Virus record (IMG/VR): IMGVR_UViG_3300021197_000337 | Span: 1-31,088 of that record | From: a virus | Direction: 5' to 3' (one strand) | Length of the DNA stretch: 31,088 nt | Shown here: piece by piece, positions 1-31,088 of the stretch | How positions within the stretch are numbered: the first letter of the stretch is position 1 | How the letters are laid out: every line of letters starts with the position of its first letter | Notes under the pieces: model-generated | The model's database searches: none | Told to the model about the DNA's origin: nothing | Seen by the model: only the letters and a program-made list of their open reading frames with translations | Made by a program: the position numbers and the translations under genes

Positions 1-206
1 ATAAGTCAAACTGGCGTATTGTGCAATTACCAAACGGTTTCTATCAAACCGAACACCAAGATCAAAAAGAAAAAGATACTTGGCACGACGTCACAAGACG
101 TGAAACTTTAGAAGGAGCAGAACAAGCGATTGATTCATCAGTTGCTCATTATGCTAAAAAACTAGAGTTCGCTAATGGACCAAAAGTCGTGAAGACCTTT
201 AAGTAA
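1..206 (+). CDS. Small conserved phage protein, 5' end cut by window
   Basis: The reading frame is open from the first bases of the window to a TAA at 204-206, so the true start probably lies upstream; a GTG at 21 is the only early start codon inside. About 67 residues are visible, beginning KSNWRIVQLPNGFYQTE and ending in a lysine-rich tail (VVKTFK). It is hydrophilic, with no membrane segment or catalytic motif that I can see. The middle (roughly residues 25-60) looks alpha-helical. I do not recognise a function. It sits 28 bases upstream of the chaperonin gene on the same strand and may share its transcript. Confidence 0.6.
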   Translation, partial: KSNWRIVQLPNGFYQTEHQDQKEKDTWHDVTRRETLEGAEQAIDSSVAHYAKKLEFANGPKVVKTFK

Positions 207-234
207 AATTAATTAAATTAAATCTAATCAAATT
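206..234 (+). promoter_or_regulatory. AT-rich translation leader of the GroEL-like gene
   Basis: The gap ahead of the chaperonin ATG reads TTAATTAAATTAAATCTAATCAAATT. It has no G-rich Shine-Dalgarno sequence. Such A/T-rich leaders directly before the start are typical of Bacteroidota translation initiation, and very similar TTAAA-type leaders recur here before 7609, 13518, 14752, 16288 and 26783. Confidence 0.45.
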
Positions 235-1788
235 ATGTCAAATGCAATTGTCAAAAACCTTAACTTCGGTGACGAAGCTAGAGGTAATGTATTTAAAGGT
301 ATAACTAAACTTACACAAGCTGTTAGCTCCACACTTGGAGCTAGCGGTAAGTGTGTAATGCTAGAAGATGCCACAGGAAAACCAGTTATAACAAAAGATG
401 GTGTTACCGTAGCAGATTCTATTGTACTAAGAGATCCAGTAGAAAACATGGGCGCTACACTTATAAAAGAAGCCGCTCGTAAAACAGTAAAAGAAGCAGG
501 TGATGGTACAACCACTGCTACAATATTAGCTCATGCTATTTTAGAAGAAGCTTATAAAGTTTCTGATAAAACTAATTCTAGAGAACTTAAAAATGGAATT
601 AACAAAGCTGTGCAACAAGTTGTTGAATATTTAGAATCTATATCAGTACCTGTTACTGGTAACATGATAGATCAAATAGCTACAATATCAACAAACAATG
701 ATAAAGAATTAGGAGAAATAATTGCTAATGCTTTTAGATCCGTAGATAACACAGGTGTTGTTATGATGGAAGTTTCTGCATCAGGTAAAACTGAAATAGA
801 AGTTATTGAAGGAGTTCAATACGATAAAGGATTAACAAATTCTCATTTTGTAACAAACAAGCAGAATAAAACTGCAGAATTAGACAACCCATTAGTATTG
901 CTAGTTGAATCACCTATTGAAACAATTAGGCAAATTCAATCAGTGCTAGAGTATGTAATAAAAAACAATAAACCTTTGCTTATTATAGGCGATTTAGAAC
1001 AAGGTGTTTTATCAGCTCTAGCTATGAATAAAACGAAAGGTAATATAAAAGTAAATGTTATTGATGCTCCAACTTATGGTATCAATAAAAAACAAACATT
1101 AGATGATTTATCTTTATTAACTGGCGCAACTATTGTAAATGAAGATTTGGGTGATGATATGGATTTAATACAAATTGAATATCTTGGCACTTGTTTAAAA
1201 AGTGTTACATCACATTCAGATACAATAATACAAGTAAAAGAAACTTCTTTAGAAATACAAGATATTATTAAAGGTATTAAAAATAAATTAAAACTAGATA
1301 ACCCTTCTCATGAAGTAATTAAACTAGAAAAAAGGTTAGCTATGTTAGCTGCTAAAATAGCTGTAGTTAAAGTAGGTGCAAATTCTGAAATAGAATTAAA
1401 AGAAAAAAGCGATAGAGTTGAAGACGCTCTTTGTGCAACTAAAGCAGCTATAAAAGAAGGAATAGTTCCAGGTGGTGGAATAGCTTTAGTAAATGCATCA
1501 ATGAAATTAAACAAAATTGAAATAGGAAGTAAAGTGCTTGCAGAAGCAATATTATCTCCTTTCAAAACAATACTTAGTAATGCTGGTTTGAGTTGTGATA
1601 CTCCAACTAAAGCTAATCAAGGTATTGATGTAGTTACAGGGAATATGGTAAATATGATTGAAGCTGGAATTATAGATCCACTGTTGGTTACTAAAAGCGC
1701 ATTGCAAAACGCAGCTTCAGTAGCAACAACAATATTATCAACCGATTGTGTAATCAATAATTTAAGAATAGATGAAGGCAATAGGTAG
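235..1788 (+). CDS. groEL: GroEL-like chaperonin (Hsp60), phage-encoded
   Basis: 517 residues, clearly a group I chaperonin. The equatorial ATP-site motifs are present: ITKDGVTVA (52-60, with D55 matching E. coli D52), GDGTTTATILA (89-99, D90 matching D87), RVEDALCATKAA (394-405, D397 matching catalytic D398) and VPGGGIAL (411-418). The C-terminal DPLLVTKSALQNAASVA (481-497) is also diagnostic. It is about 30 residues shorter than E. coli GroEL: the C-terminus stops at EGNR with no Gly-Gly-Met tail, and the segment after NAG (449-451) is shortened. The family folds proteins inside an ATP-driven ring capped by GroES. Next to virion genes it most likely folds phage structural proteins. The GroES-like gene follows and overlaps it by 17 bases, the reverse of the usual bacterial groES-groEL order. 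Confidence 0.95.
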   Translation: MSNAIVKNLNFGDEARGNVFKGITKLTQAVSSTLGASGKCVMLEDATGKPVITKDGVTVADSIVLRDPVENMGATLIKEAARKTVKEAGDGTTTATILAHAILEEAYKVSDKTNSRELKNGINKAVQQVVEYLESISVPVTGNMIDQIATISTNNDKELGEIIANAFRSVDNTGVVMMEVSASGKTEIEVIEGVQYDKGLTNSHFVTNKQNKTAELDNPLVLLVESPIETIRQIQSVLEYVIKNNKPLLIIGDLEQGVLSALAMNKTKGNIKVNVIDAPTYGINKKQTLDDLSLLTGATIVNEDLGDDMDLIQIEYLGTCLKSVTSHSDTIIQVKETSLEIQDIIKGIKNKLKLDNPSHEVIKLEKRLAMLAAKIAVVKVGANSEIELKEKSDRVEDALCATKAAIKEGIVPGGGIALVNASMKLNKIEIGSKVLAEAILSPFKTILSNAGLSCDTPTKANQGIDVVTGNMVNMIEAGIIDPLLVTKSALQNAASVATTILSTDCVINNLRIDEGNR

Positions 1789-2032
1789 AAATTTAATCAT
1801 AGAAAAAACAAAAGAAGGAACCACTAAAACTAAAGGTGGTTTACTTCTTGCAGAAACTCATAGAGATGACATTAGATATGTAAAAGCTAAAGTTGTTTCA
1901 ATAGGTGAAGAAATTAAAGGAATAGACAAAGGTTCTGAAATATTTTACGATAGACACGCTGGTCATAAAATAGAAATTGACAAACAGCCTTATCATGTTA
2001 TAAAAGCTCAAGATGTTGTTGTAGTGTTATGA
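1772..2032 (+). CDS. groES: GroES-like co-chaperonin (Cpn10)
   Basis: 86 residues, against about 97 for bacterial GroES. It starts MKAIGRNLIIEKTKEG, matching the first beta strands of the Cpn10 fold. A mobile loop with KTKGGLLLAET (20-30) stands where GroES has the GGIVL contact for GroEL. It ends QPYHVIKAQDVVVVL, like the GroES terminus (ESDILAIVEA). Between VVSIGEEI and GIDKGSEIFY it lacks about eight residues that form the roof hairpin in E. coli GroES; phage T4 gp31 is known to lack this roof too. The ATG lies inside the end of the GroEL gene (17-base overlap), which suggests coupled translation. Its partner should be the GroEL-like protein upstream, although binding to host GroEL is also possible. 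Confidence 0.88.
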   Translation: MKAIGRNLIIEKTKEGTTKTKGGLLLAETHRDDIRYVKAKVVSIGEEIKGIDKGSEIFYDRHAGHKIEIDKQPYHVIKAQDVVVVL

Positions 2033-2472
2033 GAATAACAGCTAGTGACATTAAAGAGTTAAACTTATTAAAGCATTATAGAATAATTCGTAAATGGGCT
2101 TGTAAAAATAATGATTTAACAGATGCAGACTTAGAAGTATTAATATATTTAGACTGCATGGATCTTTTTAGTAAGCATGATTTTGAACAAGGTGTTTATT
2201 CTTACAGTTGGGATAATAGAAGATGGAGTAGATTAATTAAAGACGATTGGATTGTTGTGTGGAGAAAAAGAAATAGAACTACACAAAAATATAATATATA
2301 CAAAGTGTCATTTAAATGTAAACAACTTATAATGAGAATGTATAGAATTATGCTAGGTCATGATGATATACCAACTAGTGAAAGAAGAAATAAATTAATA
2401 AAAGGCAATAGTTATACTGATAAAGTAATGACACAAGCTATATACAACGTAAACAAAGACAAAAATAGATAA
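2029..2472 (+). CDS. Possible winged-helix (MarR-like) protein
   Basis: 147 residues; the start overlaps the GroES stop (ATGA). I do not recognise a named family. The order of elements resembles a MarR-type winged helix: a helical N-terminus, LTDADLEVLIYLDCMDLFSKHDF (30-52) like helices 2-3, a basic WRKRNRTTQKYNIYKVSFK stretch (78-96) like a beta wing, then CKQLIMRMYRIMLG (97-110) like the helix after the wing. If correct it would bind DNA, perhaps as a late-gene regulator. It is rich in Lys, Arg and Trp, with no membrane segment. The fold call is by eye and could be wrong; a nucleic-acid-binding virion protein is another option. Confidence 0.5.
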   Translation: MRITASDIKELNLLKHYRIIRKWACKNNDLTDADLEVLIYLDCMDLFSKHDFEQGVYSYSWDNRRWSRLIKDDWIVVWRKRNRTTQKYNIYKVSFKCKQLIMRMYRIMLGHDDIPTSERRNKLIKGNSYTDKVMTQAIYNVNKDKNR

Positions 2473-2473
2473 C

Positions 2474-2854
2474 ATGGGATTATTTAGTAGAAGAAATAAA
2501 AGAAGAAGAGACGCTTCTAGAGCTATACGTAGTATTACAGGAGGTATGTTAGGTGGTAACTCACAACAAAATTATCAAGACGATGTTATGTCTAGTCTTG
2601 AAAATATAACAGAACAACTAGGTAGTATTGGCGCAACTAGTCCTGAACAAACTGAGGTAGCAAGTCAAGCAGCAGCAGGAGGTTCTGGTGGTGGAGTTGC
2701 TGACGCTACACAAGCTGCAATGGTAGATCCAACAGAAGTTCAAGAATCAATGATGGGTGATACTAACGCATTAGATTCAGTAAACGCTACAAGCGCATTA
2801 AACACCTTAAAAAAATATAAAGGTAGTTGTAAAATGAAAAGAAAAAACAAATAA
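2474..2854 (+). CDS. Unknown small protein, basic ends and Gly/Ala-rich middle
   Basis: 126 residues. The N-terminus is strongly basic (MGLFSRRNKRRRDASRAIR), followed by GGMLGGN, an acidic/glutamine-rich helical stretch, and a low-complexity QAAAGGSGGGVADATQAA segment (about 65-82). The C-terminus is again basic (KKYKGSCKMKRKNK). This design resembles small accessory virion proteins of phages in which a hydrophobic or glycine-rich segment follows a basic head, but no family is recognised. It begins one base after the preceding stop and opens the run of small charged proteins that extends to 5534. Confidence 0.5.
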   Translation: MGLFSRRNKRRRDASRAIRSITGGMLGGNSQQNYQDDVMSSLENITEQLGSIGATSPEQTEVASQAAAGGSGGGVADATQAAMVDPTEVQESMMGDTNALDSVNATSALNTLKKYKGSCKMKRKNK

Positions 2855-2864
2855 AAAATAAATT

Positions 2865-3086
2865 ATGGCACATCACGGAAAATACGATCCTTCAATGGAA
2901 AAATTAAAACCTGGAACTAAAGTAGGTATAGTAGGCGAATCTCATGTTTGGGACGGACCATTAAACCAAGAAGGTAGAGCTCACGGAGAAGGTTCAAGCT
3001 CAGGTATAACGGGTATGGAAGTATTAAAAGCACCATCAATGTATAAAGCTGGTCCTATATCTACAATAGCTAAAGTATTTAAATAA
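2865..3086 (+). CDS. Unknown small protein (73 aa)
   Basis: 73 residues beginning MAHHGKYDPSMEKLKPG. It is rich in glycine, histidine and serine, with HGEGSSSGITGMEVLKAPSM in the middle, and ends in IAKVFK. It has no Cys pair, membrane segment or catalytic motif. An A-rich leader (AAAAAATAAATT) precedes the ATG. Its stop is immediately followed by the next gene's ATG with no gap, so the two are likely translated together. Function unknown; it belongs to the cluster of small accessory proteins. Confidence 0.45.
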   Translation: MAHHGKYDPSMEKLKPGTKVGIVGESHVWDGPLNQEGRAHGEGSSSGITGMEVLKAPSMYKAGPISTIAKVFK

Positions 3087-3287
3087 ATGAGATCTCCATT
3101 TTATAAAGAAGGATTCCCTGAAATAAAACCAGAGAATAAAGGTAAGTTTACAGCATGGGCTAAAAAGAACGGTTTTAAAGACGCTTGTTCTGCTGCATCA
3201 TCTGTAATGTCAAATAAAAATAAATATAGTGAAGAGGTTGTTAAAATGGCTAACTACGCTAATAACTTCGGTTGTAAAAATAAATAA
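3087..3287 (+). CDS. Small helical protein with N-terminal RSPF motif
   Basis: 66 residues starting MRSPFYKEGFPE. The body, GKFTAWAKKNGFKDACSAAS (19-38) then SSVMSNKNKYSEEVVKMANYANNFG (38-62), looks like a compact three-helix unit. From memory this helical pattern (FTAWAKK...VMSNK..YS..VVK.ANFA.NFG) recurs in small proteins of many phages, but I know no function for it. It carries the first of the Ser-Pro-Phe motifs shared by the neighbouring small proteins. ATG directly follows the previous stop. Confidence 0.6.
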   Translation: MRSPFYKEGFPEIKPENKGKFTAWAKKNGFKDACSAASSVMSNKNKYSEEVVKMANYANNFGCKNK

Positions 3288-3288
3288 T

Positions 3289-3507
3289 ATGAGAAGCAAA
3301 TCACCATTCAGACAAGATAAATGTTCTACCGCTTGGGCCAAGTGGGAAGAAGGTTATAAAAAAGTTGGTAAAGATAAACCATCAGAAAAATTTAAAGGCA
3401 AGTCAGAAATGCAAGTTGAAAGAGGGGAGTTTGAATGTAGAGATGGTAAAATAAAATTGAAAAAAACTGACGACGCAGAACAACCAATAGAGAAAAAACC
3501 AGAATAA
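3289..3507 (+). CDS. Small charged protein with KSPF motif (72 aa)
   Basis: I place the start at the ATG at 3289, two bases after the preceding stop. A longer in-frame version from 3229 would lie inside the previous gene and read unlike a real N-terminus. The product begins MRSKSPFRQDKCSTAWAKW and is dominated by Lys, Glu and Asp afterwards (EKFKGKSEMQVERGEFECRD). A CRDGKIKLKK stretch leads to an acidic/basic tail. It has two cysteines (residues 12 and about 48) but no zinc-site pattern. Function unknown. The N-terminal SPF motif and helical TAWAKWEEGYKK link it to its neighbours. Confidence 0.55.
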   Translation: MRSKSPFRQDKCSTAWAKWEEGYKKVGKDKPSEKFKGKSEMQVERGEFECRDGKIKLKKTDDAEQPIEKKPE

Positions 3508-3508
3508 T

Positions 3509-3709
3509 ATGGCATTTAAAATAAGCAGTCCATTTCTTATGGAAAATAAGCAATGTGAATCAATGAGAAAACAAGCAGCTAAACTTGCTAAAGAAATTCA
3601 AGCAATGCGAGCTGAAAGTAAAAAAACAGGCAAGGTAACTAACTGGGACGCTAAAGCGGACGAGTTATCTAGAGTAAGAGAAAGAATAGCCGAACAATGC
3701 AAAAAATAA
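3509..3709 (+). CDS. Small helical protein with SSPF motif (66 aa)
   Basis: 66 residues beginning MAFKISSPFLMENKQCESM. After the SSPF motif the rest is an almost continuous amphipathic, coiled-coil-like helix (AAKLAKEIQAMRAESKK, then KADELSRVRERIAEQCKK). Two cysteines (16 and 64) flank the helical hairpin. The opening MAFK..SPF resembles the opening MAFKLNNPPYMVDN of the metallopeptidase-like gene at 6222. Function unknown. It starts one base after the previous stop. Confidence 0.55.
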   Translation: MAFKISSPFLMENKQCESMRKQAAKLAKEIQAMRAESKKTGKVTNWDAKADELSRVRERIAEQCKK

Positions 3710-3720
3710 AAAAATAAATT

Positions 3721-4416
3721 ATGAGTTCACCATTTCAAAGAGCGTTTAGCGGGAAAAGTCCATTAAACAAACACGGTAAATTAGAAAAGAAACTAAAAAA
3801 AGTAAAAGAAGGAAAAATAGGATCTGAAGGTCAAGGCGGTATAGATTATGAATTACAATCTCAGCTAGAAGAACAAATCAAAGTTGCTAAAGCTAATCAT
3901 AGCAAACAACAAGATAATAGTATTGTTGAAGAAGAAAGAGACAACAGTCAGATGGATGCTTCTATGGCTAACTACGGTGTAAGCGATAAAAAAAAAACTA
4001 AAAGCGTAGCTCAAATGAGATCTCCTCTTAATGGATCTTATGAAAGTGGTGGTAGAGGTGAAATATATGTTTCTTCAGTAGGAGCTATACAACAAGCTGT
4101 TGGTTCTGTTCAAAATGCTGTAGATTCTTACATGAATGAAGATCCTCAACATAAAGCAGATAGAATAGCTGGTAGAATTGATAGTAGAAAAAATAGATTA
4201 TATCACGGTGAAGATATAATGAATGATGATAGTTTAACAGACGAAGAAAAAGAAAATAAATTAGCAGAAGTAAATCAAAGAAGTTATTCTATGAAAACGC
4301 AAGAATTAATAGATAGAGCTGCTACTTCTCAAAAAGAAGCTGATGAATTTGAGCTTTCAGAAATTGAAAGACTTAAAAAAGAAAACGAAGCTTACAAGAA
4401 AAAATTTAATATTTAA
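3721..4416 (+). CDS. Two-part charged protein with SSPF, KSPL and RSPL motifs
   Basis: 231 residues. It opens MSSPFQRAFSGKSPLNKHGK, followed by a Lys/Glu-rich helical segment (21-95). At residue 99 a second MRSPLNGSYESGGRGEIYVS appears, followed by a further helical region with SVGAIQQAVGSVQNAVDSYM and a charged coiled-coil C-terminus (LSEIERLKKENEAYKKK). The internal M99 looks exactly like the start of another SPF-type protein, so the gene may be a fusion of two, or may use an internal start at 4015. No enzymatic motif. Probably an accessory virion or assembly protein, judged only by location. Confidence 0.55.
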   Translation: MSSPFQRAFSGKSPLNKHGKLEKKLKKVKEGKIGSEGQGGIDYELQSQLEEQIKVAKANHSKQQDNSIVEEERDNSQMDASMANYGVSDKKKTKSVAQMRSPLNGSYESGGRGEIYVSSVGAIQQAVGSVQNAVDSYMNEDPQHKADRIAGRIDSRKNRLYHGEDIMNDDSLTDEEKENKLAEVNQRSYSMKTQELIDRAATSQKEADEFELSEIERLKKENEAYKKKFNI

Positions 4417-4419
4417 ACA

Positions 4420-5106
4420 ATGGGACACAAAGGACATTACGGACAATACACAGGTAACGCTAAATGGTCAAAAAATCACGCTGACACAAGAGTTACTAAA
4501 TCAAACTATAAAGCTTCTGAAAGAGATGATGCTGCTCACATTGATTATCTTAAAAGAGATATCGATTATGACAACAAACACGGTCATAGTGATGAAAACA
4601 TGACTGCTGATGAAAAGCATATATCTAAATTAGCAGGTGACATGAAGTACGATAAAAAACATCATGGTTCGCCAGCACACCGTAGTGGTGATTATAACGA
4701 TCATGATATGGGAGCTAAATATTGGAAAGCTCATAAACAAACAATGCACGGTATAAAAGTTCACGGAGGACCAAACATGAACTCACCAGTTAAAAATGAA
4801 GGTGATAGAAAAGCACATAAAATGAGTAATAGTGAATACGAAGCTCACTTACAAAGTCCAAGAGGAAAACAAGAACACGGTTCACCAGCTCAACAAAAAG
4901 GAGGTCGTGGTGATCACAGTACAATGACTGATGGTGAGTATTCAAGACACTTGGCAAGTCCAAGAGGAAAAAAAGAACATGGTTCTCCAACTCAAAAAAA
5001 AGGCTTATGGGCTAATATTCACGCAAAAAGAAAAAGAGGAGAATCACCAGCTAAACCTGGAGACAAAGATTATCCAACTGAAAAAGCATTAAAAGATTCA
5101 CAATAA
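4420..5106 (+). CDS. Histidine-rich protein with two 27-residue repeats
   Basis: 228 residues, unusually rich in His, Lys, Gly, Asp and Ser. Two near-identical units occur at residues 135-161 and 169-195, sharing the pattern M(S/T)-x2-EY-x2-HL-x-SPRGK-x-EHGSP-x-QxKG. Further HGSP, NSP and ESP motifs occur at 82-85, 121-123 and 208-210. The protein is very hydrophilic and probably disordered in part. The histidines could bind metal, but no defined site is visible. The same Ser-Pro theme links it to the genes on both sides. The alternative ORF at 4343-4603 in another frame is its shadow. Function unknown; possibly an internal virion or capsid-associated protein. Confidence 0.6.
   Translation: MGHKGHYGQYTGNAKWSKNHADTRVTKSNYKASERDDAAHIDYLKRDIDYDNKHGHSDENMTADEKHISKLAGDMKYDKKHHGSPAHRSGDYNDHDMGAKYWKAHKQTMHGIKVHGGPNMNSPVKNEGDRKAHKMSNSEYEAHLQSPRGKQEHGSPAQQKGGRGDHSTMTDGEYSRHLASPRGKKEHGSPTQKKGLWANIHAKRKRGESPAKPGDKDYPTEKALKDSQ
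4822..5004 (+). repeat. Tandem 81-base coding repeat in the His-rich gene
   Basis: Two 27-codon units at 4822-4902 and 4924-5004, separated by 21 bases. They share the AAGTCCAAGAGGAAAA core, followed by GAACA(C/T)GGTTC. DNA as well as protein similarity suggests a recent internal duplication. Confidence 0.7.
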
Positions 5107-5131
5107 CAATAACAATAACCAATAACAATAA
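5101..5131 (+). repeat. Five CAATAA hexamers in a gene leader
   Basis: Five copies of CAATAA at 5101, 5107, 5113, 5120 and 5126; one extra C breaks the phase after the third copy. The first copy contains the stop of the His-rich gene, and the run ends eight bases before the next ATG. A G-free, A/C-rich, unstructured leader would suit ribosome entry without a Shine-Dalgarno box. Confidence 0.7.
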
Positions 5132-5138
5132 CAAAACT

Positions 5139-5534
5139 ATGTACGATAAAGGAGCATTACCAAACCTAAACAAGGGTTACAAAAGCGAATCAGTTAAAAC
5201 TGAAAGATCAAACTTAATGAATGATAATCCTATAGCTAAAGACGCTAGTGGAGGAAGATCATGGATGTCTAAACACTCACAATCAAGAATGGGTGGCTCA
5301 CCTTTAGCAAATACTAAAGAAGAATTAGACAAAATGAAAAAGGATAAAAACAAAAAACTTGAAAATAAAGCAAGAGGTGTATCAGAAGAAGTAGCAAAAA
5401 GAAGAAAAGCAATGGAAACATTAGCTCCAAAAATGCATCACGAAGGTTCACCTAATAAAATGCATGATGGCAAAAAATTTGAAGATGAAGGGTTTATGGA
5501 TTCTCATTTTAAATCAGGAAAGCCAAGAAAATAA
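5139..5534 (+). CDS. Charged small protein with GSPL and GSPN motifs
   Basis: 131 residues, starting MYDKGALPNLNKGYKSES. It is dominated by Lys, Glu, Asp, Met and Ser, with a central coiled-coil-like stretch (TKEELDKMKKDKNKKLENKA) and GGSPLAN and EGSPNKMHDGKK motifs. It is probably largely disordered or helical, with no membrane segment or active site. It is the last of the Ser-Pro-motif proteins in this run and is preceded by the CAATAA leader. Function unknown; likely an accessory particle or assembly protein by context. Confidence 0.55.
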   Translation: MYDKGALPNLNKGYKSESVKTERSNLMNDNPIAKDASGGRSWMSKHSQSRMGGSPLANTKEELDKMKKDKNKKLENKARGVSEEVAKRRKAMETLAPKMHHEGSPNKMHDGKKFEDEGFMDSHFKSGKPRK

Positions 5535-5563
5535 CAGTAGAGAACTGTAAAAAAACTCGCCAA

Positions 5564-5597
5564 CAAAAACAATAACAAAATCAAAAACAAAAACAAA
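5564..5597 (+). promoter_or_regulatory. A/C-rich G-free leader of the 152-aa gene
   Basis: The last bases before the ATG read CAAAAACAATAACAAAATCAAAAACAAAAACAAA, with no G or Shine-Dalgarno box. An unstructured leader like this suggests efficient initiation and a highly expressed product. It resembles the CAATAA run at 5101. Confidence 0.4.
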
Positions 5598-6056
5598 ATG
5601 GCAAAATTTATTAAATTTAAAATTTCTAACGCAACTACATTAGCTGCTGGAGGAGATTATGCAAGAGACGTATTAGTAAACGTTGACGACATCGAAAACG
5701 TAGCTGACGCTGTGAACGGTGGAGTTTACACTGCAATCGTAACATTAAAAGGAATTGTAGGATTAGGAGTTGGTCATGCTAATGACGCTACTGTCCCACC
5801 TGACACTATTGGTGGAAGAATACTTACTTTAAGAGTATCTACTTCTGCTACTGCTAATGTTAACCCAACTGCAATCACAGTTAGCCGTAACATGCCTTCA
5901 CAAGCAATTGTAAGAGCATTAACTGCTAACCCAGGTGGAATTTCTTCACTATGTTCATTAAGTGTTGATGGAAATGGAGTTGTAGCTGCTCAAGGTGGTA
6001 CTGCTGCTCAAATGTTCTGGTCAAGCGCTGTATTTACATCTGATAGCACTTTATAA
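5598..6056 (+). CDS. Probable small virion structural protein
   Basis: 152 residues beginning MAKFIKFKISNATTLAAGG. The sequence is low in charge and rich in Ala, Val, Thr, Gly and Asn, typical of beta-rich phage decoration or fibre-type proteins. VLVNVDDIENVADAVNGGVY (26-45), the alternating hydrophobics of TAIVTLKGIVGL (46-57) and GGRILTLRV support beta strands. It closes with AAQGGTAAQMFWSSAVFTSD. I do not recognise a specific family. The A/C-rich leader and more biased codons (AAC, GAC, ATC) suggest strong expression. A capsid decoration or head-fibre protein is the best guess from composition alone. Confidence 0.5.
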   Translation: MAKFIKFKISNATTLAAGGDYARDVLVNVDDIENVADAVNGGVYTAIVTLKGIVGLGVGHANDATVPPDTIGGRILTLRVSTSATANVNPTAITVSRNMPSQAIVRALTANPGGISSLCSLSVDGNGVVAAQGGTAAQMFWSSAVFTSDSTL

Positions 6057-6064
6057 TAATATTC

Positions 6065-6220
6065 ATGAGATCTAGAGGTTTTGGCGACAGCATAGAGAAG
6101 TTTACTAAAGCTTCAGGTATCAAGAGTATTGTTGACAATGTATCAAAAGGTTTAAACATTCCCTGCGGCTGTAAAAGTCGTAGGGATGCTTTAAACAAAA
6201 TGCTTCCATACAAAAAATAA
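6065..6220 (+). CDS. 51-residue CGC-motif protein
   Basis: A complete small ORF: ATG at 6065, TAA at 6218-6220. It begins MRSRGFGDSIEKFTKASGIK and contains LNIPCGCKSRRDALNKMLPY. From memory the arrangement FTKAxGIK...PCGC..R...LN...PY is widespread in small phage proteins, especially in Bacteroidota phages, but its role is not known to me. The paired cysteines could bind a metal or form a disulfide, though only two are present, so any zinc site would need a dimer. It starts MRS like the SPF proteins upstream, eight bases after the previous stop; the next gene starts one base after its own. Confidence 0.75.
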   Translation: MRSRGFGDSIEKFTKASGIKSIVDNVSKGLNIPCGCKSRRDALNKMLPYKK

Positions 6221-6221
6221 T

Positions 6222-6539
6222 ATGGCTTTTAAATTAAACAATCCACCTTATATGGTAGATAATCTTAGTACTCCTGTTTATCATGTAGATATGGAAGATG
6301 GTGTGATGGGTAAAGCTAATAACAATGGAACTATTATTATAAATCAAAACACAAATCCTGACGATATACCAAAAGTAATTGAACACGAAAAAGTTCATAT
6401 AGATCAAATGAAAAGAGGTGATCTAGATTACGATAACGACAACGTATATTGGAAAGGTAAAAAATACTCAAGAGCTGATATGGCAGAAGGTGCTAAGAAC
6501 TTACCATGGGAAGCTGAAGCATATAAAAAAGTAAAATGA
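6222..6539 (+). CDS. Putative zinc metallopeptidase-like protein (HEKVH)
   Basis: 105 residues, MAFKLNNPPYMVDN at the start. It contains VIEHEKVHIDQM (53-64): H55-E56-x-x-H59 is the HExxH zincin signature, and the glutamic acids in PWEAEAY (97, 99) are candidates for the third zinc ligand of a gluzincin. Between them lies DLDYDNDNVYWKGKKYSRAD (68-87). The family logic predicts a zinc-bound water attacking a peptide bond, but a small phage protein of this kind could also be inactive. It lies directly before the holin (ATGA overlap), so a role in particle maturation or lysis can be proposed but not shown. It has no signal peptide. Confidence 0.6.
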   Translation: MAFKLNNPPYMVDNLSTPVYHVDMEDGVMGKANNNGTIIINQNTNPDDIPKVIEHEKVHIDQMKRGDLDYDNDNVYWKGKKYSRADMAEGAKNLPWEAEAYKKVK

Positions 6540-6988
6540 GTAAAAAGAAATTTCACGAAACAAAAGTCGGACAGTTTTTATCACAAGCTGCTCCAGGTAT
6601 TTTAGGAAGTGTAGGTAATGTATTACCAGATAATGGCGTATTGGGAATAGTTAAAAACTTAATACACAAAGACCCAGTTATGCCAGCAGAAGATAAAGAA
6701 AAAGCTCTTAAGCTTTTAGAGCATGATATGATAGAGATGCAAGAGATCTCAAAACGCTGGTCTAGCGATATGAAATCAGATTCATGGCTTAGTAAAAACA
6801 CTCGTCCAATGTCTTTAATATTTTTAACTGTAATGACTATAGCTTTTATATGGGTTGATAGTCACGAATCATTATCATTTACAGTAGAACAAGAGTGGAT
6901 AAGTTTATTAAAAACATTAACAGCAACAGTATACGTGGCATATTTTGGTTCACGTGGTGTTGAAAAATTTAAAACAATAAGTAAATAA
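6536..6988 (+). CDS. Holin of the 3TM (GTA-holin-like) type
   Basis: 150 residues. The layout matches the three-TM holin family: an N-terminal VGQFLSQAAPGILGSVGNVL stretch (11-30), a charged helical middle (EDKEKALKLLEHDMIEMQEI), then SWLSKNTRPMSLIFLTVMT (83-101) running into a clear membrane helix (91-107). A second hydrophobic segment is at 121-137 (WISLLKTLTATVYVAYFG), followed by a basic tail. SWLSKNTRPM is a particularly characteristic junction of this family. A holin accumulates in the inner membrane and opens it for lysis. No endolysin is recognisable next to it. The start overlaps the upstream stop (ATGA). Confidence 0.78.
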   Translation: MSKKKFHETKVGQFLSQAAPGILGSVGNVLPDNGVLGIVKNLIHKDPVMPAEDKEKALKLLEHDMIEMQEISKRWSSDMKSDSWLSKNTRPMSLIFLTVMTIAFIWVDSHESLSFTVEQEWISLLKTLTATVYVAYFGSRGVEKFKTISK

Positions 6989-6994
6989 TAAAAA

Positions 6995-7546
6995 ATGGGA
7001 ATATTTAGCAAAGCAATAAGTGTAACAAAAAGTGACACGATAAACTCTCTTCCAGCATGGGAATTTATGAATCAAACAGGTACATTAGGAACTTTTTTAT
7101 CAGGTTCTTTAATATATGTTGGAGGTGCTGGAGACGTAAACGTAATAGTTGCTGGAACAGTAGGACCACAAGCTACTGTTAAATCTACAACAATTTCAGC
7201 TGGAGGTAATGGTTATGCAGGGGCAAACGGTGTGACGCCAACAGGAGGATCAGGATCTGGATTAGTTGTTAACACAACTGCTGCTGGAGGAGCAGTAACT
7301 GTTGTTGTTATAACAGCTGTTGGTAGTGGATATACTATAGGAGATGTATTAACTATACCTGGAGGTCTTGGTAACGCAAGACTTACTATTGATATGACAC
7401 AAGACTTATTACCTACAGTTGCTCAAGGCGTTGAATTTGCAGGATTACAAGCTGGTGATACAATGCCAGTATATGTTGACTATGTTTTAAGCACAAATAC
7501 ATCAGCTACTTTATTGGTAGCAGGAAGAGAATCATCATTAGGGTAA
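6995..7546 (+). CDS. Small structural protein with inserted beta module
   Basis: 183 residues. The ends, MGIFSKAISVTKSDTINSLP...GSLIYVGGAGDVNVIVAG and FAGLQAGDTMPVYVDYVLST, match my memory of a roughly 75-residue protein found in many tailed phages and thought to be a decoration or spike-base component. Between them (about 60-135) is a Gly/Thr/Val-rich module with the pattern SAGGNGYAGANGV...VVITAVGSGYTIGDVLTIPGG, two related GxGYxxGD-like turns typical of beta-repeat phage modules. It looks like a beta domain inserted into the small core protein. There is no signal peptide. A virion protein is likely; its exact place in the particle is unknown. Confidence 0.55.
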   Translation: MGIFSKAISVTKSDTINSLPAWEFMNQTGTLGTFLSGSLIYVGGAGDVNVIVAGTVGPQATVKSTTISAGGNGYAGANGVTPTGGSGSGLVVNTTAAGGAVTVVVITAVGSGYTIGDVLTIPGGLGNARLTIDMTQDLLPTVAQGVEFAGLQAGDTMPVYVDYVLSTNTSATLLVAGRESSLG

Positions 7547-7608
7547 ATACCTAATATATAAGTGATTATATAAATAAGTAAACAATAACAATTAAATTAA
7601 ATTAAATT
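7547..7608 (+). promoter_or_regulatory. AT-rich intergenic leader
   Basis: Sixty-two bases, almost entirely A and T, ending AACAATTAAATTAAATTAAATT before the ATG: a TTAAA-repeat leader of the kind seen ahead of several genes here. A promoter may lie here, but I cannot place -33/-7 boxes convincingly. Confidence 0.35.
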
Positions 7609-7857
7609 ATGGCAAAAGCTAAAAAAATTACAAAAGAACAATTAGAAGTAGTATCTAAACAACAAGACGCGTTAAGTGGGTTTTTAAGATCACTAGGTGT
7701 TTTAGATGTGCAAAAACAAAATCTTCATGGTAAGATAGTTGAGGTGTCTAAAGAAATAGAAGCTACTAAAAAAGAACTTGAAGATGAGTATGGTCAAGTA
7801 AATATCGATCTTACAGACGGTACTTACACAGACATTGAAAAAGAAGATGCAGAGTAA
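7609..7857 (+). CDS. Conserved small coiled-coil protein
   Basis: 82 residues. After a basic start (MAKAKKITKEQLEVVSKQQ) almost the whole protein is two helices with heptad-like hydrophobics: LEVVSKQQDALSGFLRSLGV and LHGKIVEVSKEIEATKKELE. They are followed by the conserved-looking ending YGQVNIDLTDGTYTDIEKED. The helical hairpin resembles prefoldin-like or other small coiled-coil phage proteins often found before terminase genes. No function is known to me. It overlaps the next gene by 11 bases. Confidence 0.6.
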   Translation: MAKAKKITKEQLEVVSKQQDALSGFLRSLGVLDVQKQNLHGKIVEVSKEIEATKKELEDEYGQVNIDLTDGTYTDIEKEDAE

Positions 7858-8074
7858 TATAAGAAAGATTAGCATTGGATCTGATTATAAAAATGACGCT
7901 ATGCACTACGCTATTGGACAACAAGTCTATGGTGGACATGAAATAGCTTATATAATACATGAACAGTCTGATAATTCTTATAATATATTTATAAAGAAAA
8001 ACAACGAGGTATTGCCATGGAAAAAATTTAATTCTAACATGGCTATATCCGTTGAGTATGATTTAGAATACTAA
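7847..8074 (+). CDS. Conserved small protein upstream of terminase (75 aa)
   Basis: I choose the ATG at 7847 (MQSNIRKISIGSDYKNDAM) over the TTG at 7835, giving 75 residues and an 11-base overlap with the preceding gene. The pattern IxKISIGSDYKxDAMHYxxGQ, then a beta-type C-terminal half ending VLPWKKF...ISVEYDLEY, reads like a small alpha/beta protein that I recall from similar phages in the same position, but it has no known role. There is no catalytic motif or membrane segment. Its stop overlaps the next ATG (TAATG). Confidence 0.55.
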   Translation: MQSNIRKISIGSDYKNDAMHYAIGQQVYGGHEIAYIIHEQSDNSYNIFIKKNNEVLPWKKFNSNMAISVEYDLEY

Positions 8075-8691
8075 TGAAAAGTTTATATGATTTTATTGTA
8101 CAGCCTTTAGGTGATAAGTACAGTAATGCTATTAAAATTGGCGGTAAAGATATTGTAGTTAATACTAAAATTGAAAACTGGAAATTTGTAAACAGATTAG
8201 CTATAGTAAAAGAAACTCCTTTAGCTTTTAAAACAAAAGTTAAACAGGGTGATATTATAGTTATTCATCAAAATGTTTTTCGAACTTTTTATGACATGAG
8301 AGGTGTAAAGAAAAAAAGTAGATCTTATTTTAAAGATGATCTTTATTTCTGTGCAATTGATCAAATGTATTTATATAAAAATCAAGAAGGTTGGCATAGT
8401 TTTGGCGACAGATGTTTTATTAAACCTGTTAAAGATACTAATGATTTAACGTTAGATAAAGAAAAAAAGCTTATTGGTATATTAAAATATGGTAATAGCT
8501 CGTTAGAAGCGCTTAATATTAACCCAGGTAACTTAGTAGGTTACACACCTAACGGTGAATGGGAATTTTTAATTGAAGGAGAGCGCTTATATTGTATGAA
8601 ATCAAATGATATTGTTATAAAGTATGAAAACGAAGGAAACGAAGTTGAGTATAATCCGAGCTGGGCAAGTAGCGGTGGAGGAATTAATTAA
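8074..8691 (+). CDS. Putative tandem GroES-like fold protein
   Basis: 205 residues. Two halves follow the same order of elements as the Cpn10/GroES fold. First: FIVQPLGDKY (7-16), KDIVVNTKI, a strand VNRLAIVKETP, then VKQGDIIVIHQNVF (56-69) and DDLYFCAIDQMYLYK (88-102). Second: FIKPVKDTND (115-124), KLIGILKYG (132-140), INPGNLVGYTPN (149-160) and YCMKSNDIVIKYE (173-185). The motifs 'P-x-x-D/GD-x-V-hydrophobic...DI-hydrophobic' echo GroES strands. This is inference by eye. It ends GNEVEYNPSWASSGGGIN. The gene lies just before the terminase genes in a phage that also encodes GroEL and GroES, so an assembly or chaperone-related role is possible; it could equally be a structural protein that reuses the fold. 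Confidence 0.5.
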   Translation: MKSLYDFIVQPLGDKYSNAIKIGGKDIVVNTKIENWKFVNRLAIVKETPLAFKTKVKQGDIIVIHQNVFRTFYDMRGVKKKSRSYFKDDLYFCAIDQMYLYKNQEGWHSFGDRCFIKPVKDTNDLTLDKEKKLIGILKYGNSSLEALNINPGNLVGYTPNGEWEFLIEGERLYCMKSNDIVIKYENEGNEVEYNPSWASSGGGIN

Positions 8692-8899
8692 GGTTGCAAA
8701 AGAACCTATAGTAGATTCAGACGATGATATATCAGCTGATAGACTTAAAAATGCAGCTGCTACAAAAAAGCTAGCTATATTTGATGCTTTTGAAATATTA
8801 AGTAGAATACAAACAGAGCAAGATATATTAGATGAAAAACCTAAAGAAGTTAAAAAAGAAACTACGTTTCGTGGTTTTGCTGAAGGGAGATCTAAATAA
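8624..8899 (+). CDS. Possible terminase small subunit or conserved pre-terminase protein
   Basis: 91 residues, mostly helical: LSIIRAGQVAVEELIKVAK, DDDISADRLKNAAATKKLAI and FDAFEILSRIQTEQDILDE, then a basic tail TFRGFAEGRSK. The 68-base overlap with the preceding gene is large; a TTG at 8645 would shorten it, but the ATG at 8624 works. The position immediately before the large terminase gene, the size and the helix-rich make-up fit a small terminase subunit, which binds DNA and passes it to TerL. No helix-turn-helix is obvious, so the call rests mainly on position. Confidence 0.45.
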   Translation: MKTKETKLSIIRAGQVAVEELIKVAKEPIVDSDDDISADRLKNAAATKKLAIFDAFEILSRIQTEQDILDEKPKEVKKETTFRGFAEGRSK

Positions 8900-11109
8900 T
8901 GTATAAGCAAACTTTATATAAAATATTAAAAGACCATATAAAACCTAAAGTTCTTAAACGAATGAATAGGTTTAAAAAATGGGAGTATGGATATAACGAA
9001 GATCATGATATAATTGTTATATCTAGAACAGGTCAGATTGGTGATATTTATGAGATACAAAATCTTAAAATAGCTTTACCTAAACAAAACGATGTTTACG
9101 AATTTGAAGAAAACAAGTGGACTAGGTTTGATTATCCAAAACAATTACAAAGAATAAAAACAGTATTTGATTGGAGAGAATATCCTGATGATTTTAAAGA
9201 AATGTGGTATGACTACATTAATCTTGAATTTAAAAGGCGTGAAGAAGGTTTTTGGTATATAAATAAAGATGTGCCTATATACCTAACTGGTACTCATTAC
9301 ATGTATTTGCAATGGTCAAAAATTGATGTTGGCCAACCAGACTTTAGAGAATCAAACAGATTATTTTTTATATTTTGGGAAGCTTGTAGAGCAGATGACA
9401 GAAGTTACGGTATGTGTTATTTAAAAAATAGACGATCTGGTTTTTCATTTATGGCTTCTGGTGAAACTGTTAATATGGCTACTATATCTAGTGACGCTCG
9501 TTTTGGTATATTATCTAAATCAGGTGCTGATGCTAAAAAAATGTTTACAGACAAAGTAGTACCAATATCAGTTAACTACCCTTTCTTTTTCAAACCAATA
9601 CAAGACGGTATGGATCGACCTAAAACAGAACTAGCATATCGTGTGCCAGCTTCTAAGTTTACAAGAAGATCTATAGTGTCTACAGATAAACAAGAAGATC
9701 TTACAGGACTTGACACAACTATTGACTGGAAAAACACTGGAGACAATGCTTATGATGGTGAAAAACTAAGATTATTAGTACATGATGAAAGTGGTAAGTG
9801 GGAAAGACCTAATGATATACAAAACAATTGGCGTGTTACTAAAACAACATTAAGACTAGGTTCTAGAATTATAGGTAAATGTATGATGGGATCAACGTCA
9901 AATGCTTTAGATAAAGGTGGTAGAAATTTTAAAAAATTATATGATGACTCAGATGTTACGAAAAGAAATGCAAATGGACAAACCCGTTCAGGACTCTATT
10001 CTTTGTTCATACCTATGGAATGGAACTACGAAGGATACATTGATTCTTATGGGTATCCTGTTTTCGAAACCCCATCAAAACAAGTGTATGGGCCTCATGG
10101 AACGCCAATTAAAATCGGGGTCATTGAATACTGGGATAATGAAGTAGAAGGTCTTAAAGATGATCAAGACGGATTAAATGAATTTTACAGACAGTTTCCT
10201 CGTACAACTAAACATGCTTTTAGAGATGAATCTAAAATGTCTTTATTTAATCTAACTAAGATCTATCAACAAATAGATTTTAATGAAGATTTAAAAAATT
10301 CACTATCAGTTACGCAGGGTAATTTTCAATGGGAAAATGGTGAAAAAGATACTAGAGTAATATTTGCACCAAGTAAGCAAGGAAGATTTTATATAACTTG
10401 GGTGCCACCAGTACACTTACAAAACAAAAGATTTATTAGACATAGTGTTAGTTACCCAGGTAATGAACATTGTGGAGCTTTTGGTTGTGATCCATATGAC
10501 ATATCAGGTACAGTAGATAAAAGAGGTTCTAACGGTTCTTTACATGGTTTAACTAAATTTAGCATGGAAGAAGTACCACCAAATCATTTTTTCTTAGAAT
10601 ATATCGCTCGTCCACAAACAGCTGAAATATTTTTTGAAGATGTACTTATGGCTTGTGTATTTTATGGCATGCCAATATTAGCAGAAAATAATAAACCTAG
10701 ATTACTCTATTATTTTAAACGTAGAGGTTATAGAGGTTTTGCAATGAATAGACCTGATAAAAAAAGAAATAAATTATCTGTAACAGAAAGAGAAATTGGT
10801 GGAATACCAAACTCTAGTGAAGATATAAAGCAAGCACACGCTTCAGCTATTGAAACTTACATTGAACATTTTGTAGGTTTAAAAGAAACGGGATATGGAG
10901 ATATGTATTTTCAAAGAACGTTAGAAGATTGGTCTCAATTTAATATAAATAATAGAACATCTCATGATGCTTCTATTAGTTCTGGACTTGCGTTAATGGC
11001 CTGTAACAAACATAGATATGCGCCAGCAAATAAAATACAATTGAAACCAGTTGATCTAGGTATAAAAAAATACAATAACCAAGGAACTACATCAAAAATT
11101 ATAAATTAA
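8899..11109 (+). CDS. terL: Terminase large subunit (packaging ATPase-nuclease)
   Basis: 736 residues. It powers DNA packaging into the prohead and cuts the concatemer. The ATPase half has a degenerate Walker A at 175-184 (LKNRRSGFSF, in place of GxxxxGK[ST]) and a clear Walker B, RLLVHDE (291-297, D296/E297). MMGSTSNALDKGG (329-341) matches the coupling motif III. The nuclease half (RNase H-like) has GCDPYDISG with D531 and D534, the strand-rich GMPILAENNKPRLLYYF, and a final HDASIS with D690 as candidate metal ligands. The length is greater than the usual 450-600 because of an N-terminal extension of about 150 residues. The gene starts right at the previous stop and overlaps the portal start (TAATG), the classic terL-portal order. 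Confidence 0.88.
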   Translation: MYKQTLYKILKDHIKPKVLKRMNRFKKWEYGYNEDHDIIVISRTGQIGDIYEIQNLKIALPKQNDVYEFEENKWTRFDYPKQLQRIKTVFDWREYPDDFKEMWYDYINLEFKRREEGFWYINKDVPIYLTGTHYMYLQWSKIDVGQPDFRESNRLFFIFWEACRADDRSYGMCYLKNRRSGFSFMASGETVNMATISSDARFGILSKSGADAKKMFTDKVVPISVNYPFFFKPIQDGMDRPKTELAYRVPASKFTRRSIVSTDKQEDLTGLDTTIDWKNTGDNAYDGEKLRLLVHDESGKWERPNDIQNNWRVTKTTLRLGSRIIGKCMMGSTSNALDKGGRNFKKLYDDSDVTKRNANGQTRSGLYSLFIPMEWNYEGYIDSYGYPVFETPSKQVYGPHGTPIKIGVIEYWDNEVEGLKDDQDGLNEFYRQFPRTTKHAFRDESKMSLFNLTKIYQQIDFNEDLKNSLSVTQGNFQWENGEKDTRVIFAPSKQGRFYITWVPPVHLQNKRFIRHSVSYPGNEHCGAFGCDPYDISGTVDKRGSNGSLHGLTKFSMEEVPPNHFFLEYIARPQTAEIFFEDVLMACVFYGMPILAENNKPRLLYYFKRRGYRGFAMNRPDKKRNKLSVTEREIGGIPNSSEDIKQAHASAIETYIEHFVGLKETGYGDMYFQRTLEDWSQFNINNRTSHDASISSGLALMACNKHRYAPANKIQLKPVDLGIKKYNNQGTTSKIIN

Positions 11110-13490
11110 TGAATATATATACTAATACCAATAGTGCTTTCCCTAGTCAAGTAGTGAGTGATGCTGAAAAAGCAAGTATTGAATATGGAAGTCAAGTTGC
11201 AATGGCTATTGAATATGAGTGGTTTCGTTCTGGAAGAACTCAAGGTAATAGATATTTAACTAACTGGAATCAGTTCCATGAATTAAGACTATATGCTCGT
11301 GGTGAACAAAGCATACAAAAATACAAAGATGAGTTATCTATTAATGGTGACTTGTCTTATCTTAATTTAGACTGGCAACCAGTTCCTATATTATCTAAAT
11401 TTGTAGATATAGTTGTAAACGGTATATCATCTAAGTCATATGATATAAAAGCTTATGCTCAAGATCCAGAGTCTGTAAAAGCAAGAACAAAATATGCTTC
11501 TAAAATACAAGAAGATATGATGGCTAGAGAGTATTTAGATGGATTAAAAGAAAGTCTGGGTATTAATTTATACCAAAGCATGGATCCGTCTAGTTTACCT
11601 GAAACTCCAGAAGAATTAGAGTTGCATATGCAGCTTAGTTACAAGCAGTCAATTGAAATAGCAGAAGAAGAAGCTATATCATCTGTATTAGCTCAAAACA
11701 AATATGATCTTACTAGACGTAGATTAAATATGGATTTAGCTACAATAGGTATAGCAGCTGCTAAAACCAACTTTAATACAGCAGAAGGAATTACAGTTGA
11801 CTATGTTGATCCTGCTTATATGGTTTATTCATATACTGAAGATCCAAACTTTGAAAACATATACTATGTAGGTGAAGTTAAAAACATAACTTTACCAGAA
11901 TTAAAAAAAGAATTTCCAAACATTAGTAAAGACGAATTAGAGCGCATACAAAAAATGCCAGGTAATCGTCAATACTTAACTGGTTGGAGTGGTTATGATG
12001 AAAACACTGTGCAAGTAATGTATTTTGAATACAAAACTTATCACAATCAAGTTTTTAAAATAAAACATACAGATCAAGGATTAATGAAAGCTTTAGAAAA
12101 AGATGATTCATTTAATCCACCAGAAAATGATAGTTTTGAAAGAGTTTCTAGATCTATAGAAGTCTTATATACTGGTGCTAAAGTTTTAGGTACAGACACA
12201 ATGTTAGACTGGAGATTAGCTGAAAACATGTCAAGACCTATGGCAGATACAACTAAAGTAGAAATGAATTATTCTATTTGTGCTCCTAGAATGTATAAAG
12301 GTAGAATAGAATCACTTGTAAGTAAGTGTGTTGGTTTTGCTGACATGATACAGTTAACTCATTTAAAATTGCAACAAGTGTTATCTAAAATGGTTCCTGA
12401 TGGTGTTTATTTAGATATGGACGGTTTAGCAGAAGTTGATTTAGGTAATGGCACAAACTATAATCCAGCAGAAGCATTAAACATGTATTTCCAAACTGGT
12501 AGTATTGTTGGTAGATCATTAACTCAAGACGGTGATATGAACGCGGGTAAAGTACCTGTTCAAGAATTAAGTTCTAGTTCTGGTCAAGGTAAAATACAAA
12601 GTTTAATACAGACGTATCAATATTATTTACAAATGATACGTGATGTGACCGGACTTAATGAAGCAAGAGATGGTAGCACACCAGACAAACAAACATTAGT
12701 AGGTTTACAAAAAATGGCTGCTAACGCTTCTAATGTTGCTACGCGACATATCAAACAAGGAAGTTTATACGTAACATTAAGAATAGCTGAAAATATTGCT
12801 CTTAAAATAGCAGATGCTTTAGAATTTCCACTAACAGCTGAATCTCTTTCTAACTCTGTAAGTAATTATAATGTCAACACTTTACAGGAAATTAGTAATT
12901 TAAACTTACATGACTTTGGTATATTCTTAGAATTAGAACCAGACGAAGAAGAGCAAGCTCAATTAGAAAACAATATACAAATGGCTTTACAGCAAGGTGG
13001 TATTGATTTAGAAGACGCTATAGATTTAAGACAAATAAAAAATCTTAAGTTAGCTAATCAAATGCTTAAAATAAAACGTAAAGCTAAAGGTAAGCAAGAC
13101 CAAGAAAATCAAATACAACAAAGTCAAGCACAAGCACAAGCTCAAGCTAGTGCAGCTGAAAAAATTGCAATGTCTGAAGTTCAAAAACAAGAAGCTATAT
13201 CAGGTTCTAAAGTACAGTTTGAACAAGCTAGCAATCAAATGGAAATACAACGTATGCAATTAGCTGCTCAAATAGAGCAACAAAAAATGCAAACACAATT
13301 TCAGTTTGATATGGAATTAAAGAAAATGGACATGGAAGCAATAGGAAAGAAAGAACAAATGATCGAAGATCGCAAAGATAAACGTATTAAAATGGAAGGT
13401 ACTCAACAGAGTCAAATGATAGATCAAAGAAAAAATGATTTATTACCAATAGATTTTGAACAACAGAATCAACAAGCTCCAGTAGCTTAA
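11109..13490 (+). CDS. Portal protein
   Basis: 793 residues. The portal forms the twelve-subunit ring at one capsid vertex through which DNA enters and leaves. The N-terminal half is a mixed alpha/beta body containing LSKFVDIVVNGISSKSYDIK. The diagnostic region is the stem/crown helix MIRDVTGLNEARDGSTPDKQ (509-528), followed by TLVGLQKMAANASNVATRHI. The C-terminal 130 residues are a Gln/Ala/Met-rich coiled coil (QAQAQAQASAAEKIAMSEVQ...) matching the long barrel helices seen in some podovirus portals. Its place between the large terminase and a scaffold-like gene agrees. Family assignment is by pattern and order. Confidence 0.82.
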   Translation: MNIYTNTNSAFPSQVVSDAEKASIEYGSQVAMAIEYEWFRSGRTQGNRYLTNWNQFHELRLYARGEQSIQKYKDELSINGDLSYLNLDWQPVPILSKFVDIVVNGISSKSYDIKAYAQDPESVKARTKYASKIQEDMMAREYLDGLKESLGINLYQSMDPSSLPETPEELELHMQLSYKQSIEIAEEEAISSVLAQNKYDLTRRRLNMDLATIGIAAAKTNFNTAEGITVDYVDPAYMVYSYTEDPNFENIYYVGEVKNITLPELKKEFPNISKDELERIQKMPGNRQYLTGWSGYDENTVQVMYFEYKTYHNQVFKIKHTDQGLMKALEKDDSFNPPENDSFERVSRSIEVLYTGAKVLGTDTMLDWRLAENMSRPMADTTKVEMNYSICAPRMYKGRIESLVSKCVGFADMIQLTHLKLQQVLSKMVPDGVYLDMDGLAEVDLGNGTNYNPAEALNMYFQTGSIVGRSLTQDGDMNAGKVPVQELSSSSGQGKIQSLIQTYQYYLQMIRDVTGLNEARDGSTPDKQTLVGLQKMAANASNVATRHIKQGSLYVTLRIAENIALKIADALEFPLTAESLSNSVSNYNVNTLQEISNLNLHDFGIFLELEPDEEEQAQLENNIQMALQQGGIDLEDAIDLRQIKNLKLANQMLKIKRKAKGKQDQENQIQQSQAQAQAQASAAEKIAMSEVQKQEAISGSKVQFEQASNQMEIQRMQLAAQIEQQKMQTQFQFDMELKKMDMEAIGKKEQMIEDRKDKRIKMEGTQQSQMIDQRKNDLLPIDFEQQNQQAPVA

Positions 13491-13498
13491 TTATTAAT

Positions 13499-13517
13499 TA
13501 TTTAATTATATTATATT
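13499..13517 (+). repeat. AT leader, copy 1 of an exact 22-base repeat
   Basis: TATTTAATTATATTATATT followed by ATG. The same 22 bases, ATG included, recur at 16269-16290 before another gene. It serves as the scaffold gene's start leader; no Shine-Dalgarno is present. Confidence 0.7.
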
Positions 13518-14738
13518 ATGTCAGAAGTAAAAACAAATGAACCTGTTAAACAGGAAGGTGACTTTAAAGTAAAGTCTAAAAAACCTAAACAATTAGGTAA
13601 CAAAAAACAAGAACAAGACATTGTTAAGGTTAATTTAAAAGAACCTTTAGTAGAAATACCAAACGATGTTATTAAGGTTAAAATACCTAACGAACCAGTT
13701 AAAAAAGAAACAGATGCCATTCAAATCGGAGAAACAAAGGAAGTACCTGTGGAAGAACCATCCGGAGATAGCGCAGAGGTGGGAGAACCTATACAAGAGT
13801 CCAACGAGACTACTGAAGGGTTTTCTCCAATCAAAGAAGTAACTGAACAAGAAGTTAAAAAAGTAGAAGCAGAAGTTAAAGAAGCTTTAAGAGACGAAAA
13901 AGTTTTAGGTAAAGAATTACCTGAAAATATTGAAAAGCTAGTTTCATTTATGGAAGAAACAGGTGGAACAATAGAAGATTACACTAGATTAAATGCTGAT
14001 TATACTAACGTAGATGAAAATACTTTATTAAAAGAATACTATAAAAAGGCTAAGCCACATTTAGATTCTGAAGAAATAGATTTTATAATGGAAGATAATT
14101 TCCATTACGATACAGATATTGACGAAGAGCGTGACGTCAAAAAGAAAAAACTCGCTAAAAAAGAAGAGGTTGCAAAAGCTAAAAACTTTTTAGAGGAAAC
14201 GAAAAAGAAATATTACGACGAAATCAAGTTGAGACCCGGCGTAACTCAGGACCAACAAAAAGCTATGGATTTTTTCAACCGCTACAATAAGCAGCAAGAA
14301 CAAGCTGAGCAACAACATGATGTTTTTCAAAAAAATACTAAAGAATTGTTTAATGAAGATTTCGAAGGTTTCGATATTAAAGTTGGAGAAAAAAGATTTA
14401 AGTATAATGTTAAAGACGTTAATAAGGTTGCCGAAAACCAATCAAACATTAACAACCTAGTTAAGAAGTTCTTAGATAAAGATGGTAATGTTAGTGATAC
14501 TCAAGGTTATCACAAGGCTATATATGCCGCTGACAATGTAGATAAAATTGCATCTCATTTTTATGAGCAAGGAAAAGCAGACGCTGTAAAAGACGTGGTG
14601 AATAAATCTAAAAATTTAACATCAGTAAAAGCAAGGACTTCACAAGGTGACGTTTTTGTAAACGGCTTGAAAGTTAAAGCAATTTCTGGTGCAGATTCTA
14701 CAAAACTAAAAATCAAAACTAGAAAATTTAACAATTAA
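13518..14738 (+). CDS. Probable head scaffolding protein
   Basis: 406 residues between the portal and major capsid genes, the standard slot for scaffold. It is highly charged, Lys/Glu-rich and probably extended. The N-terminal 110 residues are low complexity (VPVEEPSGDSAEVGEPIQES). A central helical block contains LVSFMEETGGTIEDYTRLNADY (143-164) and KPHLDSEEIDFIMEDNF (181-197), then KKKKLAKKEEVAKAKNFLEE and a glutamine-rich coil (NKQQEQAEQQHDVFQKN). The C-terminus is basic (LKIKTRKFNN), as in scaffolds that bind capsid subunits. Scaffold directs shell assembly and is then removed. No protease domain is visible. Two short stretches are more GC-rich than the surroundings. Confidence 0.65.
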   Translation: MSEVKTNEPVKQEGDFKVKSKKPKQLGNKKQEQDIVKVNLKEPLVEIPNDVIKVKIPNEPVKKETDAIQIGETKEVPVEEPSGDSAEVGEPIQESNETTEGFSPIKEVTEQEVKKVEAEVKEALRDEKVLGKELPENIEKLVSFMEETGGTIEDYTRLNADYTNVDENTLLKEYYKKAKPHLDSEEIDFIMEDNFHYDTDIDEERDVKKKKLAKKEEVAKAKNFLEETKKKYYDEIKLRPGVTQDQQKAMDFFNRYNKQQEQAEQQHDVFQKNTKELFNEDFEGFDIKVGEKRFKYNVKDVNKVAENQSNINNLVKKFLDKDGNVSDTQGYHKAIYAADNVDKIASHFYEQGKADAVKDVVNKSKNLTSVKARTSQGDVFVNGLKVKAISGADSTKLKIKTRKFNN

Positions 14739-14751
14739 AAATTAAACAATT

Positions 14752-16203
14752 ATGAGTTTAAATCCACAATTTGGTAGTATTGTACCAAGTCCTATTCAAA
14801 CTCCATCACCTTCAGCTTATTTAGCTTTTAACGGTGGGGCGAATGACTTTGCACAACAATATTTACCAGAAATTTACGAACAAGAAGTAGAGCGTTATGG
14901 AAACAGAACGTTATCTGGCTTCTTAAGAATGGTAGGCGCTGAAATGCCTATGACATCTGATCAAGTAATTTGGTCAGAACAAAACAGATTACACATATCT
15001 TACGATGGATGTGCTTTAGCTGCTGCTGGAGCAAACAATGCATCTGTAGTAACAATTGGTGGTGGTGCTACTGCTATCAACGTTATATCTATTAATGATA
15101 CTGTTGTCCTTCTAGACCCTAATTCAGGATCTGAAGCAAAAGGTATTGTTATAGCTAGAGCTGCTGGAGCTGGTGGTGCTGGAACTGTTACAGTTCAGCC
15201 ATTTGCTAACGCAACTTTCCCTAACCAAGGAATTGGTGCTGCTGGAATTAAGATGTTTGTATACGGTTCTGATTACACAAAAGGAACAACTATTGGAGCA
15301 GGAGTAGGAAACTCTGCTGCTAGAATATCTATTGATCCTTCTTTCACACAATTTTCTAACTCACCAGTGATCATAAGAGATCAGTACGTTGTTACTGGAT
15401 CTGATATGGCTCAAATCGGTTGGGTTGAAGTTGCTACTGAAGACGGTGCTTCTGGATACCTTTGGTATTTAAAAGCTGAGTCTGAAACTAGATTACGTTT
15501 CGAAGATTACTTAGAAATGGCAATGGTTGAAGGTGAATTAAACGTAAACGCTGCAGCTGCTGCAAATTACGTACAAGCTAACTTACCAGGTACACAAGGT
15601 TTATTTGCTGCTATTAGAGCAAGAGGTAACGTGCAAGTAGGATTTACTGCTGCTGCTGGACTTGATGAGTTTGATGCAATACTTAAAAACCTAGATACTC
15701 AAGGAGCTATTGAAGAAAACATGTTATTCTTACAGAGACAAACATCTCTTGATTTTGACGATATGTTAGCTTCTATCTCTGGTGGTTTCGCTGGTGGTAC
15801 TGCTTTCGGTTTATTCGAAAATTCAGAAGAAATGGCTTTAAATCTTGGTTTCTCAGGATTTAGAAGAGGTTCTTATGATTTCTATAAAACTGACTGGAAA
15901 TACTTAAATGATGCTTCCACTCGTGGTGCAATCGTTGGTGTTAATTCAATCGAAGGTGTATTAGTTCCTGCTGGAACATCTACAGTTTATGATCAAATCT
16001 TAGGTACTAACATTAGAAGACCTTTCTTACACGTAAGATATAGAGCTTCTCAAGGTGACGACAGAAGAATGAAATCATGGTTAACTGGTGGTGCTGGTGG
16101 AGCAATGACTTCTACGCTTGATGCAATGCAAGTTAACTTCCTATCGGAAAGATGTTTAGTAACGCAAGCTGCTAACAACTTTGTATTATTCCAAGGAATC
16201 TAA
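14752..16203 (+). CDS. Major capsid protein
   Basis: 483 residues, with composition (Ala, Gly, Asn, Thr) and length fitting an HK97-fold major capsid protein. The N-terminus MSLNPQFGSIVPSPIQTPSP is followed by a long helical segment QQYLPEIYEQEVERYGNRT, resembling an N-arm and first helix. Later DDMLASISGGFAGGTAFGLF and HVRYRASQGDDRRMKSWLTG lie in the C-terminal half, which ends AANNFVLFQGI. Gene order after portal and scaffold, codons rich in GCT/GGT/AAC, and a terminator just downstream all support a highly made capsid protein. It is likely folded by the phage chaperonin (inference). The small minus-strand ORF at 15124-15351 is antisense noise. Confidence 0.8.
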   Translation: MSLNPQFGSIVPSPIQTPSPSAYLAFNGGANDFAQQYLPEIYEQEVERYGNRTLSGFLRMVGAEMPMTSDQVIWSEQNRLHISYDGCALAAAGANNASVVTIGGGATAINVISINDTVVLLDPNSGSEAKGIVIARAAGAGGAGTVTVQPFANATFPNQGIGAAGIKMFVYGSDYTKGTTIGAGVGNSAARISIDPSFTQFSNSPVIIRDQYVVTGSDMAQIGWVEVATEDGASGYLWYLKAESETRLRFEDYLEMAMVEGELNVNAAAAANYVQANLPGTQGLFAAIRARGNVQVGFTAAAGLDEFDAILKNLDTQGAIEENMLFLQRQTSLDFDDMLASISGGFAGGTAFGLFENSEEMALNLGFSGFRRGSYDFYKTDWKYLNDASTRGAIVGVNSIEGVLVPAGTSTVYDQILGTNIRRPFLHVRYRASQGDDRRMKSWLTGGAGGAMTSTLDAMQVNFLSERCLVTQAANNFVLFQGI

Positions 16204-16224
16204 TTGATTCAACAAATGTAATTC

Positions 16225-16263
16225 TTACCCTCGTTATTTTGACGGGGGTAATTATTACTTTTA
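16225..16263 (+). terminator. Hairpin terminator after the capsid gene
   Basis: A ten-base-pair stem: TTACCCTCGT (16225-16234) pairs with ACGGGGGTAA (16242-16251), with one T-G wobble and a seven-base loop. It is followed by TTATTACTTTTAT, a loose T-rich tail. It is a good intrinsic terminator or attenuator that would raise capsid mRNA relative to downstream genes. Confidence 0.75.
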
Positions 16264-16268
16264 TAAAC

Positions 16269-16287
16269 TATTTAATTATATTATATT
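16269..16287 (+). repeat. AT leader, copy 2 of an exact 22-base repeat
   Basis: TATTTAATTATATTATATT plus the following ATG is identical to 13499-13520. It lies just after the capsid terminator and serves as the start leader of the next gene. Confidence 0.7.
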
Positions 16288-17103
16288 ATGGCTAAACAAG
16301 CTAAAGCAGAAAAAATTGAGGTTGCACCTCAGCCGGTAGCTACAAAAGTAGCACCAAAACCAGCTAAACCAAGCTGGGAAATAAAAGATAGAATTTATTA
16401 TTTAAAAGGAGAAAAATCACCTTTAAGTTTAACAATACCCGGAAGACATACTAAAAAACATGCTCTACTTTATTTTGATCAAGAATCAGGAAAGCAAAGA
16501 GAAATAAGGTATGCAACAAATCAAGATTCACCTTTAGTTGATGAACAAAAAGGAGAATGCACACTGGGTCACATTACTTTTAGAGATGGCTTTTTGAAAG
16601 TTCCTAAAAATCAAACAAATCTACAAAAACTACTTAGTGTTTATCACCCTTTAAAAAACAGAATATATGAAGAGTATAGCGCTGTTGAAGAAGCTAAAGA
16701 TGAATTACAAGAGTTAGATATGCAAATTGATGCTTTAAATGCTGCGCGTGAAATAGATATAGATCATGCTGAAGCAATATTAAGAGTTGAAAAAGGTTCT
16801 GAAGTAAATAATATGAGTTCTAAAGAAATTAAAAGAGATTTATTATTGTTTGCAAAAAACAATCCAGATTTATTTATTAGCTTAGCTAATGATGAAAATG
16901 TAGAACTTAGAAACTTTGCAATAAAAGCTCGTGAAGCAGCTATAATAAATTTATCTGCAGATCAAAGAACTTTCACATGGGGATCAAACGGAAGAAAATT
17001 AATGAATGTTCCATTTGATGAAAACCCTTACTCAGCTTTTGCTTCGTTCTTAAAAACAGATGAAGGCGTGGAAATTTATAAATCTATAGATAAAAAGCTA
17101 TAA
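16288..17103 (+). CDS. Conserved phage protein downstream of capsid, unknown role
   Basis: 271 residues. A Lys/Ala/Pro-rich N-terminal arm (KVAPKPAKPSW) is followed by DRIYYLKGEKSPLSLTIPGR, a beta-rich domain to about residue 120 (IRYATNQDSPLVDEQKGECT, ITFRDGFLKVPKNQTNLQKL). A coiled-coil (VEEAKDELQELDMQIDALNA, 132-151) and a helical C-terminal part come next. The beta-domain pattern (DRIYYL..., RYA.NQ.S...DEQ.GE...I.F..G.L.V) is one I recall from related phages after the capsid gene, with no assigned role. It sits alone between two terminators, so it is likely under separate transcriptional control. It could be a head-associated or internal protein. Confidence 0.5.
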   Translation: MAKQAKAEKIEVAPQPVATKVAPKPAKPSWEIKDRIYYLKGEKSPLSLTIPGRHTKKHALLYFDQESGKQREIRYATNQDSPLVDEQKGECTLGHITFRDGFLKVPKNQTNLQKLLSVYHPLKNRIYEEYSAVEEAKDELQELDMQIDALNAAREIDIDHAEAILRVEKGSEVNNMSSKEIKRDLLLFAKNNPDLFISLANDENVELRNFAIKAREAAIINLSADQRTFTWGSNGRKLMNVPFDENPYSAFASFLKTDEGVEIYKSIDKKL

Positions 17104-17112
17104 AAACAAGTG

Positions 17113-17150
17113 ATACTATATATAGGCGGTTTCGGCCGCCTTTTTAGTAT
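17113..17150 (+). terminator. Strong GC-rich terminator
   Basis: AGGCGG (17124-17129) pairs with CCGCCT (17136-17141) around a TTTCGG loop, followed by a T run (17141-17145). Outer bases ATACT (17113-17117) and AGTAT (17146-17150) can extend the stem. This is the clearest intrinsic terminator in the window and ends the unit holding the 271-residue protein. Confidence 0.88.
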
Positions 17151-17165
17151 AAAAAATAAAAATAA

Positions 17166-17912
17166 ATGGTAAATATAAATACAGTATATACAACAGTCTT
17201 GTACATATTAAACAAAGAACAAAGAGGTTATGTAACTCCAGCGGAGTTCAACAGTCTTTCTGTTCAAGTACAAAACGAAATATTCCAAGCATATTTTCCT
17301 GACGGAAACCAAGTTAACCGTCCAAATCAAAATAATCAACAAAACGATACAGAGTTTTTTAACATGTTTAAAGACACTGCTTATAAACTATATCCTTTTG
17401 AAAGAAATGCATCTTTTACTTATAACGCAGGTGCTGGTATCCTAGGTTGGGAATACAATGGCGCAGGAACTATATTTAAATTAGGTGAAATAATATCTAC
17501 ATACAACACAACGAATCCTCAATATGATTCAATAACACAACTAGCTAGTCAAAGTGATTTTTCTAAAATCACAAGATCTACATTGACAGCTCCTACAGTG
17601 CAATATCCTTTAGCCACAACATCAACAGGACCTACCAACTCTGTACTTATAAGAGTTAGTCCACAACCAAACGTTTTAAACGTTAATTCTCTATTTGTTC
17701 CAACTGTTCCTAACTGGGCTTTTACTGTTGGTACACTTGGTCAATACGTATATGATGCTGCTAACTCTGTTAATTTTGAATTAGATATATCAGAGCAAAC
17801 AAACTTAATAACACAGATACTAAAATATTGTGGAATAATAATTAATGATCCTACAATAATCCAAGCAGCAGAACAAGAAGCACAACAAGTATCAATTAAC
17901 GAAAAATCTTAA
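17166..17912 (+). CDS. Probable head-tail junction protein
   Basis: 248 residues beginning MVNINTVYTTVLYILNKEQR. The first 50 residues are helical with a conserved-looking NKEQRGYVTPAEFNSLSVQV block (16-35) and NEIFQAYF. The middle is beta-type (FTYNAGAGILGWEYNGAGTI), and the end ELDISEQTNLITQILKYCG (205-223) plus NDPTIIQAAEQEAQQVSINE is helical. The same layout occurs in proteins I recall beside tail connectors in marine phages. It is probably a neck or head-closure component; an exact equivalent in a model phage is not clear. It starts 15 bases after the terminator region and is four bases from the next gene. Confidence 0.5.
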   Translation: MVNINTVYTTVLYILNKEQRGYVTPAEFNSLSVQVQNEIFQAYFPDGNQVNRPNQNNQQNDTEFFNMFKDTAYKLYPFERNASFTYNAGAGILGWEYNGAGTIFKLGEIISTYNTTNPQYDSITQLASQSDFSKITRSTLTAPTVQYPLATTSTGPTNSVLIRVSPQPNVLNVNSLFVPTVPNWAFTVGTLGQYVYDAANSVNFELDISEQTNLITQILKYCGIIINDPTIIQAAEQEAQQVSINEKS

Positions 17913-17915
17913 CAC

Positions 17916-19148
17916 ATGCCAATAACAGAAACAAATTCACAATATTACGCTGGCGCACAAGGTTTCAGAGGAAATAATGCTTTAACTGCATTTACAACAA
18001 CTTTTGATACTGATTTAGTATTAGGTTCTGTAACAAGTTGGAATCCTTTAGATGCTAATTATGGTTTAAACAATTTTAAACTATATACAAGCACTACTGG
18101 CACTCCAGGTTCTTGGTCTGAGTACATAACAACATATACAGTTCTTAATAATACTATAACTTTTCCAGCTGCTCCAGCTAACAATTTGTTTATAGTTGTA
18201 CAACTTAAAATATTAACTGGTGGTAAATATGGTAACACTGAAGCAGATAAAGCTTATGGAGATGCTGTAGATGAAAACTACGGGTCATATCAGTATGTAA
18301 AACTAAATGACATTATAGATAACTACATGGTTGGTTATGTTGGTGATGGTAAAATAATACAAAACGCTAAAAAATCTGATGTGCTTTTCTTTGCTAAAAG
18401 ATCTTTACAAGAGTTTAGTTATGATACTTTAAAAAGTATTAAGTCACAAGAGCTTACTGTGCCAGAAAGTTTATCATTAGTAATACCACAAGATTATGTT
18501 AACTATGTAGCGTTATCATGGATAGATGATTATGGAATTAAAAGACCTTTATATCCTAACAATAACTTAACTATAAATCCTTATAGTAACTTACTACAAG
18601 ACAATACAGGTATACCTACGCAAGATAACTTTGGAGAAAACCTTGAAAGCGAGTCTCAAACTGTAACAAGATGGAAAGATACTAATCCTAATAGAATATT
18701 AAATGGCCAAGCTTTAAATCTTGTTGATGATTGGGCTTATGGTTTTTATGCTAACGATTTTGGCTCAGGACCTTGGAACTGGGGAAGATTATACGGATTA
18801 GATCCTCAATACTCTAACGTTAATGGTTGGTTTGGTATAAACGAAAGAGATGGTACGTTTACTTTTTCTAGTAACTTAGTTAGTAAACTAATAGTAATAG
18901 AATACATATCTGATGGCTTAGCTTATGACTTAGATACTAGAGTACCTAAAATGGCAGAAGAAGCAATGTACATGAGTATATCTTATAATTTATTAGCAGG
19001 TAGAGCTGGTGTATCAGAAGGTATGGTTGCAAGATTTAAAAAAGATAGAAGAGCTGCGCTTAGAAACGCTAAAATAAGACTATCTAATATTAAGCTTGAA
19101 GAAATAGTTCAAGTAATGAGAGGTCAGTCTAAATGGATTAAACACTAA
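17916..19148 (+). CDS. Head-tail adaptor / tail tubular A-like protein
   Basis: 410 residues. The N-terminal ~100 residues are a beta domain (VLGSVTSWNPLDANYGLNNF and VVQLKILTGGKYGN). After YVKLNDIIDNYMVGYVGDGK (about 127-146) comes a mixed core with FFAKRSLQEFSYDTLKSIKS and LTVPESLSLVIPQDYVNYVA. The C-terminus is helical: MAEEAMYMSISYNLLAGR and KKDRRAALRNAKIRLSNIK, ending KWIKH. This is the expected scheme of a podovirus adaptor ring (T7 gp11-like) in which helices contact the portal and the beta part the nozzle. The extra N-terminal beta domain may be a phage-specific addition. It lies directly before the nozzle gene (six-base gap). Confidence 0.58.
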   Translation: MPITETNSQYYAGAQGFRGNNALTAFTTTFDTDLVLGSVTSWNPLDANYGLNNFKLYTSTTGTPGSWSEYITTYTVLNNTITFPAAPANNLFIVVQLKILTGGKYGNTEADKAYGDAVDENYGSYQYVKLNDIIDNYMVGYVGDGKIIQNAKKSDVLFFAKRSLQEFSYDTLKSIKSQELTVPESLSLVIPQDYVNYVALSWIDDYGIKRPLYPNNNLTINPYSNLLQDNTGIPTQDNFGENLESESQTVTRWKDTNPNRILNGQALNLVDDWAYGFYANDFGSGPWNWGRLYGLDPQYSNVNGWFGINERDGTFTFSSNLVSKLIVIEYISDGLAYDLDTRVPKMAEEAMYMSISYNLLAGRAGVSEGMVARFKKDRRAALRNAKIRLSNIKLEEIVQVMRGQSKWIKH

Positions 19149-19154
19149 AATTTA

Positions 19155-22100
19155 ATGGCACAAGCAAGAAATAATTTTGTTAGAAGCAAAATGAATAAAG
19201 ATTTAGATGCTAGATTAGTACCTGGTGGAGAGTATAGAGATGCTCAAAACGTACAGGTAAGTAAATCTGAGGGAGCTAATGTTGGTTCTTTAGAAAATGT
19301 TCTTGGTAACGAAGCTGTGTTAAACATAACCACATTAACAACTTCTAATCAAAAATGTATAGGACATGTAGTTGATGAAGATAATAATTTTGTTTATTTA
19401 TTTTTAACAAACAATTCTACTACTCTTGGGTTTAATAAATTTAATAATAGTTATATTTTAAGATATGATACAGTTTCTAATATAGGCATTGTATTAGTAA
19501 GCGGATCGTTTTTAAATTTTCGTCAATCTAATCCTATAATTGGCGTTAACTTATTAGAAGGTTTATTGTTTTTTACAGATAATTTTAATCAACCAAGAGT
19601 TATTAATGTTTTAACAGCTGCAAACGATAGCACACACTATCAAACAGAAGATCAAATATCTGTTGCAAAATATAATCCTTATCAAGCTATAGAGTTATGG
19701 CAAGAAGTAAGTCCTGCCACATCACCTGCTAGTTATGAAACTACTATGCAAGATGTTACTACTCCATATATGCCAAACGGTGGTAGTGGAGTAAGTGATG
19801 CTGGAGCTGCAGTCGGAGCTGCTAATTTTGTTATAAAAGCATTAGAAGGATCTTTACCTGTTCTTGGAGGATATACAAATCTTCCTTTTCAAGGTGCCAC
19901 TATTTCTTTTATAAATGGAGCAGGTAACATGGTACCTACAGGTAATTCGTTAACTTTAATTGGATCTGTTGTTTTTGATTCTAATGCTCAAACATGGACA
20001 ATTACACCTTCAGCTAGTATGATTGTTGCGATACCTGCTGGATCAACTGTTGTTTTTAATGCTAATCCATATTATGATGGACAGTTTGCTGGAGATCCTG
20101 ACTACCTAGAAGATAAATTTGTAAGGTTTTCATATAGATTTAAATTTGAAGATAATCAATATTCTATATTTGCTCCGTTTACACAAATAGCTTTTATACC
20201 AAAGCAAGATGGTTATTTTATGTATGTTAAACAAGATACATTAGGATTTCCTGAAACAGACGATTTAGATTCAGCATATAGAAGTACTGTTGTAAGTTTT
20301 GTAGAAAACAAAGTAGACTTAGTAAAACTAAGAATACCACTTCCTTTTCCTAAAGATGAAATAATAAATCGTTTAAAAATATCTGAAATGGATATTTTAT
20401 ATAAAGAGTCTGACGCATTATCTGTTAAAGTTATAGATACTATTCCTATAGCTGATATTGTATTAAACCCAACCATTGAACCAAGTGTATTTACATACGA
20501 TTATAATTCAAAAAAACCTTATAAAACTTTACCTGAAAATAATCTTACAAGAGTTTACGATAAAATACCCGTAAAAGCATTTTCTCAAGAAATAGCTAGT
20601 AATAGAATTATATATGGTAATTTTCAAGACAAACACACGCCGCCTATTTCTTTAGATTATAGCGTTACTGTTGGGGCTAAATCAGATTTTGATATAAATA
20701 TTTCAACAGCAACTACAAATGGAGCTGCTAACGTTGGTGTTGGTGTAGCGTTTCCTATAGACAATGCAACAGCTGTTCCAGAAATAGGCAGTATTGCTAC
20801 AGGTACTGGTATACCAGCAAACGCATCGGTAACAGCGGCAACAGCTACATCATTAACATTAAACAAAGCTGTTAATATAGCTGATGGGGTTACTATAACT
20901 TTTAATTTAGTTGGACCAGATACTAACACTGTTACAAAAGTAGAATATCCTAATTCAACATTAAAACAAAATAGAAATTATCAAGTTGGCGTAATGCTGT
21001 CTGATAGATATGGTAGAACGTCTACTGTTTTATTATCAAGCAACAAAGAAGAAGTAGCTTTACCTGGTGGTTTAACTTTTGTAGGTGATACAGTATATTC
21101 TGCTTATTTAGATTCAGGCACTAGACCAGATCAATGGCCTGGAAATTCTTTAAAAGTATTGTTTAATCAACCTATTGGTCCTGAATTACCTGATGCTGCT
21201 ACTGGTTGGCCAGGAATATATAAAGGTCCTGACTATGTTAATCCTGGTGGAAGTTTTACAAGTCCTAATAGTCTTTACAATCCGCTTGGATGGTATTCTT
21301 ATAAAATAGTTGTAAAACAAACAGAGCAAGAATATTACAACGTTTATTTACCTGGAATAATGGCAGCATACCCTGAAGATGTTACACTAGAACTTAGTCA
21401 AACTTCACACGTGGTATTAATAAATGATAATATAAACAAAGTTCCAAGAGATTTAAATGAAGTTGGTCCTACACAAAAGCAATTTAGAAGTAGTGTTAGT
21501 TTATTTGGAAGAGTAAACAACACAACAACACCTATAGTTTTTGATACTGTTTCAGGTGCATATACAAATATAGCACAATCTAATGTTCAGTATTACCCTA
21601 ACAGAGGTGATGATGTAGTTTCTACTATATCTACAATGCAAGATTTGTTTGATTATGATCCTTCTCTTACTCCTGCTCCTAATTATTTTCCTCAATTTTA
21701 TTTATATGAATCTAATCCTTATATAGCTAGATTAAGTACTGAAAAACAAATAGGTCAAATAGCAACTACTAACTATTCACCTGTTAGCGCAGAGGTTGCT
21801 ATAAACGCTACTAGTGATGAAATATTATTAAAAAATGTAGTAGGTAATACAGGAAGCATAGCTGTAGGAGACTCAGTAACAGGAGTTGGTTTACCTTCTG
21901 ATTTAACAGTAGTTTCTCCAGGCTTTACAGCAGCAACAAGTGTTGTTGTAACAACTTCTACTTCTGCTAGCACAAGCAATATAGTTGTTGTAGCAAGCGT
22001 AACTAATATAGAACCAAACCAGTACGTTAGCGCCACTGGTATACCAGAAGGAACAGTAGTTCAAAGCATTGCAGGATCACAAGTTACATTAAGTAATGTT

Positions 22101-23471
22101 GTGGATATTGCTAATGGTGTTTCAATAGATTTTCAAACACCAGCAAAAATAAAAGTAAATCAATCAGTTACAGTTTCTTTTGATACAGAAATAACTATAG
22201 TAAAAACAGATACACCAGGTTTACAGTACTTAGCCGTAATGGAAACAGAGCCGGTAGAAAGTTTATTAGATATATTTTGGGAAACCACATCAACAGGTTT
22301 AATAGAAGATTTAAATACTTTAATATTAAACTCAAGCGAAGGTGGTGCTAATTTTAGTTCTTTTAATTCTTCTTTATTTAAAGAATCTTTAGCAGATCAG
22401 TCTAATATATTAAGCGCTAATTTTACTTTGGTTGATTTTTTTGGTGCTGTTATTAATCCTGCTAATATAACTAGCTTTGTTATAGAATCTGTAACAAATG
22501 CTAATGCTACTGATGTAACTAATTTCTTTACATTAAACAGTATCGGTGCTGGTTATTTCAATGTTAAAACTACTACTACTTATTATAATTCTATATTTTT
22601 TAGCAATGACGCAAGCCTACGTACTTTTGTAATAACATTTAGATCAGTTACAACTGTCTCAGGTAACGCAACAACTACAACTTATAACGAAACAATAACA
22701 CTAGCAAATGTAGATCCAACAATACCAGCTGCTACACCTGCTGCTGGATCAACGGTTCAAACAAATAGATATGAACAAAGTCTAGCGGTATTAGATGGTA
22801 TTAATGGTGCTAACAATGTTAACCTTAGAACTCAAGATTTAACATGGGAAATAATTAGTGTATTTAACACTACTAGCGCACCTTCAACTGATATAGGACC
22901 TAACGGTAGTAATTTAGGTTATTTTACAATTCCAACTACTGTAGCTTCAAATAATTTAAGAGCTACATTAACAAACGCGTCTGGTGGTAATATGCCTCCA
23001 GAAGTTTATCAAGTTAATCTAAGGTTAGCAGATGCTGCTGCTTCTGTAAATGCTCAATATACTTTTAATATGTTAATAGAGCCTAATGTTGTTAGATCTC
23101 TTACGTGGCAAATAGTTTGTGATGGAGAGACTCAAGCTGATAATTTTCCAGCTGTAGAAATACAAATAACAGACGGATCAGCATCACCTACACAACAAAA
23201 TGGTTGGTATATTTTTCCTGTGCCTTGGGGTACATTAGTTAATGCTAACGGTGCTAATGTTATTACAATAGACAGAACAAACGCGAGATTAACAAACCCA
23301 TCAGGAGCAGCATGTCCTTCATATGGTGACGCTTTCTTTTCGCCTACATCAAGCGCTGCTGTTAGAGCTTTATGGATAGCTAGTGATTGTACTTGTTCAA
23401 GTGGTAACACAGGTAACATAACTAGCACTAGCAATATAGATGTAACGGGGTATTTATTTGAAATTATATAA
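19155..23471 (+). CDS. Giant tail-nozzle / stabilization-like protein with repeated beta modules
   Basis: 1,438 residues, far longer than a T7-type nozzle (about 800). The N-terminus is diagnostic: FVRSKMNKDLDARLVPGGEY (8-27), then RDAQNVQVSKSEGANVGSLE, the signature of the tail-nozzle/stabilization family of short-tailed phages. Conserved blocks reappear at about 270-500 (VRFSYRFKFEDNQYSIFAPF, NRIIYGNFQDKHTPP) and at about 1020-1053 (METEPVESLLDIFWETTSTG). Between them, related beta modules at about 516-588 and 880-996 carry the pattern GTGIPxNxxV...LTLxxxVNIADGVxI. From about 1060 on, cadherin/Ig-like segments follow and it ends with a Cys-containing part (SDCTCSSGN). It should form the tail spout, with accessory receptor-facing domains. 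The next ORF carries what looks like the rest of the nozzle. Confidence 0.65.
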   Translation: MAQARNNFVRSKMNKDLDARLVPGGEYRDAQNVQVSKSEGANVGSLENVLGNEAVLNITTLTTSNQKCIGHVVDEDNNFVYLFLTNNSTTLGFNKFNNSYILRYDTVSNIGIVLVSGSFLNFRQSNPIIGVNLLEGLLFFTDNFNQPRVINVLTAANDSTHYQTEDQISVAKYNPYQAIELWQEVSPATSPASYETTMQDVTTPYMPNGGSGVSDAGAAVGAANFVIKALEGSLPVLGGYTNLPFQGATISFINGAGNMVPTGNSLTLIGSVVFDSNAQTWTITPSASMIVAIPAGSTVVFNANPYYDGQFAGDPDYLEDKFVRFSYRFKFEDNQYSIFAPFTQIAFIPKQDGYFMYVKQDTLGFPETDDLDSAYRSTVVSFVENKVDLVKLRIPLPFPKDEIINRLKISEMDILYKESDALSVKVIDTIPIADIVLNPTIEPSVFTYDYNSKKPYKTLPENNLTRVYDKIPVKAFSQEIASNRIIYGNFQDKHTPPISLDYSVTVGAKSDFDINISTATTNGAANVGVGVAFPIDNATAVPEIGSIATGTGIPANASVTAATATSLTLNKAVNIADGVTITFNLVGPDTNTVTKVEYPNSTLKQNRNYQVGVMLSDRYGRTSTVLLSSNKEEVALPGGLTFVGDTVYSAYLDSGTRPDQWPGNSLKVLFNQPIGPELPDAATGWPGIYKGPDYVNPGGSFTSPNSLYNPLGWYSYKIVVKQTEQEYYNVYLPGIMAAYPEDVTLELSQTSHVVLINDNINKVPRDLNEVGPTQKQFRSSVSLFGRVNNTTTPIVFDTVSGAYTNIAQSNVQYYPNRGDDVVSTISTMQDLFDYDPSLTPAPNYFPQFYLYESNPYIARLSTEKQIGQIATTNYSPVSAEVAINATSDEILLKNVVGNTGSIAVGDSVTGVGLPSDLTVVSPGFTAATSVVVTTSTSASTSNIVVVASVTNIEPNQYVSATGIPEGTVVQSIAGSQVTLSNVVDIANGVSIDFQTPAKIKVNQSVTVSFDTEITIVKTDTPGLQYLAVMETEPVESLLDIFWETTSTGLIEDLNTLILNSSEGGANFSSFNSSLFKESLADQSNILSANFTLVDFFGAVINPANITSFVIESVTNANATDVTNFFTLNSIGAGYFNVKTTTTYYNSIFFSNDASLRTFVITFRSVTTVSGNATTTTYNETITLANVDPTIPAATPAAGSTVQTNRYEQSLAVLDGINGANNVNLRTQDLTWEIISVFNTTSAPSTDIGPNGSNLGYFTIPTTVASNNLRATLTNASGGNMPPEVYQVNLRLADAAASVNAQYTFNMLIEPNVVRSLTWQIVCDGETQADNFPAVEIQITDGSASPTQQNGWYIFPVPWGTLVNANGANVITIDRTNARLTNPSGAACPSYGDAFFSPTSSAAVRALWIASDCTCSSGNTGNITSTSNIDVTGYLFEII

Positions 23472-23505
23472 TGGAAAAAACAAACAAAATAAGTAATAAT
23501 TAACT

Positions 23506-25002
23506 ATGGGAGCAGTAGTAGAAGTAAAATATTTTAACTCTTTTGTTCTTAAGAAGACTGTAAACAGCGTTGTAACTCCTGATCAAGTTATATGGAACGG
23601 ATCGTTTGGCATACCTCAAGCTAAAGGTGGTTATCCTGTAGTTAATGCTGTTAGTACAAATGGAGATAATAATTGGGCTATTGAAGAATCAAGAATTAGA
23701 GGAGGTTATAATAACGTTTCTACTGATTATGGTGCTAAAGCTTATTTAGTTGAAGAAGAACCTGATGCTGTTACTAGAGGTAATTCATTAATATACTCTG
23801 GTATATTTAATTCAAGAACTGGTATAAATAATACAAATGTATTTTCTGTAGCAGATGATATTACAAAAAGCGCAGATCCAGCTAACGGAACTATACAAAA
23901 ATTATATGCAGAAGATACTAACTTAATTATATTTCAAGAAGCAAAAGTTAGTAGAGCATTAGTAGATAAAGACGCTATATATACTGCTGAAGGCGGAGGA
24001 GCTATTACTAATTCAAATTTAACAATTGGTACAATACAACCTTTTCCTGGGCAATTTGGAATAAGTAAAAATCCAGAAAGCTTTGCTATATATGGTTATA
24101 ATAAATATTTTACTGATAAAAATCACAATGTTGTAATGAAGCTTGGTGGTAACTTAGATGAGATATCTAGGTTTGGTATGATTGATTATTTTAGAGATGA
24201 ACTAGTTGCTAGTGATACTATTTTAGGTGCTTGGGATATATATAATGACCAGTATGTTTTATCACTACAACAAACAAAATCAGGTAACTTTAACACTTTG
24301 TCTTATGATGAACAAGTGCAAGGTTGGACTAGTTTTTATAACTATAAACCTGACCAGATGTTTAGTATAAAAAATAACTTTTATAGTATAGCCTCTGTTG
24401 GCGCAGCTGTTCCAGGTTATGCTTTAAATAATTATGCCGTTTACAAGCATTACTCTGATACTGCTAACAGAAGTAATTTTTATGGAATAGATTATAGAAG
24501 TTCTGTTACGTTTATATTAAATGTCAACCCTACTACTTCTAAGAATTTTAAAACAATAGGATACGAAGGCGCTAGCGGATGGCAATTATCTACTTTAGTT
24601 TCAGACGGAACAGGAACTGGTTTAAGCCCAGCGTCAGGACAATGGATAACATCTAATGATGAATCAGCTTTAGTACTAAGTTTACTTGAAGGTGAATACG
24701 TATTTAATCCAGTTGGTGGAGCTCCTGTTACAAGAGCTAATTATCAAGGAACATTAGGAACTACACAACCTCCTTTACCAAGATACTATGCAGGGTTTAA
24801 TAGAAAAGAAAATAGATATGTAGCTAATTTAATTAACAATAGCAACGCTTCAACAGGAGAGATATTGTTTGGCTCAGAAATGAGTGGCGTAAAAGGTTTT
24901 TATGTTACTGGAGTTTTAGCAACAGACTTAATTACAAATCCTGGAGGAGAAAAACAATTATTTTCAGTGATATCAGATTACGATATTAACAATGGATATT
25001 AA
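23506..25002 (+). CDS. Tail structural protein, nozzle C-terminal-like part
   Basis: 498 residues, entirely beta-type composition. Signature blocks are NWAIEESRIRGGYNN (56-70), LIYSGIFNSRTGINNTNVFS (about 95-114), LYAEDTNLIIFQEAKVSRAL, DAIYTAEGGGAITNSNLTIG, and FGISKNPESFAIYGYNKYFT. These remind me of the C-terminal half of tail-nozzle/stabilization proteins in related Bacteroidota phages, where they may belong to the same chain as the upstream gene. Here it is a separate gene with its own ATG. The short gap holds a ten-codon ORF, and there is an in-frame stop (23497) just upstream, so a simple ribosomal frameshift is not needed. Probably a beta-propeller-like part of the tail tip. Confidence 0.62.
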   Translation: MGAVVEVKYFNSFVLKKTVNSVVTPDQVIWNGSFGIPQAKGGYPVVNAVSTNGDNNWAIEESRIRGGYNNVSTDYGAKAYLVEEEPDAVTRGNSLIYSGIFNSRTGINNTNVFSVADDITKSADPANGTIQKLYAEDTNLIIFQEAKVSRALVDKDAIYTAEGGGAITNSNLTIGTIQPFPGQFGISKNPESFAIYGYNKYFTDKNHNVVMKLGGNLDEISRFGMIDYFRDELVASDTILGAWDIYNDQYVLSLQQTKSGNFNTLSYDEQVQGWTSFYNYKPDQMFSIKNNFYSIASVGAAVPGYALNNYAVYKHYSDTANRSNFYGIDYRSSVTFILNVNPTTSKNFKTIGYEGASGWQLSTLVSDGTGTGLSPASGQWITSNDESALVLSLLEGEYVFNPVGGAPVTRANYQGTLGTTQPPLPRYYAGFNRKENRYVANLINNSNASTGEILFGSEMSGVKGFYVTGVLATDLITNPGGEKQLFSVISDYDINNGY

Positions 25003-25013
25003 AATAAATAAAT

Positions 25014-25682
25014 ATGAGTATATTAATAGGTAGCGCCATAAGTGCTGGAGCTAGTATAATCGGTGGAATTATCGGTGGCGGTAAAGCTAGAAGAGCTAAG
25101 AGAAGAGCTGCGAGAAAGCTTAAAAAAATGAACCGCAAGATGGAAGAGCTAGAAGCAAACAGACAGGATATAATAAATCCCTATGCAGATGTTACTAATT
25201 TAAGTAGCATGATGAGCAATCCTATGGCTAATTTATCTGTAGCTACTCAAGCTGCTGAAATGGCAATAGAGCAAACTGATATAGCTTTAGCTAATACATT
25301 AGATACTATTAGACAAACAGGTGGCGGATCTGGTGGAGCTACAGCTTTAGCTCAAGCTGCGTTACAAGCTAAGAAAGGTGTTGCCGCAGATATAGAATCT
25401 CAAGAAAAAATGAATGAAGACAAGAGAGCTGCAGGCGAACAAAGACTACAAGATGCTCAAGTACAAGAAGCTAAACGTATGCAAGATGCTGATGTTATGG
25501 GACAAAAATTTGTTTATGGTGAAACAGATAGAAGAGAAATGCAACAACTAAATAGATTACAAGGTCAAATAGATCATATGCAAGGAGTTAAAGCACAAGC
25601 AAGTGCTGATCAAACCGCTGCGTTAACAGGAGCAATATCAGGAGTAGCAGGAGCTGCAAGTTCTTATTTTGGTAATAAATAA
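25014..25682 (+). CDS. Probable internal virion / DNA-ejection protein
   Basis: 222 residues. The N-terminus is a glycine-rich hydrophobic stretch (ILIGSAISAGASIIGGIIGG, 3-22) followed at once by a very basic segment (KARRAKRRAARKLKKMNRKM). The rest is Ala/Gln-rich and helical (NPYADVTNLSSMMSNPMANL, LANTLDTIRQTGGGSGGATA, ALAQAALQAKKGVAADIESQ) and ends LTGAISGVAGAASSYFGNK with another small-residue hydrophobic patch. A membrane-active N-terminal helix plus long Ala/Gln helices after tail genes fit a T7 gp14-like ejection protein. Homology is not proven, but composition and position agree. Confidence 0.6.
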   Translation: MSILIGSAISAGASIIGGIIGGGKARRAKRRAARKLKKMNRKMEELEANRQDIINPYADVTNLSSMMSNPMANLSVATQAAEMAIEQTDIALANTLDTIRQTGGGSGGATALAQAALQAKKGVAADIESQEKMNEDKRAAGEQRLQDAQVQEAKRMQDADVMGQKFVYGETDRREMQQLNRLQGQIDHMQGVKAQASADQTAALTGAISGVAGAASSYFGNK

Positions 25683-25688
25683 TTAAAC

Positions 25689-26771
25689 ATGGAAAATAAA
25701 AACATCACATATAATCTTTTAATTAAACAATTACTGCAAAGTGATAACATGGCTTATGTTCCAGGTTATATATCATCAAACGTAGATGTTGAGTTTAAAG
25801 TACTTGACAACGCTTACCAAGATACAGGCTTACAATATGCTAGAGCTAAAAACTCTATTGATCAAGGTAGATGTGGAGACTGTATTAGAGAAAATGAAAT
25901 ACTAAACAATTTATTAGCTGCTCCAGCTTTATCAAAATTATTTTTAGAAAACTTAACTGGAGAATTAAGTATAGTAGAAACACCTCATTACGACCCTAAT
26001 AATTACTATGGTTTTATGGTGGCTAATTGTATTATAACTCAAAAACCTGGTTTTTCTAAAACTGATGGATATGATGTTGAATTAAATTTATTAGAAAACA
26101 ATACTCAAGAAATAACTTTTACAGGACCTGCATTTGATAAACCTTTTGTTGTTAATAGTTCTGCGCTTCAAAGTTTACTAGACGCTGATACGTCTTTAGT
26201 AGTAGAAACACCAGACATTAATACTAGCATGACTGAGTTATTAGTTGAAACTCAAATATTTCCACCAGATGCTATGGGCGAAGATAAGAAATTATCTGCA
26301 GCTGCAAAAATATCAGAAGAATTTATTTTAAAATTTAACGGTAAACCTGATTATGAAATTATTGACATAGGTAATGGCAAAGGTAGAAACGTAATTAGAT
26401 ACGATGTAGATAAAATTGAAAGAAAAATACAACCTTTTATAAACGCAGAGGTTTCAGGTTTATTATCTTCAGAACAAGAAGCTGTTGCTGCTTGGAACGT
26501 GTTTTTATCTAAAGGCACTAGCGTAGAAGAAGATGATCAAATGGTGCAAGATGCTAATGCGGCAGAACAGTCTTGGTCTTATGAAAAAGATCTACCATTA
26601 ATGCAAGACAAGAAAACTCAATTTGCTTTTAAATACAAAGAGTATTTTATTAATAATTATTTAAAACAATTTTTAACAAACAAATTACCTAGTGTAGAAG
26701 AAGATGCTGCTGTATTTGATTTACAGGAAGCAAGAAAAGCAAAGACAAAAGAATTAATGGGTAATCAATAA
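25689..26771 (+). CDS. Unknown virion-region protein (360 aa)
   Basis: 360 residues, not recognised. The start is MENKNITYNLLIKQLLQSDN. A CGDC pair sits at 62-65 (GRCGDCIRENEILNNLLAAP) and a lone Cys at about 112, so a redox or zinc role is conceivable but unsupported. Residues 80-180 are beta-type (LSIVETPHYDPNNYYGFMVA, GYDVELNLLENNTQEITFTG). The C-terminal third is helical and charged (LQEARKAKTKELMGNQ). It lies between an ejection-type protein and the giant protein, so it may be part of the internal core or tail interior. No membrane segment. Confidence 0.5.
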   Translation: MENKNITYNLLIKQLLQSDNMAYVPGYISSNVDVEFKVLDNAYQDTGLQYARAKNSIDQGRCGDCIRENEILNNLLAAPALSKLFLENLTGELSIVETPHYDPNNYYGFMVANCIITQKPGFSKTDGYDVELNLLENNTQEITFTGPAFDKPFVVNSSALQSLLDADTSLVVETPDINTSMTELLVETQIFPPDAMGEDKKLSAAAKISEEFILKFNGKPDYEIIDIGNGKGRNVIRYDVDKIERKIQPFINAEVSGLLSSEQEAVAAWNVFLSKGTSVEEDDQMVQDANAAEQSWSYEKDLPLMQDKKTQFAFKYKEYFINNYLKQFLTNKLPSVEEDAAVFDLQEARKAKTKELMGNQ

Positions 26772-26782
26772 AATTAAATTAA

Positions 26783-29700
26783 ATGACTAAAGAAGAATAT
26801 ATTGAAAGTTTAGTATCTCAAAACTTAACAGGTAAAGAGATCGTTAAACTCGCTGCTAAATTCGGTCAAGAAGAAAAGCAAAGCGAAGAAGAAGTAAAGA
26901 CAGACGATGTTGCAACCCAGGATGCGAATGTAACATCGACCAGAAACGAAGCGTCCAATACGACTTCAGAATCTTCGGGTGGTCAATCCGATTATGGTAT
27001 AACGCTAGATGATTTTCAAGGAAGAAATGCAATTGAACAAAAAGCAATATCTAAAGCGCTTGGTTTAACACCAGCAGAATTATCAAAAAAATTAGAAGAA
27101 CAAAAAGCAGTAGTTGAAAAAGATAATAAAAAAGAAAAAGAAAGAGAAAAAAGAATTAATTCTTTATATGATAAATATAATGGTCCATATCCAACTTCTT
27201 TACACATTAAACAAAAGGCAAAATGGTTAGATGAAAACGTTAATATACCTACGGATGAGGATATAGAAAAAATTGAAAAAGAAGAAGGAGGAGTACTTTC
27301 GACTGTATTTTCTTATGCTACTGGTGATATGGATGTTTGGGATCTTTATGAAAATGAAGCAGAAAAAGCACAAGCCATACAAGACGATCAAGATCTTAAA
27401 GATTTTAAATTTAACCAAGCTAATATTAAATATAACGAAGATGTTAAAGCAATTAGCGGTGATGAAAATCTTTCTGAAGAAGAAAGAAATATAAAATTAA
27501 ACGAATTAAAGCCACCTCCTTTAACTACTATAGAAGATGTAGAGTCTGAAGTATTAGATGTATCAGAAGAGTTTGAAGGTTTAATAAATACCTTAGGTGG
27601 TAAAGATGCAACTTTAGAAATGTTTAATGGTAATCAACTAAAGTTAGATAAATATAATGAGTATGTTGGCTTGTACGATCTTTACACAGATGTCATAGAT
27701 TCTAAGGGTAAAGGTTACAACTACAATAATGAGCTTGCAAAAGAATACGAAAAAAGATATGGAAAACTAACATATGAAGGAGCTGGTAGAAATCCTAAAA
27801 TGGACGATCCAAAATTTAGGGGTGATAAGAGAAGGTCTTTAAACCCGGAGTATCAGATATTAAGTGAAAACCAGTTAATGGAATTAAGTCTTAGAAAAAA
27901 ACAAAAAGAAATTTCTGCGGCCTTTAATGAAGAACAAGACGCTCAAGCAGATTTTATAGAAGAAGGAAGCGAAGGTTTAAGAAAGTTTTCTGGTGGATGG
28001 TATGGTAAAGACAAAAGAGTTAAAATGCTTAAGGAAACAAAAGTAAATCCTACAGCTGTAAGAATGACTCAAGATTTATTTCCAGAAAACGCTAGCTCAA
28101 TAACTAGCGATGCTGATATTGACGAAGCTTTTACGCAAGGTTATAGTAAATTAGTAAATGAAGATCCTGTTATAAATGCTTTTTATGATTCTATTAAAAA
28201 AGTAGCTGAACCATTAATAGAAAAAAAGAGAGAAGAGTTATTAAAAACAGAAGATTTAACAACACCAGAAGGAGTTGCTGCAGCAACTAAAAAATTAGAA
28301 GAATACGCTAGATCTATTACTTCAGATAAATTAGAAAATTCTGAATTATACAAAAACAGAGTAACAGAACTTGGGCTTGTAGCTAGCGCGTCTATGGAAA
28401 AAGTTAATAGGGCTTGGGCTAGAAAACAAGATACTTTTTTAAATGGTTTAGACGCTTTTAGAGGCGGAGAAAATGATGGTATACCTTTTAATGATAGTAT
28501 AGCTGATTTTGTAGAGTCTTTTTCTGCTGGTAGTATTGGTATATACAACTCATTTCAAAAAGCCGGTGTAAGTTTAGAAGGTAAAGGTGTTAGAGATATT
28601 AAAAGAAAAATAGCTGACATTGACGAAAGAGTAGCTAGTGGTGAAATAACAGAAGAAGAAGGCAACAGGTTAAAAAACGAAAAAAGACTTGTTGGTACTT
28701 CTTTATTAGAAGAACTTGTTAATGACCAAGAAGACGTTGCGCAACTAGTTGATTCAATAAACGAAATAGATGAGTATGTTGGTCTTTTTGAAACAGCGGA
28801 CTTAGCTGATGGAGATATAAGTTTTCGAGATGTTGTTTTAACTGTTGGCCAAGCGCTACCTCAAATAACAATAGCTGGTGTTACTGCAGCAGCTGCTGTA
28901 GGTACAGGAGGAGCAGCAGCTCCGTTACTAGCAGGAGTTGGTACAGCTGTTATGTTTACTCAAATGTATGGTGATAATTACTGGAGTGCTTATCAAGAAG
29001 GTATAAAAAAAGATGTAAGAAATCTTGGATTAGACTGGGATAGCATGAGTGATGAAGAAAAAAGAGAGTTTAGTTTAACAGCTCTTGAAGAAGGTAGGCA
29101 TGCTGATATAGCGGCGTCTGCTGCTTTTGCAGGTGTTATGACGTATGCTGAAAGAATAGGTGCTGGAAAAGTATTAAAATCTACACAAAAAGCTTTAGGT
29201 TTAGGTGCTACCGGTTTAGCATCATTATACGCTGGTCAATTTAAACAGTTTGGTAAATCTATGTTAAGTGGTTTATTATCTAAAAGTTATGCAGGTGCTG
29301 CAGAGTTTGGAACAGAATTTTTACAAGAAGCACTAGGACAAATAAGCACTGGCTTACAATCAGGTGATAACGCTTTAGAGTATATTGATTTTGCAGAACA
29401 AATGAATTCTGGTAAAGCAGGTGGTATAGTTGGTTTTGTACTTCCTTTTGGTGCGAGCATTGCAACTCAAACAGCGGCAGAAATTAGAAACATGTCTAGA
29501 GACGTAGCAATAAAATTTGCTCCTAATTCTGAATATGGTAAATTTTCTATAGAATCAAAAAAGTTTTTTGAAGACGCACAGTCAAATTTAGATAGGCAAT
29601 TAAAAGAAAACAAGATAACGCAAGAGCAATATCAAGAAGATTCTGCAAATTTATCTGACACAAGAAATTCTAGCTTAAAAATAGATCCTAACGCTAGTCA

Positions 29701-31088
29701 AGATATTAGAACTAGACAACTTGACTTAATGGTTAAGCGTAATCAATTAATGCGCAAAATAAAAAATACTGATGACAGTGATTTAACTCAAGCTGAACAA
29801 GCTGAATTAAAAACTGTTAAACAAGAGTTAGTTGATGTAGTTGCAGAACAAAAACTATACTCAACATCAGGTAAGGTAAGACAAATAATTCAAGACTCAG
29901 GACCAAAAGATTCTCAAGGTAGACCAATGATTGAGTTTAGAGATTTTTCTACAGCTAAAGAAACTCAACAAGAAGCTGATAAATTAGAAAGACAGGGATA
30001 CACAAGAGCGGCAGCTAGTAAAGCTCATGGAGTACAAATGATAAATGAAGCTACAGGGAAAGAAGTTTTGCTTATAAACAATGAAGTTGCTTCTGGAAAA
30101 GCAGGTCTTGTGGGTAACGTTAACGTAGCTGCTCATGAGTTTTTGCATAGTATGTTAAGAAAAACTTTAGCTAATAATCCAGAAGTTGCTCAAGAAATGA
30201 GAACTAATATGGATAATTATTTATCAAAAATAAATATTGAAAATATTGATCCTAACTCTAAGTACGGTAAAACATTAGCTCTTTACAAAAACGATCCAAG
30301 CGCTGTTACTAACGAAGAGGCTATGGTTTTGTTTGCTGATGCTTTAGCAAATGGAGATGTAGAACTTAACGAAGGCGCTTTAACTAAACTTAAAAATGTC
30401 GTAAGAAGAATAATGCAAGCTGTAGGTTTAAAAAACGTTGAATTTAAAACTGGTCAAGATGTTGTTAACTTTTTAAAAGACTACAACAACAGTATAAAAA
30501 AAGGTAAACTAAATAGAGCACAAAAAAAATTACTAGGAACAGAGCAATCAATGAAGGAAGACGGTGCTATTGCTAAAGAGTCTAGAGCTAGAGCTACAGT
30601 GTTAGAAGAAATAAACAAACTTGTGCCTCAAGATATTAAAACTAAAGCAGAGTATGATGCTTTTTTAGCTAATCAAAGACAAAGTAAACCTTTGTTTGAT
30701 GCGTTGCTAAAAGATGGTGGTGTTATAAATAATTACGTAAAAAGTAGATCTACAACTAAAGCTGAATCAGATAAAGCTATAGAAAGTTTAACTGATAGAA
30801 TACTTAATTTTAATCCTGAAGCTAAAAGAGCAGATGGAAAATCTGTAGGTATTGAAGGTTTTGGTGAAGCTATATTTGCTAACACTAGGTTTGCTAAATT
30901 AGACGCTAAAAAAGCTTTATTCAAAGAAGGTGAAAAAGCTAAGCAACAAAAAAGTATTGATGGTGGAACATTACAAATAGCTGATGAATCTACTACGTCT
31001 AAAAAAGATGATACTAAGCTAGCTAAAAAACCTACACAAACAACAGGTTTTGACAAAGCAACTGAAACTAAAATTGATGAAGCAGTAA
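26783..31088 (+). CDS. Giant ejection/polyvalent-type protein with zincin motif, 3' end cut
   Basis: Open from an ATG at 26783 to the window edge: 1,435 codons with no stop in frame. The N-terminal 250 residues are charged and helical. At about 684-900 lies a long Gly/Ala-rich hydrophobic region (VGQALPQITIAGVTAAAAVG..., GQFKQFGKSMLSGLLSKSYA) that could cross or line a membrane, as in internal ejection proteins. Then come helical charged parts and VNVAAHEFLHSMLRK: H1118-E1119-F-L-H1122 is a HExxH zincin motif, with NEEAMVLFADAL (1177-1188) as candidate third-ligand helix. This matches the zincin domains described in phage 'polyvalent' proteins. The predicted role is delivery into the host with the DNA and processing of a host or phage protein, but that is inference. 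It has an AATTAAATTAA leader. Confidence 0.65.
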   Translation, partial: MTKEEYIESLVSQNLTGKEIVKLAAKFGQEEKQSEEEVKTDDVATQDANVTSTRNEASNTTSESSGGQSDYGITLDDFQGRNAIEQKAISKALGLTPAELSKKLEEQKAVVEKDNKKEKEREKRINSLYDKYNGPYPTSLHIKQKAKWLDENVNIPTDEDIEKIEKEEGGVLSTVFSYATGDMDVWDLYENEAEKAQAIQDDQDLKDFKFNQANIKYNEDVKAISGDENLSEEERNIKLNELKPPPLTTIEDVESEVLDVSEEFEGLINTLGGKDATLEMFNGNQLKLDKYNEYVGLYDLYTDVIDSKGKGYNYNNELAKEYEKRYGKLTYEGAGRNPKMDDPKFRGDKRRSLNPEYQILSENQLMELSLRKKQKEISAAFNEEQDAQADFIEEGSEGLRKFSGGWYGKDKRVKMLKETKVNPTAVRMTQDLFPENASSITSDADIDEAFTQGYSKLVNEDPVINAFYDSIKKVAEPLIEKKREELLKTEDLTTPEGVAAATKKLEEYARSITSDKLENSELYKNRVTELGLVASASMEKVNRAWARKQDTFLNGLDAFRGGENDGIPFNDSIADFVESFSAGSIGIYNSFQKAGVSLEGKGVRDIKRKIADIDERVASGEITEEEGNRLKNEKRLVGTSLLEELVNDQEDVAQLVDSINEIDEYVGLFETADLADGDISFRDVVLTVGQALPQITIAGVTAAAAVGTGGAAAPLLAGVGTAVMFTQMYGDNYWSAYQEGIKKDVRNLGLDWDSMSDEEKREFSLTALEEGRHADIAASAAFAGVMTYAERIGAGKVLKSTQKALGLGATGLASLYAGQFKQFGKSMLSGLLSKSYAGAAEFGTEFLQEALGQISTGLQSGDNALEYIDFAEQMNSGKAGGIVGFVLPFGASIATQTAAEIRNMSRDVAIKFAPNSEYGKFSIESKKFFEDAQSNLDRQLKENKITQEQYQEDSANLSDTRNSSLKIDPNASQDIRTRQLDLMVKRNQLMRKIKNTDDSDLTQAEQAELKTVKQELVDVVAEQKLYSTSGKVRQIIQDSGPKDSQGRPMIEFRDFSTAKETQQEADKLERQGYTRAAASKAHGVQMINEATGKEVLLINNEVASGKAGLVGNVNVAAHEFLHSMLRKTLANNPEVAQEMRTNMDNYLSKINIENIDPNSKYGKTLALYKNDPSAVTNEEAMVLFADALANGDVELNEGALTKLKNVVRRIMQAVGLKNVEFKTGQDVVNFLKDYNNSIKKGKLNRAQKKLLGTEQSMKEDGAIAKESRARATVLEEINKLVPQDIKTKAEYDAFLANQRQSKPLFDALLKDGGVINNYVKSRSTTKAESDKAIESLTDRILNFNPEAKRADGKSVGIEGFGEAIFANTRFAKLDAKKALFKEGEKAKQQKSIDGGTLQIADESTTSKKDDTKLAKKPTQTTGFDKATETKIDEAV

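Follow-up and report, generated by a model that had tools for sequence, protein, structure and literature searches.

The window, by which is meant the whole 31,088-base virus record that was analysed, opens with genes for GroEL and GroES (235..2032; GroES identified by homology in relatives), followed by a run of small genes, a holin, the terminase large subunit and portal (together spanning 8899..13490) and capsid-type genes. GroEL and GroES lie 5' of the array of small genes considered here, while the terminase and portal genes anchor its 3' side; these, like all the array genes described below, are on the forward strand. Terminases encoded on 80 IMG/VR contigs share 75-94% identity with that of the window, against 62% for a Manatee Spring phage and about 44% for Flavobacterium elemo phages; Cellulophaga, Maribacter and Tenacibaculum phages are also among the matches. 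The window fits the Group 2 Flavobacteriaceae phages of Nishimura et al. 2017 (PMC5332604), uncultured phages of marine Bacteroidota that have a phage GroEL and whose structural proteins are phi38:1-like. Matches in the genome_contigs set suggest that the host belongs to the Bacteroidota, and the assignment is limited to that phylum, as a suggestion only, because the matches fall in metagenome bins of assorted labels, among which Bacteroidota are numerous while archaea and Aliivibrio also occur. Among the structural genes, the capsid and portal proteins of relatives (window 14752-16203 and 11109-13490) often start with M[SA]LxPQFGxIxPSQ and with NSPFPSQVVSDAEK or AFPSQ, the common PSQ of which may be due to chance or to a shared assembly contact. 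Further downstream, 25014-25682 encodes a Gly-rich small protein, thought to be of the ejection type, 5' of a giant gene; a PDB sequence search with this protein returned nothing meaningful.

Six consecutive genes form the array. The first (3087..3287) encodes a 66-aa protein in which the tag MRSPF precedes a three-helix GKFT module (FAM12), and the second (3289..3507) a 72-aa protein with the tag MRSKSPF, belonging to a family in which 19 of 19 members are tagged (FAM20). These are followed by a 66-aa helical protein with the tag MAFKISSPF (3509..3709; FAM23, 14 of 15 members tagged, with heads that vary among relatives) and a 231-aa protein with the double head MSSPFQRAFSGKSPLNK (N-terminal motif MSSPFQRAFSGKSPL) and an internal RSPL (3721..4416), whose relatives share the head MSSPFQKxFxxKSPL. 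The 228-aa product of 4420..5106 is rich in His, Gly and Lys and has seven internal SP motifs (HGSPA, NSPV, QSPRGK, HGSPA, ASPRGK, HGSPT and ESPA) and a C-terminal GLWANIHAKRKRGESPAKPGDKDYP module, and the last protein (5139..5534, 131 aa) has internal GSPL and GSPN and lacks an N-terminal tag. All of the SP motifs listed in the original prediction are present. The array is preceded by a 126-aa protein (2474..2854; MGLFSRRNKRR...) that is untagged in the window, the same body bearing MSNSPLNLFGSRRRRK in relatives, and by a conserved small array protein of 73 aa that is normally untagged (2865..3086; FAM10, 1 of 99 members tagged). On its other side, a metallopeptidase-like protein with an HExxH motif (6222..6539) has the degenerate head MAFKLNNPPY, in place of which many relatives have MAFK[IM]xSPF. 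An A-rich leader is repeated before two genes (window 5563-5598 and about 5100-5138) and may provide strong initiation of translation, as is seen in Bacteroidota. Comparison of the array proteins with PHROGs and Pfam gave no informative family, and tblastn of ORF 5139-5534 against phage records gave no match. Close relatives of ORF 3721-4416 occur in one contig only, so that its product appears to change fast.

The array contains 14 SP dipeptides, against 2.17 expected from composition-preserving shuffles, none of which (0/20,000) reached this number; the test is slightly conservative, as it left out the one SP of ORF 3289-3507. Removing ORF 4420-5106, which itself has 7 where 0.79 are expected, leaves 7 against 1.39 (2/20,000 shuffles). 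The reversed dipeptide PS does not occur in the array, and there is no excess of SP in the remainder of the window (18 observed, 23.5 expected). At related loci, SP[FLIMV] is found 359 times within residues 2-25 of small ORFs, against 33 in shuffles. In order that relatives were not counted repeatedly, the first 25 residues were removed, the bodies were clustered, and one member was taken per family across about 230 related virus loci; 45 of the 146 array families then have an SP[F/L/I/M/V] start, where 2.4 are expected (SD 1.5, maximum 7 in 200 shuffles). Families encoded 5' of the array are tagged in 5 of 62 cases (1.0 expected) and those 3' of it in 0 of 30 (0.6 expected). As the motif had been chosen after looking at the sequences, an unbiased scan of all dipeptides was added, in which SP ranks first within residues 2-25 (73 against 20.3, z 12.4), followed by PL and PF. 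Beyond residue 25 the family-level count is at chance (120 against 121), with the exception of one large family, FAM0. At least half of the members are tagged in 13 of 61 multi-member families, and 45 of 199 rare families have a tagged member. Composition as the cause of the motifs is rejected by the shuffles and by the unbiased scan, and the motif thus passes both the comparison with composition-matched random sequence and that of conservation in relatives on which the original prediction depended.

That prediction saw one motif throughout the array, and in doing so merged two patterns: an SP[FL] head at the N-terminus of numerous families, and GSP[A/L] repeated internally in ORF 4420-5106 and its family. 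The former accounts for the heads of ORFs 3087-3287, 3289-3507, 3509-3709 and 3721-4416; ORFs 4420-5106 and 5139-5534 have no tag at the start. The family of ORF 4420-5106 is FAM0, an SP-rich product of single-linkage clustering with 333 members, which was counted once in the family test and has 424 SP against 129 after residue 25. In ORF 4420-5106 these internal repeats may have a different function. With the Lys-rich proteins and 32% GC of this phage, the SPRGK and SPAK of ORF 4420-5106 and the common occurrence of SPAK in FAM0, it might be supposed that the SP motifs are SPKK-type elements that bind the minor groove of AT-rich DNA, and that the proteins are packaged DNA condensers. This is very unlikely: within the first 25 residues of small ORFs, SP is mostly followed by F or L and seldom by a basic residue (F 182, L 127, D 35, N 24, I 21, V 16, M 13, K 9), which misfits S-P-[K/R]-[K/R], and S/T-P followed by two basic residues is found neither in the tag nor, except in part (SPRGK), among the internal motifs of ORF 4420-5106. 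The reading could nevertheless apply to the internal repeats of FAM0. At the other end of the same protein, within residues 191-226, the C-terminal 28-46 aa match cyanophage and roseophage proteins. Over about 28 aa, GLWANIHAKRKRGESPAKPGDKDYP is as much as 93% identical to proteins from myoviruses of Prochlorococcus and Synechococcus; it also resembles a small roseophage protein located between the scaffold and capsid genes; by these matches it appears to be a widely shared mini-module.

The consensus of the N-terminal tag is [K/S/N]-S-P-[F/L], often in the form MAFKxxSPF or MSSPFQKxFxxKSPL. Within FAM12, SP is invariant in 18 aligned relatives while the preceding head varies in both length and sequence (MRSPF, MYSSPF, MYTSPL and MAYIQSPL); in FAM23 a single body is found with the heads MAFKISSPF, MGFKIKPFYSGSPL and MSSPFQKAFSAKSPL, and heads are likewise swapped on the same body in FAM22. 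The tag serine is encoded by TCN in 265 cases and AGY in 94, with the two types mixed within single families and in 55 of 94 loci that have at least two tags. Because serine codons mix within families and the same body bears different heads, selection acts on the tag as a peptide. These observations also bear on whether the tag is a leftover of duplication, the array members having descended from one ancestor and only their starts still being alike. The tandem arrangement and the near identity of some heads (MSSPFQKxFxxKSPL) would be accounted for in this way, yet the mixture of TCN and AGY within single families and loci would not be explained by simple DNA copying, the heads vary among orthologous bodies, and clustering without the first 25 residues places the bodies in separate families. 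Tagged proteins furthermore include modules as distinct as DUF5872, DUF6321 and an HExxH peptidase. Duplication is disfavoured by the codons and the unrelated bodies, and we regard it as improbable.

An exact search of 2.9 million viral contigs for MAFK[IM]xSPF found 61 stretches; the bodies attached to this head include the HExxH peptidase as well as modules of the DACYHKVK and RWFKEEW (DUF5872-type) kinds. In Pfam scans of tagged relatives, the L070 protein matched DUF6321 (PF19846; 41.5 bits, cut-off 28.5) and the L290 protein DUF5872 (PF19197; 53.2 bits, cut-off 27.5), while the DACYHKVK protein scored 20 bits, under the 27.5 cut-off; the array proteins of the window matched neither family. 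Tagged families are more basic than untagged ones, with a mean net charge of 0.061 against 0.024 per residue. The single AlphaFold2 model made, that of ORF 3087-3287 from 18 aligned sequences, has a mean pLDDT of 74, with values below 50 for residues 1-9 and helices at 20-27, 33-42 and 49-63; a disordered head on a folded body is therefore predicted for this protein. A Foldseek comparison of the model with the PDB gave no match at E <= 0.001. The original proposal of one short tag shared by otherwise unrelated, fast-changing neighbours is well supported by the family test, the head swaps, the serine codons and the dipeptide scan.

A protease site had been among the functions suggested for the motif, and nothing points to one. 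In T4 and phiKZ-like phages, short motifs common to unrelated head proteins reflect prohead cleavage, and a metallopeptidase gene adjoins the array, so that a prohead protease or other phage peptidase might be imagined to cut at or near SP[F/L] during head maturation. There is little likelihood of this, given that the known prohead proteases of T4 and phiKZ-like phages cut after Glu rather than at Ser-Pro-Phe, that no prohead protease was found in the window, and that SP stands at residues 3-4 of many of the proteins, where a cut would remove almost nothing.

Tagged genes are found mainly between GroEL/GroES and the holin and terminase genes, an interval that in long relatives runs from GroES to TerL. 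In the contig G004, a tagged cluster (47,055-48,727) lies directly 3' of a giant virion gene (40,040-47,053), and some other tagged ORFs of G001, G003 and G005 fall outside both places, a few of these strays probably being due to chance. G001, the contig of L140, also has an identical ORF start near each of its ends (237-386 and 62987-63136), which suggests a direct terminal repeat. No tagged member was found in the families of GroES, of the 147-aa protein that adjoins it (FAM7) or of the holin, nor in FAM2 and FAM4. The position of the array just 3' of the phage GroEL and GroES, in the window and in relatives, is what would be expected if the tag were a docking motif for some other late-phase partner, such as GroEL-GroES or the lysis or terminase machinery, with the proteins acting in the cell and having no need to enter the particle; the array metallopeptidase bearing the same head could be seen in the same light. 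Such docking is considered unlikely, as the G004 cluster is far from GroEL, tagged genes occur in contigs with no detected GroEL (L260, L283 and L295, which are fragments), relatives of some of the bodies are virion proteins, and GroEL-bearing isolates are without tags. Across Flavobacterium elemo phages, Cellulophaga phi38:1 and phi18:3, Maribacter Panino, Tenacibaculum Gundel and Manatee Spring phage there is no excess of the tag (4 against 3.7 expected), and it is therefore not needed for this type of virion in general. These related phages appear to manage without it and, since they are the nearest isolates, its gain or loss would be recent on that scale.

The virion can be approached through relatives of the tagged bodies. 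In tblastn searches of crAss-like phages the body of ORF 3087-3287 has a best E of 4e-5, and four of the five phages examined have the match in a large protein near the tail and stabilisation genes, the position of phiCrAss001 gp45. In cr128_1 the matched module is directly preceded by SPMSPF, and much of this protein is homologous to gp45 (E 1.5e-148), even though the module itself compares weakly with gp45 residues 368-432 as a single sequence (E 0.27 for that stretch). Aligned as a profile, FAM12 matches the crAss modules, gp45 included, with an hhalign probability of 98.4 and E of 6e-15. By mass spectrometry (MS) and cryo-EM, gp45 is a cargo protein (PMC10172136); the resolved regions and MS peptides that the available passages specify do not include residues 368-432. 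A second route is provided by the virion proteome of cyanophage S-CREM2, in which 35 of the 114 proteins compared were detected by MS (PMC10665884). When 430 tagged proteins, with their first 15 residues cut, were compared with these 114, four were matched and all four are within the detected 35 (chance about 0.008, or 0.03 for the three that remain without gp132). The firm matches, which are also the strongest, are gp137 (E 9e-20, 4 unique peptides) and gp160 (E 2e-19, 7); gp132 was matched through a spurious NPLP 'tag', and gp111 over a short segment (E 2e-4) by the tagged proteins L244 and L153, not by ORF 5139-5534. The MS-detected relatives have no SP tag at the start, and therefore support the bodies, not the tag. 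The T4-GC 119 protein of S-SM1 (SSM1_115; L316 1568-3055), whose gene lies close to that of the terminase small subunit, consists of the same mini-modules strung together. Packaging into the particle, as had first been suggested, gains indirect support from the relatives of several tagged bodies that occur in MS-detected virion proteins and from the tagged genes lying mainly near virion genes.

The SP tag is hence a real N-terminal peptide, maintained by selection as such, common to unrelated families and concentrated beside virion genes, and some of the same modules occur in virion-detected proteins of relatives. By analogy with the T4 capsid-targeting sequence (CTS), we infer that the array proteins are in the virion, that the tag loads them and that they are injected; this reading of the peptide, as a cargo-loading tag on virion proteins that are internal and probably injected, is given about an even chance of being correct. 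In this model the array products would be cargo of the phage particle, small and often basic, and the short, probably disordered N-terminal peptide [K/S/N]-S-P-[F/L] would act as the loading tag by binding a common procapsid partner, whether scaffold, portal or inner capsid face. Unrelated bodies would thereby be packaged alongside the DNA and would probably pass into the host. Their rapid change may follow from each having a separate task, perhaps in countering host defences or acting on the DNA of the host, while the tag would be kept because all cargo needs the same route in. Candidate partners are the portal wing, to which segments of gp45 dock in phiCrAss001 (PMC10172136), and the scaffold-like ORF 13518-14738.

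Of the known systems, crassvirus cargo protein 1 (phiCrAss001 gp45; PF25725, crAss_CARG1) carries, at residues 368-432 and immediately ahead of its portal-bound part (425-552), a segment related to the module of ORF 3087-3287. However, gp45 is a single polypeptide of 842 aa that includes membrane and portal-binding parts, whereas ORF 3087-3287 is a tagged, stand-alone protein of 66 aa without the CARG1 domain; a Pfam scan of it for this portal-binding domain found no family, and only the separate GKFT segment is common to the two. Cyanophage virion proteins (S-CREM2 gp137 and gp160; T4-GC 119) contain the same DUF6321-type and DACYHKVK modules that are found as tagged stand-alone genes in relatives of the window, but there they sit in longer proteins without the SP[FL] head, and both modules are absent from the array of the window itself. 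The SP tag goes unmentioned in the available passages on the Group 2 genomes (PMC5332604), and none is evident in phi38:1. A full-text literature search, from whose coverage subscription journals mostly fall outside, found no description of such a tag.

The closest likeness is to the internal proteins of T4, in which, as in the array families, one conserved N-terminal peptide is carried by small, diverse and otherwise unrelated bodies. The CTS peptide directs packaging, and the T4 internal proteins are injected and block host enzymes (PMC3012670, PMC12373910). T4 belongs to another phage lineage and infects another host phylum. The likeness is one of architecture; for the array proteins, packaging, cleavage and injection would be predictions from sequence. 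Somewhat short of an even chance, and so put forward tentatively, is the broader proposal that SP[F/L] is a general cargo-loading signal in a clade of uncultured marine Bacteroidota phages, CTS-like and arisen independently of that of T4, which would deliver dozens of unrelated small proteins with the DNA and allow injected effectors to be found by sequence alone. If true, it would suggest why DUF6321 and DUF5872 recur across marine phages, as these may be virion cargo. In T-even phages the signal sequence has led to many of the internal-protein genes, and those with an assigned function to date inhibit host restriction enzymes (PMC12373910). A similar tag in marine Bacteroidota phages would likewise allow a great many small proteins of unknown function, possibly delivered into the cell with the DNA, to be picked out by sequence.

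Follow-up and report, generated by a model that had tools for sequence, protein, structure and literature searches.

A giant protein family of marine Bacteroidota-type phages joins a shared hydrophobic module to a predicted zincin domain

The locus analysed here raises the question of why a phage would encode a giant protein that joins a hydrophobic, ejection-like region to a putative zinc peptidase, and what such a peptidase would cut. The gene lies at the end of the window, by which we mean the whole stretch of DNA analysed, a single IMG/VR record of 31,088 bases (IMGVR_UViG_3300021197_000337). It is the last of a structural cassette, downstream of the genes for terminase, portal, capsid and muzzle proteins (Table 1), with GroEL, GroES and a tail protein also encoded upstream of it, and the window holds the 5' part of what is likely to be a protein of about 3,000 residues, complete relatives measuring 2,056-3,353 aa. 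Giant proteins of this type are already known in phages; the large marine family described here is absent from Pfam, PHROGs and NCBIfam. We propose that the protein is carried in the virion as a 'polyvalent' protein, and that its zincin probably processes the giant polypeptide itself.

Table 1. Genes of the structural cassette and regions of the giant protein in the window
Feature	Position	Strand	Evidence or remark
Terminase large subunit (TerL)	8899..11109	+	phrog_6681
Portal protein	11109..13490	+	phrog_6547
Major capsid protein	14752..16203	+	phrog_13704; Crass_capsid E 0.005, below cut-off
Crassvirus-type muzzle protein, N-terminal piece	19155..23471	+	PF25731 (crAss_MUZ), E 6e-12
Crassvirus-type muzzle protein, C-terminal piece	23506..25002	+	PF25731 (crAss_MUZ) 7e-10, PF25729 2e-6
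222-aa protein, Gly-rich hydrophobic N-terminus, helical rest; possible small ejection protein	25014..25682	+	no family match
360-aa protein between muzzle and giant gene	25689..26771	+	no family match
Giant protein gene, 5' 1,435 codons	26783..31087	+	open frame without stop, running off contig end
N-terminal 559 residues, charged, coiled-coil-like	26783..28459	+	poorly conserved, 43% identity to nearest relative L002
Region 560-912 with Gly/Ala-rich hydrophobic module	28460..29518	+	homology to same-slot giant proteins: elemoE gp18, phi38:1 gp101, phi18:3 gp123, MW202828
Helical arm, residues ~915-1040	29525..29900	+	predicted helices; divergence from L002 shifts here
Zincin domain, residues ~1036-1255, conserved NFLKDYN segment at end	29888..30546	+	motif, alignment, profile matches
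Putative zinc-binding/catalytic motif HEFLH, residues 1118-1122	30134..30148	+	sequence, alignment
E1179, candidate third zinc ligand, second Glu of NEEAMVLFADAL	30317..30319	+	invariant in aligned relatives
Helical segment resembling sigma-70 region 2, residues ~1275-1401	30605..30985	+	weak lead

Judged by its genes, the window phage is a marine phage of Bacteroidota type with a crassvirus-like tail. Its TerL and portal proteins are 62% and 51% identical to those of Caudoviricetes MW202828 and 44% and 41% identical to those of the Flavobacterium phages elemo, and they also group it with the Cellulophaga phages phi38:1, phi13:2 and phi18:3 and with Tenacibaculum Gundel_1, its nearest named relatives being Pervagoviridae, Pachyviridae and Elemovirus. 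As to Crassvirales, both muzzle pieces matched the crassvirus muzzle family, and the capsid match fell below the cut-off. A prophage origin was considered and rejected, the genome matches being MAG contigs only, which are likely binned virus. The structural cassettes of MW202828, elemo and the Cellulophaga phages also close with a giant protein that occupies this slot.

A sequence-only reading of this DNA had described a Gly/Ala-rich hydrophobic stretch of about 200 residues, followed by helical parts and by HEFLH with a helix downstream, and all of these elements were recovered. The hydrophobic stretch (residues ~690-905) contains 29 Gly and 36 Ala, and the best 200-residue segment for G/A/I/L/M/F/V, beginning at residue 695, reaches 57.5%, a value above anything seen in 500 shuffles (mean 47.8%, maximum 55%). 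No 19-residue segment exceeds a hydropathy of 1.5, so the stretch does not consist of successive classic membrane helices. When the window protein was searched directly, Pfam, PHROG and PDB gave no convincing match and tblastn against INPHARED returned none; hmmsearch at default settings with the full-length family likewise found no match among the giant proteins of cultured phages. Using hhalign, the module was matched to elemoE gp18 (E 1.8e-12), phi38:1 gp101 (E 3.7e-10), phi18:3 gp123 (E 1.7e-5) and the MW202828 giant protein (E 3.9e-4); the matches are clear from a 112-sequence profile but not from an 11-sequence one, and 0 of 40 shuffles per target reached the score. In its database record, phi18:3 gp123 is marked 'experimental MS/MS proteomics analysis', which lends indirect support to packaging of the module; this homologue has no zincin.

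Beyond the predicted helices of the arm, HEFLH is followed by NEEAMVLFADAL, which supplies the candidate third ligand. The window protein has just 5 His, and HExxH arises by chance in 0.24% of its shuffles. The zincin residues, whose loss would have undone the sequence-only reading, are conserved: across 115 aligned relatives the first His is kept in 113 and the Glu, second His and distant Glu in all 115, while in a 111-sequence alignment with a mean column identity of 21% the four ligand positions are invariant. Against the nearest relative, L002, the domain has a dN of 0.030 and a dS of 0.244 (dN/dS ~0.12), a low dN that points to purifying selection. Among 111 members, profiles matched Peptidase_M78 in 30 (best 2e-7), SprT-like in 11 and DUF3267 in 8; the window's own copy alone matched no profile of a known zincin family, and the Pfam polyvalent MPTase family and LPD domains were absent from the full-protein matches and from the 25 commonest matches of the zincin scan. 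Structure prediction, which the earlier reading had proposed, gave an AlphaFold2 model of the zincin region that is helix-rich and of moderate confidence (pLDDT 74, pTM 0.50) but not a fold match, Foldseek on both structure models finding no zincin and nothing at E <= 0.001. Motif, model and alignments place HExxH on one helix and the Glu on a later helix, the arrangement looked for in a zincin.

The zincin profile also finds elemoE gp18 (residues 1463-1667, E 5.2e-11) and the MW202828 giant protein (residues 2479-2563, E 4e-4), and has no match in the Cellulophaga giant proteins (phi38:1, phi18:3) or in phi-crAss001 gp47 or gp50. Because the zincin is present in elemoE gp18 and MW202828 and absent from the module-bearing Cellulophaga proteins, the hydrophobic module would appear to be the constant part across lineages and the zincin the added part, which suggests that lineages share an ejection module and swap the enzymes downstream of it. 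Divergence from L002 shifts abruptly along the protein, dS being ~1.2 over residues 1-912 and 0.2-0.35 afterwards; from this drop the zincin half has probably been exchanged as one unit, and the shift at the helical arm marks a module junction, probably a recombination-prone one.

In the window, the giant protein shows only the hydrophobic module, the zincin and a helical segment, and the sequence-only reading had expected further domains beyond it. The downstream kilobases that it had hoped to retrieve do not exist in the record, which ends with the window, but relatives supply the missing part and confirm the expectation. A single protein search retrieved 14 relatives, the zincin profile 138 loci and a C-terminal profile more than 549 loci; from marine viral contigs we extracted 173 ORFs, several of them from the same contigs, and 147 of these are complete. 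In complete relatives the domain order is a variable N-terminus, the hydrophobic module, the zincin, a variable middle containing a nearly invariant E-H motif, a HAD-like domain and a conserved C-terminal region of ~750-800 residues. The HAD-like domain (DFDDTL ... LTAR ... FADD; DxDxT) occurs in 86 representatives, and in 34 members tested its region matched DUF2608 in 18 and Hydrolase in 2. Identity with an N4-type or crAss-type RNA polymerase was rejected here, since DFDDTL is the first HAD motif and precedes LTAR and FADD. HAD motifs I and II are separated by an inserted P-loop kinase (AAA_33, E 4e-16) in one clade (L135, L142-L146, L151), a combination that recalls polynucleotide kinase-phosphatases in content but differs in arrangement. 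The full-length family proteins tested gave no convincing match in Pfam, PHROGs or NCBIfam, nor did the C-terminal region give a significant match among cultured-phage proteins.

Polyvalent proteins, which are defined by a genomic context of this kind, are described as delivered with the DNA; zincins are their commonest domain, and self-processing is the likely role of these (PMC5512222). The giant family resembles them, including DdrB of P1 and the N4-type virion RNA polymerase, in being very large, multidomain and encoded among virion genes, and in joining a zincin-like MPTase (HExxH plus a Glu in a later helix) to unrelated enzymes (PMC5512222). Complete relatives thus combine several unrelated domains, zincin and HAD-like with a kinase in one clade, and the giant gene sits in a late, virion-gene context. 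Unlike polyvalent proteins, however, the family has a zincin that fits Pfam MPTase families poorly (Peptidase_M78 best) and that is attached to a hydrophobic module common to Cellulophaga phage virion proteins; no RNA polymerase, ParB or methylase domain was found in it, its partners being instead the HAD phosphatase-like domain, sometimes with the inserted kinase, the E-H motif region and the unclassified conserved C-terminus.

Among cultured phages, elemo gp18 (3,694 aa, a 'structural protein') and, by its sequence record, MW202828 UOF82488 (3,859 aa) provide the closest parallels, occupying the same slot after the muzzle region with homologous module and zincin, whereas their further domains differ (DUF3293 in elemo), the HAD motif was not found in them and their C-terminal regions are not detectably homologous to that of the marine family. 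A pattern search for relatives of the MW202828 giant protein was without a match. Cellulophaga phi18:3 gp123 (1,935 aa) and phi38:1 gp101 (1,691 aa) share slot and module but are shorter and lack the zincin. A large marine family that had no INPHARED relative by direct search is in this way linked to cultured Flavobacterium phages, the link resting on elemo gp18 as bearer of both module and zincin; with both in a cultured phage, the question of what the zincins of injected phage proteins cut can be put to the test in a phage-host pair that already exists. A further parallel is offered by phi-crAss001, whose cargo proteins are encoded directly after the muzzle gene, are stored in the capsid (behind the portal) and tail, and are proposed to leave the virion before the DNA (PMC10172136). 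Within this cargo (gp45-gp47, gp49, gp50; PMC10172136), gp45-gp47 share the place of the giant gene after the muzzle gene, and gp45-gp50 have no detectable homology to the hydrophobic module or the zincin.

By analogy with polyvalent proteins and phi-crAss001 cargo, we infer that the giant protein is packaged, injected and cut by its zincin. Most likely, the hydrophobic module would help to package the protein beside the portal and to eject it through tail and envelope. The zincin, a predicted active HExxH+E metallopeptidase joined to the module at the recombination-prone junction, would most likely cut the giant polypeptide in the head or after entry, and by the same analogy may act at the start of infection. 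Such cutting could free the HAD phosphatase-like unit (with the kinase in some relatives) and the C-terminal region for separate action in the new host; no cleavage site was identified in the giant protein.

Self-processing appears to be as likely as, or likelier than, attack of the zincin on a host protein. We consider it unlikely that the zincin enters the cell as an effector and, at the start of infection, cleaves a defensive or metabolic protein of the host while sparing the giant protein itself, a role that PMC5512222 allows. Its absence from phi38:1 and phi18:3 despite the same module and cassette is what would be seen of an accessory effector, as is a sequence that is diverse across the family yet retains its ligands; the near-universal presence of the zincin at the same relative place in the family, however, points to a broadly needed function, for instance self-processing, and away from a target peculiar to one lineage.

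A more elaborate version of self-processing, which we regard as improbable, makes the giant protein an injected start-up kit from which the zincin would free a sigma-region-2-like unit and a HAD end-repair unit (kinase-plus-HAD in one clade). The sigma-like unit would then steer host RNA polymerase to early promoters, the HAD/kinase unit would mend nucleic acid cut by host defences, and the lineage would have dispensed with the virion RNA polymerase of crassviruses. In G018, a near-complete relative of 71.5 kb, the giant protein and the muzzle were the only ORFs of RNA polymerase size; this is one record, assessed by ORF size alone. The helical segment after the zincin aligns with sigma-70 region 2 in a suggestive register (E 0.04-0.7; hhalign E 0.039). 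A sigma-factor identity is unsupported by the Pfam sigma model and is a weak lead only: PF04542 matched none of the giant ORFs in 20 records, its matches being separate genes of 249-260 aa, the sigma factor gene that phages of this group carry.

That the zincin is a prohead-type assembly protease, maturing capsid or scaffold before packaging, seems very unlikely, even though its gene lies inside the structural cassette. Known prohead proteases are mostly encoded by small genes of their own adjoining the capsid gene, and cultured relatives with the same cassette do without the zincin, an accessory spread that argues against an essential assembly protease. At least two relatives, moreover, carry a degenerate EExxH: the motif is EELFH in L106 and L107, where the first ligand is naturally lost, and similarly EEIFH in L130, so the putative activity is dispensable somewhere, which also counts against the self-processing reading. 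This loss of the first His in a few members would also suit a zincin fold with a structural role only, its motif kept through common descent, a reading made highly improbable by the retention of Glu, His and distant Glu in 115/115 relatives down to ~15-20% identity and by the low dN/dS of the domain. In one further relative (L155) the motif reads HEFIGH, an HExxxH form that also occurs among polyvalent MPTases (PMC5512222).

The divergence of the giant protein of the window from its nearest relative (L002) shifts abruptly on passing from the hydrophobic module to the zincin arm, at residues ~920-950 (nt ~29540-29632), and from this shift we consider these residues likely to represent a point of intragenic recombination. 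In the giant proteins of three related loci (L106, L107 and L130; aa ~1050-1170), EELFH/EEIFH replaces HExxH, giving degenerate zincins, and L155 carries HEFIGH at the same motif. Between the zincin and the HAD-like domain, the middle region of the family (A5) contains an almost invariant Glu-His pair (EEHxxPA), as in L003, which would mark a conserved but unclassified domain. In the giant protein of L142 (aa 1603-1990), motifs I and II of the HAD-like domain are separated by an inserted P-loop kinase domain (PF13671 AAA_33, E 4e-16; Zeta_toxin, 1e-11), and this kinase-within-phosphatase layout recurs in L135, L143-L146 and L151. Among genome contigs, the C-terminal region was found only in MAG contigs (L202-L216), labelled Woesearchaeota, Aliivibrio, Bacteroidetes and others, which are probably binned virus contigs.

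The crassvirus muzzle protein of the window is divided between two ORFs, and the near-complete relative G018 seems to have two ORFs at this position as well. The chaperonin genes overlap one another where the structural region starts, and such genes are likewise present in the cultured Flavobacterium phages (elemo). A sigma-70-like factor (249-260 aa) is encoded by its own gene in 10 relative records (L182-L191), with the Pfam Sigma70_r2 cut-off passed in 5 of 20 records.

Coordinates of genes in the window and in the relative G018
Feature	Record	Position	Match
Phage-encoded GroEL	window	235-1788	Cpn60 1e-62
Phage-encoded GroES	window	1772-2032	Cpn10 1e-11
Crassvirus muzzle protein, N part	window	19155-23471	
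Crassvirus muzzle protein, C part	window	23506-25002	
Sigma-70-like factor gene (L189)	G018	64361-65110
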